Origin: Candidatus Kapaibacterium sp.
GTDB taxonomy: Bacteria; Bacteroidota; Ignavibacteria; Kapaibacteriales; UBA2268
DNA: 64,000 nt
Direction of reading: 5' to 3'
NCBI GenBank assembly: GCA_013414795.1
Contig: CP058732.1
Coordinates: forward strand, 2,395,737-2,459,736
Program-made: the position numbers and the translations under genes
In this document: positions 1-64,000 of the stretch, one piece after another
Layout of the letters: every line of letters begins with the position of its first letter
Position numbering within the stretch: position 1 is the first letter of the stretch
The notes under the pieces: model-generated
Told to the model about the DNA's origin: nothing
What the model saw: only the letters and a program-made list of their open reading frames with translations
The model's database searches: none

Positions 1-2176
1 CCGAAAAGTTGCTTGTTTCGATATCTAACCTTTGGTCCCAGTAAATCTTGAAACTCACCTTATCAGTGGTCATTGGATGTGGAATTGGTCGAGAGATGTA
101 AATGGAATTTATCGCGTCTTGGTTAAGTTCTTCGACAACCGAAGAAGTACTCTCCTTAATCTTTGCGTAGAACAATGCAACGCTTTGATTATCTTTTTCA
201 ATCAAACTAAATACTAACGCCGTATCACCAAATATCTGGAAAAGACTACCAAAACTGTAATTATTGAAACTAACGGTATCCCAAACAATGTTATCACCAG
301 AAATATCATTAGTGTAGAATAAATTTGATACAATTGTAATTTGGTTGTTTATCATAACTAAATAGGAAGTTTTAAAAAAATATCTACCCTTGATTTTGAA
401 AAATGAAGGCTGGGTTTCTTCGCCTTTTGTTTCAATTAACTTTTTGGCTGTTTTATTAATTAAATCAATTTGGTAGCAAACCTGTACAACAAAAGAATCT
501 TGCCCTACTTTTTTCAACTTATTCCAAGTTGCAAAGATTGAATTGTCAATCAAAACTGCATTAAGACAATTCAAATAAATCGGTTTTTCAATTTTAAAAG
601 TAAAATCTTTTGTCCAGTTGTTACCATCGTCTTGGCTAAAATAAATCGTATAAACGTCCTCTGGTTCCGATGAGTCTTTGGCTATTGTATAGATTTTATT
701 ATCATACTTCGTTGCGAAAAACATCTGGGTACCTCTTATTGCATTATTCCACTCAACTCCGATGGTATCGTTAACTAATCGAAAACTCGACCAACAACCA
801 AGGTTCCAATTTAAGCAACCCCATTGAAAGAGTAGGTACTTGTTTTTATTCTCTATTGCAAAAGTATTTAGATCAGCGCTAATACTAGTGTTAGCAGTAC
901 TTTTAATTAAAAGGTTTTCTCCGCCATCTTTTGTGTAAACAACATTTCTTTCGTCAAAAGAAAGGGCGAAGTAATATACCCCATTATTTTTATCTTTAAA
1001 GTAGAGAAAACCTTTTGAATTTCGAGGGTCTTGAAATTTATAATTATCATTAAATTCCCGATAAAAACTTCTGGTGGGTAACCAGGTAACACCATCATTA
1101 GCGGAATAATAGAAAGTCGAATAAGGTCCAATCGCACGCCAATCTTTATCAAACACATTAACATAAAAATATCCACCTAAAAATGATTTCAATTCCCAAT
1201 TAATTCCACCATTGTATGACATATAAATTAAATTGTTTTTCCCGACAGCAACAATTGTGTCCTTGCTAATAAATGCCAAATCGGTAAAAGTAAGGTTGCT
1301 AATATATCTTTCAGTAGGTCCAACATCAATTCTTACATATTTTTTTGTATTTTGGTCAATTCTATGGAAGAAGAATGTATCTTTCACACTTGCAATTTGC
1401 CGAGTATAAATGTAATAAATTTCATCGTTGAATACATTAAATTTCGCGCGTCTGTAAGATTGCAAAAAAGCCAAGGTGTCCATTTTTGATTTTTGTGTAT
1501 CAAAAACAAACAAGTAAGCATCGAGTTGAAAGAAAACTTTGCCCTTCGAATCGGCAACTAAATTCTTAACCACTGGACAGTCAGAACATATACCAAAGTC
1601 GGACAAACGGTACTCTTGTTGTATTCCGTTATCAAGGTCAATCATTGTAATTTTGCCTTGTCCGGACGAGCAAAATATTTTATTTCCCGAAATTGTTGCC
1701 CCAAAATAGGAATTATCGGTACTATAATCAAATTCTTTTAACTTATTGAAATTCTGGTCGAAAAGGAACACTTTGCTTTCTGATAGTGCAACTAAATAAT
1801 TTTTGTATTTTAACAGTTGGTAGAAGTTGTAATTGCCAAGGTCAACAAAGTTCCAACGCTTTCCATTGTCGTAAGAATAAATCCCCCATCGAGTTGATGT
1901 GATGCCAAAGTACCTAAAATCTGTACTTACGATACCAACTATATCCAATGAGTCTGCTACGACAATTCTTTCCCAATAAGAACCGCCATCGATACTGCGA
2001 AGAATAATTCCACCCTTACCATAAACTAAAATACTGGTTCCATTGGAAACAGCACCAAGGAAATCCACTCCGACACGCTTCATCACAAGATTTTCGGTCA
2101 ACGCATTTTGTTCGAAAGAATAAAGCCACAGAACGTTTGCAATAAAAAGAACCAATGTAAGTTTTAAAATTTTCAT
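1..2176 (-). CDS. Asp-box (BNR/Ycf48-like) T9SS cargo protein, C-terminus cut by window edge
   Basis: An uninterrupted frame runs leftward from an ATG at 2174-2176 off the window edge, giving 725 codons without a stop. The start has a strong AGGAGGTG ribosome site just upstream. A signal peptide is visible (MKILKLTLVLFIANVLWLYS). At least six Asp-box-like motifs of the S-x-D-x-G-x-x-W kind follow, for example SIDGGSYW at residues 61-68, SYDNGKRW at 101-108, and others near 319, 358, 415 and 515. This implies a beta-propeller like sialidase or Ycf48 folds. The last residues in the window (about 689-725, ISRPIPHPMTTDKVSFKIYW) resemble the start of a T9SS type A sorting domain (PNPxxDxxxF), so probably only about 50 residues are missing. 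No catalytic sialidase residues could be assigned. Function beyond a secreted or surface propeller is unknown. Confidence 0.8.
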   Translation of the reverse strand, partial: MKILKLTLVLFIANVLWLYSFEQNALTENLVMKRVGVDFLGAVSNGTSILVYGKGGIILRSIDGGSYWERIVVADSLDIVGIVSTDFRYFGITSTRWGIYSYDNGKRWNFVDLGNYNFYQLLKYKNYLVALSESKVFLFDQNFNKLKEFDYSTDNSYFGATISGNKIFCSSGQGKITMIDLDNGIQQEYRLSDFGICSDCPVVKNLVADSKGKVFFQLDAYLFVFDTQKSKMDTLAFLQSYRRAKFNVFNDEIYYIYTRQIASVKDTFFFHRIDQNTKKYVRIDVGPTERYISNLTFTDLAFISKDTIVAVGKNNLIYMSYNGGINWELKSFLGGYFYVNVFDKDWRAIGPYSTFYYSANDGVTWLPTRSFYREFNDNYKFQDPRNSKGFLYFKDKNNGVYYFALSFDERNVVYTKDGGENLLIKSTANTSISADLNTFAIENKNKYLLFQWGCLNWNLGCWSSFRLVNDTIGVEWNNAIRGTQMFFATKYDNKIYTIAKDSSEPEDVYTIYFSQDDGNNWTKDFTFKIEKPIYLNCLNAVLIDNSIFATWNKLKKVGQDSFVVQVCYQIDLINKTAKKLIETKGEETQPSFFKIKGRYFFKTSYLVMINNQITIVSNLFYTNDISGDNIVWDTVSFNNYSFGSLFQIFGDTALVFSLIEKDNQSVALFYAKIKESTSSVVEELNQDAINSIYISRPIPHPMTTDKVSFKIYWDQRLDIETSNFS

Positions 2177-2220
2177 AACACCTCCTGAATATAATAATAA
2201 CAAATTAATAAATTTAATTT

Positions 2221-2245
2221 GACGACGGTACAAAGTACCGCCGTC
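2221..2245 (-). terminator. Hairpin terminator downstream of the Cys-rich secreted protein gene
   Basis: An inverted repeat of 11 positions (2221-2231 and 2235-2245) with a 3-base loop lies about 10 bases past the stop codon at 2255. The single imperfect pair is A-C on the plus strand but a G-U wobble in minus-strand RNA, which argues that it acts on minus-strand transcripts. The 3' flank on that strand is AU-rich rather than a clean U run. Confidence 0.65.
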
Positions 2246-2254
2246 TTTTAAAGA

Positions 2255-2920
2255 TTATTGGCATGGTTCTGCAAAGCAATTTGTAATCCAATATTGCCCC
2301 CAACGTGGGTCGCCTTCAGGTGGTAATTCTGGCCTTGTAGTTGGGCATTGAGGCTCACCGTATGGTTCCACTGAAATTAAAATTCGTCTAACAACAGGTG
2401 GATTTACACTATAATCCATACAAACTCTATAAGTTTTTTTACAATAATTTGTTTGATTATCACATCTTAACAGTTTGCAAATAAAGTCATCACCTGGATA
2501 CGGCTGGTAGTTTTTGAAATACATACAATTATAAGCAATAATTTGGATTTCGTAATATGGATTATTTTCGTCATCGCAGGGTGGGTAAGGCGGTGTGCAT
2601 TGGCTTGAGGCTTCAGCAACCGTTTCGTGAACCCAATCCCTAAAATTCCCCCAGTTGGTTATAAAAATCCAACACATACTATTATATAAAGGATAAACCG
2701 CATCAATGATAGATTCAACGCTCTTTAAATCATTATTCCAACGACAACAATACACTATTGTAAAATAACAACTAAAATAATAACCCCCATAATTATAGGT
2801 GTATAAAGAAGTTACTGTATGTTCTTCCCAACCTGGTGGACAATCAGAACGCGCCGGTGAATTTGACAACACAATTAAAAATAATATAAATGCTAATGAA
2901 AAAATAATTTTTGCTTTCAT
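2255..2920 (-). CDS. Cys-rich secreted protein of unknown function (CPPGW-type)
   Basis: This is a 221-residue protein with a GAGG ribosome site about 6 bases before the ATG. Residues 1-25 form a signal peptide (MKAKIIFSLAFILFLIVLSN then SPARS). The mature part starts DCPPGWEEHTV and holds 15 cysteines, many aromatic residues (Y, W, F) and proline, and ends in PCQ. This looks like a small disulfide-stabilised exported domain. There is no T9SS sorting domain, no membrane segment after the signal and no known catalytic motif that I recognise. I have the impression that short exported proteins starting CPPGW recur next to T9SS cargo genes in related genomes, but I cannot confirm that here. It sits directly upstream, in the transcription direction, of the Asp-box cargo gene, but a hairpin terminator separates the two. 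Confidence 0.8.
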   Translation of the reverse strand: MKAKIIFSLAFILFLIVLSNSPARSDCPPGWEEHTVTSLYTYNYGGYYFSCYFTIVYCCRWNNDLKSVESIIDAVYPLYNSMCWIFITNWGNFRDWVHETVAEASSQCTPPYPPCDDENNPYYEIQIIAYNCMYFKNYQPYPGDDFICKLLRCDNQTNYCKKTYRVCMDYSVNPPVVRRILISVEPYGEPQCPTTRPELPPEGDPRWGQYWITNCFAEPCQ

Positions 2921-3584
2921 TTTTTCCTCTTTTTTTGTTAAACAAAATTATAAATTTTTTCAAAAGAATAATCTAATACAAAGTTCCCAATAATATTTGC
3001 TGGCCGCGTTTTTCCTTGGAGGGACTAAGGACGCAAGGTAACTGCAAAGACTTTTCGTTTGGCGGGGCACGGCAACGGGAACAATGGTGGTACGGAATGG
3101 GAACCGAATCTATTGTTTTGTAGCAAAATTCTGTCCCCCCCCCGTGTAAGTAATTGTAAACGAAGGAATTATGACTTCGTGAGGTTGCGGCTTAAAAAGT
3201 TTACTTTTCATTTGGGTTGGGGAACTTCGGCTCGATATTTTCCAAAATAATATCATTTGGAATTGAAATGTATCAAATTACAAATATAAAAAAATTAAAA
3301 ATGCAAGGGTATAGTTAAATAATTAAATTTAAAATTGATTACATATTTAACCACAAACAATTAGTGGCAAATGATTTTATCGATTGGTTTTAACTAAAAT
3401 TTATGAGTAACTCGATTAAAGCAAGTTATATATTATTTTATTGAAATTTTATCACTTTCTTCTTTAATCCGTAATACAACCTATCCGAAAACATTGACTT
3501 TTACGAATTTCGATTTTTCATAATTGACAATAATATTTTTGTTATACAATTTAAAGCATAGGATACATTTTCCGACAAAGCATT
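2921..3584. other. 664-base gene-free gap with a G/C-richer island
   Basis: No convincing gene is seen here. About 3000-3245 is clearly richer in G and C than the AT-rich flanks and contains a C9 homopolymer (3135-3143), a 6-bp hairpin (3160-3165 with 3175-3180, 9-base loop) and a possible nested stem (GCGT 3006-3009 with ACGC 3031-3034, enclosing CCTT 3014-3017 with AAGG 3027-3030). It could be a dispersed intergenic repeat, a structured RNA or a decayed insertion. The only open frame over it (3059-3250, plus, 63 codons) has no ribosome site and an unconvincing composition. From 3250 to 3584 the sequence is very AT-rich, with no clear terminator for the receptor gene ending at 3585. Confidence 0.5.
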
Positions 3585-5807
3585 TCAATTAAATCTAAAG
3601 CCAATGTAAATTTTTCTGCCATCGATTGGTCCCCAAATCAAAGACCCATCGAAATAATTGGAATAGGGAGCCTCGGGAGCAAGAATTGGATTTGGTTGCC
3701 TAAAGTTTGTGATATTTTCTGCCCCAGCATATATTTCAAATTTACCAATTTTATAAGAAATCTGTCCATATAGAACGACAAACGGTTTGAAACGGTCATC
3801 CATTCTATACTTTTCTGGATTGGTTTTCGTGTTTGGAATTCTTCCGCCGCCATTGAATTCGACGGTGAAATCAAAAGAATAGGGCTCCGATTTGTATGCA
3901 ATGTTCAAAAGTGCTTTGTGCGGGCTCATCAACGGTTTCTGTTGGAGAGTTGAGTTTGTCGTTGTCCAAACATAGTTCAAACGATATGCGGTGAGCAAAG
4001 AAAGATTATCGAGCAAATCAAAGTTCAAATCTATTTGGAAACTATGGGAATACGACTTGCCTTTAAGATTGTAGATGTATATCTTTTCTGTTGAAATGTC
4101 CCTATCTACTATGGTTTGGTTCAAGAACCTTGTGTAGTAATACTCAAGATTCAATTGAAAGTAGCGACCAAATGCCTCGAAGTTGTGCGAAGAATTCACA
4201 CCAAAGTTCCAGGCTTCCTCCATTTTCAAATCTTCAGCAAAAATAATTTGGCGGGACGAACTTAACACATTCTGATTCTCTGGAATAGGCAAGGGAAAAT
4301 GGTAACCTTTGCCAACTGAAAACCGCAAAGTGTTATTATCATCTATTGTGTACTTTAAATGTAGTCGAGGTGTAAACAAGGTGCCTCCGAGGTTGTGGAA
4401 ATCGACTCTTGCCCCAGCAATCAACTGCAAATTGGCGAAAGGTTCGACAGTCAACTCGGAAATTAGACCTTCAACAGATTCGGTTTTACTTAAATTTAAA
4501 CTGTCCAGATACTGTAAGTAATTGTTATATGAGTAACTAAGCCCAAGAACAACATTAATCGAAGAGGAATTCGCTCCGCTATGTTCTTTTGAATTTAAAC
4601 TTACATTGGAAGACCAAAGAACAGAGGCAAAGACAGAATTTTGCTCCGCATCATACATCCTTTGACCAAACTGGGAATTCTGTTTGTGGTGGATGAAACT
4701 TAAAATCGTACCTAAACTTTTGTAATTTTCTTTATCGAAAATATATCCATTTTTAGTTGTAAAACTAAAGCGACGCAAATTCACATCCGAGCCCCAAAAT
4801 GCATTGGAATGAGGATTGTTGAAATAGTTTACCTGACCACTTTGCGAATTATTTACCAACCCGTGAACAAAAGTTTTGCTTTCGAACTTTTCACCAACGT
4901 AATCCAATCTTTCAAGAATGTTTAATTGTTTGTTCAAAGGTAAATCGAGAAATCCATCGCCATTGTGGTCGACCTTTTGATTGAAGTAATTCCCGTGAAG
5001 AAAGTTAGTTAAATACCAATTATTACCTAAATCGAACTTCTTAACAACGTTACCTTCAAAACGCAAGATGTTATTTAAATAACCATTCAAGAGGTATGCA
5101 TCTTCGGATTCGGGACCTTTAAGTTCAACATTAATTTGTCCAGTGATGGATTCGTAACCCCTTGTTACCGATGATGTTCCTTTAGAAATCGAAATGGAAT
5201 TCATCCAGGGACCAGGAATAAACATTAGTCCATAGTTGGAAGCAAGACCTTGCAGATTTGGTACGATTTCCACCATAAGTTGAGTATAGTTTTGGGCAAG
5301 ACCAAGCAGTTGAATTTGCTTAACTCCAGTTACTGCATCGGTATAAGTTACATCGACTGTTGGATTTGTTACGAAACTTTCCGAAAGGTTGCAGCAAGCC
5401 GCTTTTTTCAATCCGCTTGCCGAAATCACCTCGGTCTTCACGGGACTCGCTTTTTCAAGATAATAGTCTGGCTGTTTTGCTTCGACAACAACTTCTTCCG
5501 ACGTCAACTCTTGTTTTAGGATAACTTCAACATAATCTTTTGATTTGTCAACAAGAACTGTGTCTTGCTTGTAGCCAATGTAACTAATAACAATCTGGGT
5601 TGGTGGATTCAAATCGATTTGGAATTCACCATTAGAATTTGTAAATGTTCCCTTATTAGAATTCATTATCTTTATTGTAGCAGATTGCAAAGGCGTTTTG
5701 TTCCCTTGCTCGTCAATTCCAAAAACCTTTCCTTTAACCAACTTGCCAAAAGCAAAGTTGGAAGCAAGAAATATAACAACTATTAAATTTATAACCATTG
5801 GTTTCAT
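3585..5807 (-). CDS. TonB-dependent outer-membrane receptor, heavy-metal (copper-type) class
   Basis: I chose the ATG at 5805-5807 rather than an upstream in-frame codon at 5876, because it has a strong GGAGGG site 5 bases upstream and gives a clean signal peptide (MKPMVINLIVVIFLASNFAF). The product is 740 residues. A carboxypeptidase-regulatory-like domain spans about 22-98 (GKVFGIDEQGNKTPLQSATI), followed by a plug starting near residue 130 and a 22-strand-type barrel to the C-terminal Phe-Asn. The plug carries the segment AACCNLSESFVTNPTVDVTY, with a CC pair at 138-139. That Cys pair is a hallmark of Bacteroidetes receptors found beside copper or heavy-metal genes. The small Cys-rich gene 82 bases upstream fits the same context. 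Role: TonB-driven import across the outer membrane; the metal substrate is inference. Confidence 0.88.
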   Translation of the reverse strand: MKPMVINLIVVIFLASNFAFGKLVKGKVFGIDEQGNKTPLQSATIKIMNSNKGTFTNSNGEFQIDLNPPTQIVISYIGYKQDTVLVDKSKDYVEVILKQELTSEEVVVEAKQPDYYLEKASPVKTEVISASGLKKAACCNLSESFVTNPTVDVTYTDAVTGVKQIQLLGLAQNYTQLMVEIVPNLQGLASNYGLMFIPGPWMNSISISKGTSSVTRGYESITGQINVELKGPESEDAYLLNGYLNNILRFEGNVVKKFDLGNNWYLTNFLHGNYFNQKVDHNGDGFLDLPLNKQLNILERLDYVGEKFESKTFVHGLVNNSQSGQVNYFNNPHSNAFWGSDVNLRRFSFTTKNGYIFDKENYKSLGTILSFIHHKQNSQFGQRMYDAEQNSVFASVLWSSNVSLNSKEHSGANSSSINVVLGLSYSYNNYLQYLDSLNLSKTESVEGLISELTVEPFANLQLIAGARVDFHNLGGTLFTPRLHLKYTIDDNNTLRFSVGKGYHFPLPIPENQNVLSSSRQIIFAEDLKMEEAWNFGVNSSHNFEAFGRYFQLNLEYYYTRFLNQTIVDRDISTEKIYIYNLKGKSYSHSFQIDLNFDLLDNLSLLTAYRLNYVWTTTNSTLQQKPLMSPHKALLNIAYKSEPYSFDFTVEFNGGGRIPNTKTNPEKYRMDDRFKPFVVLYGQISYKIGKFEIYAGAENITNFRQPNPILAPEAPYSNYFDGSLIWGPIDGRKIYIGFRFN

Positions 5808-5889
5808 ATTGCCCTCCTTTTGAAATTTGTTCAAAGTGATATTTGAAGAAGAAAACTGTTTGTAAAACCGAAGCAAGGTGAAATGTAAA

Positions 5890-6390
5890 TTAAAGGAGGG
5901 CTTCTTCTTTCGGAGAGTTGAAAATGTTGGTTACTAAATGAATAAAAGTAATTAGTTTTCGAACTGGATTAATAATGTTTATCCTAATCTGTTCAATTTT
6001 TTGAGAAAAATAATCAGTAACAGATTGTTTAATGTAATAAACTTTTTGCTCTATGATGAAACTTTCGGAGAACTTCTTTAAATTTTTTTCGTTGGAGATT
6101 ACTTCTATCTTATTAAAGAATTTAGAATCTACACAGCATTCTTCGTTGTTTTTAAATGCTGGATTTGAGGAATTAGAAGAGACCCCACAGCAAGAAAGGT
6201 TTTGGCATTTCGAACAAAATTCGTCGTCGGAATTATGATGACAATTTACCTTCTTGTTGAATTCCTCTACACCAACGTAAACTGTTTGTTCAAAATTACA
6301 GATGTGGTTGACTATTGTCAGCCCGATTGACGATAGGACAATCGAAATTACAAGTAACGTACCAACAATTTTTCTTAATAGCAGTATCAT
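5890..6390 (-). CDS. HYC_CC_PP-family-like small Cys/His-rich membrane protein
   Basis: The product has 166 residues and one N-terminal membrane segment or uncleaved signal (about 5-27). Next come H29-I-C31, a C50-H-H motif, CSKC at 59-62, CC at 67-68 and CC at 85-86, then a hydrophilic and amphipathic C-terminus. The HIC then Cys-pair layout matches the HYC_CC_PP family, which in Bacteroidetes is encoded beside metal-type TonB receptors; the receptor gene follows 82 bases downstream on the same strand. A role in metal (probably copper) sensing or trafficking at the envelope is inference. No Shine-Dalgarno site is obvious. The gene is divergent from the STAS gene at 6506, so 6391-6505 should hold promoters in both directions. 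Confidence 0.65.
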   Translation of the reverse strand: MILLLRKIVGTLLVISIVLSSIGLTIVNHICNFEQTVYVGVEEFNKKVNCHHNSDDEFCSKCQNLSCCGVSSNSSNPAFKNNEECCVDSKFFNKIEVISNEKNLKKFSESFIIEQKVYYIKQSVTDYFSQKIEQIRINIINPVRKLITFIHLVTNIFNSPKEEALL

Positions 6391-6505
6391 AAAATATAAA
6401 AACGAGACTTTTCGAAATTTATTATTGCTATTTCATAAATATTTATTTCAACAAATAACTTTTGAATTCTTTCGTTAATTTTCATTATTATAAAACGAGG
6501 GTTGT

Positions 6506-6871
6506 ATGGGTTTGATTAAGATTGACGAACTTGAAAAATACGTTGTTGTCCACCTGGAAGGGGATTTTGTGTCCAATGATGACATCAATTTACTCCGTTC
6601 AACTTTAAAATCAATTGCAGAAAAAGAGAATAATTTGACCATTGTCAATTTAGAAAAGACCAACTTTTTAAGTTCAGCCTCAATGGGTGTACTTCTTTCT
6701 TCGAACGCAGTTTTCGAAAGGAACAATGGAAAACTTGTTCTTTGCAAGCCAAATGATTACATTCGTAACCTATTTAAAATCACTAAGTTAGACCTCATTC
6801 TCGATATTTTCCCTACTCAAAAAGAGGCAGAGCAAAAACTGGAAGAATTCCGCAAGAAAGAGAAACTTTAA
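6506..6871 (+). CDS. STAS-domain protein (anti-sigma factor antagonist-like), atypical phosphosite
   Basis: The product is 121 residues, with a GAGGG site upstream of the ATG. A single STAS domain fills it, with the usual LEGDF strand at 17-21 and LTIVNLEKTNFLSSASMGVL at 44-63. The canonical D-S-S-G phosphorylation loop reads S56-S57-A58-S59 here, so a serine remains at the phospho position but the preceding Asp and following Gly are lost. The family binds anti-sigma kinases or acts in partner switching. No RsbW-like kinase gene lies nearby. It converges with the cytochrome gene at 6874, leaving only 2 bases between them, so there is no room for a separate terminator. Confidence 0.85.
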   Translation: MGLIKIDELEKYVVVHLEGDFVSNDDINLLRSTLKSIAEKENNLTIVNLEKTNFLSSASMGVLLSSNAVFERNNGKLVLCKPNDYIRNLFKITKLDLILDIFPTQKEAEQKLEEFRKKEKL

Positions 6872-6873
6872 AT

Positions 6874-8769
6874 CTACTTTAGCAAAAAGCATTTCTTTGT
6901 TACCTTTTTACGGTAATTATTCGAAAAAATTTCAAGGATTTTTTCTTTTTCCCATTGGTGGCAGAGGAAACAACTGCCAACCCCTTGCATTGTTTTTATC
7001 TGTAACTTTGTCAAAGAGTATGCATTTACCCTTGTACTTTTGCCAATTCTGGGATTAGAAAAATCAATCCAAGCATCTTTGGGCAGTTTGCTTATTGTAT
7101 CTATGGGAAATGTTGGTCGGAATATCATTTTTTTCTTATTTCCATTTTGTTCGAGTTGGAACACGCCATCGCCAAAACCGTAAACAAGTGGATTTAAATG
7201 GCATTCTTTACAACTTGGAACGGATTTCGTTATGGTATGGGAAAACGTTGGTGCAAAAAGCCGTTCCTTTTTCTTGAACGACTTGTTTGGAAATTCAGTC
7301 CCATCAATGGTTAATATCATTCCTGGCATAAATGTTTTGATTTGCATTTTCCCATCGTCAACAACGTTTCCCAAAGTTGCTTTCGAGGCAAAGAAATCAC
7401 CACCAATTTCCTTCCAACAACCTTTGATAAGCGTATCGGATAAATTATCCCAACCAAATTCATTTGGTTCGTAATACGTATGGCAGGAAACACAACGAGG
7501 AACCCACTGCGTATGACATACATTACAATCGAGCGTCGGGTGTAATTTCCTTTGTTGTAAACAAGCGGCACTTTGCGGGCGGGCTTCCCAAATTTTGTTA
7601 CTCAATTTGCTAAAGACCAATATCTTTCCATTTTCAGCAATAACATTTGAATAGCCATTTCCATTCTTTCCAATTTTTACGAATTGTTTATTTATAAACG
7701 ATTGCCAGCCTCGCAGGTTAATAATCATTTTGGTTTCATTATCAAGAGAATCGAAAGCCACCGTTTTCGGCTTGCCTTCGGGATGACAGTCAACGCAAGC
7801 AATTTCGACTTGCTGTTCCTTATGCTCGTAAACATTGCCGTCGCCCATTATCTCCCGAGAAGTGTGACAGTCGACACAAGTCATTCCTTTCGAATGATGA
7901 ACATCTGATGGCACTTTTACAAAGACTCTCCCATCTTCCAATTTCACAAATTTCGCAGAATCGGTCGTGGGAATTTCATCCAGAGTGGTTTCCATCAAAC
8001 CAATAAAATTTGTTGATATTCTACCCGAGCGACTGTGGCAACCGAAACAAGCAATTGGTTCAACCTTAAGAGAAACATTCGGATGGTAGCGTGGAACAAA
8101 GTTTTTTCCACTCACAAAGCGATTTAATTCCTCATTAGTAAGAGAATCATAATATAAATGACAAGCAGAGCAACCGCCACCTCGTGTATTTGCTTGAATT
8201 TTTGCATATTCTTTCTTTGCTTTACCCAAATGACAAGAGGCACAAAGATTTCGAAGATGAACATCTGCTGGGGAAAATCCAATTTGCTCGATTTGAAATT
8301 TTCCAATCGGTTTGCCAATTTCCCCGAAAACATACTTATCAACAGAAACTACTCCCGACATTGTGTTCATCAAACTATTCTTTACTCGGCTGGCGATTTC
8401 ATAATGACATTCGCTTCTTCCACAAGTTCTATCAACGACATCAAGATTGCCTGGAAAAAGAATCAAATCTTTGTGTGCAATTTCTTTTTCGCTTGCGTCT
8501 GGATTTCCCAAATGGCAGGATGTGCAACCAATAACTTTGGGATTGTGGTAAGATTCAAATCTTGTTTCAACCAAGTGGCACTTTAAACAACTTTCTTTGG
8601 CTGTATTAGAATTATCGATTTTGCTTTTGAATAAGTTAACTATGATGGATTCAAATTCTTTCCTTCCAACAAGAGTTTGTACGATTTTGACAATTGCGAA
8701 GACAAGGAAAATTCCCAAAACAAGAACAGTTGAAGCAAGCAGAATCTTCTTGATTACTTTTGAAGCCAT
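6874..8769 (-). CDS. Membrane-anchored multihaem c-type cytochrome (about 12 haems)
   Basis: The product is 631 residues. An N-terminal membrane anchor (about 8-32, ILLASTVLVLGIFLVFAIVK) is followed by a periplasmic domain with 11 canonical CxxCH sites (CLKCH, CTSCH, CASCH, CSACH, CFGCH, two CVDCH, CNVCH, CVSCH, CKECH, CFLCH). A CGRSECH (C-x4-CH) motif in the third position makes a probable twelfth site. Sites are spread through the chain rather than clustered, as in NapC/NrfH- or OTR-like electron carriers, but I cannot place it in a named enzyme family. The role is periplasmic electron transfer; donor and acceptor are unknown. Its start overlaps the end of trmH by 16 bases, so the two are probably cotranscribed although functionally unrelated. 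Confidence 0.88.
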   Translation of the reverse strand: MASKVIKKILLASTVLVLGIFLVFAIVKIVQTLVGRKEFESIIVNLFKSKIDNSNTAKESCLKCHLVETRFESYHNPKVIGCTSCHLGNPDASEKEIAHKDLILFPGNLDVVDRTCGRSECHYEIASRVKNSLMNTMSGVVSVDKYVFGEIGKPIGKFQIEQIGFSPADVHLRNLCASCHLGKAKKEYAKIQANTRGGGCSACHLYYDSLTNEELNRFVSGKNFVPRYHPNVSLKVEPIACFGCHSRSGRISTNFIGLMETTLDEIPTTDSAKFVKLEDGRVFVKVPSDVHHSKGMTCVDCHTSREIMGDGNVYEHKEQQVEIACVDCHPEGKPKTVAFDSLDNETKMIINLRGWQSFINKQFVKIGKNGNGYSNVIAENGKILVFSKLSNKIWEARPQSAACLQQRKLHPTLDCNVCHTQWVPRCVSCHTYYEPNEFGWDNLSDTLIKGCWKEIGGDFFASKATLGNVVDDGKMQIKTFMPGMILTIDGTEFPNKSFKKKERLFAPTFSHTITKSVPSCKECHLNPLVYGFGDGVFQLEQNGNKKKMIFRPTFPIDTISKLPKDAWIDFSNPRIGKSTRVNAYSLTKLQIKTMQGVGSCFLCHQWEKEKILEIFSNNYRKKVTKKCFLLK

Positions 8770-9338
8770 TTTTGGAAAATCTCTTCAAACATTTGACCAG
8801 TAATTTGTGGTTTGTCGTACATACCTTTTGAATTTCGCTGTCGAAAGGCTTCGTAGAGACTTACAGCACAAGCCACTGAAATATTCAAACTTTCGACCAT
8901 ACCAACTTGCGGAATTCGGAAATTTCCATCTGCGAGTGATACAGCCAACTCGGACACACCAGTATGTTCATTGCCAAAAACGAGGGCAACTTTCTGGGTC
9001 AAATCCAGCGAATAAAGCGAAACTGCTTCTTTTGTCAAAGCAGTTGAGTATATTTTAAATCCCTCGCCTCGAAGCAAATTGTAACACTCTTCAACATTAT
9101 CGAAAAATTGTAACTTTACCCACTTCACTGCACTTGCAGAACTTCGCTTGCTCAAATCGGGAAACTTTTGCCCACTATGGTAAATCAAATACACTTTGTA
9201 AATACCCACCGAATCGCAAGTACGCAATACCGCTGAAACATTGTGTGGGTCGTGGACATTTTCTAAAACAACTGTCAAATCCAGTTGCCTTCTTTCAAGA
9301 ACTCGTCGAACTTTTTCAATTCTTGCTTCTGTCCGCAT
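8754..9338 (-). CDS. trmH: SpoU/TrmH-family RNA 2'-O-methyltransferase, probably tRNA Gm18
   Basis: The product is 194 residues, the usual length for TrmH. The three SPOUT motifs are present: motif 1 at 27-44 (NVHDPHNVSAVLRTCDSVGI, with the catalytic-type Arg39), motif 2 at 118-127 (ALVFGNEHTG), and motif 3 at 142-153 (IPQVGMVESLNI). These form the trefoil knot that binds S-adenosylmethionine. The short N-terminal extension (TEARIEKVRRVLERRQLDLT) and C-terminal helix are typical of TrmH, which methylates the ribose of G18 in tRNA, as opposed to longer rRNA enzymes such as RlmB. It is divergent from hydE with a 52-base gap that must contain both promoters. Confidence 0.88.
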   Translation of the reverse strand: MRTEARIEKVRRVLERRQLDLTVVLENVHDPHNVSAVLRTCDSVGIYKVYLIYHSGQKFPDLSKRSSASAVKWVKLQFFDNVEECYNLLRGEGFKIYSTALTKEAVSLYSLDLTQKVALVFGNEHTGVSELAVSLADGNFRIPQVGMVESLNISVACAVSLYEAFRQRNSKGMYDKPQITGQMFEEIFQKWLQK

Positions 9339-9390
9339 TGTACCAAATTCCTAAATCACTAAATTACAGAAGAAATCGTTTTTAAAAGTT

Positions 9391-10500
9391 ATGAAGGAAC
9401 TCATTAAAGCATTATATAACGATAACCTAACGAAAGAAGATTTGCTGTTTCTACTTTCACTCGAAAAGAAAGAAGATATCGAACAATTGCGACAACGAGC
9501 CTATGAAGTAATGAAGCAAAATGTCGGGGAATTCGTTTACCTTCGTGGATTAATCGAATTTTCCAACCTTTGCATTAACGATTGCTACTACTGCGGAATA
9601 CGAAAGAGCAACAGCAAAGTTCGCCGTTATACCTTGGAGGAAGACGAAGTTTTGGAATGCGTTGAATTTGCAGTGAAAAATGGCTATGGTTCGATTGTTT
9701 TACAATCTGGTGAGAGAAAAGATTCCCGTTTTATCGATTATGTTTGTTCTTTAATTGAAAAAATCAAAAGTAAAACACGTAGCCAACAATTACCCAATGG
9801 AGTTGGAATAACACTTTGCGTGGGCGAACAAAGTTACAACACATACAAACGCTTTTTTGAAGCGGGAGCCCATCGTTACCTTCTTCGTATTGAAACTTCA
9901 AATCCAGAATTATTTGCGAAAATTCACCCGCCCGAAGTATCATTCGAACGGCGGAAGGAATGTCTTTATTACTTGAAAGACATTGGATTCCAAGTTGGAA
10001 CTGGCGTAATGATAGGTCTGCCAGGTCAAACAATTGAAGACCTAACCAATGATATCGTTTTCTTTAAGGAAATAGACGCAGATATGATTGGAATGGGTCC
10101 ATACATCGTCCACAGAGAAACTCCATTTGCAATCTACGAAAAGTATTTTCAGGAAAATAAATACAATCTTTACCTTCTGTCATTGAAAATGATTGCAGTA
10201 ACAAGACTTTTCCTAAAAGATGTCAATATAGCCTCGACAACTGCGTTGCAAGCACTCTATCCGTTTGGACGAGAAGAGGGTCTGCGTTTTGGGGCAAATG
10301 TCATAATGCCACTTATGACGCCTTCAAATTATCGAAAAGAATATCTACTTTACGAGGGAAAACCTTGCATTGACGAGTTTTCAGATGACTGTGGAGAATG
10401 TTTAATCGCAAGGATTGAAAACATAAACCGCCCGATTGGTTATAACAATTGGGGGGATTCAATTCATTTTAAACGGAAATCTCAACCAAAAAAAGATTAG
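9391..10500 (+). CDS. hydE: HydE, radical SAM maturase of [FeFe]-hydrogenase
   Basis: The product is 369 residues. The radical SAM cluster motif is C61-x3-C65-x2-C68 (CINDCYYC), followed by the HydE/BioB-like barrel with SIVLQSGERKD, GVGITLCVGEQ, LRIETSNPELFAKIHPP and GTGVMIGLPGQT. Near the C-terminus, C326, C334 and C337 (CIDEFSDDCGEC) match the accessory second Fe-S site that only some HydE proteins keep. HydE works with HydF and HydG to build the H-cluster of [FeFe]-hydrogenase. None of those genes, nor a hydrogenase, is in the window, so partners must lie elsewhere if the enzyme acts as expected. A PylB- or MqnC-like relative is a less likely alternative. It overlaps the convergent GT9 gene by 4 bases. 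Confidence 0.85.
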   Translation: MKELIKALYNDNLTKEDLLFLLSLEKKEDIEQLRQRAYEVMKQNVGEFVYLRGLIEFSNLCINDCYYCGIRKSNSKVRRYTLEEDEVLECVEFAVKNGYGSIVLQSGERKDSRFIDYVCSLIEKIKSKTRSQQLPNGVGITLCVGEQSYNTYKRFFEAGAHRYLLRIETSNPELFAKIHPPEVSFERRKECLYYLKDIGFQVGTGVMIGLPGQTIEDLTNDIVFFKEIDADMIGMGPYIVHRETPFAIYEKYFQENKYNLYLLSLKMIAVTRLFLKDVNIASTTALQALYPFGREEGLRFGANVIMPLMTPSNYRKEYLLYEGKPCIDEFSDDCGECLIARIENINRPIGYNNWGDSIHFKRKSQPKKD

Positions 10501-11519
10501 ATAGATTGTTCTATAATCCTTTCTATTGCTGAAAGAATCATCTCCGCAGTTATATCTTCCATACATTTGAAATGTCCTTTGGGGCAGCGTGACTTTCCGA
10601 AGTGCGTGCAAGGTCGACAATCGACTTCATTGTTTTCTACAATGGCATTTGGCGTGCGGAATGGAGTAAAACCAAACTCTGGCACAGTTGAACCAAAGAT
10701 TTGAACAACGGGAACCTTTCTTGCAGACGCAATATGCACCATTGCACTATCATTGGAAATCACCATATCCATTTCATCGATAAGTTCAGCAGTTCTAATC
10801 AAATCGGTTTTCCCAGCCAAATTTTCAACTCCTGGTGTTGCTCGAGCAATTCGGTCGCAAACATCAAAATCTTCATTTCCCCCGAGCAAAATTATTTGGG
10901 AATTAAATCTATCTCGAAACAAATTTATCAAATCGACAAACTTTCTTGCTGGTAAACTCTTTGTAAAGTGTTTCGAACCAGGAGCAATGGCAATTTTCCC
11001 CAAATTTATTTTTTGTAATTTCTTTTTGTGAGGTAAGTACTCTCCTCGACTCAAATCTTTTTCTGTCCACAATTCCAAACCGAGATTGTCATCAAAACGG
11101 TTCAAATTTGGAATAGTGTCTCTGTAAAGAATTGGAATTTGGAGATAATCGTTAGTTCTTTTCTTTAAATAGACAAGTTTAAACTTGAAAAATCTCCTTT
11201 TGTTGAAACGGTAGATATTGGTTCCTTTCCCCAACGAATAAATTCGACTTCGCAGATTATTTTGCAAATCGATTATAACATCGTAATGAATGGGGTTGTT
11301 AATCGAAAGAGTCTCGAAAAGATGGAAGTAGAAAGGCTTGGTTTTATCATATGCAATAACATTATTCAAGCGTGGATTGTATTTAAAAACTTGGGAGAAC
11401 TGATTTGCAACCAAGAAATCAATTTGAGATTCGGGGAAAGCATTTCGCAACAAACGAACTACATAAGTCGACAAGATTACATCGCCAAGAGAAGAAATTC
11501 GTATTACCAGAATTTTCAT
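10497..11519 (-). CDS. Glycosyltransferase family 9 (heptosyltransferase-like)
   Basis: The product is 340 residues with the two-Rossmann GT-B layout of ADP-heptose:LPS heptosyltransferases. The N-terminus MKILVIRISSLGDVILSTYV carries the acceptor-side GD motif, the linker region has IAIAPGSKHFTKSLPARKFV, and the C-terminal nucleotide-sugar domain has ISNDSAMVHIASARKVPVVQ followed by IFGSTVPEFGF. The CRPCTHFGKSRCPKGHFKCM segment close to the C-terminus is usual for this family. Likely role: adding heptose or a related sugar to LPS core at the inner membrane; the precise sugar is not predictable. It stands alone here, between two plus-strand genes. Confidence 0.85.
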   Translation of the reverse strand: MKILVIRISSLGDVILSTYVVRLLRNAFPESQIDFLVANQFSQVFKYNPRLNNVIAYDKTKPFYFHLFETLSINNPIHYDVIIDLQNNLRSRIYSLGKGTNIYRFNKRRFFKFKLVYLKKRTNDYLQIPILYRDTIPNLNRFDDNLGLELWTEKDLSRGEYLPHKKKLQKINLGKIAIAPGSKHFTKSLPARKFVDLINLFRDRFNSQIILLGGNEDFDVCDRIARATPGVENLAGKTDLIRTAELIDEMDMVISNDSAMVHIASARKVPVVQIFGSTVPEFGFTPFRTPNAIVENNEVDCRPCTHFGKSRCPKGHFKCMEDITAEMILSAIERIIEQSI

Positions 11520-11575
11520 TATAAGAATAATTTAACAAAATTGCTAAATTAGTATTTTTAAAATGTTCAAAGGCG

Positions 11576-11911
11576 ATGAATCTAACAATTGAACACAACG
11601 AAGATATAACAATTTTAAAAGTTAACGAGAAGAAAATAACATCGGAAAACAGTTCCACTTTAAAGGCAAAACTTTTAATCGAAGCCCAGCCCAACATTCG
11701 AGCATTGATTATCGATTTGTCCAAAGTAGAAAATATCGACAGTTCGGGTTTCGGTGCCTTTTTGCTTGCAGACCGACAATTGCGTGAACACTATATTCCA
11801 ACAATTATTGTCGGCTTAAACGAAAATGTGAAATACTTATTCGAAATTTTAAAATTAGACAGGGTTTTCGAAATTTACAACACTGTCGAGGAAGCAATAG
11901 CCTCGCTTTAA
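11576..11911 (+). CDS. STAS-domain anti-sigma factor antagonist, canonical phosphosite
   Basis: The product is 111 residues, one STAS domain (SpoIIAA/RsbV-like). The loop NIDSSGFGAFLLA includes D55-S56-S57-G58, so Ser56 is the expected site phosphorylated by a cognate anti-sigma kinase; unphosphorylated protein would release a sigma factor or another partner. It is the second STAS gene within 5 kb, and the two differ in the phospho loop. Neither has a kinase or phosphatase partner nearby. A weak AAAGG site precedes the ATG. It converges with nuoC with a 2-base gap. Confidence 0.88.
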   Translation: MNLTIEHNEDITILKVNEKKITSENSSTLKAKLLIEAQPNIRALIIDLSKVENIDSSGFGAFLLADRQLREHYIPTIIVGLNENVKYLFEILKLDRVFEIYNTVEEAIASL

Positions 11912-11913
11912 GT

Positions 11914-12450
11914 TCACTTTACCTCTCCGTCACGCTCTGGATAAGGTGGAAGCGGAAGCGAACCAGGAATCCCCATCAAGGGGAAATCTTTACGCAATGG
12001 ATAAAGTGGCTCGCCAGTTTCTGGGTCGAGAAAATCTTCAGGCATATAAAACCTTCGCAAATCTGGATGTCCTTCGAAACGAATTCCATACATATCGTAA
12101 GTTTCTCGTTCATACCAATTTGCACTTTGCCAGACATTCACCATCGTTGGACAAATTGGATTTTCATTATCTGGCACTGGAACTTTGACACGCAAACGGG
12201 CTTTATGTTTGTTTGAGTACAAGAAGTAAACCACCTCGAAACGATGTTCTTTTTTGTCGAGCCAATCGATTGCGGTTACATCAATTAGCATATCAAAACT
12301 TGTATCGGGATTGTCCCGCAACTCAATCATTAAATCTACAATTCGTTCAATGGGGACAATCAATGTGTATTGATTGCGAAATTCGACAATTTCATAGTAT
12401 GGCGAAATCGTCTTTGCTATACTTTCAACTGTTTTAATAATTTCTTTCAT
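11914..12450 (-). CDS. nuoC: NADH-quinone oxidoreductase subunit C (30 kDa), stand-alone
   Basis: The product is 178 residues. The NuoC signature lies at 112-133 (WYERETYDMYGIRFEGHPDL), followed by RRFYMPEDF, with an N-terminal region containing LIDVTAIDWL and RFEVVYFLYS. The subunit is part of the peripheral arm of complex I, bridging to NuoD. The C-terminus is short (GSLPLPPYPERDGEVK) and not fused to NuoD. No other nuo gene is in the window; the next gene on the same strand is a DUF5683 protein 31 bases upstream, so the subunit is separated from the rest of complex I. No Shine-Dalgarno site is visible. Confidence 0.9.
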   Translation of the reverse strand: MKEIIKTVESIAKTISPYYEIVEFRNQYTLIVPIERIVDLMIELRDNPDTSFDMLIDVTAIDWLDKKEHRFEVVYFLYSNKHKARLRVKVPVPDNENPICPTMVNVWQSANWYERETYDMYGIRFEGHPDLRRFYMPEDFLDPETGEPLYPLRKDFPLMGIPGSLPLPPYPERDGEVK

Positions 12451-12481
12451 TTTGCAGTTACCAAAAAAAGCAATTTAATAT

Positions 12482-13030
12482 TTACTTTGTAAAAATTGAA
12501 ACAGAAAATTTAAGACCCAAATTGCTCGGAATAATGTTAATTGCCACATTTTCGCTTACGTTAAATCCAAATAGGTGTGCATCAACGTATGCATCGAGCA
12601 TTGATATGCCATAGACAGCAAGCAGAAAAAAAATACTTATATCTCGATTGTCACGGGAATTTTCTCTTCGGATTTTCAAAATGTACAATCTTGGGTCTTG
12701 TGGGTTCTCGGTGGCAATTTGGTCATATTGTCTGGAATAATCGAGAAAATCATTGTGATGTTTTAATGTGTAATAATACATAACCACCGCCCCACCCAAA
12801 AAAAGAGGGGCTTTCCAATATTGGTGGACATAGACTTGCCCCCAACCAGGAAGAACAAGCGAACGGAGCATTGCCCCAAGAGGGGATTTGGTTTGTCTTG
12901 CAACGGAAACAGTATCTTTTCGAATTATGTTCGAGGTACTACTTGTATCGGTTTTCTGCTCTTGCGACCAAGTTTGAAATCCAAAGCAAAGCAAAAACGA
13001 ACCCACAAGAGCAAAACGCCATAAACTCAT
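12482..13030 (-). CDS. DUF5683-family membrane protein
   Basis: The product is 182 residues with a signal peptide ([20 protein letters not shown]). A DUF5683-type domain follows, recognisable by the glycine/proline segment [20 protein letters not shown], two hydrophobic stretches (about 76-93 and 133-150), and a conserved-looking turn [18 protein letters not shown]. The family is common in Bacteroidetes and its function is unknown. The start overlaps the ridA stop by 4 bases (ATGA), indicating translational coupling. It could act at the envelope. Confidence 0.78.
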
Positions 13031-13407
13031 TCTAAAACAGCGATTGCTTCAATTTCAACAAGGACGTCTTTGGGAAGACGAGCAACTTGAAACGCTGCCC
13101 GTGCGGGTTTACTTTCTTTAAAGAACTCGTCGTAAACCTCGTTCATTGCGGCGAAATTATTCATATCGCTTAAATATACAGTTGTCTTCACCACGTTAGA
13201 AAGAGTTGCACCAACACTTTCGAGTATTGCTTTGATATTCAAAATTACTTGTCGAGTTTGGGCTTTGATATCGTCTCCGACAATGTTGCCATTTAAGTCC
13301 AAAGGAATCTGACCAGAAACAAAAATGAACTTACCTTGTGCAATTAATCCTTGGGAATAAGGTCCAATTGGTTTCGGAGCATTTTCTGTAAAAATCAACT
13401 GTTTCAT
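13027..13407 (-). CDS. ridA: RidA-family reactive enamine/imine deaminase
   Basis: The product is 126 residues, full length for the Rid family. Signatures seen are [20 protein letters not shown] at 10-29, VSGQIPLD at 30-37, and [20 protein letters not shown] at 101-120, which carries the substrate-binding Arg103 and Glu120. RidA hydrolyses reactive 2-aminoacrylate and related enamines released by PLP enzymes. A GGTGA site lies 4-8 bases before the ATG. It sits 10 bases downstream of the ROK kinase gene and overlaps the next gene, forming part of a run gcvPA, ftsB-like, ROK, ridA, DUF5683. Confidence 0.92.
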
Positions 13408-13417
13408 AAATCACCAT

Positions 13418-14410
13418 TTAATTTTGACCATAATCTCTTGCAAGAAGAGCAGAACCAATGAAACCAGAATCTTTTGTAAACTTTGCACGCAAAACTTGAA
13501 CGGATTCAGCAATGTGTGGTAATGCTCGCTCTTTAATTGTTTCGGCAGCAGTTTGCAAAAAAAGGTCGGGTGCAAGCGAAACTCCACCACCAATAATTGC
13601 TACATTGATGTCAAGCAAATTCATTGCTGTTGTTAAGCCAATTCCAAGAACGTGACCAACGTAGCGAAGAATTTCTGCGGAAGCCTCGTCTCCTTTCTCA
13701 TATGCATCGGTGATGAAATATGGGTCTGGTTTTTCGTATGAATGCAAAATGGAATCTGGTTTATCTTTTATGTATTTTCTTGCATAAGCAGTGATTTGAT
13801 TTTTACCCAGGTATTCTTCAATTACCCCAGTTCTGAAAGGTCTTTTTGTGTCCAATGGTTCGAAAGGATTGTAAATGATATGTCCAAACTCGCCAGCAGC
13901 GTTGTGTTCACCTTTTAAAATTTTACGTTTATATACAATTGTCCCGCCAACCCCAGTCCCAAGAGTTACATAGATAAAACTTTCGAACTCTTTGCCTGCA
14001 CCAAGCACCATCTCTGCGTAAGCAGCACAGTTTGCATCATTTTCAACAATAATTGGTAAAGAAAAGACATTGGACAAGAACTTACCCAGAGGAACATCAA
14101 CCCATTCGGGCATATTAGGAGAGATTTTCACAGTTCCATCGTTGAAGACAATCCCGGGGACCCCAACACCAATAGATTTGATTTTCGGGAATTTGCTTTG
14201 CAATGTCATTATTAAACGCTTCAACGAAACGAGCATATACTCCAAGCCCTTTTGGGCATTGGTGGAATGGGACCTTTGGTAAACAATATTACCCTTGGAA
14301 TCAAGAATTCCATATTTCAGATTCGAGGCTCCAATATCGATTCCCAAGTATAAGTCTTCGGTAAAAATGTCGTCTTGCACTTCACTTTTCTTTCTTTTTG
14401 GTGATGGCAT
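13418..14410 (-). CDS. ROK-family sugar kinase lacking the usual zinc-finger loop
   Basis: The product is 330 residues, with a strong GAGGAGGT site located inside the end of the upstream ftsB-like gene (29-base overlap). The phosphate loop YLGIDIGASNLKYGILD is at 21-37, the catalytic segment ENDANCAAYAE at 123-133 has Asp125, GTGVGG is at 151-156, and the EFGH motif is at 174-177. Known ROK kinases follow this with a C-x-C-G-x-x-G-C zinc loop; here the segment 178-200 (NPFEPLDTKRPFRTGVIEEY and onward) has no cysteine at all. Likely reaction: ATP-dependent phosphorylation of glucose or a related hexose. No DNA-binding domain is present, so it is a kinase rather than a ROK repressor. Confidence 0.85.
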   Translation of the reverse strand: MPSPKRKKSEVQDDIFTEDLYLGIDIGASNLKYGILDSKGNIVYQRSHSTNAQKGLEYMLVSLKRLIMTLQSKFPKIKSIGVGVPGIVFNDGTVKISPNMPEWVDVPLGKFLSNVFSLPIIVENDANCAAYAEMVLGAGKEFESFIYVTLGTGVGGTIVYKRKILKGEHNAAGEFGHIIYNPFEPLDTKRPFRTGVIEEYLGKNQITAYARKYIKDKPDSILHSYEKPDPYFITDAYEKGDEASAEILRYVGHVLGIGLTTAMNLLDINVAIIGGGVSLAPDLFLQTAAETIKERALPHIAESVQVLRAKFTKDSGFIGSALLARDYGQN

Positions 14411-14687
14411 AAACCTCCTCGCCTTCCTTTACCAAACCATACTTTTCTCTTGCAACTTTTTCTATTTCAAGAGAATCCGATTCCAATAATTTAATTCTCA
14501 TTTCAAGCGAGTCTCGCCTTTCAAGTTCCTCTTTTATTTGGTTTAGCAAAATTTTCTTTTCTCTCTCTAATTTCCATTTATTTAAATAGCCAAAATCAGA
14601 AAAAAATAGATAATAAGCAATAAATATAAGGCTCAAAAATATAAATATGAAACGAACACTTTTACGATTTATTTGTAACGCAAACAT
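14382..14687 (-). CDS. FtsB/DivIC-like septum formation initiator
   Basis: The start is taken as the ATG at 14685-14687, which overlaps the gcvPA TGA by one base; a TTG one codon earlier is possible. The product is 101 residues with a short cytoplasmic N-terminus, one membrane helix at about 12-29 (FIFIFLSLIFIAYYLFF), then a coiled coil at about 35-75 (heptads in REKKILLNQIKEELERRDSL) and the YGLVKEGEEVYAI segment typical of FtsB and DivIC. The family bridges FtsL and FtsQ in the divisome. Placement downstream of gcvPA is unusual; FtsB often follows enolase. Confidence 0.85.
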   Translation of the reverse strand: MFALQINRKSVRFIFIFLSLIFIAYYLFFSDFGYLNKWKLEREKKILLNQIKEELERRDSLEMRIKLLESDSLEIEKVAREKYGLVKEGEEVYAITKKKEK

Positions 14688-16027
14688 CAAGATGAAAATG
14701 TTTTTAAAAGTTCAATCAAATTATCCAACTCATTCAATGTTCGCTTTTCTGTTACGGAAACTAGTAATCCAGGTTGCATACCCTGGAATTTAGTTGTATC
14801 CACACCAGCAAGGATATTTCGCTTCTTACCCTCGTCTATGATTGTTTTAGGCGAAACAGGAGTAATTAAGAGGAATTCACGGAAGAAAGGTTTGTCGTTG
14901 TACAATCGGAAGCCAGGAATTTGCTTTATTTGTTCCGCAAGATAGTGGGCTTTACGAAAACAATGTTCTGCAACTTCTTTAATTCCTTCCTTCCCCATAA
15001 CTGAAAGATAAACTGTTGCGGCAAGCATCATCAGCCCTTGATTTGTGCATATATTCGATGTTGCACGCTCACGCTTAATCTGCTGTTCACGAGTTTGCAA
15101 AGTTAAAACAAATGCACGCTTACCGTCTGCATCAAGTGTCATTCCAGATAGCCTTCCTGGGAGTTTTCGAATGAATTCTTGTTTGGTTGCAAATATGCCA
15201 AGATATGGACCGCCAAAACTTAACGGAATTCCCAACGGCTGTCCCTCGCCAACAACGATGTCAGCATTGTATTCTCCTGGCGACTTAATAATTCCAAGAG
15301 AAATTGGGTCGACGACTGCAATCAACAAAGCACCTTTGGAATGGGCAATTTTTTCGATTTCGTCAACCTCTTCCAGATTGCCATATGCATTGGGTTGTTG
15401 AACAATGACAGCCGAGGTTTTCTCGGTTACTTTTCGATTTAAAAGGTCAAGGTCGCAAGTACCATCGGAACTGGTTGCAAAATCAAATGTAAAATTCCTA
15501 CCAGATGTGATTGTTTTGCAAACAGTCAAGTAGTTTGGATTGATAGTTCCAGCAAACACAAATTCGGTTTTTCTGTTTTGGGCATTCGCCATTAAAAGAG
15601 CCTCGGCAAGAGCGGAAGCCCCATCGAGCATCGAGGCATTGGCAACATCCATCCCTGTTAAATCGCAAATTAACGATTGGAATTCATACATCGCTTGCAA
15701 AGTTCCTTGCGAAACCTCCGCTTGATATGGTGTGTAGGCAGTTTTAAATTCGGGTCGGTCAATAATAAAATTGACAAGGGCTGGGACGAAGTGGTCGTAT
15801 GCACCTAAACCCATAAAGTTGACATAATCGTTTGAACTTAAGTTCTTTTTTGAATATTCATAAAGTAGTTTGACAACTTCGCTTTCAGAAAGTGCGGGAA
15901 AAAGTTCGAACTTATCTAAAATTCTAATGCTTTGTGGAATAGAATCAATCAAATCTTCAAATTTGGAAACACCAATCTGTTGAAGCATTTCTTTTAATTG
16001 TTCATCTGTGTTTGTTACGTAATTCAT
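14687..16027 (-). CDS. gcvPA: Glycine dehydrogenase (decarboxylating) subunit 1, GcvPA
   Basis: The ATG at 16025-16027 gives MNYVTNTDEQLKEMLQQIGV, matching the usual GcvPA N-terminus; a TTG four codons earlier is in frame but less likely. The product is 446 residues, standard for the N-terminal half of P-protein. Recognisable stretches include NFMGLGAYDHFVPALVNFII, AYTPYQAEVSQGTLQAMYEF, DGASALAEALLMA and SFGGPYLGIFATKQEFIRKL followed by PGRLSG. With GcvPB it decarboxylates glycine in the PLP-dependent P-protein of the glycine cleavage system; the PLP lysine is on GcvPB, which is not in this window, nor are gcvT or gcvH. Confidence 0.92.
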   Translation of the reverse strand: MNYVTNTDEQLKEMLQQIGVSKFEDLIDSIPQSIRILDKFELFPALSESEVVKLLYEYSKKNLSSNDYVNFMGLGAYDHFVPALVNFIIDRPEFKTAYTPYQAEVSQGTLQAMYEFQSLICDLTGMDVANASMLDGASALAEALLMANAQNRKTEFVFAGTINPNYLTVCKTITSGRNFTFDFATSSDGTCDLDLLNRKVTEKTSAVIVQQPNAYGNLEEVDEIEKIAHSKGALLIAVVDPISLGIIKSPGEYNADIVVGEGQPLGIPLSFGGPYLGIFATKQEFIRKLPGRLSGMTLDADGKRAFVLTLQTREQQIKRERATSNICTNQGLMMLAATVYLSVMGKEGIKEVAEHCFRKAHYLAEQIKQIPGFRLYNDKPFFREFLLITPVSPKTIIDEGKKRNILAGVDTTKFQGMQPGLLVSVTEKRTLNELDNLIELLKTFSS

Positions 16028-16058
16028 ATTTTTTACCAAAATTTAAAAAAATAAAATG

Positions 16059-16089
16059 CAAATTATTAACTTCAATTTGATTATCCAAA
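16059..16089 (-). promoter_or_regulatory. Candidate Bacteroidetes-type promoter for gcvPA
   Basis: On the minus strand TTTG (16086-16089) is followed after 19 bases by ATAATTTG (16059-16066), a 7-of-8 match to the TAnnTTTG box. Spacing and distance to the gcvPA ATG (about 31 bases) fit the Bacteroidetes consensus TTTG-N19-21-TAnnTTTG. The sequence is AT-rich, so chance matches are possible. Confidence 0.35.
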
Positions 16090-16205
16090 GAAAACGCTGA
16101 ACTTTTTGCAAACAAAAACATTCGACACAATCTCTATAAATCTTTATAATGCAAAATTTTTAAAGTTGCCTTTCGTTAATTTATATTTAATTTTATGGAC
16201 TTTAT

Positions 16206-18188
16206 ATGAAAAGCAAGTTATTATTGATCTCTGGGTTAATTTTTTTCATACAATTTGCTTATTTATTATCGAAGGACCAGAATCAACACTTTAATTGGTC
16301 GGCAACATCTTCTGTTTCCAAAGCAAAAGCAGGTGAAAAATTTACAATCAAATTGGACTTCGATTTCGAAAAGGGTTGGTATATTTACGACATTATTGAA
16401 CAGATTGGTCCCGAGGGTTTGGGTCCACAAAAAACCGAAATTTCATTAAGCCCAAAGGAATTAGTCAAAATTGCTGGGAAAATCAAAACACCAAAGCCAA
16501 AAGTAAAATACGACAGTGCATTTTATATCGACATTCGAACTTTTAGTGGAAAATTTTCATTCGAAATTCCTGTTGTTGCTCTCAAAGATATTGATTTTGA
16601 GCGAGATAAGATATTTGCGGAAATCTACGTCCAGCAGTGCAAGGATAATCTTTGCTTACCGGGATTAGATTTCAAGACACTGGTTAAACCCAATAATAAC
16701 CTAATGACAATGCAGTCTTCTTCGGAAGAAAAAGAAACAAGCAGAATAGAATCTGTCGACGAAAAAAGGCAGCAAACTGAAACCAAACTTGAGCAAAGCA
16801 AGCAAGAACAAAATCTTAAAACAGATACAAGCAAAGAAATCGAATCTGCAAAAAAAAGTGGGCTTCTCGCCTACTTATTGTTCGCAATGGGGGCTGGGGC
16901 TTTGGCTCTTCTAACTCCTTGCGTTTTTCCAATGGTACCAATTACTGTCTCATTCTTCACCAAGCGAGCCGAAAAAAATCCTGGAAAAGCATTGAGAGAC
17001 TCCACCGTTTACGGACTGGGCATTATGCTCACTTTCACTGCGCTCGGTTTCATTCTTGCTCTTCTATTTGGGGCTTCTGGAATACAAAATTTTGCAACAA
17101 ATCCCTGGCTAAACATTGGGATTGCTCTACTATTCATTGTTTTTTCATTAAATCTTTTTGGTGCGTTTGAATTCCAATTGCCAACTTCCTTGCTCAATGC
17201 TTTAAATGTGAAAAGCCAAGGAACTGGAATTTTCAGTGTTTTATTAATGGGCTTGACTTTCTCATTGACATCATTTACTTGTACTGTTCCTTTCGTTGGG
17301 GTGGCTCTTGTTTCCGCTGCTGGTGGCGATTGGTTCTATCCAATTGTTGGTATGTTGGGTTTCTCGTTTGTATTTGCTCTTCCGTTCTTTTTCCTTGCAC
17401 TATTTCCTTCGGCTATCTCAAAGTTGCCAAGAAGTGGTGCTTGGATGAACAATATCAAAGTTGTGATGGGTTTGCTCGAAATTGCTGCTGCAATTAAGTT
17501 CATTAGTAATGCTGACCTTGTTTGGGGACTTGGAATTATGCCCCGTGAACTGTTCCTCGGTATTTGGATTGGCATTGGAATTCTAATTTCATTGTACATT
17601 CTTGGAGTTTATAGATTACCCCACGACTCACCAGTCGAAAGCGTCGGAACAATGAGAATTCTCTTTGCAACGTTTTTCATTTCAATTAGTTTCTATTTAA
17701 TGAGCGGTTTGTTCGGCAAGAAACTTGGAGAACTCGACGCATTTTTGCCACCCCCAGATTATGAACAAATTATTTCGTCAGAAGTTAAAGCCCAAACTTC
17801 AAATACACAAAGCACATTGCTCAACGAAAACAGTAATGTTTGGCTAAACGATTACAATACTGCTTTGAAACTGGCAAAGGAAACTGGAAAGCCAATGTTT
17901 ATCGATTTCAGTGGATTTACTTGCACAAACTGCCGATGGATGGAAATCAATATGCTAGAAAAACCCGAAGTGAAAAAATTGCTCGATGGTATGGTAAAAG
18001 TTCGTCTTTTCACAGACAGAAAACAAGAACCGTACATTTCATACAAACAAATGCAAATGCAACGCTTCAATTCCATTGAACTTCCGTTGTATGTAATTCA
18101 AACACCCGACGAAAAAGTCATTGCAACAAACGCATTCACAAGAGACATCAACGAGTTTATCAACTTTTTGAAAAAAGCCTATAATTGA
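16206..18188 (+). CDS. dsbD: DsbD-type thiol:disulfide interchange protein
   Basis: The product is 660 residues with three parts. The N-terminal periplasmic Ig-like domain (about 24-160) follows a signal peptide and has the redox pair C145/C150 in CKDNLC. A charged linker (170-215) leads to the eight-helix membrane domain (about 220-510), with C239 in TPCVFP and C359 in FTCTVP. The C-terminal thioredoxin-like domain has C573-T-N-C576. The protein moves electrons from cytoplasmic thioredoxin to periplasmic partners, including cytochrome c maturation, which fits the multihaem cytochrome nearby. It starts a plus-strand run with DJ-1, acylphosphatase and patatin genes. There is no clear Shine-Dalgarno site. 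Confidence 0.92.
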   Translation: MKSKLLLISGLIFFIQFAYLLSKDQNQHFNWSATSSVSKAKAGEKFTIKLDFDFEKGWYIYDIIEQIGPEGLGPQKTEISLSPKELVKIAGKIKTPKPKVKYDSAFYIDIRTFSGKFSFEIPVVALKDIDFERDKIFAEIYVQQCKDNLCLPGLDFKTLVKPNNNLMTMQSSSEEKETSRIESVDEKRQQTETKLEQSKQEQNLKTDTSKEIESAKKSGLLAYLLFAMGAGALALLTPCVFPMVPITVSFFTKRAEKNPGKALRDSTVYGLGIMLTFTALGFILALLFGASGIQNFATNPWLNIGIALLFIVFSLNLFGAFEFQLPTSLLNALNVKSQGTGIFSVLLMGLTFSLTSFTCTVPFVGVALVSAAGGDWFYPIVGMLGFSFVFALPFFFLALFPSAISKLPRSGAWMNNIKVVMGLLEIAAAIKFISNADLVWGLGIMPRELFLGIWIGIGILISLYILGVYRLPHDSPVESVGTMRILFATFFISISFYLMSGLFGKKLGELDAFLPPPDYEQIISSEVKAQTSNTQSTLLNENSNVWLNDYNTALKLAKETGKPMFIDFSGFTCTNCRWMEINMLEKPEVKKLLDGMVKVRLFTDRKQEPYISYKQMQMQRFNSIELPLYVIQTPDEKVIATNAFTRDINEFINFLKKAYN

Positions 18189-18189
18189 T

Positions 18190-18762
18190 ATGGAAACCCC
18201 AGTAAAAATCTTGGTTGTAATTACAGACGGAACTGAAGACATCGAGGCTGTTGTACCGATAGATTTGTTTCGTAGAGCAAATTTCGAAGTTACCATTGCA
18301 GGCGAAACAAAAGAAGTGACATTCGCACGTGGTGTTAAAGTCATACCAGACGCTTTGCTAACTGATATTTCGGAAGACAATGACTTCGACTTAATCTTTG
18401 TACCAGGAGGAGCAAAAGGAGTCGAGAACCTTCTACGAAACCAACATTTAGGTAAAATTTTGCAAAATCAAAAAAGAAAAAACCGCTGGATTGCTTCAAT
18501 TTGTGCTGGTCCACTTGTTCTCGACAAATTTAATATCCTTGAAAAGGAACAAAACATTACAAGCCATCCTTCCGTTAGAATTAAGTTAACTAACTATAAT
18601 TATTTAGAGAATAAGGTCGTGGTTTCTGGGAAGGTGATTACGAGCCGAGGTGCTGGAACTTCCATCGATTTTGCTTTGAAAATAATTGAACTTCTTGGCG
18701 GAAAAGAATTAGCAGACAAGATTGCTAATGATATCGTTTATTATTCAAAATCAGGTGCGTAA
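18190..18762 (+). CDS. DJ-1/PfpI-family protein
   Basis: The product is 190 residues, the usual DJ-1 length. The conserved acid E19 lies in TDGTEDIEAVVPIDLFRRA, and the reactive cysteine C105 sits in the nucleophile elbow SICAGPLVL. The FVPGGAKGVENL turn is at about 70-81. Members act as glyoxalase/deglycase, chaperone or redox sensor; the DJ-1 subclass arrangement (E18, C106) is clear but the activity is not settled even for well-studied members. It starts 1 base after the dsbD stop, so it is almost certainly cotranscribed with dsbD. Confidence 0.88.
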   Translation: METPVKILVVITDGTEDIEAVVPIDLFRRANFEVTIAGETKEVTFARGVKVIPDALLTDISEDNDFDLIFVPGGAKGVENLLRNQHLGKILQNQKRKNRWIASICAGPLVLDKFNILEKEQNITSHPSVRIKLTNYNYLENKVVVSGKVITSRGAGTSIDFALKIIELLGGKELADKIANDIVYYSKSGA

Positions 18763-19032
18763 ATGAAAAGAGCAGAGTTTCGTGTTTATGGACTTGTTCA
18801 AGGAGTTGGCTTTCGTTATTTCGTTTACCGTATCGCCAATAGTTTGAATCTAAAGGGATTTGCGAAGAATATGTACGACGGCACTGTTTATGTTGTCGCC
18901 GAGGGCGATGATGACAAAATTGCTGAATTACACAAACAACTTCGAATTGGTCCCTCCCACGCTTACGTTGAAAAAGTTGAAGTCGAATATTCTGAACCAA
19001 AAAATGAATTTACCAAATTTGAAATTAGGTAG
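18763..19032 (+). CDS. acyP: Acylphosphatase
   Basis: The product is 89 residues, the full family length. The phosphate-binding loop GLVQGVGFRYF at 10-20 includes the catalytic Arg18, and GFAKNMYDGTV at 32-42 includes the catalytic Asn36. The enzyme hydrolyses acyl phosphates such as acetyl phosphate or 1,3-bisphosphoglycerate in the cytoplasm. The ATG directly follows the stop codon of the DJ-1 gene, with no intervening base. Confidence 0.93.
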   Translation: MKRAEFRVYGLVQGVGFRYFVYRIANSLNLKGFAKNMYDGTVYVVAEGDDDKIAELHKQLRIGPSHAYVEKVEVEYSEPKNEFTKFEIR

Positions 19033-19049
19033 CAAAACCCCATCTTTGA

Positions 19050-21713
19050 ATGAAAACTAAGCCATTCTGGAATTCGGTAAGTTTACTTCTCATACTTGTC
19101 AATACAATTTTGCATTGTAAGGAAATTGTTATCACACCCCAGGACCTCGAAGTCAAAGTTGGGTTGGCTCTTAGCGGAGGCGGTGCCCGTGGAGTTGCCC
19201 AAATTGGCGTATTAAAGGTATTAGAGCGAGCCAACATTCCAATTCACGGAATTGCAGGGACAAGTATCGGTGCTTTTGTTGGGGGTCTCTATGCTATTGG
19301 TTATTCCCCTTCTGAAATGGAGGAAATCGCTATCAACACAAATTGGGACAATGTCCTGACTATATTAAAAGAACAAGAGCGAAGCGAACTGTTCTTCGAC
19401 CAGAAAATGATACAAGACAGAACATTTGCCACTTTGCGATTCAAAAAATTTAAGTTCGTCTATCCACAAGCCCTTTCTCTTGGTTGGAAATTCAATTCAT
19501 TCATACAAAGACTGGTTTGGGAAGGTGCTTTCTATTCAGACAATTTCGACAATTTTAAAGTGCCTTTTCGTGCAGTATCGACTGATGTTGTTGAAGGTAA
19601 AACCATTTCGATTGGCAAGGGAAATCTCATCACTGCCTTAAGAGCCAGTTCGACAATACCATTGTTGAATACTCCCGTAAGCCTCGATTCAATGATTCTT
19701 GTTGATGGCGGGCTTTTCGCCAACTTGCCAGTCGAACAAGTGAAAGAATTAAATCCGCACATCATTATTGGTGTTAACACAACTTCGCCACTTAAGGACA
19801 GAACAGAACTGAACAAGCCTTGGTCGCTCGCTTCGCAAATAATATCTATCTTTATGAACAAGTATTTTGAAAAAGCATTACAAGAAGCAGACATTGTTAT
19901 TACCCCAGAACTTGGCAATCACCCCAATGACAATTTCAAGGGTTTGGACTCGCTCGTTTCAAAAGGGGAAAAATCTGCTTTGGAAAAACTTGCCGAAATT
20001 CAAAGATTAATAAAATCTAAAACTGATTCCTTGACGAAAGTTACTATTGAAAGAATAACCAAAGAATTTTCTTTGGGCGAACGATTATTTCTAAAAAGAA
20101 TTGAAACAGATTCGAAAAACTATTCTTTTGAATACTATCAAATTACCGAAACTCTTACAAGCACAACGCTGGATGACTTTCTTAAATCTTTGAATAAACA
20201 AACAATAGAAAAAGTAGTTTTTAAACAAGAAACAAACGGAAATGTTATTGTCGAGGTTCATAAATATCCCAAGTTAGAATCAATCAAATGCAAATGCAAA
20301 ATCCAAAGTTTAGTCGCAAAATTGGATAGCCTTGCGAACTTATTTTTGGATAATTACGACAATCCATCAACTCGACAGAAAATTGTCGAAACTTGTAGAA
20401 AATTTTTTGCAAGGGAAGGTTATTCGTTTGTTAAAATAGATATAACCCCTGATACCTTTTCAAAAAACCTAACCATTACCGTTGAACCCAACAAGATTGG
20501 AAAAATTTACATAGACCCAAAAATCAAAACAAGTGATTACATCATTCGCCGAGAGTTAGCATTAAAAGAAGGGGACTTTACAAATTCCGAAAAAATCGTT
20601 CAATCTTGGAGGAATATCATCAGTTCTGGTCTTTTTAGCGATGTGTTTATTGATTTCGTAATCGATACAATGCACTCGACTTGCGATATTTTCATTTCTG
20701 CAATTGAACGAGGAACACAAGTATTGAATCTTCTCTTTGCCATCGATAACGAAAAAAACCTTCAAGGGGGAATAGACTTCATACACGAAAATCTTTTCAA
20801 CACTGGGACAAGATTTTTGTTGAATATTTCTGGTTGTAAATCTGATTTTCTTACAAAATTAAATTTAACCCAACCCAGAATCTGGAATACAGATTTCACT
20901 TTTTCATTGGAAGGATTCTACTACTATAGAAAAGTACCAATTATTTCTTTAAAATATACCAAAAGAACGAGATACGAGACTTACGTCGAAAAAGAATTCG
21001 CAACAGAAAAGTACAATTTTAACATAACTGCTGGCAAACAAATCGAGCGTTTAGGGAACCTTTTCGTCGGTTTAAAATTTGAAAAACAAAGATACTACGA
21101 AACCAATGCAACAATAAAACCAGACTATTACACAGTCAATAACTTCATTGTTGGTCTGGTTTACGATTCACGGGACAAAGCAGAATTTTCAACATCTGGT
21201 CGGTTAATTAACTTATCTTTCGAATCTTCCTTATTCAAAACAACGAATAGCACAAAATTCTCACGTGCAATATTTCAACATTCCACAAACCTGGCTTTCA
21301 ATGATTTTGTTTTTCGACCAAGAATACTTTTCGGATTTGCCGACAATGGGCTTCCGTTCCCCGATTTCTTTACCCTGGGGGGAGAATGGGACTTCCTTGG
21401 CTTTCAAAAAGACGAGTTGCTTGGTAGACAAATCTTTAACGGCAGAATCGAAGTTCAATATCATCTACCATTTAAAATTTATTTCGACACTTACTTAACT
21501 GCTACTTACAATATCGGTTCAACCTGGGAAAAATTTGATGTTATTCGCATTTCAGAATTAAAACATGGAATTGGAATTTCGCTCGGATTTGAAACACCAA
21601 TTGGACCAGTGCGTTTTTCTGCTGGACAGGGGTTTTACTTCATAAAAAACCCAAACGCAACCGTTTGGGGACCGCTGAAACTGTATTTCACAATAGGAAA
21701 TCGATTGTTTTAA
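19050..21713 (+). CDS. Patatin-like phospholipase fused to POTRA and Omp85 barrel (PlpD-like, type Vd)
   Basis: The product is 887 residues. After a signal peptide (about 1-22) the patatin domain spans about 36-310, with the oxyanion loop LSGGGARG at 41-48, the nucleophile Ser72 in GTSIG and the dyad Asp219 in DGG. A long linker (about 310-480) is followed by one POTRA-like domain (about 485-560, KIGKIYIDPKIKTSDYIIRR) and a BamA-type 16-strand barrel (about 580-887) ending in Phe, the signal for outer-membrane insertion. This order matches type Vd autotransporters such as PlpD. The lipase is probably delivered to the outer membrane or cell surface. Last gene of the dsbD run; it abuts the convergent GH57 gene with no gap. 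Confidence 0.9.
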   Translation: MKTKPFWNSVSLLLILVNTILHCKEIVITPQDLEVKVGLALSGGGARGVAQIGVLKVLERANIPIHGIAGTSIGAFVGGLYAIGYSPSEMEEIAINTNWDNVLTILKEQERSELFFDQKMIQDRTFATLRFKKFKFVYPQALSLGWKFNSFIQRLVWEGAFYSDNFDNFKVPFRAVSTDVVEGKTISIGKGNLITALRASSTIPLLNTPVSLDSMILVDGGLFANLPVEQVKELNPHIIIGVNTTSPLKDRTELNKPWSLASQIISIFMNKYFEKALQEADIVITPELGNHPNDNFKGLDSLVSKGEKSALEKLAEIQRLIKSKTDSLTKVTIERITKEFSLGERLFLKRIETDSKNYSFEYYQITETLTSTTLDDFLKSLNKQTIEKVVFKQETNGNVIVEVHKYPKLESIKCKCKIQSLVAKLDSLANLFLDNYDNPSTRQKIVETCRKFFAREGYSFVKIDITPDTFSKNLTITVEPNKIGKIYIDPKIKTSDYIIRRELALKEGDFTNSEKIVQSWRNIISSGLFSDVFIDFVIDTMHSTCDIFISAIERGTQVLNLLFAIDNEKNLQGGIDFIHENLFNTGTRFLLNISGCKSDFLTKLNLTQPRIWNTDFTFSLEGFYYYRKVPIISLKYTKRTRYETYVEKEFATEKYNFNITAGKQIERLGNLFVGLKFEKQRYYETNATIKPDYYTVNNFIVGLVYDSRDKAEFSTSGRLINLSFESSLFKTTNSTKFSRAIFQHSTNLAFNDFVFRPRILFGFADNGLPFPDFFTLGGEWDFLGFQKDELLGRQIFNGRIEVQYHLPFKIYFDTYLTATYNIGSTWEKFDVIRISELKHGIGISLGFETPIGPVRFSAGQGFYFIKNPNATVWGPLKLYFTIGNRLF

Positions 21714-23783
21714 TCATACAACAATGTAGGTAAAATTACCTTCAATTGGAAAAACAATTTCTCCCAATTCATTTTCACTTTTAATCTTAAATTCAAGAAT
21801 TGAACCAGTGAAATCCGATTTCTGACCGAAAAAAGTAGACATATCAATTCCAAAGACAAAATCATCAGCAAAAGAAAAGTAGGAGTTGGTAAGATTAATC
21901 GCTCGGGAACTGCTTATTGAAAATTCGTTCAAATTGAACTCGACAATAAATTCTTTGGGAGAGATAAAAAATATGCATACTTTATCATTTAACGACAATT
22001 TTTTTTCGAAACGCACACCAATTAAAAACATCTCGTGGGTATTACCAAAGTAAATTTCCGAAATAAACAATTTATTTGTACGCATTGTTCCAATCGCAGA
22101 TTTTGCATAATACATTCCCCATCCCAAATCCACATTTAAGTTTCTCTTATTATTTTCGGTAATCCTTTGAGTAGGCAAAGTTAATATGTCATAAGGTCTT
22201 ATGCTACCAATTGGCTTTTGTAAATCTTCGGGCACTTCTTCCCCAAGAGTTTCGTAAATTTTAACAAGGTACCAACGAAAAAGTTGGTCGAAATCATCTT
22301 TGTTTGGGGCAATATTATCATCACCATACCACCAGAACCAATCGGAACCTTCCACAATTAACATCAAATCCATTGCCTTGCGGTAGGAATCCTCGTCCTC
22401 TTTATGCTTTTCAATTAATTCCCTAACTTTTGCAAGCCAACTCCAAGCAGTTTGCTTTTGGGGTTGTCCAATCCAAGTGTAAAAATTAGCATTTATCCAG
22501 GAGCCTGGAAATATTTCCTTCAAATTATAGGAATAATCATCGGGAATCGTAGAAACTATTTCGGAAAAAGTAAAAGTTTGAAGCAAAGGGTCATCGGTTA
22601 TTGTTTTATACAATAGACGCAAAAATGGCAAGCCATTATCCTTATAATATTCCCAACAATTCTCACCATCAAGAATCACTGGAACGCAAGCAAAATCGAG
22701 AGCATCTTCTCCCAATTTTGAAACAATTTTTTCTCGTATAATCTTAAGCAAATTTGTAAAATCGAAAACTGCATCCTCGGGTTTCCATTGCTGGTAAGTA
22801 AAACCAATTGCATCGGATAGAACGCTGTCTCGGAAGAATACGACAAGTTTTCGACTATTTTTCTTGTAAACAAAAGGAAAATAGTGGAAATAGTCATTAT
22901 TTTCGCCAATAGTTTTGTATAGAAGTTTCGAATCTGTTGCCGTCCAATCAAAACCTTGTTCAATGATTATATCGAGAACTTCGGTAGACAATGAACCTTC
23001 CGAAGGCCATAAACCCCTGGGTTCAAATCCGAAGTTGCCTTTGAAATATTCCTTGCCTTTTGCAATTTGCAAAACAGCATCTTCGGGATGTTTGAACATT
23101 GGCGAAGGAAGATTGACTTCGGGCAAGCCCACTTTTGCAATATTTGTATCGCAAAGCAAAGGCAATATCGGATGGTAAAAAGGAGAAACGCTCAATTCAA
23201 TCTGACCCAACTGATACAAGCGAACCAATGTTGGAACAATTTCGGCAAGTATTCTCAATTGCTGTTCGATAAGGAATTCCTTCTCTTTCTGTGTGAAATC
23301 TCTTCCTTTTAAAAAATATCGTTGGAATTGTGGTCGCAATCGGGTTAATTGTCCAATCCAGGCAAGATTGTACCAAACTTGCAAATCCAACCAATCTTGT
23401 TCATTCAAAATTGCATTTGTTTTAACCTTCTCATAAAGTTCTAAATACCTTGGGTACGGTGCAATAAGATTATTGTAATTACAAACGAAAAATTGGTGGG
23501 CAATCTCTTCTTTTTCTTCAATAGTTAGTTCGGAAGGGTGTTTAAGAGTAAGTTCTTGAATTCTATCAATTACTCCTTGCTGTATATATTCATTCAATTG
23601 AAGAAGTAAAGAAGGAACAATATTAAAAGTTTGCTTCAATTTTGGAAACTCGTCCAAAAGTAGAGGCAAGTCAAGATAATCTTTTACACCGTGGAAACGC
23701 ACCCAAGGCAGGATGAATTTATCCTCTTTTCTGTAATATGGTTGATGTTGATGCCAAAGAAAGCAAATCCTCAATGGTTTCAT
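21714..23783 (-). CDS. Glycoside hydrolase family 57 (alpha-amylase-like)
   Basis: The product is 689 residues with no signal peptide, so it is cytoplasmic. The N-terminal FLWHQHQPYYRKEDKFILPW holds the GH57 metal/substrate histidines. The catalytic nucleophile is Glu262 in GLWPSEGSLS and the acid/base candidate is Asp372 in VPVILDGENCWEYY, the usual spacing for this (beta/alpha)7-barrel family. The segment WFWWYGDDNI at about residues 480-490 is also conserved in the family. The C-terminal domain (about 560-689) is a beta-sandwich. Likely substrate is an alpha-1,4-glucan such as glycogen; specificity (amylase, glucanotransferase, branching) cannot be read from sequence alone. Confidence 0.9.
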   Translation of the reverse strand: MKPLRICFLWHQHQPYYRKEDKFILPWVRFHGVKDYLDLPLLLDEFPKLKQTFNIVPSLLLQLNEYIQQGVIDRIQELTLKHPSELTIEEKEEIAHQFFVCNYNNLIAPYPRYLELYEKVKTNAILNEQDWLDLQVWYNLAWIGQLTRLRPQFQRYFLKGRDFTQKEKEFLIEQQLRILAEIVPTLVRLYQLGQIELSVSPFYHPILPLLCDTNIAKVGLPEVNLPSPMFKHPEDAVLQIAKGKEYFKGNFGFEPRGLWPSEGSLSTEVLDIIIEQGFDWTATDSKLLYKTIGENNDYFHYFPFVYKKNSRKLVVFFRDSVLSDAIGFTYQQWKPEDAVFDFTNLLKIIREKIVSKLGEDALDFACVPVILDGENCWEYYKDNGLPFLRLLYKTITDDPLLQTFTFSEIVSTIPDDYSYNLKEIFPGSWINANFYTWIGQPQKQTAWSWLAKVRELIEKHKEDEDSYRKAMDLMLIVEGSDWFWWYGDDNIAPNKDDFDQLFRWYLVKIYETLGEEVPEDLQKPIGSIRPYDILTLPTQRITENNKRNLNVDLGWGMYYAKSAIGTMRTNKLFISEIYFGNTHEMFLIGVRFEKKLSLNDKVCIFFISPKEFIVEFNLNEFSISSSRAINLTNSYFSFADDFVFGIDMSTFFGQKSDFTGSILEFKIKSENELGEIVFPIEGNFTYIVV

Positions 23784-23863
23784 ATTTTTACCATTTTAAA
23801 AAAACAAAATACGCAAAAAAATTTTTGTTTGAATTTGTTTTTTAGAAAATGTAAGTGAAAAAA

Positions 23864-25081
23864 TCAATTGCCCGTGGGGTTCAACAACTTCCCAAGAAAT
23901 AGAATTGCACCAGTGTTCCTTTCGTAAATCACATAAACAAAAGGTCGGGTTAGATAAAATGAAGGTTTAGAGGATGTATAACCAATTTCTACAGAAGTTG
24001 CAGCGGCTGCTTCGGTTCCTTCCTCGTTTACTTCAATGTAAGTTTTGTGCACAACATCAGTAATCTGGCAAGGAACTGTTTTGCACAACTTTGAAAAGTC
24101 AGCAAAATCGCTGAAAGCAATTTCCATTCCCATTGATTTAAGTATTTGGTTAAGATTAACTTCAAATTCAGATTTAAATCTGGGTATGTACAATGTTACT
24201 TCTTCGGTTTCTTTCAAATTATTGACACAGTTTTCCCACTTGTTTCTATCTAAATTGGATATGAAATCGTCGATAGGAATATCAGTGTTTGGCAACAAAA
24301 CTACCATCGCATAATCTCCTTTACCGTATGGTAATCTGATGGCATTAAATTCTTTGTCAAAGAAACACTCATATTTCCCAGATTGCACCATAAACTTTGT
24401 CCTAACGTAATGCTCTTCATTTACCAAAAAATCGCCATCAGTAGTTTTGCTCTTATCGAATTGGTATTTCCACTTTCCTTTAAAATAAAGTGCATTTATT
24501 ATGTACATCACAGCATAATTGGGAATGGATTTAATAATTTCTTGAATTTTACCTTTTGTATTCTCTTCGACCCATTTATTAATAACCTCTTTGGCATTTG
24601 GACTACTAAAATCCAATGTTTCTGCATAAGCATTATAGTAATTCACCAAAGCATCCAAAAAATCAGGCTCAAAGATAATTCCTTTGCGACACCAAACAGA
24701 ATTTGCAATTTTGAACTCAACATTTTTATCAAGGCTACACAATGTAGGAAAAATATTTTTGAAGGCTTGGTTAACTTCCAAAACCGAAAGGCTTTGAAAA
24801 CCAAGTGTTGTTCGCATATCCTCGAAAGTTTTGCCGTTTGCCCCATTCCAAGTCATACTTAAAGCAAGGGAAACACTAAAAGGTGAAATAAAAACATTCT
24901 TATCAATATTCGCACTGTTAACTTTTTTAAATAAAGTAAACGCAAAATCGGAAATGCCAGAAACAACACTCTTTTCTGATTCCGTTAGTGGTTTGAAAGG
25001 GATTTCCACATCATTGGAATTATTCGTGCAAGACAAGAAAACTAGACAGAAGGAAATTGACAACAGAAAATAGATTTTCAT
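23864..25081 (-). CDS. Serpin, predicted lipoprotein
   Basis: The product is 405 residues, an AGGTTG ribosome site precedes the ATG, and the lipobox is FLSC18. The serpin fold is recognisable from VFISPFSVSLALSMTWNGAN through the C-terminal FLGKLLNPTG. The reactive-centre loop follows the inhibitory hinge pattern: E353-E-G-T-E-A-A-A-A-T-S (P17-P7), then VEIGYTSSKPSF. By standard spacing P1-P1' would be near T369-S370, so the target is not an obvious trypsin- or chymotrypsin-like protease, unless Tyr368 acts as P1. The small residues P12-P9 argue for an inhibitory rather than non-inhibitory serpin. It may protect the cell surface from its own or host/environmental proteases. Confidence 0.92.
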   Translation of the reverse strand: MKIYFLLSISFCLVFLSCTNNSNDVEIPFKPLTESEKSVVSGISDFAFTLFKKVNSANIDKNVFISPFSVSLALSMTWNGANGKTFEDMRTTLGFQSLSVLEVNQAFKNIFPTLCSLDKNVEFKIANSVWCRKGIIFEPDFLDALVNYYNAYAETLDFSSPNAKEVINKWVEENTKGKIQEIIKSIPNYAVMYIINALYFKGKWKYQFDKSKTTDGDFLVNEEHYVRTKFMVQSGKYECFFDKEFNAIRLPYGKGDYAMVVLLPNTDIPIDDFISNLDRNKWENCVNNLKETEEVTLYIPRFKSEFEVNLNQILKSMGMEIAFSDFADFSKLCKTVPCQITDVVHKTYIEVNEEGTEAAAATSVEIGYTSSKPSFYLTRPFVYVIYERNTGAILFLGKLLNPTGN

Positions 25082-25138
25082 TTTTCAACCTGAAAAAGTT
25101 AAAATTGTAAAACAATTTAGAATCAAAGATGTTACAAG

Positions 25139-27322
25139 TTATTGACTTTTGGGAAGAATAATTGAAACGAAGTTGCCATCCTCTCCCAATGTATCAAATT
25201 TAACTTGTCCGTTTAACATACGAATCATTGACCCAAAGAGAGCAAGGTTCAAAAGAATATCATCGACATCATAACGGACGGCTTCAATCAAATTGTTCAA
25301 GTTTTCATTGTGGAGAACTATCATTTTCGAGACAAGTTCATTGGCGGAAGCAAGAATCTGGATTTCAACAATTGCCTCGGCACGACTTTCGGCAATTTGG
25401 ACTTGCAATTCAAGAGTTTGCAAACCATTTATTAATGCATTGTAAAGAGTTTCGAATGCTTTTCGCAACTCATCACGTTCGCTTGCAACTGTAACGCTCT
25501 GGCTCCCTTCGTCAAACTTTAGAAGTATCTTTTTGTCTGAATTTTTCTTTTGGAAAATTACCAATGCCTCATTCATCACATTGTAAACATTAACAGTACC
25601 AAGAATTTTCGAGCCAGTACCAAAACCAGCAACATCAAACAAATCCGTAGAAGAACTTAATAATTCTTGCGTTTCGTTCATTGCCAAGTCTAAATATGTA
25701 CGCATTTCATCATCGTTTTCGTATTTCTTTTCGGCAAGAATCTGGTGGTAACCACTAATGGTTGTTAAGGCATTTCTTAATTGGTGGCTAAATTTTGTCA
25801 TAAAGTAAGATTTGAACTCGCTTGCCTCCCGCGAAATTTGTTCAGCCAGAATTGTCTGCTTGGCTTTAATTCGTTCTTCAATTTCTGCCATTTTTTCCAA
25901 AGTGATATCGCGCCCTATTGCGTAAATCAAAGAGTCTTGAGGAGAAAAAGTAAGCGACCAATTAATCCAACGCTCCTCTCCGCTCTTAGTTTTCATTAAA
26001 TAGTCAACCTTTCGAGTGAATTCAGAATTTTGATTATTAAAGGAGGAATAAAAATCGTTTAAATCCTTTGCATTGGCAAAAAGTATATCTATCTTTTTTC
26101 CAATAAGTTCAACGGGTTCGTATCCAAGTACGGAGATGGACGCTGGGTTCATAGTTTTCCACGAACCATCAAAGCCAAGCACCGCAATGATGTCCTTTGT
26201 GGACTCCAAAATTCGTCTTTGCGAACGAGTCATTCTTTCGGCAAGGTCGATTGCACGCGCCCGACTTGTAGTGATTGAAATGATTAGCCCAAAGAAAACC
26301 AGGGAAAGAAGAATAGAAACACCCAAAGCCACCAACGGAAGGTATTTTTGAAAAGACCCACCGAAGTTTGGAATTGTTGCAAAATAGATATACAACTTTT
26401 TGTCAAGAAAATTAAATTCTCGAATTTGCGAAAGAATTGGCTTGAAGTCTGAATTTAGTAATGAAATATTTGCAGAACTGAATAAGCGTGTTTCCTGTAA
26501 ATCATTATCTTTTTGGTAACAATAAAATATTATGCTTGTGTCGCTTGGAACACCAGCCCCAAGGGATTGCTTAAAGAAGGTTGGAACATCGATTTCCATC
26601 AGAACTGCACTTTTGAAGGCTTCGCGTCTTTCTTTGGCTGAATTAATAGCAAAACTTCGGTCGTAAACAGGGAAAATCAAAAATAAACTCAAAGTATCGT
26701 TTCCGCGAAATGGAAAAACATTTGTGGCTGTTGGTTCGCCACGTTCAATAGCCAATTGAAACCAATTGTTCAACCGCTCCACTGAACTAATATCTAAACC
26801 TCGAAGATGCTTGTTAACATCCTCGGGAACAATAAATTCCACTGGATAATATACATTTTTCTCGACAAATGGATGAATTGAATAGTCATAATAACCCTGG
26901 CCTTGAACGTAATAAATAAATTCAGTTAATCGATAGCGTGGGACTTTTTGCACAGACATTATCCCAAGTATCGATTTGTAGGTTTTCGTTGGAACAGAAG
27001 CATAAAGAAGCAAGTAATCGCGAACAACTTGTACAAGATTATCGTAAAGACCGCGGATTGAAGTAGCAATTTGCAAGTGGTTGTTGTATCCAACTTCGAA
27101 TCTTGTCATCACAGAAGATATAGCCTTTTCGAAAGCAGCAGTATTGTCCGATTTAACTTTTTGTTCGAAGTTATAATAAATGAAAAAACTAAGAAATAGC
27201 ATAAAAAGAAGGATTAAATAGGCTGGCAAAGTTCGTGAAATCGAAAAAACACCTTTTTTCTTCCTTGCAATATCTTTTAATATTGCTTCGTAAGAAACTA
27301 TTTCATTTTCTTTTTTAGCCAT
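25139..27322 (-). CDS. CHASE-PAS histidine kinase with a degenerate ATPase domain
   Basis: The product is 727 residues. There are membrane helices at about 29-49 and 332-352, and between them an extracytoplasmic CHASE domain (about 85-290, with SIRGLYDNL and RLTEFIYYVQGQGYYDYSIH). A PAS domain spans about 370-480 (DIIAVLGFDGSWKTMNPASI). The HisKA helix follows with FSHQLRNALTTISGY, phospho-acceptor His513. The expected catalytic ATPase domain at 600-727 keeps an N-box-like ETLYNALIN and a final VSIILP strand, but I see no DxGxG (G1) or GxGLG (G2) motif. It may be a scaffold, a phosphatase, or dependent on another kinase. The start overlaps the CheY-like gene by 8 bases, so they are cotranscribed. 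Confidence 0.82.
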   Translation of the reverse strand: MAKKENEIVSYEAILKDIARKKKGVFSISRTLPAYLILLFMLFLSFFIYYNFEQKVKSDNTAAFEKAISSVMTRFEVGYNNHLQIATSIRGLYDNLVQVVRDYLLLYASVPTKTYKSILGIMSVQKVPRYRLTEFIYYVQGQGYYDYSIHPFVEKNVYYPVEFIVPEDVNKHLRGLDISSVERLNNWFQLAIERGEPTATNVFPFRGNDTLSLFLIFPVYDRSFAINSAKERREAFKSAVLMEIDVPTFFKQSLGAGVPSDTSIIFYCYQKDNDLQETRLFSSANISLLNSDFKPILSQIREFNFLDKKLYIYFATIPNFGGSFQKYLPLVALGVSILLSLVFFGLIISITTSRARAIDLAERMTRSQRRILESTKDIIAVLGFDGSWKTMNPASISVLGYEPVELIGKKIDILFANAKDLNDFYSSFNNQNSEFTRKVDYLMKTKSGEERWINWSLTFSPQDSLIYAIGRDITLEKMAEIEERIKAKQTILAEQISREASEFKSYFMTKFSHQLRNALTTISGYHQILAEKKYENDDEMRTYLDLAMNETQELLSSSTDLFDVAGFGTGSKILGTVNVYNVMNEALVIFQKKNSDKKILLKFDEGSQSVTVASERDELRKAFETLYNALINGLQTLELQVQIAESRAEAIVEIQILASANELVSKMIVLHNENLNNLIEAVRYDVDDILLNLALFGSMIRMLNGQVKFDTLGEDGNFVSIILPKSQ

Positions 27323-27719
27323 TTTTTGATTGATTTTTGTTGTTAACTATATTTTCAATGTCTTGAACAAAAGTAGCAACATTAATTGGTTTAGACATAT
27401 AACCATCGAAGCCAGCAGCAATCAATTTCGCCTCGTCGCCTGGTTGGGCCAAACCAGTAATAGCAATAATTGGTACTTGTTCCAAAGACTTGATTCCTCT
27501 GATTTTTTCAAGAAGTTCGGTACCATTCATATCGGGCAAAAGAACATCGGTTAAGACGCAATATGGTTTGTTATTTTGCAACCACTCGAGGGCAGAATTT
27601 GCATTGTCGAATTCAATTGCATCGTAACCATTTTTTCGCAAAATTGTAGCAAACAACTTGGATATCGATTTGTTATCCTCGACCAAACAGATTAATCCTT
27701 TTTGTTCTTCCATATTCAT
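27315..27719 (-). CDS. CheY-like single-domain response regulator
   Basis: The product is 134 residues, a receiver domain only. The acidic pair E14-D15, phospho-acceptor Asp58 in CVLTDVLLPDMNG, Thr88 in IIAITG and Lys110 in MSKPI are all present, so it should be phosphorylatable. No output domain is present, so it probably acts by protein contact. It is translated just before, and overlaps, the CHASE-PAS kinase gene, suggesting a pair. It begins 21 bases after the OmpA-protein gene, placing the pair at the end of the surface-protein run. A second in-frame ATG two codons in is an alternative start. Confidence 0.9.
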   Translation of the reverse strand: MNMEEQKGLICLVEDNKSISKLFATILRKNGYDAIEFDNANSALEWLQNNKPYCVLTDVLLPDMNGTELLEKIRGIKSLEQVPIIAITGLAQPGDEAKLIAAGFDGYMSKPINVATFVQDIENIVNNKNQSKNG

Positions 27720-27740
27720 AAAAGATAAAATTACAAAAAA

Positions 27741-29120
27741 TTATTTAACAAGCACAATTTCAACTCTTCGATTTTTTCGCCGACCTTCCTCCGTCGTGTT
27801 ATCTGCAATTGGATAGAACGAGGAACGCGAGGCAGTTCTAATTCTCGATGGACTAACTCGTCGAGAAATCAAATAATTTGCCGCTGCTTGAGCACGAAGA
27901 CGACCGCGTTCGGTGTTTTGGTCTAATGTACCCTGGTTGTCCGAATGTCCTTCAATTACAACAATATATTCTGGATTAGTCAGCAAAAACTCGGCAATTG
28001 CATCAAGCGTTTTACGCATTGAAGGTGTTAACGAAACTACCTCGGAACGGTTGTAACCTTGCAAAACGATTTTTTGGTTTGGGTTAATTGTAGTTTTCTC
28101 TTGTGGAGTTGCAACAGAAATTTCACTCTCAATTTGCTCCTCTTGGGTAAGCCCAGCTTCAGAATGAATTTCGGAAATGGGCACCATACTCAACTCAAGG
28201 GAGGCAAAAAGTGGTTGTCTTTCAAATCCAGCGAACATTACCCCACGCCTTACAGTCGGCGGTGTTTGTACAATTGCCTCGGGCGGTTTAACATAAGTTG
28301 AATCGTATTTCCTCAGTTCCGACTTAACATCATCTGGTCCAAACAGCAGGGAAAACCCTCCCCGCAAGTGCAAAGTATTCAAAGAAGACCCATAACCACT
28401 GAAAACAATAGTCCCAAAATGCATACTAATGAAGGGTTTCGCCCGAACTCTAAAACTTTGGTTTATGCTAAGAAAAAGCAAATCCCATCCAGCACCGGCG
28501 TGGAAATTCAAACGAAATTGCCTTGGGCTGGCGCTTAGAACCCAATCAGTGACTAAACGGGAACCATCCTTGTATTCGACTTCTTGCAAACGGGATTTAT
28601 TGGAGAAAAAATATTCCAAATCGAAACCAGCAAAAGCGTGCAACCCTTCAATTGAAAAATTGTACCTAACAGAAGGCGAAAGGACAATCGAACGAAAATC
28701 AAGAATCAACGAGTATGAATGCTCTTTTGACAATTCAGCAAGAGATTCAACAAAACGCTTCTCCAATAATGTCAATCGAACCATTCCACCCCAGTGTGAA
28801 CCTTTGGGGACATACTCACCCGTAAGCCCAAATAAAACATTCACTCCATTTCGGCTGTTGTGTTGCAGCAATCTATTTAAAGTATCACTCAAGGGAAGAT
28901 AAGGTCTTTCTGGTATCCAAAGTTTACCAATGTTCAAGTTAAACGATGTATTTCCAAACAAGCCGAACCACCAATCACCGTAACTTCGATTTAAAACCAA
29001 GGTATCGAAATTTGGAAGCACTCTGTAATCAATAAAGGAACCCTCGGGAGCTTGACCTCTGACATACAAGGTGCTCCAAATAAAGATTAGCAGGAACAAA
29101 ACCAGATTGCCTCTTCGCAT
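27741..29120 (-). CDS. OmpA-family outer-membrane protein
   Basis: I prefer the ATG at 29118-29120 (MRRGNLVLFLLIFIWSTLYV, then a signal cleavage near RGQA) over a GTG four codons earlier; a GGAGG run lies only 2 bases before it, which is close. The product is 459 residues. A beta-rich N-terminal part (about 25-280) looks like an outer-membrane barrel, then a Pro/Glu linker and a C-terminal OmpA domain (about 350-459) with VVIEGHSDNQGT and the peptidoglycan-binding NRRVEI end. The role is probably tethering the outer membrane or a surface complex to peptidoglycan. It follows the propeller-type T9SS gene closely (18 bases). Confidence 0.88.
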   Translation of the reverse strand: MRRGNLVLFLLIFIWSTLYVRGQAPEGSFIDYRVLPNFDTLVLNRSYGDWWFGLFGNTSFNLNIGKLWIPERPYLPLSDTLNRLLQHNSRNGVNVLFGLTGEYVPKGSHWGGMVRLTLLEKRFVESLAELSKEHSYSLILDFRSIVLSPSVRYNFSIEGLHAFAGFDLEYFFSNKSRLQEVEYKDGSRLVTDWVLSASPRQFRLNFHAGAGWDLLFLSINQSFRVRAKPFISMHFGTIVFSGYGSSLNTLHLRGGFSLLFGPDDVKSELRKYDSTYVKPPEAIVQTPPTVRRGVMFAGFERQPLFASLELSMVPISEIHSEAGLTQEEQIESEISVATPQEKTTINPNQKIVLQGYNRSEVVSLTPSMRKTLDAIAEFLLTNPEYIVVIEGHSDNQGTLDQNTERGRLRAQAAANYLISRRVSPSRIRTASRSSFYPIADNTTEEGRRKNRRVEIVLVK

Positions 29121-29138
29121 TTCCTCCAACACTTGCTG

Positions 29139-31031
29139 TCAGTAAATAATTAATTTCTTTGCCAAACTTACAAAATCCGTTTCAAGTAACAGTAAATATA
29201 CACCACTTGGAAAATCGCCAATATTAAAGTTCAATTCAGTCTTTCCCGAATGAATTTCACCAGAGTACAAAATCTTTGTACCTCCGTCAATTGAGTTAAC
29301 AAGAGCAAATTTACAAAAAACTGAATTATCTGCTTCAACAATTAAATTAATAAATTCACTGACTGGGTTATCTTTTACAACGAAATTAATCTTTGGTATT
29401 AATTCCAATTTTACCAAATCATTCAATGGCTTGCAAATTTCTACAATATCAACAAAGGCCGTGTCGAACAGCCAAAGTATGTTTCTTTTGCCACGAAAAT
29501 CGACATAATTCACTTTAAATGGGGCTTTGCGTTCGCCCCAAGGAAGCAACGCATAAACTTGGACAATTTGAAAAGTATCCAACGAACCAATAGAACTTAA
29601 TCGAGAGTATATCGTATCTACTGGTCCATATTTAACTGTGCGATTTTCGGGATGGTAAACCCCAAAATGCTCTTTTGGTACTTCTAAAACAGCAAATGAA
29701 GTATCGGAGAAGAATCTATTCAGCGGTACTTCAAGAAGATTTTTGAAAATAATTGGAAAACTTGCCATCCTACCAGCATTTGCCTCGAAAGATTTGCATT
29801 GCACCACTACTGGTATAAAATATGGCAAAGCCAAACGCTGGTCTATATGTTCAAACTCGAAGTTTTTGTAAAAAGAAATTGTGCCATCTCGCATTCCTAA
29901 AAATAGATAGTGTCCACCGTCAATAGTTTTTAAAAAAGTTATCGCAGACTTTTCCTTAATTGGAAAATGCACTGGAAAATTCATTGGAAAGTAAGTTTGT
30001 ACCAGGTTGCTATCCAGCGATACAGAAATAGCAACTGGAGCATAGTCGCAAAAATCCACCCCTCGGATGTGAAATGAATGCGATGAGATGACGTAATCAA
30101 GGCTTTCATTGTTAATATTATAGATACGTGATTTACCGTCGATACCACCAGCAATAATCAAAATATCGTTTGAGTCGAAGGAAATGGACCAAACCACATT
30201 TTTGAAAGAACTGTCTCTGTTTGTTGAAAACGATTTCAACTTTTTACCTTTGAGCAAATCGTAGATTGTGACAAATCCTTCGTAGTCACCAACTGCAAGC
30301 AAATTCCCTTGCTTTGAAAAAGCAAGTGAATAAATTTGTTTATTGTGATTTAAACGTAAAATTTCATTCAAATTCGAGTCGAGGACCACAAGTTCACCAG
30401 AATACGAACCAAAGGCAACCAATTTTTTTTGGTTATCAACAGCCAGAGCACGAACCGTTGCTGAACTATTTCCAATCATTCGTAATTCAGTTGGATTCGA
30501 AAAATCCCAAAGGAATACAGCGGTATCGGAAGAGAATACTACTTTCGAACTCGAATGGAAGAACTTTGCAGAAAGTATCGCTTTCCCCCAAACCAAAGAG
30601 TCCAACTTCTTTCTTGAAGAGATATCCCAAATAATTAATTTCCCGTTCAAACTAGAAGTTAAAAACAACGAGTCCGCTTCCCAGTAATCAATTGAACTAA
30701 CTTCGGATGAGTTTGCCTTCTCAACTTCCCAGAGTTTAATTGGAATAGTAAAGTTGAATGCCTCGTAGTGGAAATAAATAGTATCGATATCCAATAAAGG
30801 GGGCAACCACGTAAGTTCTTCTTTATTCAAGAACTTACCAATTTCAATCCAGTTTTTCTTGTCAATCGAAAAATCTAATTTTTGGAGCGAAATCGCCTTG
30901 GTTTGAAAATTGAAAACGACATTCCTCCCAGCAATAATTGAATCAACAGGCGAAGGTTTTGTTATTTGTGCAATAAGCAGTGTGAAATCGAACAGCAAGA
31001 TTAGGACAATTCTTGTAAAACGGACAGCCAC
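29139..31031 (-). CDS. WD40-like beta-propeller T9SS cargo protein
   Basis: The start is a GTG at 31029-31031 with AGGGA about 7 bases upstream. The product is 630 residues: signal peptide (about 1-21), a small Ig-like region, then WD40-like repeats at about 110-395 (LNGKLIIWDI, TAVFLWDFS, YEGFVTIYDLLKGKKL, IDGKSRIYNI, MRDGTISFY). A second beta domain (400-550) follows, and a C-terminal type A T9SS sorting domain at about 560-630 ending in the strand SGVYLLLLETDFVSLAKKLI. Propeller plus T9SS tail suggests a secreted or surface-attached scaffold for protein contacts. It lies between the cohesin-like T9SS gene and the OmpA gene in one tight run. Confidence 0.85.
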   Translation of the reverse strand: MAVRFTRIVLILLFDFTLLIAQITKPSPVDSIIAGRNVVFNFQTKAISLQKLDFSIDKKNWIEIGKFLNKEELTWLPPLLDIDTIYFHYEAFNFTIPIKLWEVEKANSSEVSSIDYWEADSLFLTSSLNGKLIIWDISSRKKLDSLVWGKAILSAKFFHSSSKVVFSSDTAVFLWDFSNPTELRMIGNSSATVRALAVDNQKKLVAFGSYSGELVVLDSNLNEILRLNHNKQIYSLAFSKQGNLLAVGDYEGFVTIYDLLKGKKLKSFSTNRDSSFKNVVWSISFDSNDILIIAGGIDGKSRIYNINNESLDYVISSHSFHIRGVDFCDYAPVAISVSLDSNLVQTYFPMNFPVHFPIKEKSAITFLKTIDGGHYLFLGMRDGTISFYKNFEFEHIDQRLALPYFIPVVVQCKSFEANAGRMASFPIIFKNLLEVPLNRFFSDTSFAVLEVPKEHFGVYHPENRTVKYGPVDTIYSRLSSIGSLDTFQIVQVYALLPWGERKAPFKVNYVDFRGKRNILWLFDTAFVDIVEICKPLNDLVKLELIPKINFVVKDNPVSEFINLIVEADNSVFCKFALVNSIDGGTKILYSGEIHSGKTELNFNIGDFPSGVYLLLLETDFVSLAKKLIIY

Positions 31032-31040
31032 ATTTAGTCC

Positions 31041-32327
31041 CTATCTTATTAATTGTAATTTAACAATTGCCCTTGAAATTTCAACTGTTGGGTCGTCGAT
31101 TGGATAGGCAATAAAAACAACGTTGTACAAACCTTCCTGGGCATTGTAAGAGGCAAGGAAATCGATACTATGTTGTCCTTTGGGAGTATAAACCCCTTTA
31201 AGGAGACGGGTTACAATTCTTCCAGAAAAATCGTTTACAAAGGCGTCAAGAATTACATCATCCTCGACAATATAATCAATTCTTGTAGAAACACTAAATG
31301 GATTAGGTGAAGGAGTCGCTTTTGTGATAATAGAATTTGGAATACGTTCGCAATCATACGCAAGGTCAACGTAATTACCAAAGAAATCCCTGTAAAGCAA
31401 TTTATAGCAATATTCCAGTCCACGGTACGAAACCGAATCGAATTCGAAAGAATATGTCTTTCCAGTTGAAGAAGTTCCCAATCCCAAAAGTCCACGGTTT
31501 TGTGGGTCACTTCTCCTATAGTCAGCGACTGTGTCTGAATAATTTAAATTTGCTGGCTCGGGATTGTCTATTGTACGCAACGCTCGAACAACAATAAATC
31601 CATCAACATAGGCTTCGGAAGTAGTTTCCCAACTTAATCGAAGTTTTTTCAAACCAACATAATCGGCATCGAAATATTTCAATACTGTCTTTGGAGCGGG
31701 TCTATCGAAAGTTGAATAATTAACAAGAGAACGAAGTCCGTCGTCCATTTCAATATTGTCGTTCACCTGGTAGAGTAACATATTCGGTAAGAAAAGGCTG
31801 TCTCTATCTATTTTGTAGGCACAAGCCTGATAATAAATATAAGGTTCGAGCCAACGTAATTTTGTTGGGGGAACTGTTCCATCTTTTGTTTTTATTATAA
31901 ACTTCCCAATTTTGATACCATTGCCACCCAAAGGCAAAGCAACGCAATTAGAAAATTCCTCTGGACCAGCAATAGTAATACTAAATCTACCAGGAAGAAC
32001 ATTTGGTGTTACAATATAACTAACCGTAGGAAGAATTCCAGGAATTGCAATTATTGGCAAATCACTGGAGCCTGGAACAAGTTCTATGTGGTGCCTATCA
32101 GGTGAAACATTATAGTTTAAACTATCGAAAGCAAATTGAAATGTAGCATTAGCAAAGTATAGCCAACTATCGCTGGCTCTTTCCAAACGAAGTATGAATT
32201 CTAATTGGTCCCCTTTGGATAAAGAAATACTATCCAACACAGCATTTGCGAGTATCGTCCTCTGTGCATACATTTTATAAGAAACAAAAGACAAAACCAC
32301 CAACAAAAGAAGAGAAAGTTTTCTCAT
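31041..32327 (-). CDS. T9SS cargo with cohesin-like N-terminal domain
   Basis: The product is 428 residues. The start overlaps the stop of the upstream dockerin-ended gene by 4 bases (ATGA), indicating translational coupling. After a signal peptide (about 1-21) there is a beta-sandwich (about 22-160) whose pattern, KGDQLEFILRLERASDSWLY then TFQFAFDSLNYNV and a closing GKFIIKT, resembles cohesin-type domains. An Fn3-like domain follows (about 210-330, LRLSWETTSEAYVDGFIVVR). A T9SS type A sorting domain starts at about 335 (PSPNPFSVSTRIDYIV). The cohesin similarity is my reading of strand pattern, not a proven match. Confidence 0.75.
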   Translation of the reverse strand: MRKLSLLLLVVLSFVSYKMYAQRTILANAVLDSISLSKGDQLEFILRLERASDSWLYFANATFQFAFDSLNYNVSPDRHHIELVPGSSDLPIIAIPGILPTVSYIVTPNVLPGRFSITIAGPEEFSNCVALPLGGNGIKIGKFIIKTKDGTVPPTKLRWLEPYIYYQACAYKIDRDSLFLPNMLLYQVNDNIEMDDGLRSLVNYSTFDRPAPKTVLKYFDADYVGLKKLRLSWETTSEAYVDGFIVVRALRTIDNPEPANLNYSDTVADYRRSDPQNRGLLGLGTSSTGKTYSFEFDSVSYRGLEYCYKLLYRDFFGNYVDLAYDCERIPNSIITKATPSPNPFSVSTRIDYIVEDDVILDAFVNDFSGRIVTRLLKGVYTPKGQHSIDFLASYNAQEGLYNVVFIAYPIDDPTVEISRAIVKLQLIR

Positions 32328-34408
32328 GGCAGAAATGATTTCCTTCCTCGGTTGTTAATTGAAAAATTCAAATCCCTGGTAGTAATTATTCCGTCAAGAT
32401 TTGTATCCCAAATGAAATAACCCTCGAAGTCTCGTTCAGTCCAAATCCCAATCTGGTCGAATAAATCAATAACACCGTCGCCATTAATGTCGCCAGAAAT
32501 TAAACCAAAGAGAAGGCCGTTCGGAGTTTTGGCAAGCGGACGTAATGCATTTTCACGCCCCATAACAAGTTCTGGCTTTGTAAAGTCAACTGTAGCATCA
32601 ACTAGTTTCCTCGAAAGATCAACTGGCTCTTCCGTAACAACAGCAAGATGATTTCTATGCAAAATTGCGATATAATAATTAGAATACCCAGAATCAAATC
32701 TAATTTGTGAATCAGTCAGAGGATATTCACCATTTCTTCCAATGATATTACCATTAGTAGTAATAAATCCAGTATAGACAATTGGTTTCGGATCTGTCAA
32801 GGTACGTCTGAACTGGATCACAACCCAATCGACGACTGAATCGGGTATCGGGTCGACATAAATGGAACTACGCTGTGGGTCAAGATTATATGGAAATACA
32901 TCGGGCGGAGTATTAGGAATCAAATTCCTTTTTCGTAAATCATTTGCCATCGAACCATTTCGCCAGGCACCTTCGAGCAACGCTTTCGCTTTGAATGCAA
33001 GCGGTTGGTAGAAAGACGAGCCAATTGCAAATTCGCCACTCTGAACTTGAGAACCAGATTTAACAACATTGTATGCCCAACCATTTAAAGTATCGAACTG
33101 AACTACATCTTCGTCTCCAACATTTACCCAAGTAGATCCATTCCACCACTGCAAACGCAGTTTGTATACATCAAGTCCATTGGTTTCGTCAATCGAAGTG
33201 TCTGGGGAATGACGCCAGCCGTATCCAACAATCGGATAAAATTCTGGAACCGTCTGACCTAATGAATTTTTTGCAAATATTTGTATTTGTCTTCTAACTT
33301 TCGAAACTCCAAATGGTAATTGGGGAAAAGTCCTTGGTTTTACCCGAAAGGTAACTTCGCTTGCACCGTTTTTAGAATTCTCATTTGGAAATACTAAGTA
33401 AGTATAAACATTATTGAACAAAATTCTGCTTGAATCACCTTTAAGTGAAGTGCGGCGAAAACTTCCAGAAATTTCCGCTTGCGGATTAACGAACTCTGGA
33501 TTATTTTGACTTGTGAGTGTTAAGATGTATTTAGTCGAATCATCTGGTTCAATATAAATTGAAGAGCGAAGTCGCAAAGTATCATTTACAGTAACATTTT
33601 GGGAAAGAATAACTCCGTCAGTGTTGTTTACTTCAAGATTTCCAAGAGTCTGCTCGTCTTTTGGCAATTCGGGACCACTTGTAATAACACCATTGCCTCT
33701 GTACTCAACATCGACTCTTTTACCAAACAATGGTGTTTCAGAAATAGATGCCCCAACATATCGAACAATTCTTGCAGAATCCCCCAAAAAGAAATTATTT
33801 GAGAGCGAATTTAAAAACTGACCACGCGATAGGATTAACTGATGATCTACTTTGAAACCGCCACCACGAATCACCACAGCACCGAAGGGATTGTCGAGGT
33901 GGAGAATAGGGAAGTTACCATTTCCCCAGATATCCTGCCATTGATTTCCAGCCAAACGCACCTCTTTATTTCCAAAAATGGAAACAGTATTCGCCACTGG
34001 ACCCAAAGCCCATATATCCCCACGGAGCAGGTTAATTCGGGCTGAATCAATCAGCAAAAGACTATCGCGAGCGATTAGTGGTACTGGTTGATTCCCAATT
34101 TTTCGAACAGTATCAATAATCTTTAAACCAGCACCGCTAATTACCAATTGGTTATAAACAATGTTTGGAACTTCTTGTGTGAAAGCGGGACAAGAGGCGG
34201 TGTATTCAAATCGACCATCAATAGTGTCGTTGAGGTTCTTAACTTGGCCAGCACGAACTCGGATAGTTCCAAGATTGTTAATCTTTCCGCCAGTATTGTC
34301 GAGTGTTACACCTTGTGCATCGAGGAAATAAATGGCAAAGAAAAATACAATAATGTTTATTGTAATTTTCTTTACCACATTTTCCCAGTTTCGACTTAAA
34401 GTTCTCAT
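32324..34408 (-). CDS. Secreted surface protein with C-terminal dockerin-like EF-hand pair
   Basis: The product is 694 residues with an AAGGAAA site before the ATG. A signal segment spans about 14-32 (ITINIIVFFFAIYFLDAQ). The mature N-terminus GVTLDNTGGKINNLGTIRVR is similar to that of the neighbouring 700-aa protein. A long beta-rich region follows. The C-terminus (about 638-694) contains two calcium-loop motifs, DINGDGVIDLFD and DTNLDGIITTRD, in the arrangement of a type I dockerin, and there is no T9SS sorting domain. Dockerins bind cohesins; the next gene, translationally coupled, encodes a cohesin-like domain. Binding between the two is inference. Confidence 0.75.
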   Translation of the reverse strand: MRTLSRNWENVVKKITINIIVFFFAIYFLDAQGVTLDNTGGKINNLGTIRVRAGQVKNLNDTIDGRFEYTASCPAFTQEVPNIVYNQLVISGAGLKIIDTVRKIGNQPVPLIARDSLLLIDSARINLLRGDIWALGPVANTVSIFGNKEVRLAGNQWQDIWGNGNFPILHLDNPFGAVVIRGGGFKVDHQLILSRGQFLNSLSNNFFLGDSARIVRYVGASISETPLFGKRVDVEYRGNGVITSGPELPKDEQTLGNLEVNNTDGVILSQNVTVNDTLRLRSSIYIEPDDSTKYILTLTSQNNPEFVNPQAEISGSFRRTSLKGDSSRILFNNVYTYLVFPNENSKNGASEVTFRVKPRTFPQLPFGVSKVRRQIQIFAKNSLGQTVPEFYPIVGYGWRHSPDTSIDETNGLDVYKLRLQWWNGSTWVNVGDEDVVQFDTLNGWAYNVVKSGSQVQSGEFAIGSSFYQPLAFKAKALLEGAWRNGSMANDLRKRNLIPNTPPDVFPYNLDPQRSSIYVDPIPDSVVDWVVIQFRRTLTDPKPIVYTGFITTNGNIIGRNGEYPLTDSQIRFDSGYSNYYIAILHRNHLAVVTEEPVDLSRKLVDATVDFTKPELVMGRENALRPLAKTPNGLLFGLISGDINGDGVIDLFDQIGIWTERDFEGYFIWDTNLDGIITTRDLNFSINNRGRKSFLP

Positions 34409-34436
34409 ATTTCCTTATATCGTTAAATCAAAAATA

Positions 34437-34461
34437 TTCCCCGGGGGAAATCCCCCGGGAA
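34437..34461 (-). terminator. G/C-rich hairpin after the 700-aa surface protein gene
   Basis: The inverted repeat TTCC(C)CCGGGGG / CCCCCGGGAA (one bulged C, loop AAAT) lies 10 bases past the stop at 34471. On the minus strand it is followed by AATATTTTTGATTT, a U-rich tail. It probably ends or attenuates transcription before the gene starting at 34408, so the giant-protein genes and the dockerin/OmpA/regulator genes may be expressed at different levels. Confidence 0.75.
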
Positions 34462-34470
34462 ATTTGCATA

Positions 34471-36573
34471 TTATTGGCAGATACCAATTTCGAGAATGCT
34501 CTTGTTCATAATAGAACCGTTGTTGGTAAGTTGCAAAGTACCGAGAACTGGTGTAAATTGTCCACTTGGTCGGATCCAAATACCATTTAAGCCAGTCGCA
34601 GAACCACTATCACCGTCCCCAGTATTAGCATTTGTATTTAGGTTATAAATACCAGGAGAAGAGAAGCCAGTAACTGGCACCAAGCGAGTACGGAAGATCC
34701 TTTCCCCTGTACCCATCGTTTGGTCTTGGTTACCAATCACCAATGTCGCACCAGAAACATTTGCGATTGTTATACTATTCGCAGCTGCACCAGCATCACC
34801 ATTAATGCTTCCATCCACTTCGTCAGCTGTCCAGGCACTGCCACCGAACACCGCCTGGTCGATACCAGTCCAAACAACGTGGCGAATTTCGACATCATCA
34901 TTAGCAGTTGGAACATAACCAACATCCCAGGTTCCCGGGTTTGTCCATCGTCCATTGGTAATAGAAACAATAACAAGTGGTGTTGCAGTTAATACGATGT
35001 TGGAACCATCGGATAATTCATAGACTGAACCACCACCGGCAGATGCAATGAGATTAATACCTGAACCACTACCGCCACCGTAGTCAACATATTTTGGTGC
35101 ACTTGAAACGTTTCGAGTGTAAGTTGCACCACCTCGGACAAGTTTCTGGTGGTTTGCAGTTGAACTATAACCTTCTGCGAAACGCAATAAGCTATCATTA
35201 GCATTGTATGTAGCGTCTTTATCACTATCTTCGTAGTACAATCGCAATGCACTAATAGTTCCAGTGCCACTAAAGTTCGCAGTGATGGAACGCTTAATAT
35301 CGGTAGAATTGCTGAAGTTATTAAGATTTGTTGGGGTTGTTTGTTGACGAACATCAAGTTGGAACCAAGTTGGAACAGATGAGAAAGTTACTTGGGTATT
35401 TGCGTTATTAAATGTATACGCAGTGCCGGCTGTCATATTTTGCCAGCGGAATTTACCACGAACTTCTACATTACCCGTGTAGGTCGCAGAACCGGTTCCG
35501 TTAGTATTCAACATGGTAAGAATGTAATCATTTGTACCGGGAGCCATATCAACTTCCTGCGAAACTGTTAGGTTGTTACATACATTAACATTCCCCCCGG
35601 CAGTTTTTGCTCCAGTTCCTTCGAGGAACAAGTTACCATAACTTGCAAAGTTGGCACCATTGCCAAGAATTGTTTGTGCACCACCAGAATAATGGAAGTT
35701 CGAGGCGCAATTCATATCAATCGTTCCACCACTTTGAGTAAACGAACCAGTTAAATAAACTGTAGTACCGGAAGCAGTTTGGAAGGTTCCATTATTGTTG
35801 GCAAAGTTAGTAAATGTAACATTACCAGCACCAGAATTCACATAAACGCCACCGCCAGCACCAGAAGCACTATTTGTAAAGTCAGCAGAACTTGTAAAAG
35901 TACCAGAACCATTAAAGTTCCAAGTACCATTATTTGTAATATTTGCAGAAGCAGTGCTCGCTTGAGTATTGTTTAAGTTAAACGTACCATTATTAGTCAT
36001 TGCACCGCTCGTGTTATCAAGAGTAAATTGGTAGGAAACACTTGCAGTTGTTCCAGAACCTACTTCCTTTGTCGAGCCACCGGTTAACACTAATGCATAA
36101 TAACCAGTTCCATTGGAAGTGTTTTCGCCAGCAATCACTTGATTGCCAGTAGTTCCGTTATAAGTAACTGTTACTGAATTAGTTGTGTAGTCACGATTTC
36201 CGCCTTGAGGATTGTAACTTCCGGCGATGTAAACATCTTCAAGGAATGTCTTCACTCCGGTTCCATTAGTACCGAGATTGGTATAATAAGTTGGTTGGTA
36301 CGCACCACCGGTATACAATCCTCCAACGTTCATATTGTTGTCGCAGTACCAAATAACAGTTCCCGGAACTGGATTAGAGGCTGTTCCGTAGGGTGCAGTT
36401 CCATCGAACTTACCACCACTTGAACGCATACGAATCGTCCCACCACCAGTACCAACTTGATAGGTACCGCCAGTGTTATTAGTGAAATTTTGAGCAAGAA
36501 TTTCGGAAAAACCAAACGCAAAGATAAGGAACAAGGCTAAAAGGTAGCCAAATAAGTGTTGTTTGCGAGACAT
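34471..36573 (-). CDS. Gly/Asn/Thr-rich repetitive surface protein sharing modules with the giant protein
   Basis: The ATG at 36571-36573 is chosen for its GGAGG site 6 bases upstream and signal peptide (SRKQHLFGYLLALFLIFAFG); an in-frame start 16 codons earlier lacks these. The product is 700 residues. The N-terminus after cleavage (NFTNNTGGTYQ, then GGTIRMR) resembles the dockerin-ended neighbour. The middle has short beta-helix-like repeats such as NNGTFNLNN, NNGTWNFNGSGTFTSS. Near 540-560 a TNGRWTNPGTWDVGYVPTAN module occurs, the same type found six times in the giant protein. The C-terminus NGSIMNKSILEIGICQ closely matches the giant protein's tail. No T9SS sorting domain is seen. Likely a secreted fibre or adhesin. 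Confidence 0.8.
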   Translation of the reverse strand: MSRKQHLFGYLLALFLIFAFGFSEILAQNFTNNTGGTYQVGTGGGTIRMRSSGGKFDGTAPYGTASNPVPGTVIWYCDNNMNVGGLYTGGAYQPTYYTNLGTNGTGVKTFLEDVYIAGSYNPQGGNRDYTTNSVTVTYNGTTGNQVIAGENTSNGTGYYALVLTGGSTKEVGSGTTASVSYQFTLDNTSGAMTNNGTFNLNNTQASTASANITNNGTWNFNGSGTFTSSADFTNSASGAGGGVYVNSGAGNVTFTNFANNNGTFQTASGTTVYLTGSFTQSGGTIDMNCASNFHYSGGAQTILGNGANFASYGNLFLEGTGAKTAGGNVNVCNNLTVSQEVDMAPGTNDYILTMLNTNGTGSATYTGNVEVRGKFRWQNMTAGTAYTFNNANTQVTFSSVPTWFQLDVRQQTTPTNLNNFSNSTDIKRSITANFSGTGTISALRLYYEDSDKDATYNANDSLLRFAEGYSSTANHQKLVRGGATYTRNVSSAPKYVDYGGGSGSGINLIASAGGGSVYELSDGSNIVLTATPLVIVSITNGRWTNPGTWDVGYVPTANDDVEIRHVVWTGIDQAVFGGSAWTADEVDGSINGDAGAAANSITIANVSGATLVIGNQDQTMGTGERIFRTRLVPVTGFSSPGIYNLNTNANTGDGDSGSATGLNGIWIRPSGQFTPVLGTLQLTNNGSIMNKSILEIGICQ

Positions 36574-36689
36574 TTTTGCCTCCAAATTAGTTCGACATAA
36601 GTTCTTTTTTGTTCTATTCATATAAACTCCAATTAGTTGAACAAAATTAATTTAAACAAATAAAATATTCATAAGTATAATTACCTAAA

Positions 36690-39600
36690 TTATGGACAAT
36701 TTCCAATTTCAATAACACCTTCGTTTAATATTGATGCATTGTTAATTACACTGCCTCGAACTGAAATAGCATCATTTCCGACATTGTTATGCAATGTAAC
36801 ACCAGAGTTTATCAACAAATCACCACGAATCAGTAACTGAGAATTTGCAAACTTTGTGCCAGAATTGGATAGCCACACAGTTCCCAAACCACCAGTGTTA
36901 GTTATGAAGTTCTGAGTAAGATTTGTTGGTAAAGTTGTAAACACTTGGTTGCCTCCATTGAAGTCAATTATACTGTTTGTATTTATTACATAATTTGAGT
37001 AGTTATTTATTGTGGTTGCAAGATTATTGGTTCCTCCAACTCGCAAAATCCCGTTTGCAGCAAGTTCAAAAGTTCCAAGACTTCCAATGGTCGCATTCAT
37101 TGAATACGACTGCAAATCAAGTGTACCATTCAAAATCCGCAAGTCGTTTTGCACAGTGATATTTTTGTCTATCGTAACAACGTTGTTTGGATAAGAACCG
37201 GAATTGTCAACGATAAACGAGAATACAGTCGAAGGCAAGCCATTTCCAATCGCTTGATTTCCACTTCCATTGTATACATAGATTGCATTTGTACTATAAT
37301 TGCGTGTTAAATTCGTCTCAATGTTTCCAAGGCTCGACCCAACAGTTGTTATTCCGTTTGGAGAACCAATTTTCAAAGTCGAAAAGTCGGACAACGTGAA
37401 GTAGTCACCATTTAAGACATTAATACCAAGATTTAATGTGCCAGTATTTGACATACCAGTACCGACAGAAATCCCAACTCCATTAGGATTAACGAAGGGA
37501 TTCGAAATGTCAAGTGTGATTTCGTGGTTGCCAACACCGTTGTTACCACCACCAATTACAACAGAATCCCTTTCAGCATTGGGGAAGAGCCCAGTACCAG
37601 CAATTGGTCCGCTATGTGTTGGTGACCAAGTCCAGGAGTTATCGCTTGTCCAAAGACCAGACTGACGGGAGTAGAAAATACGTCGGAAAGCCGCTTCGTT
37701 TCCAATAGTCCAATCACCGTAAAAGGCAGTGTAGGAAAAATTAGCACTGGTTTCGAAAGTATTCGCCGATGTATTGATGGAAGAGGGGTTGAATGGGAAG
37801 GACCAGGAACCACCTGGGGTTTCGAAAGGTGGACGCCAACGTCCAATTTTAGTAAATTCCGCTTCATTTCCAGCAACATCATTGTCATTGTAATAGAACG
37901 TCCACTTTCCATTAATGGTTGCTGTAACGCTATCGATAGTCCAATATCTTTTCAAATAAGAAGCAGCAGTACTTGGCGAAAAACCTATATGTCCATCAGT
38001 TTGAACCGTACTTTGCCCGTAAGAAGTTCGAACACCGACCGTACCAGTAACCCCAGAACCACCAGCATCAAACACTGCGGGCGCATAGTATGTGTTTGAA
38101 CCGACGGGGAACGAATAGGATTGACCAGTCGTAACAGCACGTATCAACAACCCACTATTGTAAGAAGTTCGAACGTAGCGGTTGCTTCCGAAGTTTAGAA
38201 TTGCAGTGGGCGAGGAGTTGGAAATTTTCAAGTTCACTCCATCGAGCAAAGTAATATACGTATTTGGATTTGCAAAATTCAATGTTCCCGAAACAAATGT
38301 ATGTTGAGTTGAAGGATTATTAATAGACGGGCGAGTAATGTTTAAATTTCCCTGGTCTATAACAAGATTATTGAATCTAACTCCAGAACGGTTTTTCAGA
38401 ATCAAATACTTATCATTGGAACCAGAAAACGTTACTGTTGCGGACGTGGGTTCGAATTTGCCTTCGGTTCCATTGCTATCAAGAATCATAACACTGTACA
38501 AAGTCAGATTACGGCTTCCAGCGTTAAATGTGCCTCGTTTTACCAAGAGAGTATCGGCAATTTTAAGTGCAGGTGCACCAGCGTAGTTTGAAAGATAAAC
38601 ATTGCTGTTCGATGTGTTTGAATTTTCAATAATCAAAGTTTTAATTGAATCGGGCAAGCCAAGACCAGTATTTAAAGCAGAAACGCTACTATTGTAATAA
38701 TACCTTGATACACCATAATTGCGAATACTTGTTTGAACAGCACCAATGTTTCCATCGACAACTCTTGCAATTCCATATTGATTTTGTATTCCCAATGTGC
38801 AACTATCTTCCAATATAAATTTCTGTCCAGAAAGATATCCAAGTGTACCATTAATTAACAAAGTACCGGGAAGGTTGTTGACGCTATCTTTTTCAACATA
38901 AACACTCATAACATTCGGAGAAAATCCATCGGGTAATATTACAGTTTTGTTATTACCAATTCTAACAATGTCTGTTGTTTGATTTGGTATACGAGTTGGA
39001 ACATTATCAACATAATAACTTGTCAAAGACCAAGTATTTGGATCGTTCCAGTAACCATTATTCCTACTCCAGAAAGTAATTCCCAAAGGCAAGCCAGCAG
39101 TGAAATCACCAAATAAATTAATGCCAGTAGCGTACAATGTTGTATCTGTTTTAACCGGAGTTAAAAATCTGGTCCAGGTTCCAGTGCCCGGACAAGGTGT
39201 AGGCGGGTCGGGGCAAGGCGGATTGTAGTTGAACACATCAAAGTTGTTCAAATTGCTACCAGGTTTGAAATCATTTGGATTGAGAAATTGCAATTTCAAA
39301 TTGAAAGTATTACCAGAAGCAAGCGCAAAACCGTTTGTAGTAACCTTCCAATATCGAATTAAGGTTTTTGATGTATCGATTAGAGCATTGAACAGATAGG
39401 GATGTTGGTAGTTGAATGCAACAACTCCTACAAGCCCGGGCGTATTTCCCGACCCAGTTGTTTCGAACCAAACTGGGCGATAACTATCTATCGAGTCTGC
39501 ACCAACAGCAAAGAATACATTTACGGCGCTACTGCCAACGTATCGATACAACCTACCGTTAATATGGCCTTTCCCATTGCGAACAATGCTTGGATTGCTA

Positions 39601-42600
39601 CCTGTAATTGGACTTAACTCCACATACCTGCCGCTGACTATTGGTGCATCAATAAATGAATTGTTGTTATTCGAAAATTCCAATATATTCCTGATCAACA
39701 AGTTAGAAGAACCGGTGGGAGCAAGTACAACTTTACCGCTGCTTTTATTTAGACGCAAATTGTAAACTTCGATTGAGGATGAGTTGGAGAATAGAGTTTG
39801 ATTATTTGCACCAAAGAGTTCAATTTGCCAAGGATTGGTTGTAGGTCCAGGAGGAACACCAATGAAATTACCATAATTATTAAGGTTACCGGCAAGTTTT
39901 ACAGTGTTACCATCGAGATTGAATATATGATTTGCATCGATTGTCCAATTTCCATTGATTGTAAAAGTCTGTTCAGCAACTTTTGTAGTAACATTATTGG
40001 AAGGATTATTTGCGAAATGTAAATCATTGACAGCAATAGTACCTCCAATTTTGATTGTAGTTCCTGTTGGTGTCAAGGTAGAATCGCCGGATTGAATCAC
40101 TCCTCCGACCATACCCGCCCCATTTTGGGCATTTATTCGCAAATCGAATGCATAAGGTGATGTACCCAAAGCATTTGCTACTATTATCCTTCCGCCGTAC
40201 ATATTGAAAGTTGAACCAGCGTTGGTTATATCGAAACCGAAGCCATTAGATGGATAAGTGCCCATAGAAACAGTGGTAACTTTAACCTCGCCGAGTGGAT
40301 TCAATGTGAAATCCACAGTGGAATTGGCAGCTGCTTTTGTAAAGTTTTTGGCTATCCAAAGTAACCCAGTGTCGATTCGTACGGTGGTTCCAGTATTATA
40401 AATTAAACTACCAAAAACACTGCTATACAGATAGGGCTCTCCAACGTAAAGAGTTCCATTTTGGATATGTATTCTTGTATTCGCATTGGTAGTAATACTC
40501 GAACGACTACTTATTCTTCCCTTCAAAATTGTGATTCCCGAATTCTGTCCAAGATTAATTGGAAAAACATCCAATCCAGAAATATAAAGAGTATTAGTTG
40601 GACCAGTGTTTTGCACCAATATTCCCTGGTTTATTTCAAAATAATGTTTCGCAGAACTATTACTACTTGTACATAAACCACTAGATTCGATTATTAGAGA
40701 ATCTGCCAACCCTCCCGATTTTTCAAGCACAACACTTCTGAACGAAGCCCAAGGTCCATTCCCTGTAATTTTTGAATTACCAGTTCCGGTGAATTTTAAC
40801 ACTACATAATCGCTGTCCAAAGTTGAATATTGTGGGAAGAGGTGGATACCAAAAGGACCACCGGCGTTATTAATCAAATTACGAGTTATGATTAATGTAT
40901 CAACCTTCTTGCGAAGAATTGAAGTTGAATAACCGGAAGTTGAAATTCGAACAGCCTCGTTGTCGAGGAACAACTGCCTTGTCTGCAAAACCTTGTTATT
41001 TCTCGTTGAGTCGAATCTTAATTCGCCGGGTGGGGGGTTTGGATTGGTTCCTCCAATTCGAATCGAATCGACAAGAGCCCTTGCAGCATCAAAGTATATC
41101 GTATGTCCATCTATGTTAACTGTATCATCATCATACAATTGTCCGGGGTAATAAGATGCTGCTGGACCATTATGCTTTAAAACTGGATCATTCGACCAAT
41201 TTAATCTATCCGACCATTTACCTGTTGATCGGGAATAGAACACTCGACCGTTGAAATAAGTTAGCGGATGGCCAGCAGTATAATCTCCATAAATCTTGCT
41301 ACCATTGTATGTTGTATCGTTGGAAATTTGAATTCGATATCCAGCCGGAATAGTACTTATCGTTGGATTCAATCCTAAGTTTATTTCCCAACCAGAAGAA
41401 CTTTGGTATCTTCCAGGAATATATTTTGAAAAATCACCGACGGTATCAACCCACGAGAAATCAAATTGATAAGAATTTGAAGTAACATTTGTGATACCAG
41501 TGCCTTCTAAAATCCAATATTTCTTTAATATAAATTCATTTAATCGGTTTGGGTGCTTTGCGTTTCTTAACCTAACCCTAAGATTAGAGTTTGAAAAATT
41601 ACCCGTAAAAGAGATATTTGCTTGGTTGAAAACTGTATCGATTCCATAAGGAAAGACGAAACTCCTTGTAGCGTTGGTTCCGTCGGCAAAATATTTCCTA
41701 ATTGAGCCACTATTGGAATTTCCTGATACTCGGATCATTTTACTTTTAGAAAAGCCAGCGCCAGAATAAGTCAAATTCCCGGTGGTTGCAAAATTCAAAG
41801 TAATATTATCCGCTAAATCAATAATGTTCGATGAATCAAGCGAGAATGTGTTGTTGACAGTAACATCGGTGGTAATAGATATTGTATCTCCAGCAGGTTT
41901 CCTTGCATATACATTGTTGAATGTAATTGATTGACTGCCTCGAATACTTGATTTACCAGCATTTTGGAAAACGACCGAACCCGTTCCAGCATTGAATCCG
42001 TTCGAAGTGTCATTTACAAAATCTCCGTATAAATTGATGTTGTTGGCTTGTGCTTGAAGTTGACCACTTCGAATTCTTACAGAATCCAAAACAGTAATTG
42101 TTTTACCAAGTTGAACTATACTTCCATTCCTTGGGGAATGTACTTCAAAAGAACGCAAAATATTTGGCAAACCGTTTCCAGTAACTTGGGTTATAGTAGG
42201 ATTTATATTAACAATATCTATGGTGTATTCTTCGAACTCACCAGTCCCATTATCAGTTGGACCAAAATTCTGATTGTTCTCTCTCATCCCAACACGCATA
42301 TGCGTAGAACCAGGCAATGTACCAGCAGGTACAGTAAATGAAGCAGTATTAAACAATGTGTTAGAATTAGATGTCATATCTACAACCAACTCGCCAGCAT
42401 CTGTGTAACTACCGTTCCGATTATAGTCAATCCAAACCCTATAGCGACGGTTACCAACTGCACTTGATGGGTCGATTTGCAAATAATATGCTTGTCCAGC
42501 TTGTAAAACAGCTTTTTTATGGGTATAAATATTTATACATTGTGAAGCGCGCGTCAAAGTATCCAGGGTAACATTATCCATTAAAACTTGGCCATCAGAG

Positions 42601-45600
42601 GAACGTCGAACAACTACACGTTCAATGTAATATGTAGAACCATTCCTATCTGGAATTGGGTTTAGGTAACGAGCGACATCACTAGTATAGCCTTCTGCTG
42701 TATAAACTATTGAAATACTATCTGAATACGATGGAAGAGTTCCAGGATAAAGGTTAATATTGCCAGAATTTCCCGTCGTAATGCCAGAATTTGAGCCAAC
42801 AATGATTTTGCCACCATTGTATACCTTAAACGAATTACCTCGAAGCACGTGATAGTTCAGATCGAGTATTCCCGAATCGCGAACAACAACGGAGGGACCA
42901 GCCAAGGCATTCAATTCAAGAATCCAAGTCAAAGTATTTGTCCCAATGTTAGCATCGAGTCGGACTTTTCTTCCCCTTCCAATTATTACGTTATCATATT
43001 GTCTGCGTGGGAAGCCATAAATAATTCGATTTCTACCACCAGTTGTATCGCTTGCAGCAAGGTTGGTTGGATTTAAAGTATCGTCGAGCGAAACTGTTGA
43101 CCAAGTCGAAGGATCGGTCCAATCCCCATCGCGTATACTATAAAAGTTATAGAAACGAGCAATAGTATTTTGATTGCCGGAAACAAAATCACCCAAAAGT
43201 AAATCATTACCAATATATTCAGTCCATCCGAAGGCAGTGTTAACATTTGCAACTTGAACATATGCAAGTCCAGAGGAAAGAGCACCGGAGTAGGTAAAGC
43301 TGGGTGATAATCCAGATTGACGGGTGTCCTGACACCCAAAAGTTCCGTCGTTACTTACTGTGGAATTAGGATACAACGGTTGCCAAATAACCGAATCGGT
43401 CCACCTTCTTATATAAGTCAAGTCGACACAGCCCCAATAGTCGACATAAGCGTCATCTCCTGGAACATTGAAGTATGCACGAATAGTTACGTTTCTATTT
43501 CCACGCTGGAAGGTGGATCCTTGGGGCAATGTAAGTCGCCACCATTTTGGTCCAATCAATCGACTTGGTGCAATTGGCGGGTTATATGTCAAATCCATAT
43601 ATGGATGGGTTCCAGGAAAGACTTTTACTCCTAAATAACCAGCAGTGCCATTATTACTTCCAGAGGCAAAATCCAAATAAAATGGCGAGTATAACAAACT
43701 ATCACCAACTTCAAAAGTAACAGCAGGGGCATCGCCAGAAGGTATGTACTTTCTTAATTCGCCATTGACCCAACCGCGTGTGTTACTTGCATTCGAAACT
43801 GTTGCATTCTGAGCGATAATAACATATGCACCGGAATATGTTCTCGCGTCAATAAGTGATTTATTTGTTCCAGTATTAGAGAAAGTAAGATTATTATTTA
43901 TTCTAATCGCCGAGTTTGAAGCGAGCACAAAATTTCCTGTGCCATTATTTTTAGCCAAGGTAAGATTATAAAAATCAAAAGGATTATTATCTAAATTGGT
44001 CAAGGTATCGCTTTGAAGTCCCGAAATGGTTATTGTGGTGGTATTGGGATTAAAAGTTGTTCCAGAGTTTCTTCGAATGTTTCCATTTATCGTTATATTC
44101 GCAGTCAAAGACATAGAACCATTCTGCAGATACAAACTATCCGATATAGCCAAACTTCTTTGGAAGGTTAATGTACCACCAGTTTTATTAACTGTAAGAG
44201 TTGCTATTGTAGAAGGCAAAGCCTCGTTGGCTTGGGTTTGGTTTTGATTCCCAGAATAAACAAAATGCCCTCTGTTATGATTCAAATAGTTGTAATTCCG
44301 AGTTGAAGTTTGGACACTTCCCAATGTACCAGTGGCACGGAATCCGTCAGAATTTTCTGTGATTAACCGTCCGTCTTTTGCAAGCCGGAATTCCCCCGTT
44401 CCATTTATAACATAAGTCCCAAAATTCAAGGTTCCGCTTGAATCAACTTGCACCCAGCCAGTGTTAGAACCTACAGAATTCACTGTAACATTTTGATTCA
44501 AGGTGATAGTATTTCCGTTGCCAATGAATGCTCTAAAGTTGCTTGTGTTTTGACCTGGATATTCAAAGGCGGCGGGACCACCATAACCAACCGTAGACCA
44601 GTTGGATGCAGTTGTCCAGTTTCCATTCGCACGTGTATAGAAAGTCAACACATCGGGTTCGCCAACAATAAAAGTTCCAAAAGCATCAAGACTATCAAAA
44701 CGCGTTGAATTTGTTGTTCGGTTTCCTACCAAAGGAATAGCACCGTAGTAATACGGTCCAATCCAATTAGAGCCAGATCTCAATCTTACATCGAAAATAT
44801 CGGGATTTGCGCCATTACGCAAGTCTCCATTGGGAGCAGCAGAACCAATAAATGTAAATGTTGCATTATACTTACGATTAGAACCCAGAGCAAAGCTACT
44901 CCCAGAAGGTATAGAAATAGAATATTGACGTGCAACGTGTTTAGAGGGGCTCATCGAACTTCCAGCGGGGAGGATACTCGTCGGCGGGTCGGTATTCCAA
45001 CTGATTGGCGATGAAGATGTGTTGATTGTATCACTTAAAACAGCAAGTAAGCCCGCAGTTCCGCCACTACCAAATATTTCAACTGTTACTGGGGTATACC
45101 GACTTCCGAATCCCACTTCGAAAATTTGCGATGTGGTACCATTTGCAACAACTTTACGCAATTCCGCATCAACGTAACCACCACCTGGTCGGTTTAAATT
45201 TCCAAGCACTGTTACGAATCGAAAATTGGTGCCCGAACGACCACGAATTTTTCCAAGAGAAAGAGTCAAGTCATTGTTTACTATTATACCATTTCCGCTG
45301 AACCCGACTCCGATTATATCTACATCTGAACCATTCTTAACAATTAAATTGTAAAAACTCTCATTCCCCGAAGTCTTCGAAATGGATTGAGTTGAAGAAC
45401 CATTAAAGGAAACAGTTGATGTTCCGTAGGTAAATGTCCCACCTTTATTTATCCAATTGCCATAGATAGACAAATAATTATTGACCATTTCGAAGGTAGC
45501 TCCTGTATCTATCGTCAAGTTTCCAAGTATCTTAATATCATCCAAAGGTTTAATAGTTCCGCTACCGGCAATAATAACATTGTTGAATGGATTATCTGTC

Positions 45601-48600
45601 GTATCACGGGAAGTAATCGTATTTGTTGTCAATGCGCTAGTATTGCGAAATATAACAGTACCAGTTCCAGGTTGAAATACAGAACCATTGGCATTAACCC
45701 AATCACCTTGTACTTCAAGGTTGAAGTTATTTGCATTGAAAGTTGCACCGTTGTCAATTGTTAAGTCATTCAAAACTTTGAAGGTTGGGGTACCTGTTGC
45801 TGAAAGTGATTTCGTACCAGCACTGTCAAGAACCAAGTTGTAATATTCAAGATAAACAACACTGTCGGATGGCGAAGCAGGTTTGAAAGGTATATCTTGA
45901 GTACCACCGTTTTTGCAGAATCGGACAGTCGAACCATTTGTAAAAAACCCGTAAGAGTTATTAGCAAAATTTAATTGTGAAATATCCAAAGAGTTATAAA
46001 TTCTTATTTCACCCGATGAAGCGAAGGTAACATTTCCAGAACGTGGATTTCCAGAGATTTTCAAATCATAATATCGATTGACTGCTGGGGAAGAGCCAGA
46101 ACTTGGAATGGTAACATTTCCAGTTCCGTCAAAAGTTACACGCCCAGCGGAAAAAGTTGGTGGATTGTAATTTAATGGGAAATTCTGGCGTACAATCAGT
46201 TCGCCCCCACGCATAATTAATGTACGCCCAGATGATTGCCCATTGGCATTATATGCCCCTAAATCCAATACACCATTATTTATCACAAGCGAATCTGTAA
46301 TTAGAAAAGATTTGGACAAAGTTACAGATTGACCAGCAGTTTTGTCAACAACTAAACCACGAATTACGTTGGGTATACCATCACCGGTAACTTGTGTCAA
46401 CGAACCAGTAAAAACATAAACCGCTGAACTTGACAAATCTCGAACTGCTGTTCTAACACACCCAAGGTTGCTTGGAGTAGCGGATATACCATCCTGGTGG
46501 GAGATGTATATCTTTGTGTTTTGTTCAAGCCTAAATGTATCGCCTTGAACTATATAATTTCCAGTAAATTCCAATTTACCCGGTTGACGACCGCCAGTTC
46601 CATCCTCGACCGAAATCAAATTCAATTCTGGTACATCCTGAGTGATAGTAACTTTATTGTCCTGAATACGAACTCGGTGGGTCTTTTTGCTTGGAACTTT
46701 GGTGGAAGCAGGTCCACCGAAATTATAATTGGACCAGGTCGAGGGTGTATTAAAATCACCATCAGCACGCGAAAAGAAATATAAAATCGCAACATCCTGT
46801 TCACCTGCAAGCCAATCTCCTTCAATATCATCAACTTGAAGTGAATAAAACAAATGGTTGTTAAAATCTACATAATTATTTAGCCCTGGATTTATATGCC
46901 AATAGCCGCTAGGGTCGTTGTACGAGGGAGAATACCATAGCACAACGTAAGAACCTTCGTTTCCTTGAACTTCACCAACATTATAATAAAACCTAACCGA
47001 AGCACCGTCGTTATTAATAGTTACATCATTTTTATCAACCACCCAATACTTTGTCAGCGATCTGTTTGACAACTCAACTTCTGGGTGTTCCAATGGGACA
47101 GGCTTAACAGAAACATAGGGATTAGTCCCAAAAGTAGCACCATTTAAATTAAAAGTAATGGTCGCGGGAGAATAATACCCTGGGGTTCCTACTGGAAAAT
47201 GTAAATACAATGGCAAACTTGCGCTATTTGAAATTTCTCTTATCAATCGTGCACCCGCAAGGGGATTGCTTCCGCTACCCGAATTTATTATGTATTTATT
47301 TGAATTAAAAGTAATCACATCTTCGCTGGTACCATTATCGGAATAAATGTGACCGTTGGGACCAATAGTTAAATCATTGCTATTCAAATCAACAAGTGTG
47401 TTTGAAAGAAGACGCAGATTGCCATCAACACGAGTTGCTATATCAATCTCGACTTGGCCGCCAGTTTTGTTTACAGTAAGATTATTGAACTTGGTCGTTT
47501 GTGTTCCACCAATTGTTTGGGTTGATGAACCATTTAAAATTACAGTTCCAGTACCAGGAACAAAACCATCAGAAGAAGCACAATTGTTAGTCCAATTACC
47601 GCCAAGCGTGATATTCAAATTATTTGCGTTTAGCTTACCTGTTCCAGAGCCAGCAAATGTTATGTCATTAAGACAAGTTAAATTGTTCGAAATAAGCCTT
47701 GCTATTGGGTCGTTTGTTCCAAGAACTTCAAAATTGTAGACTGGGACTGTACTATTAATGTCGAAAGTTTGACCAGTGGTGGACGAATTTATTCGCAACA
47801 AGCCACCAGTTACACTATAAGTGCTGGCAAGTACAACATAATCCCCAACTGTATTGTTGGCAGTTCTTTGCAATACAATTGTTCCATTGCTCCAAGTGAA
47901 ACTGGAACCAGAAGCACTGACATCGAATAAACCGACAGAAGTTTCGGTACTGTTCGACCCGGTGCCAACGTAAATATTTCCACCTGAAAGAGAAAAATCA
48001 AGCAAATTTGTAGCATATGTTTGCGGAGAAAGTCTTGTATAGATATTTAATTGACCACCACGTACATCCAAACGTGATTTCGAAGGTGGCGTGTTGTCAT
48101 AAATTATGGAACTTTGTCCGGTGGAACCAACATTAAAAGTTCCTTGCGATAGCACCAAATCGCCGCGTAGATAAAGATTGCCTTGAAGCGGTTGAGCATT
48201 AACTGTAACATTTGGATTGTCCAACCAAAAACCACTTTCTTTTTGGATGAAAATGTTACCAGTTCCAGTTTGTGGTTTTAAGAATGTATTTGAAAGCGTG
48301 AAATTTCCAGTTATTTTAAAGAAGCCTGTATCAAGAGTTAAAAAGCCGTTAGGTGCAGTAAATGTTCTCTTGAAGAATACCGTGTCGGACTTACTAAACT
48401 TACGCAGAATAACCTCGAAGAGATCAGCAGTGCCAGTTCCATCAAAATCCGCATTACCAGAATTTATGAAAAATGCAAATACTTTTCCATTTGTCCCATT
48501 AAAATCAAGCGTACCATTTACAAGTAAATCTCCACCAAATTTAACGGTATCCGAAGCAGAAGGAAGATTGTCAGTTACATCGAAAACGCCATTGGGAGAA

Positions 48601-49046
48601 ATTGTTGCGTCGCCATAAATTAAAAGTCTAACAAAATTGGAATTTCCAAGCCTAAAAGTTCCCTGCTGAATGAGTAAATCATTTTGAACATTTGCATTGT
48701 TATCTAACAAAACAATTTGTAAGGTAGAGTTTTTATTAATAGTTAAATTATAAAAATTAGTTAACGATGTTCCACCAATTGTAGAATTGGCTCCCCCGAC
48801 AAAAATTACAAACCCATTTCCCGGATTGAACGAACCACCATTGTTTGTCCAATTTCCAGTGATGTAAATTGTACCAGTGCCACTTTGGGTTAAGTTGCTA
48901 CCATTCGATAGAGTCAAATCAGTATTAACTTGAATTACAGAATTATTGGATAAATAAACAATAGCATTTTGATTTACAAAAAATTGAGGATGAACAGGGA
49001 TTATGCCAATGAATAAAATAGTCAGCACAATCCAAATTGTTTTCAT
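36690..49046 (-). CDS. Giant (4118-aa) modular surface protein, adhesin-like
   Basis: The ATG at 49044-49046 has GAGGG 5 bases upstream and yields the signal peptide MKTIWIVLTILFIGIIPVHP; an in-frame start ten codons earlier is weaker. The 12.4-kb frame is unbroken. It is built from about six super-repeats: beta-helix-like stalk segments (GTGTVxFxG..Q.I.G....FYNL.I.K), then a domain with LRKY....F.VG....Y.PV, then a GxWxxPxTW....P...D.V.I module near residues 762, 1474, 1974, 2609, 3330 and 3795. A GEVED-type domain sits at about 2160-2285 (YRVWIDYNRNGSYTDAGELV). The C-terminus NASILNEGVIEIGNCP replaces the expected T9SS tail. The role as long surface fibre or adhesin is inference. Confidence 0.85.
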   Translation of the reverse strand: MKTIWIVLTILFIGIIPVHPQFFVNQNAIVYLSNNSVIQVNTDLTLSNGSNLTQSGTGTIYITGNWTNNGGSFNPGNGFVIFVGGANSTIGGTSLTNFYNLTINKNSTLQIVLLDNNANVQNDLLIQQGTFRLGNSNFVRLLIYGDATISPNGVFDVTDNLPSASDTVKFGGDLLVNGTLDFNGTNGKVFAFFINSGNADFDGTGTADLFEVILRKFSKSDTVFFKRTFTAPNGFLTLDTGFFKITGNFTLSNTFLKPQTGTGNIFIQKESGFWLDNPNVTVNAQPLQGNLYLRGDLVLSQGTFNVGSTGQSSIIYDNTPPSKSRLDVRGGQLNIYTRLSPQTYATNLLDFSLSGGNIYVGTGSNSTETSVGLFDVSASGSSFTWSNGTIVLQRTANNTVGDYVVLASTYSVTGGLLRINSSTTGQTFDINSTVPVYNFEVLGTNDPIARLISNNLTCLNDITFAGSGTGKLNANNLNITLGGNWTNNCASSDGFVPGTGTVILNGSSTQTIGGTQTTKFNNLTVNKTGGQVEIDIATRVDGNLRLLSNTLVDLNSNDLTIGPNGHIYSDNGTSEDVITFNSNKYIINSGSGSNPLAGARLIREISNSASLPLYLHFPVGTPGYYSPATITFNLNGATFGTNPYVSVKPVPLEHPEVELSNRSLTKYWVVDKNDVTINNDGASVRFYYNVGEVQGNEGSYVVLWYSPSYNDPSGYWHINPGLNNYVDFNNHLFYSLQVDDIEGDWLAGEQDVAILYFFSRADGDFNTPSTWSNYNFGGPASTKVPSKKTHRVRIQDNKVTITQDVPELNLISVEDGTGGRQPGKLEFTGNYIVQGDTFRLEQNTKIYISHQDGISATPSNLGCVRTAVRDLSSSAVYVFTGSLTQVTGDGIPNVIRGLVVDKTAGQSVTLSKSFLITDSLVINNGVLDLGAYNANGQSSGRTLIMRGGELIVRQNFPLNYNPPTFSAGRVTFDGTGNVTIPSSGSSPAVNRYYDLKISGNPRSGNVTFASSGEIRIYNSLDISQLNFANNSYGFFTNGSTVRFCKNGGTQDIPFKPASPSDSVVYLEYYNLVLDSAGTKSLSATGTPTFKVLNDLTIDNGATFNANNFNLEVQGDWVNANGSVFQPGTGTVIFRNTSALTTNTITSRDTTDNPFNNVIIAGSGTIKPLDDIKILGNLTIDTGATFEMVNNYLSIYGNWINKGGTFTYGTSTVSFNGSSTQSISKTSGNESFYNLIVKNGSDVDIIGVGFSGNGIIVNNDLTLSLGKIRGRSGTNFRFVTVLGNLNRPGGGYVDAELRKVVANGTTSQIFEVGFGSRYTPVTVEIFGSGGTAGLLAVLSDTINTSSSPISWNTDPPTSILPAGSSMSPSKHVARQYSISIPSGSSFALGSNRKYNATFTFIGSAAPNGDLRNGANPDIFDVRLRSGSNWIGPYYYGAIPLVGNRTTNSTRFDSLDAFGTFIVGEPDVLTFYTRANGNWTTASNWSTVGYGGPAAFEYPGQNTSNFRAFIGNGNTITLNQNVTVNSVGSNTGWVQVDSSGTLNFGTYVINGTGEFRLAKDGRLITENSDGFRATGTLGSVQTSTRNYNYLNHNRGHFVYSGNQNQTQANEALPSTIATLTVNKTGGTLTFQRSLAISDSLYLQNGSMSLTANITINGNIRRNSGTTFNPNTTTITISGLQSDTLTNLDNNPFDFYNLTLAKNNGTGNFVLASNSAIRINNNLTFSNTGTNKSLIDARTYSGAYVIIAQNATVSNASNTRGWVNGELRKYIPSGDAPAVTFEVGDSLLYSPFYLDFASGSNNGTAGYLGVKVFPGTHPYMDLTYNPPIAPSRLIGPKWWRLTLPQGSTFQRGNRNVTIRAYFNVPGDDAYVDYWGCVDLTYIRRWTDSVIWQPLYPNSTVSNDGTFGCQDTRQSGLSPSFTYSGALSSGLAYVQVANVNTAFGWTEYIGNDLLLGDFVSGNQNTIARFYNFYSIRDGDWTDPSTWSTVSLDDTLNPTNLAASDTTGGRNRIIYGFPRRQYDNVIIGRGRKVRLDANIGTNTLTWILELNALAGPSVVVRDSGILDLNYHVLRGNSFKVYNGGKIIVGSNSGITTGNSGNINLYPGTLPSYSDSISIVYTAEGYTSDVARYLNPIPDRNGSTYYIERVVVRRSSDGQVLMDNVTLDTLTRASQCINIYTHKKAVLQAGQAYYLQIDPSSAVGNRRYRVWIDYNRNGSYTDAGELVVDMTSNSNTLFNTASFTVPAGTLPGSTHMRVGMRENNQNFGPTDNGTGEFEEYTIDIVNINPTITQVTGNGLPNILRSFEVHSPRNGSIVQLGKTITVLDSVRIRSGQLQAQANNINLYGDFVNDTSNGFNAGTGSVVFQNAGKSSIRGSQSITFNNVYARKPAGDTISITTDVTVNNTFSLDSSNIIDLADNITLNFATTGNLTYSGAGFSKSKMIRVSGNSNSGSIRKYFADGTNATRSFVFPYGIDTVFNQANISFTGNFSNSNLRVRLRNAKHPNRLNEFILKKYWILEGTGITNVTSNSYQFDFSWVDTVGDFSKYIPGRYQSSSGWEINLGLNPTISTIPAGYRIQISNDTTYNGSKIYGDYTAGHPLTYFNGRVFYSRSTGKWSDRLNWSNDPVLKHNGPAASYYPGQLYDDDTVNIDGHTIYFDAARALVDSIRIGGTNPNPPPGELRFDSTRNNKVLQTRQLFLDNEAVRISTSGYSTSILRKKVDTLIITRNLINNAGGPFGIHLFPQYSTLDSDYVVLKFTGTGNSKITGNGPWASFRSVVLEKSGGLADSLIIESSGLCTSSNSSAKHYFEINQGILVQNTGPTNTLYISGLDVFPINLGQNSGITILKGRISSRSSITTNANTRIHIQNGTLYVGEPYLYSSVFGSLIYNTGTTVRIDTGLLWIAKNFTKAAANSTVDFTLNPLGEVKVTTVSMGTYPSNGFGFDITNAGSTFNMYGGRIIVANALGTSPYAFDLRINAQNGAGMVGGVIQSGDSTLTPTGTTIKIGGTIAVNDLHFANNPSNNVTTKVAEQTFTINGNWTIDANHIFNLDGNTVKLAGNLNNYGNFIGVPPGPTTNPWQIELFGANNQTLFSNSSSIEVYNLRLNKSSGKVVLAPTGSSNLLIRNILEFSNNNNSFIDAPIVSGRYVELSPITGSNPSIVRNGKGHINGRLYRYVGSSAVNVFFAVGADSIDSYRPVWFETTGSGNTPGLVGVVAFNYQHPYLFNALIDTSKTLIRYWKVTTNGFALASGNTFNLKLQFLNPNDFKPGSNLNNFDVFNYNPPCPDPPTPCPGTGTWTRFLTPVKTDTTLYATGINLFGDFTAGLPLGITFWSRNNGYWNDPNTWSLTSYYVDNVPTRIPNQTTDIVRIGNNKTVILPDGFSPNVMSVYVEKDSVNNLPGTLLINGTLGYLSGQKFILEDSCTLGIQNQYGIARVVDGNIGAVQTSIRNYGVSRYYYNSSVSALNTGLGLPDSIKTLIIENSNTSNSNVYLSNYAGAPALKIADTLLVKRGTFNAGSRNLTLYSVMILDSNGTEGKFEPTSATVTFSGSNDKYLILKNRSGVRFNNLVIDQGNLNITRPSINNPSTQHTFVSGTLNFANPNTYITLLDGVNLKISNSSPTAILNFGSNRYVRTSYNSGLLIRAVTTGQSYSFPVGSNTYYAPAVFDAGGSGVTGTVGVRTSYGQSTVQTDGHIGFSPSTAASYLKRYWTIDSVTATINGKWTFYYNDNDVAGNEAEFTKIGRWRPPFETPGGSWSFPFNPSSINTSANTFETSANFSYTAFYGDWTIGNEAAFRRIFYSRQSGLWTSDNSWTWSPTHSGPIAGTGLFPNAERDSVVIGGGNNGVGNHEITLDISNPFVNPNGVGISVGTGMSNTGTLNLGINVLNGDYFTLSDFSTLKIGSPNGITTVGSSLGNIETNLTRNYSTNAIYVYNGSGNQAIGNGLPSTVFSFIVDNSGSYPNNVVTIDKNITVQNDLRILNGTLDLQSYSMNATIGSLGTFELAANGILRVGGTNNLATTINNYSNYVINTNSIIDFNGGNQVFTTLPTNLTQNFITNTGGLGTVWLSNSGTKFANSQLLIRGDLLINSGVTLHNNVGNDAISVRGSVINNASILNEGVIEIGNCP
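37625..46780 (-). repeat. Six GxWxxPxTW module copies inside the giant gene
   Basis: The copies lie near 46730-46780 (RADGDFNTPSTWS), 44590-44655 (RANGNWTTASNWS), 43100-43145 (IRDGDWTDPSTWS), 41195-41245 (RSTGKWSDRLNWS), 39030-39075 (RNNGYWNDPNTWS) and 37625-37680 (RQSGLWTSDNSWTWS). Spacing is 1.4-2.2 kb. Each is preceded by a F[TYWR]..VG-type domain and followed by a D-x-V-x-I strand and a GxGLPxxxxxL segment. A seventh copy is in the neighbouring gene near 34925-34965. Copies are diverged in DNA, so this is an old protein-level repeat, not a recent duplication. Confidence 0.75.
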
Positions 49047-49085
49047 CTTCACCCTCAAAAATCTATTCATTATCATAATCCATTC

Positions 49086-52000
49086 TTATTTTACTCTCAT
49101 AATCCAAACAACACTCATATTTTTGGGTCGAGTTTCGTTTGCAGTTCTTGGAGTGCCATTTGTTCCGTCGGAAATCGGATCCCCAATTGTAATGTTTGCA
49201 GGCGGTGCATAGTTACCAAGACTAATATCATAAGTATTATAAGCATATTCATATTTCAAGGCGCCGTCTGAATCGACGCTATGTCGATGCCCCTGGAATG
49301 CATCGTATTGTCCAGTGCCAGAAGTTGTCCCGCCACGCAAAAACATACCAGCCTTTTCGCTCAAACCTGGAGAGTCCGCCCCGTTCGGGTCGCCATTCAA
49401 ATTGGGAATAACTTGATTATGATAAGGACTTGCTGGATCGTTCAAAGTTTGCCCATTGCATTCAACCCAACCATAAGGTAAAGATGGAGTATTCGCAAAG
49501 TCTTTATGCCAAGCAATAATTGAACCAATTGGTGGAACTGGCTGGTAACTGCTTGTAACAACCCAAGTCGAACCATTGCTTATCAATTCAATCGATTCCT
49601 TTTGGCGCAAAACTAACGAGGAGGAACCTTCAATCGAACCACTTATAGTAACATTACCGGTGTTTATATTCTTGATTATGTAAGTCCTTCCAACATTGGA
49701 AGTAGATGGATTTGGCAAAGTTATTGTAATATTTGAACTTGCATTTGCCAACACGGTATGGTAAGTTTCATCTAAGGTTATATTCGAGGTTACAACTGAA
49801 ACCTTTGTTGAAATTGAACCTTCTACAGAAAGAGTCGAGTTGGGGTTAGTTGTTCCGACACCTACATTTCCCGAACCAGTAACAATAACTCTATCGGTAT
49901 TGTTTGTTTTGATTTTAAATCCGACGTTATCTGTTGTACCTATGAAGTTAGTTGACTCGTTTAAACCAGAATTACCAGTGGTTTTCCAAGCAACCGAGGC
50001 GACCTGGCTTGGAAGATTGTCCTGGGTAATTAAAGAGCTCCAAGTTGAACCGTTGTACACTTTAAGATTATTGTTGGTGTTGTCGTAGAAAACCGCACCT
50101 TTGGAAATTACATTTGGCGTTGTGGATTGCGGTTGGAAATAAATTACTTTGGGGTCGATATTGCCAGTTACTACCAAATCGCCGTCAATGTAAACATCTC
50201 CATTGGTTTGAACAAGTATTGAATCGTCGACAATAGTGGTTGTACCGATACCAAGTTTACCATTTGCCAACAATCTCATTCTTTCTGTGCCATTCGTTTG
50301 GAAAATCAAAGGCAAGTTTTCGTTCTGACGAATTATTGCATTGCCAGAATTGTCGATTCCAATATCGAAACCGTCGTTTACACCAGTGCCAGTCGTAGAA
50401 CCTGCGGTGAACTTGTGGTAAGTAGCGGTTGCGTTTCCTTGGTCTTGGTGCAACAAAGTCGCTGGGTTTGTAAAATTGAATCCAATTCTATTATTCGACA
50501 CATCTTGATAAATCAAATTCGTAGCCTCCCAACCACCGTTATATCTTAGAGTCTGCCCAGTTGTTCCTGTTGGTAAAGTTGGTATAGTTTGCCAGGAAAG
50601 ATTTCCGCTGGCATCCGTCTGCAAAAAGGCATTTCCAGTTGGCAGACTTGTTGGTAAATAATAACTTATTGTAGTTGTTTGGGAATTACTTGTTCTAAAA
50701 TAGTTCAAACCGCTACCTGAATTGACCAAACCAAGAGAATTTTGAATAACAAGAGCATTTTCCGAATTGCTCCATTGCAAGCGGTTGTCATAAGTCAAAG
50801 ATGAACCACCACTCCAAATTGCAATATATGGTTGGGCACCATTTCCAGAAACAGTACCGGGGAAAGTCTGACCAGTAGCAAAATCAATTGTGCCAGTCAT
50901 TGTCCCACCAGAAAGGGGCAAATAATTGCTGGCAGTAATATTATCGGGTATATCAGCATCAGTTAAAGAACGAAATGTTGGTGTTCCGGTCCCCGTTGTT
51001 GGCCCAGCAAAAACTGTGTTTGCACTTTGTGGATTCCAAGAGACCGAGAATGTTCCACTATTTGTAATCGGCGAGCCGGAAACTGAAAATTCAGTTGGCA
51101 TCGACAACCCAACGCTACTTACACTTCCAACATTACCTGGCTCCCACTGACTTGAAGTATTATTCCATATATATGCTTGTCCATTCGCCGGTGGGGTATT
51201 TGCAACATTTCTACCTTGTATTTTCACAACAGTCGGATTTGGATATGTTCCATTCAAATCTCCTCCAGCAGCATCCCCATCGAACACAATGCTTGAAATT
51301 GCTGCGGTATATACTGGATCCGTCTCTAAACTTGAAGCAGAAGTCCATTGCGGTGGGTTACCAGCCCCTTGTGAAACCAGAACTTGCCCAGAACTGCCCG
51401 CAGAACCATTTGGCATTAACGCCCCAGTAAACAAGACATTTCCAGATATATGGAGTTTTTCGCTTGGGGTTGATGTTCCCACGCCGAGCCGTTGATTTCC
51501 ATTATCCCACCATAAACTGTTGTCACCTGAAATACTATTCGTGCCATTCCAAAAAGCCACTTGGTTTGCACTACCGGAGCCAGTTACCTCGCTATTAGCA
51601 TTAGCGTCGGAAATTGTTATCGAACCAGCACCATTTGTGATTTGAATGCCAGTACCAGCAGTAATTGTATTCAACGAGAAGCCAATTCCATTTCCAATAA
51701 GAATTTGTCCAGAACCCGGAGTTGTACTATTCCCTGTGCCACCCTTCGAAATTGGCAAAACGCCCGAAACCTCTGCGGTTGCTAAATCGACTGCGTCAGT
51801 TGTTGACCCAGTACCAATAAATTTATTCGCTTCTATGTTGCCACCTCCAAGAGTAATACTTGCACCACTACCAACGACCATAGTAGCGGTCGTATTTGTG
51901 CCAGAGGCGATTAAATTAAATGGAACTGTTGCAACGGAAGAAACAACCGCAACCCATTGAGTTCCATTATAATACTCGAATCGTTGATTATCAAGATTAT

Positions 52001-52223
52001 ATATCAACAGACCTGTCGCAGGCGAGGAGATTGCATTCCTCTGCGTTGTTGTCAACCTTGGTACTAAAAAGCCGTGGGAAGTGGAATACAATTCCAAAAT
52101 AGCGGAATTGTCGGGGGTTGTGGTTCCAATCCCAACATTCTGAGCCTGGCCGAATAAATAATTTAGTCCAAACAGGCTCAATAGAACTACAAAAAATACC
52201 TTAAATAAGCTTCTGTTTTCCAT
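49086..52223 (-). CDS. Secreted phage-tail-fibre-like protein with tail-collar-type tip
   Basis: The product is 1045 residues. A signal peptide (LFKVFFVVLLSLFGLNYLFG) is followed by the repeat VGIGTTTPDNSAILEL, a pattern that recurs as LGVGTSTPSEKLHISG and VGVGTTNPNSTLSVEG. Tail-fibre shaft segments follow: LPISKGGTGNSTTPGSGQIL, GDLNGTYPNPTV, LPLSGGTMTGTIDF. The last 150 residues (PPIGSIIAWHKDFANTPSLP, then GWVECNGQTL, GMFLRGGTTSGTGQYDAFQG, HRHS and final ETRPKNMSVVWIMRV) match tail-collar or fibre-tip domains of phages. No prophage genes surround it, and the signal peptide shows it is exported. It probably forms a trimeric surface fibre with a receptor-binding tip. The stop is 40 bases from the giant gene's start. 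No Shine-Dalgarno site is seen. Confidence 0.82.
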   Translation of the reverse strand: MENRSLFKVFFVVLLSLFGLNYLFGQAQNVGIGTTTPDNSAILELYSTSHGFLVPRLTTTQRNAISSPATGLLIYNLDNQRFEYYNGTQWVAVVSSVATVPFNLIASGTNTTATMVVGSGASITLGGGNIEANKFIGTGSTTDAVDLATAEVSGVLPISKGGTGNSTTPGSGQILIGNGIGFSLNTITAGTGIQITNGAGSITISDANANSEVTGSGSANQVAFWNGTNSISGDNSLWWDNGNQRLGVGTSTPSEKLHISGNVLFTGALMPNGSAGSSGQVLVSQGAGNPPQWTSASSLETDPVYTAAISSIVFDGDAAGGDLNGTYPNPTVVKIQGRNVANTPPANGQAYIWNNTSSQWEPGNVGSVSSVGLSMPTEFSVSGSPITNSGTFSVSWNPQSANTVFAGPTTGTGTPTFRSLTDADIPDNITASNYLPLSGGTMTGTIDFATGQTFPGTVSGNGAQPYIAIWSGGSSLTYDNRLQWSNSENALVIQNSLGLVNSGSGLNYFRTSNSQTTTISYYLPTSLPTGNAFLQTDASGNLSWQTIPTLPTGTTGQTLRYNGGWEATNLIYQDVSNNRIGFNFTNPATLLHQDQGNATATYHKFTAGSTTGTGVNDGFDIGIDNSGNAIIRQNENLPLIFQTNGTERMRLLANGKLGIGTTTIVDDSILVQTNGDVYIDGDLVVTGNIDPKVIYFQPQSTTPNVISKGAVFYDNTNNNLKVYNGSTWSSLITQDNLPSQVASVAWKTTGNSGLNESTNFIGTTDNVGFKIKTNNTDRVIVTGSGNVGVGTTNPNSTLSVEGSISTKVSVVTSNITLDETYHTVLANASSNITITLPNPSTSNVGRTYIIKNINTGNVTISGSIEGSSSLVLRQKESIELISNGSTWVVTSSYQPVPPIGSIIAWHKDFANTPSLPYGWVECNGQTLNDPASPYHNQVIPNLNGDPNGADSPGLSEKAGMFLRGGTTSGTGQYDAFQGHRHSVDSDGALKYEYAYNTYDISLGNYAPPANITIGDPISDGTNGTPRTANETRPKNMSVVWIMRVK

Positions 52224-52289
52224 ATTAAATCTATAAAAAATTTTTTACATCTTAATTAATCAAGTAAATAAAACAAAAAATATACCAGC

Positions 52290-52916
52290 CTATGTTACAA
52301 GTGAATGAATAACATATTCAGTCTCATCAAAAATTTCGAGAATATTTGATAACTCTTGTGCAACTTGAGGAACAGTTAAATTCAACTCCTCGGCAATTTC
52401 TGGAAAAAGATAGCCTCGCAAACGACGTGAAATTATTTTTTGCTGAAGTTTCGTAAACTTTAACGTGTTGTAATTTTTATCTACGAACCTATTCGGATTG
52501 AACAATAATTCGAAAATGGCTTTGCAATATACTTTCTTTCCATTAAGTATACTATGAATAGAATCAATAAAACTGGACTGCGAGACATTTTTAAGCAGAA
52601 TACCATCGGCACCAGAATAAAATGCCAAGCTAAGGTCGACAAATTCTTCAACTGCTGTAACAAGTAATACCTTTGTGTTGTAATCGTTTTGTTTCAAATG
52701 CTCAGCGACGGAGATTCCATCCAAAAATGGCATAACAATATCGACCACTGCAATGTCGGGGGAAAGGGTGTCAATCAATTCCAAGGCTTCCACTCCATTG
52801 GAAGCCTCGCCGACAATTTTGAACTCTGGTTGCGACATAAGGTAAGCTTTGATTCCCAATCGCACCAAAGGAAAATCGTCGGCGATCAAAACTGTGTAAG
52901 TTTTACTGGACTCCAT
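52290..52916 (-). CDS. Response regulator with divergent LuxR-type output domain
   Basis: The product is 208 residues. The receiver domain at 7-125 is complete: D13-D14, phospho-acceptor Asp59 in IAVVDIVMPFLDG, Thr87 and Lys109. The C-terminal part (about 150-208, FTKLQQKIISRRLRGYLFPE, then IAEELNLTVPQVAQELSNIL) aligns with the NarL/LuxR four-helix HTH, but the usual LTxREREVL and VKTHVxNI signatures are largely replaced. DNA binding is therefore uncertain. It sits between the tail-fibre-like gene and another NarL-type regulator, all on the same strand, so it is a candidate regulator of the surface cluster. Confidence 0.82.
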   Translation of the reverse strand: MESSKTYTVLIADDFPLVRLGIKAYLMSQPEFKIVGEASNGVEALELIDTLSPDIAVVDIVMPFLDGISVAEHLKQNDYNTKVLLVTAVEEFVDLSLAFYSGADGILLKNVSQSSFIDSIHSILNGKKVYCKAIFELLFNPNRFVDKNYNTLKFTKLQQKIISRRLRGYLFPEIAEELNLTVPQVAQELSNILEIFDETEYVIHSLVT

Positions 52917-52996
52917 CCACTTCCTTGTCTTTTAAAATAATCCAAATTGCAAAATAATATATTGAAAAAGACGGGATTTTAAGTAAAAGTACTCAA

Positions 52997-53686
52997 TTAA
53001 ATCAGTCTTTCTTCCCTTTGCTTGGTACTAAAAATAACAGCAAAACGCACAAGACCCGCAGCAGTCTTAATTCCAAGTTTTTGCATTATGTTCGCTCTGT
53101 GATTTTGAACAGTTCGAACACTGATTCCCAAAATCTCCGCAATTTCCTGGCTTGTTTTGCCAGTTGCTACATAGTTTAAAATTTCCTGTTCACGTTTTGT
53201 AAGAGTTACATTACTATTGTCCGATTCACTTTGGAACGACCTTGGTGCTTCGAGAACTCTCAAAATTGACTTCGAGAAAACTCTTTCACCCAGAATTGAT
53301 TTGTATATTGCTTCAATTAGAAAATTTGGTGAAACATCTTTCGATAGATAACCGTCGGCCCCAGCAGCAAGTGCTCTTTCTATATTTTGATAATCTTCGA
53401 GTGCAGTTAACATAAGAACTACAATTTCGGGATTATTTGATTTTAGCATTCTGGCAAGTTCAATGCCGTCAAGTTGAGGCATATTAATATCGAGAAGAAC
53501 CAAATCTGGTTGGTATTGATGTATTAGCGAAAGTGCAACTTTTCCATTTTCTGCTTCTGCAACAATTTTTATTCGCTTTTCAAGCGAAAGAATTCGGCGG
53601 ATACCAGCGCGTACAATTTCGTGGTCATCAGCAATTATGACTTTAATTTCATTGGGAAGCAAATCTTCAATTTCTCTTTGTATCAT
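52997..53686 (-). CDS. NarL/FixJ-family response regulator
   Basis: The start is taken at the ATG overlapping the nadE stop by 4 bases (ATGA, 53683-53686); an upstream in-frame codon at 53722 would extend it 12 residues into nadE. The product is 229 residues. The receiver has D20-D21 and phospho-acceptor Asp66 in LVLLDINMPQLDG. The LuxR-type HTH near 162-215 is canonical: TLTKREQEILNYVATGKTSQ, EIAEILGISVRTVQNHRANI. It should bind DNA when phosphorylated. No histidine kinase is adjacent; the nearest is the CHASE-PAS protein about 26 kb downstream on the same strand. Confidence 0.9.
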   Translation of the reverse strand: MIQREIEDLLPNEIKVIIADDHEIVRAGIRRILSLEKRIKIVAEAENGKVALSLIHQYQPDLVLLDINMPQLDGIELARMLKSNNPEIVVLMLTALEDYQNIERALAAGADGYLSKDVSPNFLIEAIYKSILGERVFSKSILRVLEAPRSFQSESDNSNVTLTKREQEILNYVATGKTSQEIAEILGISVRTVQNHRANIMQKLGIKTAAGLVRFAVIFSTKQREERLI

Positions 53687-55635
53687 ACTTTCGATTTGAT
53701 GTTTTCTAATTCCTTGGTCCAAATTTCATACTCAGCGTCGCTTGGCATACGCCAATTACCCCTTGGCGAAAGATCAATTGCTCCAACCTTCGGTCCATCG
53801 GGCATACAACTACGCTTAAATTGATTAACGAAAAACCTTTTATAATAGTTTACTAACCATTTATATATCTCCATATCACTATAACATTCGGAAAAAGCCA
53901 CCTTTGCAAGATAAAATATTTTCTTCGGGCTAAAACCATATCTTACAGAATAATACATAAAAAAGTCATTTAACTCGAATGGACCAACAATTTCTTCGGT
54001 TACTTGGTTAATTTCCTTACCATCACTTTGTAATAACTCGGGAGTACTCGGTAATGCGAGTATATTTTTCAATACCTTACGAACTCGATTATCAAACAAA
54101 TTATCCGACGCCCAATCTATTACAAAACGAACAAGTGTTTTGGGAATTCCAGCATTAACATTGTACATCGACATATGATCAGCGTTATAAGTCGACCAAC
54201 CAAGAGCAATTTCGGAAAGGTCCCCCGTTCCAACAACAATTCCATTATATTTGTTTGCTAAATCCATCAAAATTTGTGTCCTTTCACGTGCTTGTGCATT
54301 CTCGAAAACAAGGTTCTGTTCTTTAATATCGACATCTATTTCATTTAGATGTAAAGCGACAGACTTTTTAATATCAATAACTTCCACCGAAAGACCAAGT
54401 AATTGACAAAGTTGACGAGCATTTGTGAATGTTTTTTTCGAGGTACCAAAACCAGGCATTATGATTGCGTGAATTCCAGAAAGCGGAAAATCCAATTTCC
54501 GAAACGTTTCGATACAAACAAGCAAAGCAAGCGTAGAGTCCAATCCACCAGAAACACCAATGACCACATCTTTGCTTTTTATTTGGAGAAGCCTTCTGGC
54601 AAGTCCAGTTGATTGTATATTGAAAACTTCGTTACAGACGCTGGCTCTTTCCAATAAATCTTCTGGTATAAAAGGATGTTTCCTTACTTTTCGAAAGAAA
54701 TCGACAGTATTCAAATCTCTCAACTTTACACTAACCTTGCTCGTCATCGACAAATCGGACGAAGAAAAGGTGTCGTTGTAATTTCTTTCCTTTGTAAGAA
54801 GTTGAATATCGATGTCCGAAACAACGTATTCGGTCTTAAACGAAAAATTTCGACTTTCTGCAAGCAACTTACCATTTTCTGCAATGATACAATGTCCAGA
54901 AAAGACCATATCCGTTGTAGATTCCCAAGGACCACTTCCAGCGTAGATGTAACCACAATTTAATCTTGCGGATTGCGACAAGACCAGGTTACGTCTATAC
55001 TCGGCTTTGCCAATCCATTCGTCGCTTGCACTAAGATTAAATATCAACTTTGCGCCCAAATTTGCAAGTTTTGTGCTGATTGGTTCAACAGCCCATAAAT
55101 CTTGGCATATCTCAACTCCGAAAGAAATTTCTGAATTGTCCTCAGAAATAAAAACCAAGTCATTGCCGAAAGGAACATTTTCTTCGAAAAGTGAAATTAT
55201 TCTTGTTTGCAAATTGCTACCAAACCAACGCTTTTCGTAGAATTCACGGGTGTTCGGGATATAGGTTTTCGGAACAACGCCATACAATTTTCCATTACCA
55301 ACAATTCCAGCACAATTGTACAATTTAGATTCAACTCGCAAAGGGAAACCCACAATAAATATTAAATTGAATTTGGAAGATTCTTCGACAAGTTTTTCAA
55401 GTCCTTTTTTAACTTCGGCAAGCAAAGTTTCTTGGAAAAACAAATCTCCACAGGTGTAACCAGTTAAACAAAGTTCAGGAAAAACGGCTATTTGAACAGA
55501 CTTCTCGTCAAGCAATTTAAGACTTTGTAGAATTTGCTCAACATTGAAATGGACATTTGCAACTCTGAGTTCTGGGGAAACAGCAGAAACTCGGAAATAA
55601 CCAAAATCCGACAAATTTGTAAAATTTCTTTCCAT
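53683..55635 (-). CDS. nadE: Glutamine-dependent NAD+ synthetase
   Basis: The product is 650 residues, the two-domain form. The N-terminal nitrilase-type glutaminase domain has the triad Glu54 (FPELCLTGY), Lys123 (VPKTYIPN) and Cys177 (GVEICQDLW). The C-terminal synthetase has the PP-loop SGGLDS at 362-367 and GTGDLSEIALGWSTYNADHM further on. It converts deamido-NAD+ to NAD+ using glutamine and ATP. It is the first gene of a run leading into the response regulators, with ATGA overlap; the functional link to them is probably only transcriptional. Confidence 0.94.
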   Translation of the reverse strand: MERNFTNLSDFGYFRVSAVSPELRVANVHFNVEQILQSLKLLDEKSVQIAVFPELCLTGYTCGDLFFQETLLAEVKKGLEKLVEESSKFNLIFIVGFPLRVESKLYNCAGIVGNGKLYGVVPKTYIPNTREFYEKRWFGSNLQTRIISLFEENVPFGNDLVFISEDNSEISFGVEICQDLWAVEPISTKLANLGAKLIFNLSASDEWIGKAEYRRNLVLSQSARLNCGYIYAGSGPWESTTDMVFSGHCIIAENGKLLAESRNFSFKTEYVVSDIDIQLLTKERNYNDTFSSSDLSMTSKVSVKLRDLNTVDFFRKVRKHPFIPEDLLERASVCNEVFNIQSTGLARRLLQIKSKDVVIGVSGGLDSTLALLVCIETFRKLDFPLSGIHAIIMPGFGTSKKTFTNARQLCQLLGLSVEVIDIKKSVALHLNEIDVDIKEQNLVFENAQARERTQILMDLANKYNGIVVGTGDLSEIALGWSTYNADHMSMYNVNAGIPKTLVRFVIDWASDNLFDNRVRKVLKNILALPSTPELLQSDGKEINQVTEEIVGPFELNDFFMYYSVRYGFSPKKIFYLAKVAFSECYSDMEIYKWLVNYYKRFFVNQFKRSCMPDGPKVGAIDLSPRGNWRMPSDAEYEIWTKELENIKSKV

Positions 55636-55653
55636 TTTTCATCGAAAATTAAT

Positions 55654-56745
55654 CTAATATGGAGAATAAGGTAAAAGATTTTTGATTTCCTGAAAAACTT
55701 TGTCGGGGAACAGGTAATCCATACAAAAGTATTCAGTGTTTAAGCAAGTCGGACTAAAAAAGCATTGGCAAGGTTTTTCGGGCTCTAAAATTACACCCCT
55801 TCCAAATAATTCAAATTCGTGACGATTGAAAATATTGTTAAAAAGTACAACCTTCTTTTTCAATCCGATAGCAATATGTAAAGCCATTGTAACAGCAGTT
55901 ACAACCAAATCGCATTGATTAACCAAGGAAATAAACCTTTTCAAATCGAAATGCCCTGGATAGTATGCTCCAGTTTGCTCGGAAATTTTTCTGTTCTTTT
56001 CGTCTTCGGCTTCCCCGCCAAGCAACATCGGGAAGTAATGGTTTTCGTTAAGTAAATGTATCAATTCAATCCAATTATGTTCTGGCCAGAGACGAGAAAC
56101 CCATCTGCCCCCGCAACCCGTGTTCAATCCAATTATTGGCTTCCCTTCGTTTGGAATATTCCAACGAATGGAATTTGTAACTTCAAGTATATATTCTTCC
56201 CCATTGTATTTCCAACCCAGAATTTCAAATATTTCTTCTAAATAGGATTTGGTATTATTCTTGTTTACAGGGTCGAAGACACCTGTCAAGAATTTATGAT
56301 AACTTAAATTATTAACTGGTGCTGGCTTGCCATTTTCAAGTGTGAAGCCATATTTTTCCTTTGCTTTCAAGGACTTTGTCAAAGCACAAGCGTAAGGGTC
56401 TTTGTCAAGATTGATTACTTTGTAAAATTCGGTTTCTTGGAGCAACAAAATCGACTCCAGATTTAAAGGAAGAACTCTATCGACAACAGATGGGACAACT
56501 TCGGGAGTAAGAGTAAGCCACCAAACTGCACTTCTTGGATGTTCTTCAAATATTCTATGAAGCAATGGGGTGGTACGAATTACATCGCCTATTGCCCCAA
56601 GTTTAATAATTAAAATAATATTTTCCTGTGGAATGTAATAGTTACAATCGGAGCAAACAACACCAAAGTTCTTGTGAGGTTTGCAAGGTACGTCACCACG
56701 AAAAAATTTACAATCTGCTTTATAAATAAACTTTTTTTTAACCAT
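55654..56745 (-). CDS. Glycosyltransferase family 9 with N-terminal Cys cluster
   Basis: The product is 363 residues. Residues 12-34 carry C12-x8-C21-x9-C31-x2-C34 (ADCKFFRGDVPCKPHKNFGV), a probable metal-binding extension ahead of the GT9 fold. The GT-B signature follows: ILIIKLGAIGDVIRTTPLLH, then IIGLNTGCGGRWVSRLWPEH and the C-terminal LVVTAVTMALHIAIGLKKKV. Similar Cys-led GT9 proteins seem to occur in related phyla. The likely role is sugar transfer in LPS or another surface glycan. The start ATG overlaps the stop of the barrel-protein gene by one base. Confidence 0.82.
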   Translation of the reverse strand: MVKKKFIYKADCKFFRGDVPCKPHKNFGVVCSDCNYYIPQENIILIIKLGAIGDVIRTTPLLHRIFEEHPRSAVWWLTLTPEVVPSVVDRVLPLNLESILLLQETEFYKVINLDKDPYACALTKSLKAKEKYGFTLENGKPAPVNNLSYHKFLTGVFDPVNKNNTKSYLEEIFEILGWKYNGEEYILEVTNSIRWNIPNEGKPIIGLNTGCGGRWVSRLWPEHNWIELIHLLNENHYFPMLLGGEAEDEKNRKISEQTGAYYPGHFDLKRFISLVNQCDLVVTAVTMALHIAIGLKKKVVLFNNIFNRHEFELFGRGVILEPEKPCQCFFSPTCLNTEYFCMDYLFPDKVFQEIKNLLPYSPY

Positions 56746-57467
56746 TAAAACTTATACATTAATGAAACAGCAATCTGGAAGTTGTAAACTGGATTTTCAA
56801 TAGTTTCATACCTGGGGTCGGGGGTTAACAATTCACCTCTTTTATTGTTTTTCCCCAACAGATTCAAATAACTAACAGAAGCAAATAAATTTGCATACCA
56901 AGGATGAACAATTTCGCCAAGGAAACCCGCTTTAAAACCAAGCCCGAAACGGAAAGCGAAATCTTTATTCGAAACACTTCTGATTGATGTTGAGTCGAAA
57001 GATTCATAATCAATTCGGATTTTGTAGTTGCTTTTTCCAACAAAATTCCCTAGAGCATCGAGTTCAGAATAAAATTTTACATTTGCAAAAGGTAATTTAA
57101 ATAGGGGATATCGTAAGCCAAGCGTTAAGGTTGGAACATCAATATTGTGGTTTATGTACAAAGTAACATTTGGAGCCAATGGCACTCGATGGGCTGCTCG
57201 GTAAAAAACATACTCAAAACCAAACGGAATAGAAATACCACTTTCTGAAATTTGAAACACGCTTTTGAGTAACAATCCAGTTTGGAAGCCGAAGAATCCA
57301 CCACCAATAGTAGATTCTCGATTTCCACTTTGAAACACATCCGAGGCTCCATTATTACCAAAAACACGTGTAGGTATCAAACCAAATTCAACACCAAGGT
57401 CTTTATATTGAGAATAACCAATTCCAACTGATAGAAAAAACACAAACAAAATCTTTAATATTTTCAT
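56745..57467 (-). CDS. Predicted outer-membrane beta-barrel protein
   Basis: The product is 240 residues, an AGGAG site precedes the ATG, and the signal peptide ends near SVGIGYSQ. The mature chain alternates hydrophobic and polar residues in about 8-10 amphipathic strands with many Gly/Phe/Tyr, and ends in YNFQIAVSLMYKF, with the terminal Phe recognised by the BAM machinery. No specific porin or OmpW-type motif is recognised, so the function is unknown. It lies between GT2 and GT9 genes, 9 bases downstream of GT2. Confidence 0.75.
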   Translation of the reverse strand: MKILKILFVFFLSVGIGYSQYKDLGVEFGLIPTRVFGNNGASDVFQSGNRESTIGGGFFGFQTGLLLKSVFQISESGISIPFGFEYVFYRAAHRVPLAPNVTLYINHNIDVPTLTLGLRYPLFKLPFANVKFYSELDALGNFVGKSNYKIRIDYESFDSTSIRSVSNKDFAFRFGLGFKAGFLGEIVHPWYANLFASVSYLNLLGKNNKRGELLTPDPRYETIENPVYNFQIAVSLMYKF

Positions 57468-57476
57468 AACGAACTC

Positions 57477-58493
57477 CTAAAATTTATCTCTAATATTGTA
57501 ATTAATTTTTTCAGCCTTCGATTTTATATTCATTTCTCCAAGCAAGCCAATTGAAATCAACTGCACACCGAAAATAATTAATGTTATACCAAAAAGTAAC
57601 AATGGTCTATTACTCAAGTAAGTTTTACCTAAAAGCCATTCAACAATCAAATACAAATTTATAACAAAACCAAGTAATGTAATCAAAGTTCCTATAGTTC
57701 CAAAGAAATGAAGAGGTCTTTGCATATATCTTGTTGTAATCATAACTGTTAACAAATCTAAAAACCCTTTTATGAAGCGACCAGAACCAAATTTGGATTT
57801 TCCATATTTTCGTGGATGGTGGCGAACGGGAATTTCGGTAACCTTAAAACCATCCCAATGAGCCAGCACTGGCAAATATCTATGCATCTCACCGTAAACA
57901 TTTAGTCGCTTGACCACAATATTGCGGTAGGCTTTTAAGCCGCAATTGAAATCGTGAAGTCGTATACCGCTAACTAACGATGTAACAAAGTTGAACAATT
58001 TCGAAGGCAAAGTCTTTGTCATTGGGTCATATCGTTTCTTTTTCCAACCAGAAACGAGGTCGTATCCTTCGTTGAGTTTTTTAATAAGATTTGGAATTTC
58101 CTCTGGGTCGTCTTGCAAATCGGCATCCATAGTAACAACATATCTACCACGTGCCGCTTGGAAACCAACAGCAAGCGCAGCCGATTTCCCATAATTTCGT
58201 CGAAAACTAATGCAATGAAATCGATTATTCCTTCTATGAAGTTCACGAATTTTATTCCGAGAATTATCTGTTGAACCATCATCTACAAAAATTACTTCGT
58301 ATCGGTTTTTGGTCAATGGTGCTAACACGCTTTCCAACTTTGCTCCAAGTTCTTCGATTGATGCCTCTTCGTTATATAGCGGTATTACTACGCTTATAAC
58401 AATTTCATTTGATGTTTTAGATTGGTTTTTTGTCCCTTGCGTCAACCTTTCGTTCTGTTCATTTTGGGTTCTTTGTTTTTTTCTTTCGTCCAT
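57477..58493 (-). CDS. Membrane-anchored family 2 glycosyltransferase (DPM1/GtrB-like)
   Basis: The ATG at 58491-58493 is preferred to an in-frame TTG five codons earlier that overlaps the upstream stop. The product is 338 residues. An unusual Gln/Asn/Arg-rich N-terminal tail (about 1-28) precedes the GT-A domain, with VVIPLYNEEASIEEL, VDDGSTDNS, MDADLQDDPEE (metal-binding DXD-like) and FNCGLKAYR. Two membrane helices lie near 245-270 and 285-315. This layout matches polyprenyl-phosphate sugar transferases, which load a lipid carrier on the cytoplasmic face. Next to a GT9 gene, it points to surface glycan synthesis. Confidence 0.88.
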   Translation of the reverse strand: MDERKKQRTQNEQNERLTQGTKNQSKTSNEIVISVVIPLYNEEASIEELGAKLESVLAPLTKNRYEVIFVDDGSTDNSRNKIRELHRRNNRFHCISFRRNYGKSAALAVGFQAARGRYVVTMDADLQDDPEEIPNLIKKLNEGYDLVSGWKKKRYDPMTKTLPSKLFNFVTSLVSGIRLHDFNCGLKAYRNIVVKRLNVYGEMHRYLPVLAHWDGFKVTEIPVRHHPRKYGKSKFGSGRFIKGFLDLLTVMITTRYMQRPLHFFGTIGTLITLLGFVINLYLIVEWLLGKTYLSNRPLLLFGITLIIFGVQLISIGLLGEMNIKSKAEKINYNIRDKF

Positions 58494-58504
58494 AAAAATT
58501 CCAA

Positions 58505-59278
58505 TCAATAAATAATTAACTTCCGAACAACTTTTCTACCATTTAAATTATTAAATTCTACAAAATAAACACCTGTGGGAAAATTATTACTCGAAAAAGT
58601 ACTTTCGTTTGACAAATTAAATTCTTGTACTAATTTTCCATAAATATCAAAAATCCTAAACGTAATTTGGTTTAAAGTTTTATTTCTAATAATCACTTCG
58701 CTTTGCAAAGGAATATATGAAATTTCAAACTCATCGGAATTATCCTCTTCTACTTGGTTTATTTCCTCGAACACCATCTTTATGTAGAATTTATCTAAAA
58801 ACTCATTCTGAATATTAACAAAATTTGTTTTTTTCATATCTACTTGAACAAGTGTCCCAAGATATTCATCAACAAGCCAAGCGTAACGAATGTTGTCGGG
58901 AATTGTATTCCAATAGATTCGTAGCCTAATTCCAGATTCTCGAATTGCATACAACAAAAATTTAACAGTATCATTCGAATTTGTTGGAAAAGGACGAAGG
59001 TCTAAATAAGACCAAATGTTGGAACCTTGTGTCGAATCGTAAAAAATAAACACACCATACAATTTATATCCACTCGGCGGAAGCAAAGGAGGCAAATCCA
59101 GTTCACCCAAGGCAGTATCCAAGCCATTTGTTGCGTCCGAATGAAACCCAAAAGCAAGTTTATTGAAAACAATAGTATCATTTCCAATTAAACTCAAACG
59201 AATAGTTAAAGGTTCATTAGCTAAAGAAACGTAAATTGAAAAAGAGCATAGCAGAAGAAAATATTTAGAAAACTTCAT
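58505..59278 (-). CDS. Small T9SS type A cargo protein
   Basis: The product is 257 residues with a near-perfect AGGAGGTTG site before the ATG. The signal peptide is YFLLLCSFSIYVSLA. A beta-rich domain (about 25-165) has no recognised family. The C-terminal sorting domain at about 185-257 contains ITFRIFDIYGKLVQEF and FPTGVYFVEFNNLNG, then a final RKLIIY. It should be exported by T9SS and either released or attached to surface lipopolysaccharide. Separated from the next cargo gene by a strong terminator. Confidence 0.85.
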   Translation of the reverse strand: MKFSKYFLLLCSFSIYVSLANEPLTIRLSLIGNDTIVFNKLAFGFHSDATNGLDTALGELDLPPLLPPSGYKLYGVFIFYDSTQGSNIWSYLDLRPFPTNSNDTVKFLLYAIRESGIRLRIYWNTIPDNIRYAWLVDEYLGTLVQVDMKKTNFVNIQNEFLDKFYIKMVFEEINQVEEDNSDEFEISYIPLQSEVIIRNKTLNQITFRIFDIYGKLVQEFNLSNESTFSSNNFPTGVYFVEFNNLNGRKVVRKLIIY

Positions 59279-59301
59279 TCCAACCTCCTTTCATCAAAAA
59301 G

Positions 59302-59330
59302 AAATGGGCAACACAAAATGTTGCCCATTT
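59302..59330 (-). terminator. Strong rho-independent terminator after the 1053-aa T9SS cargo gene
   Basis: A perfect 12-bp inverted repeat (59302-59313 with 59319-59330, loop of 5) lies 24 bases past the stop codon at 59355. In minus-strand RNA it is followed by CUUUUUG. It isolates the 1053-aa cargo gene from the 257-aa cargo gene, whose ribosome site begins about 10 bases beyond it. Confidence 0.9.
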
Positions 59331-59354
59331 CCATAAATTCGAGTTCCTCGAAAA

Positions 59355-62300
59355 TTATTTCACGATATTTACAACAACAACCTTGGTTTGGTCGCCAACT
59401 CTCAATTTAAGGAGATATTGGCCGCTTGGGAAATCATTAGCATTGACTGTTAGTGTATGTTCGCCAGCGGAAACCAAACCATTAGCAAATGTCTTTACTT
59501 CATTTCCAAGTGCATCGTACATTGCAAGGTATACATTTCCTTGCTCCGCAAGATTATAACGCAAGATAGCAGTCGAAGTTACTGGATTTGGATAAACCAT
59601 CAAAGTACTTCCAGATTCAACCGAAGAAACAAGAACTCGGATTGCATTGCTGGAGTTATTTACAACCAATGTCTTGTTGCTTGGAGAAATAGTGCCAAGC
59701 ACTTGTCCAGTAATTGCATCTACAAAAGTATATTCATTTACTGGATCGTCGATAGAAATTGCCAACGGATACTCAACACCAGTCAACTTAATAACTGGGC
59801 TTTCGGATGTTTCAAGCAATGAGTTATTTGCAAATCTTATGTCGAACATATCGGCAAATGGTACTGGTGGTAATTCAAACATATTTGCTTCGATTGCTTT
59901 GTTAAGCCCAAGGTACAATGTCTTTTCGTGTTGAGCATTATCGGCGAAGTTAATTTTCACGCTTTGTTCGATTGCATAGTCTTTTTCGTTTGGCATTGCA
60001 TTTTCAATAGACTTTTCAAATCGAGCAACTAGACGTAGATAGCCGTGAGCATCTGATTTAATCCAATAACCAAGACCTGGTCGAAGTTCTGAAACTTCTT
60101 CATAACCCCGGTTTGTCTTGTACGCCCAAACGCCATTCTTACGAACTTCGGTAGGATCTGGAGCCTCTACACCAAAGTTGGTGAATCCAATGTCTCGGAT
60201 GGACAATGGGGAAGAGACGCAACCAATTGTATTCCATCCTGGATAAATTTTAACGCTGTCTCCGGTTCCGGGCAATGAAATTTCGCTAATGTACGAACCT
60301 GCGAATTTTGTATCAACTTGATCGCTATATTTCACAAAGTAACCAACGCCAACTCTTAACAATTCATCGAATTGGTATTGGTTTTGCGACCAGAAGAATG
60401 GTTTATTTATCGCATTTGGATAGAATACATTCCATTGATTGTTAATTGGTCGTACTGGCAAGGACAGGAAGTTCCAACCTTTCTTAATGATTGGGTTGCC
60501 ATACTCATCGACGTAGTTAATAATTCGAGCAGGTGTGTATTCAATCAAGAACGAACGCACACGCGAGTCGGTAATCTGGTAAGAGTAAAGCGTCCCACCA
60601 ATATTTGTTGCCCGGCGCATATTGACTGCTGGGAATAGTTGACCGTTGGCAGTGTCACGGATGAACAAGTTTGCACCATCTGGAAAATCTTGAATATCCC
60701 AGACAATCGTTATTGGATAGTAGTTTGGATCTTCTGCGCGCAATCTTACAAGGAATATCAACGATTGCAATGTGTCATCACTGCTTCGAATGTCACGAGA
60801 AACGCAATATAGCGGAGTGCCATCATTATCATCATCGTCTGGGCTGAAGTTCCCAAAACCGTTTGGAATTGAAGCAATCAAATCTGCAGGTGCGTTTGGT
60901 GGCGGGAAGAAACGGGCACCAAATTTATCTTGTGGCATTTCAGATTCGTATTTATATTCTCCGAATAATGTATCGACACCCATAGTTGCTCTATGTCCTG
61001 TTCCGAAGATTAACTTCACTGGTTCGCCAAAGCCGGCTCGAGGAATTAATTGCAGGTTTATTCCGGCAGGTCTTCCGGCAAGCCCGCCTTCGATCGGATT
61101 TCGGAAGTAGATGAATGTAACTTTCAATCGAACTGGGGAAATCATTGCGGAATGGGACTTAAATGTAATATAACCGACGTAAATTCCGGCTTGTTCTGGA
61201 CCAGCATTGGTCAAATCACCAGGCCTGCACTCAATCATAAGGTGAACTTCTGGGTCGGGGTTTGTTTGTCGACCCCAAATTGGAGTTCCACGAGCAACAT
61301 CACCTAAAATACCATTATCAATATACGATATATATCCTTTGTGTGTTGCCCCAGCAATTGGGTTCTTTGCATTTGCACCTCTTGGAATGTATGTTCTGAA
61401 GTACAACCATGGTTCATTGGATTCTATTTCTATATCTAACAAACGCGAAGATGGAACTTCATTAATTAATCTGAATCCTCTCTGTCCAAATGGGGGACTT
61501 GACAATGAAGCAGAATCAATAGTAATAGGATCTCTCATCTCATATAGTGAACCATCATCGCCAATCATTGCAATTTGTGGTACTTGTCCAATTGCGCGTT
61601 CAAGGATAAATCCAAATCGTGGTACGTTATCGCTAATTCTTAGATAAATAACACCAGGATAGTAGGGTTCAGTACTCCAGTTTGGATAGGCACTATTGTC
61701 GACACCTGCTAAACCAGTAAACTTACCTGGATCTGGATAGTCATCGGCAACGAAGCGTCCTTTCCAATAGGGGCGATATTTCTTAAATGGTGCTTCTTTG
61801 CGAATATTTAAATCATTGAACATAATCGTGTCTGGTCCAATGATCAATGGTGTGTTTTGTGCCAAACCAATTGGAACGCCAGCCTTTGGAACTAGCATAA
61901 ATCTAACATAAAGCAGTACTTGGAACCCATCGCAATTAGGCAACCAACTCGTTGTTGTAATACCAGTGATTTTAATTGCTCGTCCCTTTTGCCTATCTTG
62001 AAGGGGTTTTCCTGGATCGATAAATGTCCAATAGGTTGGGTCTTTATCATCCATCCAAGAAATTTGAAAATCTTTTGCAAGAGTGTGATACTTATAATTT
62101 TCATCGGGGAAATAGTTTAATTCGCGGCTACCAAAAGTTTGAACGCCAATTGCTCTAAGTGCAGTGGAGTCATATTGAATCTTAAAGCTGAAACTTTTAA
62201 TCGGTTCGGCAATATAAACATCTTTTGTTGCCTCGTGGGTGTACCACTTGTTTTCAATGAATACAGGAACTAAAATTTCGCGGGGTTTGTTTGGATCGAC

Positions 62301-62516
62301 AGAAGGTGGTACCCAAATTCGCCCATCTGGATACCAGTTTGCGTCCCAGTCGTTATCTGCACCTGTCAATGAAAGCCGTGGAATTTCAGGCTTAATTTCC
62401 TGTCCACCACCTTGTGCTTGCAAAAATGATGCAGGAACAATAATAAGAATACCTAGGGCTACTAATAACCCTAAGAAAAGCTTAGAAAATCCTTTGTAAA
62501 ACGCTTGGTTATTCAT
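59355..62516 (-). CDS. Large T9SS type A cargo protein with cohesin-like N-terminal region
   Basis: The ATG at 62514-62516 has GGGAGG about 5 bases upstream and gives a signal peptide (LFLGLLVALGILIIVPASF ending AQG); an in-frame codon 12 residues earlier is less likely. The product is 1053 residues. About 55-220 includes a beta-sandwich with IKSFSFKIQYDSTALRAIGV, the sort of pattern seen in cohesin-type domains. A later region (about 690-830) has PVRPINNQWNVFYPN and repeated GW/GY segments. The last 90 residues are a T9SS sorting domain (MVYPNPVTSTAILRYNLAEQ, then GEHTLTVNANDFPSGQYLLK). Substrate unknown. It is downstream of two further cargo genes and ends in a strong terminator. Confidence 0.85.
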   Translation of the reverse strand: MNNQAFYKGFSKLFLGLLVALGILIIVPASFLQAQGGGQEIKPEIPRLSLTGADNDWDANWYPDGRIWVPPSVDPNKPREILVPVFIENKWYTHEATKDVYIAEPIKSFSFKIQYDSTALRAIGVQTFGSRELNYFPDENYKYHTLAKDFQISWMDDKDPTYWTFIDPGKPLQDRQKGRAIKITGITTTSWLPNCDGFQVLLYVRFMLVPKAGVPIGLAQNTPLIIGPDTIMFNDLNIRKEAPFKKYRPYWKGRFVADDYPDPGKFTGLAGVDNSAYPNWSTEPYYPGVIYLRISDNVPRFGFILERAIGQVPQIAMIGDDGSLYEMRDPITIDSASLSSPPFGQRGFRLINEVPSSRLLDIEIESNEPWLYFRTYIPRGANAKNPIAGATHKGYISYIDNGILGDVARGTPIWGRQTNPDPEVHLMIECRPGDLTNAGPEQAGIYVGYITFKSHSAMISPVRLKVTFIYFRNPIEGGLAGRPAGINLQLIPRAGFGEPVKLIFGTGHRATMGVDTLFGEYKYESEMPQDKFGARFFPPPNAPADLIASIPNGFGNFSPDDDDNDGTPLYCVSRDIRSSDDTLQSLIFLVRLRAEDPNYYPITIVWDIQDFPDGANLFIRDTANGQLFPAVNMRRATNIGGTLYSYQITDSRVRSFLIEYTPARIINYVDEYGNPIIKKGWNFLSLPVRPINNQWNVFYPNAINKPFFWSQNQYQFDELLRVGVGYFVKYSDQVDTKFAGSYISEISLPGTGDSVKIYPGWNTIGCVSSPLSIRDIGFTNFGVEAPDPTEVRKNGVWAYKTNRGYEEVSELRPGLGYWIKSDAHGYLRLVARFEKSIENAMPNEKDYAIEQSVKINFADNAQHEKTLYLGLNKAIEANMFELPPVPFADMFDIRFANNSLLETSESPVIKLTGVEYPLAISIDDPVNEYTFVDAITGQVLGTISPSNKTLVVNNSSNAIRVLVSSVESGSTLMVYPNPVTSTAILRYNLAEQGNVYLAMYDALGNEVKTFANGLVSAGEHTLTVNANDFPSGQYLLKLRVGDQTKVVVVNIVK

Positions 62517-62538
62517 AGAACCTCCCATTTGTGAACAA

Positions 62539-63705
62539 TTAATAATTAACATATATTTCTCTATTAATAATTTTCGAATTACCTTTTCTAATCACAACAA
62601 AATAAATCCCTTTTCCAATTTCATTCATAAAACTTGTATCTCCATCACTTAAAGAACATTCCAAATAAACTTCTTTGATTAATCTTCCCATTACATCATA
62701 AATTTGAATATAGTTACCATCTATGTTAAATTCATTATTTTCTTCCTCAAAGTAATTGCTTATTTCCTTTTTGTACACTACATAAACTGAATCTTTTGTG
62801 AAATCCGTAACACATTTACATTCTAAGTCAAATTCTGGACTAATTGTTATTTTTGAAAATACATTTGGCATAAGATGTTTTAAATAAAATTTAATTGTGT
62901 TTCTATTTCCTATATCATTTTTATTTGCAAATGATAATTTTAAGTTACCCAAGTCATCAACTTCACTATTTAAAAATTCAAAATCTTCGCTTGCTGGAAC
63001 AACAGAATCAATCGACAACTTTTCGGAATCAAATTTACATATAAGATTAAAATTATCTATTCTTGAATCTTTGGAAATACTAACCAGTAAATCAAATTCT
63101 GAAATACTATCAGCACTAACAATTGTATCCTTTGGTGAAGAAACGCGAAAAACTCTATCATCCTTTGGAAAAACTTCACCAATTAAAATTGTAGGTTTCA
63201 TTGAATCAATTGTTGTTTTAAATTCATCAGTAAATTCTATATAATCAATCGAAAAATTAGCAGTATCGGGGCATTTTGAAATCCATTTTCCATAAAATGC
63301 AATAAGTGGCCGATTTCCGTAGATTGGTTCCATTCCAAGAGAAACAGCATATCCATTGATTTTACCGTTCGCACTATCAAATGAAACCGACTTCATATCG
63401 AAAAATTCAGATAAAGTATTTAGATATAAGGCATCAGTAAATTTTACATTCTCTTTGTCGAAACTTATTTGAAAGTTAAATCCAAACAAACTATCGCTCC
63501 TTTGAACGTTTCCGATCGACATTACGAGAATGAATTGCTTTTGATTCTCATTCCCGCACACATCTATTTTCAAAGAACCGTAAATACTCAATTCACAATT
63601 TGCCTTCTTTTGCGAAATTCCTGTCTGGCTAGCCACAAGGGCCAGCCAGACAAGTATCAAAAACCTACTTAATATAGATAAGCTTTTCAACAATATTCTT
63701 ACCAT
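62539..63705 (-). CDS. T9SS cargo with cohesin-like domains
   Basis: The start is taken at the ATG 63703-63705; a GTG two codons earlier is also in frame. The beginning overlaps the end of the upstream cargo gene by about 40 bases. The product is 388 residues: a signal peptide to about residue 33 (LSRFLILVWLALVASQTGIS), then two beta-sandwich repeats (about 40-160 and 185-305) each with a F.f.isfDkenv/l pattern, as in cohesin-like domains (GFNFQISFDKENVKF and FNLICKFDSEKLSID). A T9SS sorting domain follows at about 320-388 (YIQIYDVMGRLIKEVYL, GKGIYFVVIRKGNSK). The ligand is unknown. Confidence 0.8.
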   Translation of the reverse strand: MVRILLKSLSILSRFLILVWLALVASQTGISQKKANCELSIYGSLKIDVCGNENQKQFILVMSIGNVQRSDSLFGFNFQISFDKENVKFTDALYLNTLSEFFDMKSVSFDSANGKINGYAVSLGMEPIYGNRPLIAFYGKWISKCPDTANFSIDYIEFTDEFKTTIDSMKPTILIGEVFPKDDRVFRVSSPKDTIVSADSISEFDLLVSISKDSRIDNFNLICKFDSEKLSIDSVVPASEDFEFLNSEVDDLGNLKLSFANKNDIGNRNTIKFYLKHLMPNVFSKITISPEFDLECKCVTDFTKDSVYVVYKKEISNYFEEENNEFNIDGNYIQIYDVMGRLIKEVYLECSLSDGDTSFMNEIGKGIYFVVIRKGNSKIINREIYVNY

Positions 63706-64000
63706 TTCCACTCATTCGTACGAAATAGGCTCCATTGCTAAGATTTGCATCGGAAATATTCCAATCCAAATTGAAATTGCTATACCCATTGATAGAATAA
63801 GTAAAGGATTTGACTACAGAACCAGCAGCATCTAATATATCTACAGTGTAGTTACCGGGTAGTGCAATTTCAAGATTAATTATTGGATTAGAAGTGCCAT
63901 TTTCTAAAATATTGATCGAATTTGCTTCCTCTTTGCTTGTTCTTCCAAGCAAGAACATTGGATTTGTCTCAACTTCATTGAATCGTACTTTTATTTTTGT
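63665..64000 (-). CDS. C-terminal fragment of a T9SS cargo protein, cut by window edge
   Basis: The frame is open from the window end to the stop at 63665 (112 codons seen), and the true start is beyond 64000. The visible part is a complete T9SS type A sorting domain: NPIINLEIALPGNYTVDILD, AAGSVVKSFTYSINGYSNFN, LSNGAYFVRMSGNGKNIVEK and a final LIYIK. Nothing can be said of the functional domain. Its end overlaps the start of the next cargo gene, so at least two of these cargo genes are translationally coupled. Confidence 0.85.
   Translation of the reverse strand, partial: TKIKVRFNEVETNPMFLLGRTSKEEANSINILENGTSNPIINLEIALPGNYTVDILDAAGSVVKSFTYSINGYSNFNLDWNISDANLSNGAYFVRMSGNGKNIVEKLIYIK

Follow-up and report, generated by a model that had tools for sequence, protein, structure and literature searches.

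Two adjacent genes of a Candidatus Kapaibacterium genome encode exported proteins that differ greatly in length and end on closely similar residues, and the locus raises the question of why otherwise diverged proteins should have their extreme C-terminus in common. The window, i.e., the whole stretch of DNA that was analyzed, comprises 64,000 nucleotides (contig CP058732.1, positions 2,395,737 to 2,459,736). The shorter protein, SMALL (ORF 34471-36621, minus strand), ends NGSIMNKSILEIGICQ, and the longer one, LARGE (ORF 36690-49076, minus strand), ends NASILNEGVIEIGNCP. The tail was thus found on both proteins where an earlier sequence-only reading had placed it, with the same 8 of 16 residues identical between the two C-terminal 16-mers, and LARGE is indeed huge and tail-bearing, but it measures 4,128 aa from its ATG and not 4,118. 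The two 16-residue ends reached a BLOSUM62 score of 48, compared with a maximum of 36 among 200,000 composition-matched random pairs and with at most 25 for the other 16-mers of either protein. Exactly two copies of the tail were detected in the source genome, using either a strict DNA pattern or an HMM at E ≤ 1.

The gene row and its neighbours

In the window, a fibre-like protein is followed by LM (here LARGE), SMALL, DOC, CTDX, a WD40 protein and an OmpA-family protein (Table 1), the scan for WD40 and OmpA domains having covered the window only. The order LM, SMALL, DOC, CTDX was contiguous in 15 of 20 fetched loci, including L058, where a regulator gene is interposed; as for the others, L057 is cut, the row is split across two contigs (L050/L051, G035), and L059 and L060 have a lone LM. 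Fibre-like proteins of similar look were seen by eye upstream of LM in several relatives. Among relatives, LM spans approximately 105-8,200 aa, SMALL approximately 740 aa and DOC approximately 700 aa. No family was assigned to SMALL by Pfam, NCBIfam or PHROGs. LARGE, its short counterpart MINI (see below), SMALL and DOC all begin with a hydrophobic stretch, mostly ending AQ or SQ, that was read by eye as a Sec-type signal.

Table 1. Features of the gene row and their positions in the window
Feature	Position	Strand	Description
Upstream fibre-like protein	49086..52223	-	1,045 aa; weak phage-tail-collar similarity
LARGE (LM)	36690..49076	-	4,128 aa; Sec-type signal; beta-helix-like repeats; putative exit tail at C-terminus
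GEVED domain within LARGE, aa 2212-2286	42219..42443	-	Pfam PF20009, E 6e-13
LARGE tail (putative exit)	36693..36770	-	last 26 aa, ...SVRGSVINNASILNEGVIEIGNCP
SMALL	34471..36621	-	716 aa (700 aa from inner ATG at 36573); Sec-type signal; beta-helix
SMALL putative entry, mature N-terminus QNFTNNTGGTYQVGTGGGTIRM...	36388..36492	-	proposed LARGE-tail receptor (charge pattern, MINI-SMALL fusions)
SMALL tail (putative exit)	34474..34551	-	last 26 aa, ...LTNNGSIMNKSILEIGICQ
DOC	32324..34408	-	694 aa; Sec-type signal; beta-helix-like N-terminus; conserved EF-hand/dockerin-like end NLDGIITTRDLNFSINNR
DOC putative entry, mature N-terminus QGVTLDNTGGKINNLGTIRVRAGQVK	34238..34315	-	proposed SMALL-tail receptor (SMALL-DOC fusions, charge pattern)
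CTDX	31041..32327	-	428 aa; conserved neighbour; diverged T9SS-type-A-like end ...VKLQLIR
WD40 protein	29139..31031	-	terminal T9SS sorting-domain match sub-threshold, 24.5 bits vs cut-off 27 (G000:C1:2424881-2425105)
OmpA-family protein	27741..29132	-	PF00691, E 1.2e-16; peptidoglycan-binding-type C-terminal domain

The relatives that carry the row are probably Candidatus Kapabacteria: of 67 named loci with DOC relatives, 17 were labelled Kapabacteria or Kapaibacterium and 19 Ignavibacteria (or -ae, -ota), the rest having broader or other labels. Two contigs with the locus, L081 and L103, were named Desulfobulbaceae and Bradyrhizobiaceae and are probably mislabelled MAGs. The SMALL gene was detected in 95 of the 123 genomes of the order by a whole-family search, and in this material the order is represented almost only by metagenome assemblies.

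The end of DOC gave an EF-hand match below threshold in the relative L045 (E 0.0003). The CTDX copy of the window had no Pfam or NCBIfam match, and the one of L058 matched PF18962/TIGR04183 below threshold. In the window and in relatives the end of CTDX is conserved (FIAYPIDDPxVEISRAxVKLQLIR) and resembles a T9SS type A domain with an altered last loop; PF18962 misses the copy of the window. A regulator gene that looks LuxR-type by sequence lies upstream of SMALL in L072, L076, L078 and L112; in three of these loci it separates LM from SMALL. The window also encodes a CHASE-PAS histidine kinase and a response regulator (25139-27719) immediately downstream of its OmpA-family gene, and it further contains a complete serpin gene at 23864-25081 (PF00079, E 5e-114) and a Patatin-Omp85 fusion protein at 19050-21713.

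Conservation of the tail and its place at the chain end

Over 48 aligned tails the consensus was L-x-V-x(5)-N-x-G-x-I-x-N-x-G-x-I-E-I-G-x, then stop, with a core of N-x-G-x-I-x-N-x-G-x-I-E-[IV]-G followed by 1-3 residues. The Cys next to the end, previously described as invariant, proved to be restricted to the genus of the window and a few other genomes, most relatives ending EIGE, EIGQ, EIGN, EVGPP or similar without Cys; within the genus itself, two LARGE tails lack it (ending TEP in G001 and NQP in G002). Given its absence from most relatives, the Cys gives no support to an anchoring or cleavage signal. Altered SMALL ends were found in some relatives (...GGTLGIGQ in G027, G052 and L097; TLRVCD in G060; also in G031, L106, G042, L105 and L107). 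The remodelled tail of G027, G052 and L097 reads ...INDGC[LV]N[IV]GGTLGIGQ and retains the IGQ end, like the LARGE protein of the same genome (IEIGQ).

The tail was detected in 76 of the 123 genomes of the order at E ≤ 0.001, in 40 of these 76 at two or more places, and in 33 of 395 genomes of the phylum at E ≤ 0.01, 20 of which belong to the order. In the loci of the order viewed from the phylum scan, the tail was terminal in 16 of 17 cases, the exception (L152) being a fusion in G076 that is described below. No published account of the gene row or the tail was found among the matches listed (titles and abstract openings).

The proteins on which the tail is kept vary widely in length. In 18 aligned proteins, two of which are truncated where the locus begins, LARGE has 3,465-4,357 aa; the longest LM is an 8,223-aa frame in G104 with the tail present, and in families f2, f3 and f5 (22 genomes) LM is found as MINI, on frames of 128-202 aa (mature length approximately 105-130 residues where read), with the tail retained. 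A profile of the MINI N-terminus had its best match at the LARGE N-terminus in 13 of 18 proteins, and among the five misses three have no true start (G058, G060, G024), the others being G001 and G039. MINI looks as if only both ends of LARGE remained. Three LM records (L071, L180, L185) were SMALL fragments and were excluded. Extra MINI-like proteins with the tail (132-175 aa) were observed at G060:C64, G068:C85, G021:C11 and G016:C545, accompanying LARGE in G060 and G068, an LM fragment and SMALL in G016, and SMALL in G021 (no LARGE seen).

In order to see if the tail falls inside a domain that merely repeats, a possibility raised together with the first description of the tail, profiles of the two tails were crossed. 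The LM-tail HMM had its best match at the C-terminus in 33 of 49 SMALL proteins (elsewhere in 16), and the SMALL-tail HMM in 30 of 34 LM proteins with lengths up to 4,357 aa; the scores were low, with medians of 7.7 and 9.5 bits at the end vs. 0.5 and 0.6 inside. The cross-profiles thus pick C-termini despite the related internal rungs that fill the large proteins. These results bear on a simple alternative, namely that the tail is merely the last rung of a common repeat family, kept by descent and the needs of folding, with no partner. Ten of the 13 matches outside the order were viewed (G159, G176 and G368 were left out), and eight of them were similar N-x-G-x-I-x-N-x-G-x-I rungs inside beta-helix-like proteins, while the remaining two, L151 and L153, belong to the same protein class and likewise end on such a rung, as this alternative would have it. 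We nevertheless consider it improbable, given the end-specific cross-matching, the retention of the tail from MINI up to the 8,223-aa frame, and the charge pattern and fusions presented in the next section.

AlphaFold models of single chains gave a beta-helix both for SMALL (pLDDT 89.3, 42-sequence alignment) and for MINI (pLDDT 90.2, 13 sequences). The MINI model has an N-terminal helix at 2-16 and its last strands at 127-130, 134-136, 139-142 and 145-148, with the chain ending at 151; the last strands of SMALL are at 682-684, 688-690 and 693-696, with the chain ending at 700. In both models the tail is the last part-rung of an open beta-helix without a cap, as only one to three or four residues come after the tail strand and could not cover it. 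What stands from the sequence-only reading is therefore that proteins which have otherwise diverged share a conserved element specific to their ends, and that this element is tied to the beta-helix; a cap, like the anchoring or cleavage through Cys, is not retained.

Alternatively, the tail could be a sorting, export or anchoring signal for some outer-membrane machine (e.g., a non-canonical T9SS route) and for this reason be common to the two proteins, which appears unlikely to us. Its extreme C-terminal position, mostly 1-3 residues after the Gly, would suit such a signal, as would the presence of T9SS in these genomes and of a protein with a sub-threshold T9SS domain in the gene cluster. However, neither SMALL nor LARGE carries a known T9SS sorting domain, as had been noted before (0 Pfam/NCBIfam matches up to E 0.1, including PF18962/TIGR04183 and PF13585/TIGR04131), and no known CTD model matches either of them; in the source genome, PF18962 has 109 matches at E ≤ 0.001. 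The proposed check of whether the tail occurs only together with T9SS genes was at its ceiling and hence uninformative, as SprA_N was present in 119 of the order's 123 genomes, among them every one of the 47 that lack the tail. Tail-bearing and tail-less genomes are not told apart by SprA_N. The four genomes that lack a SprA_N match (G045, G014, G116 and G094, all draft assemblies) have the tail.

Charge pattern and natural fusions at the tail

The explanation that we consider likely is docking of the tail on the start of the protein encoded next, by which LM, SMALL and DOC would form a continuous beta-helix. The tail would be the exit end of an uncapped right-handed beta-helix and would stack edge to edge on the entry end (the mature N-terminus) of the next protein in the row, and LARGE or MINI, then SMALL, then DOC would thereby build a head-to-tail rod of one continuous beta-helix. 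In this docking model, the similarity of the two receptors, i.e., of the SMALL and DOC N-termini, would explain why LARGE and SMALL have a common tail. We infer the binding between separate proteins, as well as an assembly outside the cell and its order.

In counts based on regular expressions, not on alignment, and covering related genomes that were deduplicated by identical last 40 residues only, with shared ancestry ignored as in all counts given here, residue X of the tail motif I-X-I-G was acidic in 78 of 110 cases (41/53 LM and 37/57 SMALL). The X of the entry motif was basic in 69 of 102 starts (37/49 SMALL and 32/53 DOC), a count that covers only the starts found by script, omits L083, L085 and L125, and includes the SMALL start of G016, which begins inside the signal. 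LM starts, which would face no upstream partner, were basic in 0 of 28 cases (0/13 MINI and 0/15 LARGE, the latter out of 18, as the true start is missing in G058, G060 and G024). Motifs in the interior were acidic in 13.9% and basic in 10.5% of cases in LARGE (2,128 motifs), and acidic in 15.7% and basic in 5.4% in SMALL (868 motifs). As regular expressions and related genomes were used, the nominal p-values (approximately 1e-38 to 1e-39) overstate the pattern, and family f2 fits it poorly, with N, V, I, Q, M, A or R at X in its tails. The acidic bias of the tails, set against the interior of LARGE, speaks against a mere last rung.

The strongest sign for docking is that some relatives have the same proteins fused exactly at the tail. 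Each of the two predicted joins exists as a natural fusion, the one in another family than the other. The SMALL-DOC fusion was present in all 8 genomes of genus g33 (family f7), on frames of 1,448-1,550 aa, the shortest frame (1,216 aa, G101) being cut at its 5′ end. At the join, SMALL extends to position 707-710 of its 710-position profile, 3-7 residues follow, and DOC continues from position 28-34 of 688; the DOC signal peptide is absent and the DOC part begins at the mature start. In the eight junction pieces, aligned by eye, hydrophobic residues occupy the 0-based columns 1, 7, 13, 19, 25 and 31 in 75-100% of the 8 sequences (lag-6 autocorrelation 0.43), and with a hydrophobic residue every 6 positions across the join, the six-residue register of the helix continues over the former protein boundary. 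In 8/8 fusions the tail strand retains its acidic residue, and one 18-residue rung later an Arg is found in 5/8, the acidic exit strand and the entry strand lying one such rung apart. Seven fused starts inspected by eye retain the basic SMALL entry. The tail sequence has drifted in g33 (tail profiles score at most 13.9 bits, and G080 is not above noise), and its identity therefore rests on the SMALL profile reaching its end.

The other join, MINI to SMALL, was found in G102 and G076 (family f9), with LM-tail matches (16.7 and 11.3 bits) directly ahead of the SMALL start and a short linker that, by eye, interrupts the hexad register. Three f9 loci (L206, L209, L210) encode an 800-aa chimera of SMALL (profile 6-548) and DOC (462-688) without the SMALL end and the DOC start.

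Together, the charge pattern and the natural fusions favour docking onto the protein that follows, although adjacent genes can also fuse without any binding of their products. The location of the fusions at the tail is a further argument against a last rung kept without a partner. A sorting signal is in turn at odds with a SMALL tail that lies inside the chain, joined to DOC, in the 8 g33 genomes, where no further SMALL was found, and with a MINI tail that is internal in G102 and G076. In G035, the two tail genes are on different contigs, which is compatible with docking but not predicted by it. The altered SMALL ends of some relatives, the 16 of 49 SMALL proteins in which the LM-tail profile matched best away from the end, and the poor fit of family f2 to the charge pattern likewise weigh against docking.

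SMALL and LM tails of the same genome covary beyond the distance between SMALL bodies (partial r 0.35, 0/2,000 permutations, 33 pairs after L112 was dropped from 34). This fits a common type of partner but also a common reader, as expected of a sorting signal, and is not decisive. Both tails have Cys at like positions in G000, G039, G104 (ICDCY / VCNCD) and G008 (NNCG in both), and Cys in the LM tail and in the SMALL tail are associated (4/7 vs. 5/35, p 0.028, one of six tests). Such pairing could suggest a tail-to-tail contact between LM and SMALL, like that in bactofilin filaments, which would be disulphide-locked in some lineages, a possibility to which we give very little credence. Cys in SMALL starts and DOC starts are likewise associated (p 0.047), these p-values being uncorrected for ancestry or for the number of tests (six, and five more with other windows), with the SMALL start of L083, the DOC start of L085 and the row L125 (no DOC) left out. 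The pairing also has exceptions (G001, G002, G060 and others), and the fusions join a tail to a start. In addition, contact of like with like is disfavoured because both tails are mostly acidic.

Comparison with known systems and possible meaning

Bactofilins, which form cytoskeletal filaments, are cytoplasmic and not known to have a Sec signal. The MINI model is of equal size, both being right-handed triangular beta-helices of about 110 residues with open ends, and it superimposes on the bactofilins 6rib_A (Z 12.2, rmsd 1.9, 100/101 residues) and 2n3d (Z 11.4, rmsd 2.4). In contrast to bactofilins, the proteins described here have Sec-type signals, are different from each other, and would, as predicted, assemble head to tail in one set order, and a search of 6 MINI proteins up to E 10 gave no match to the Pfam bactofilin model (most weak matches being removed by the HMMER filters). 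End-to-end contact of beta-helices is already known from bactofilins, whose polymerisation in this way is described in PMC12448750.

Two-partner secretion (TPS) and filamentous haemagglutinin-like proteins are likewise very long exported right-handed beta-helices, and the TPS signal is N-terminal. TPS secretion domains were among the non-significant Foldseek matches of MINI (1rwr, Proteus mirabilis hemolysin A, E 0.27), and neither an autotransporter C-terminal barrel nor an N-terminal TPS domain was matched in SMALL or LARGE by Pfam or NCBIfam up to E 0.1. Neither model obtained a significant Foldseek E-value (best 0.074 and 0.17). The closest structural match of MINI was the C-terminal beta-helix of a Caldicellulosiruptor adhesin, or tapirin (4wa0; Z 14.3, rmsd 1.6, 115 residues; another such structure is 6n2b), which has the same fold but only 15% identity, and a common fold does not show a common function. 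Left-handed hexapeptide enzymes among the MINI matches (Z approximately 9-11, rmsd approximately 12) were set aside, as they appear to be of the wrong hand.

With the T9SS CTDs, the tail has in common a conserved extreme C-terminus on large exported proteins of Bacteroidota in genomes with T9SS. It is, however, only approximately 25 residues long and part of the beta-helix itself, compared with the 75 positions of PF18962. In PMC10202324, which describes CTD types A, B and C, types A and B each form a complete domain that takes up roughly the final 70-100 residues of the protein.

A secreted multi-protein beta-helix of fixed order, with exit and entry ends, was not found in the literature among the matches listed. 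We propose tentatively, as one possibility, that Kapabacteria build an extracellular heteropolymer in which secreted proteins are joined head to tail by a docking code, an acidic uncapped exit rung meeting a basic entry rung, into a seamless beta-helix, the length of which would be set by a first subunit of approximately 105-8,200 residues that keeps both ends. A role of the rod in adhesion is our guess, and it is equally a guess, from gene order, that CTDX and the WD40 protein may connect it with T9SS, and that the OmpA-family protein may connect it with the wall.

If the proposal is true, it cautions against taking every conserved C-terminus of exported proteins for a sorting signal. It also provides a simple rule for building one very long rod from separate secreted proteins, which could be read from the end sequences alone, and the docking code would be accessible with proteins of approximately 105-130 residues and could serve the construction of beta-helix fibres. 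For the order itself, it would be, if right, a first clue to the function of a gene row that is represented, through SMALL, in 95 of its 123 genomes.
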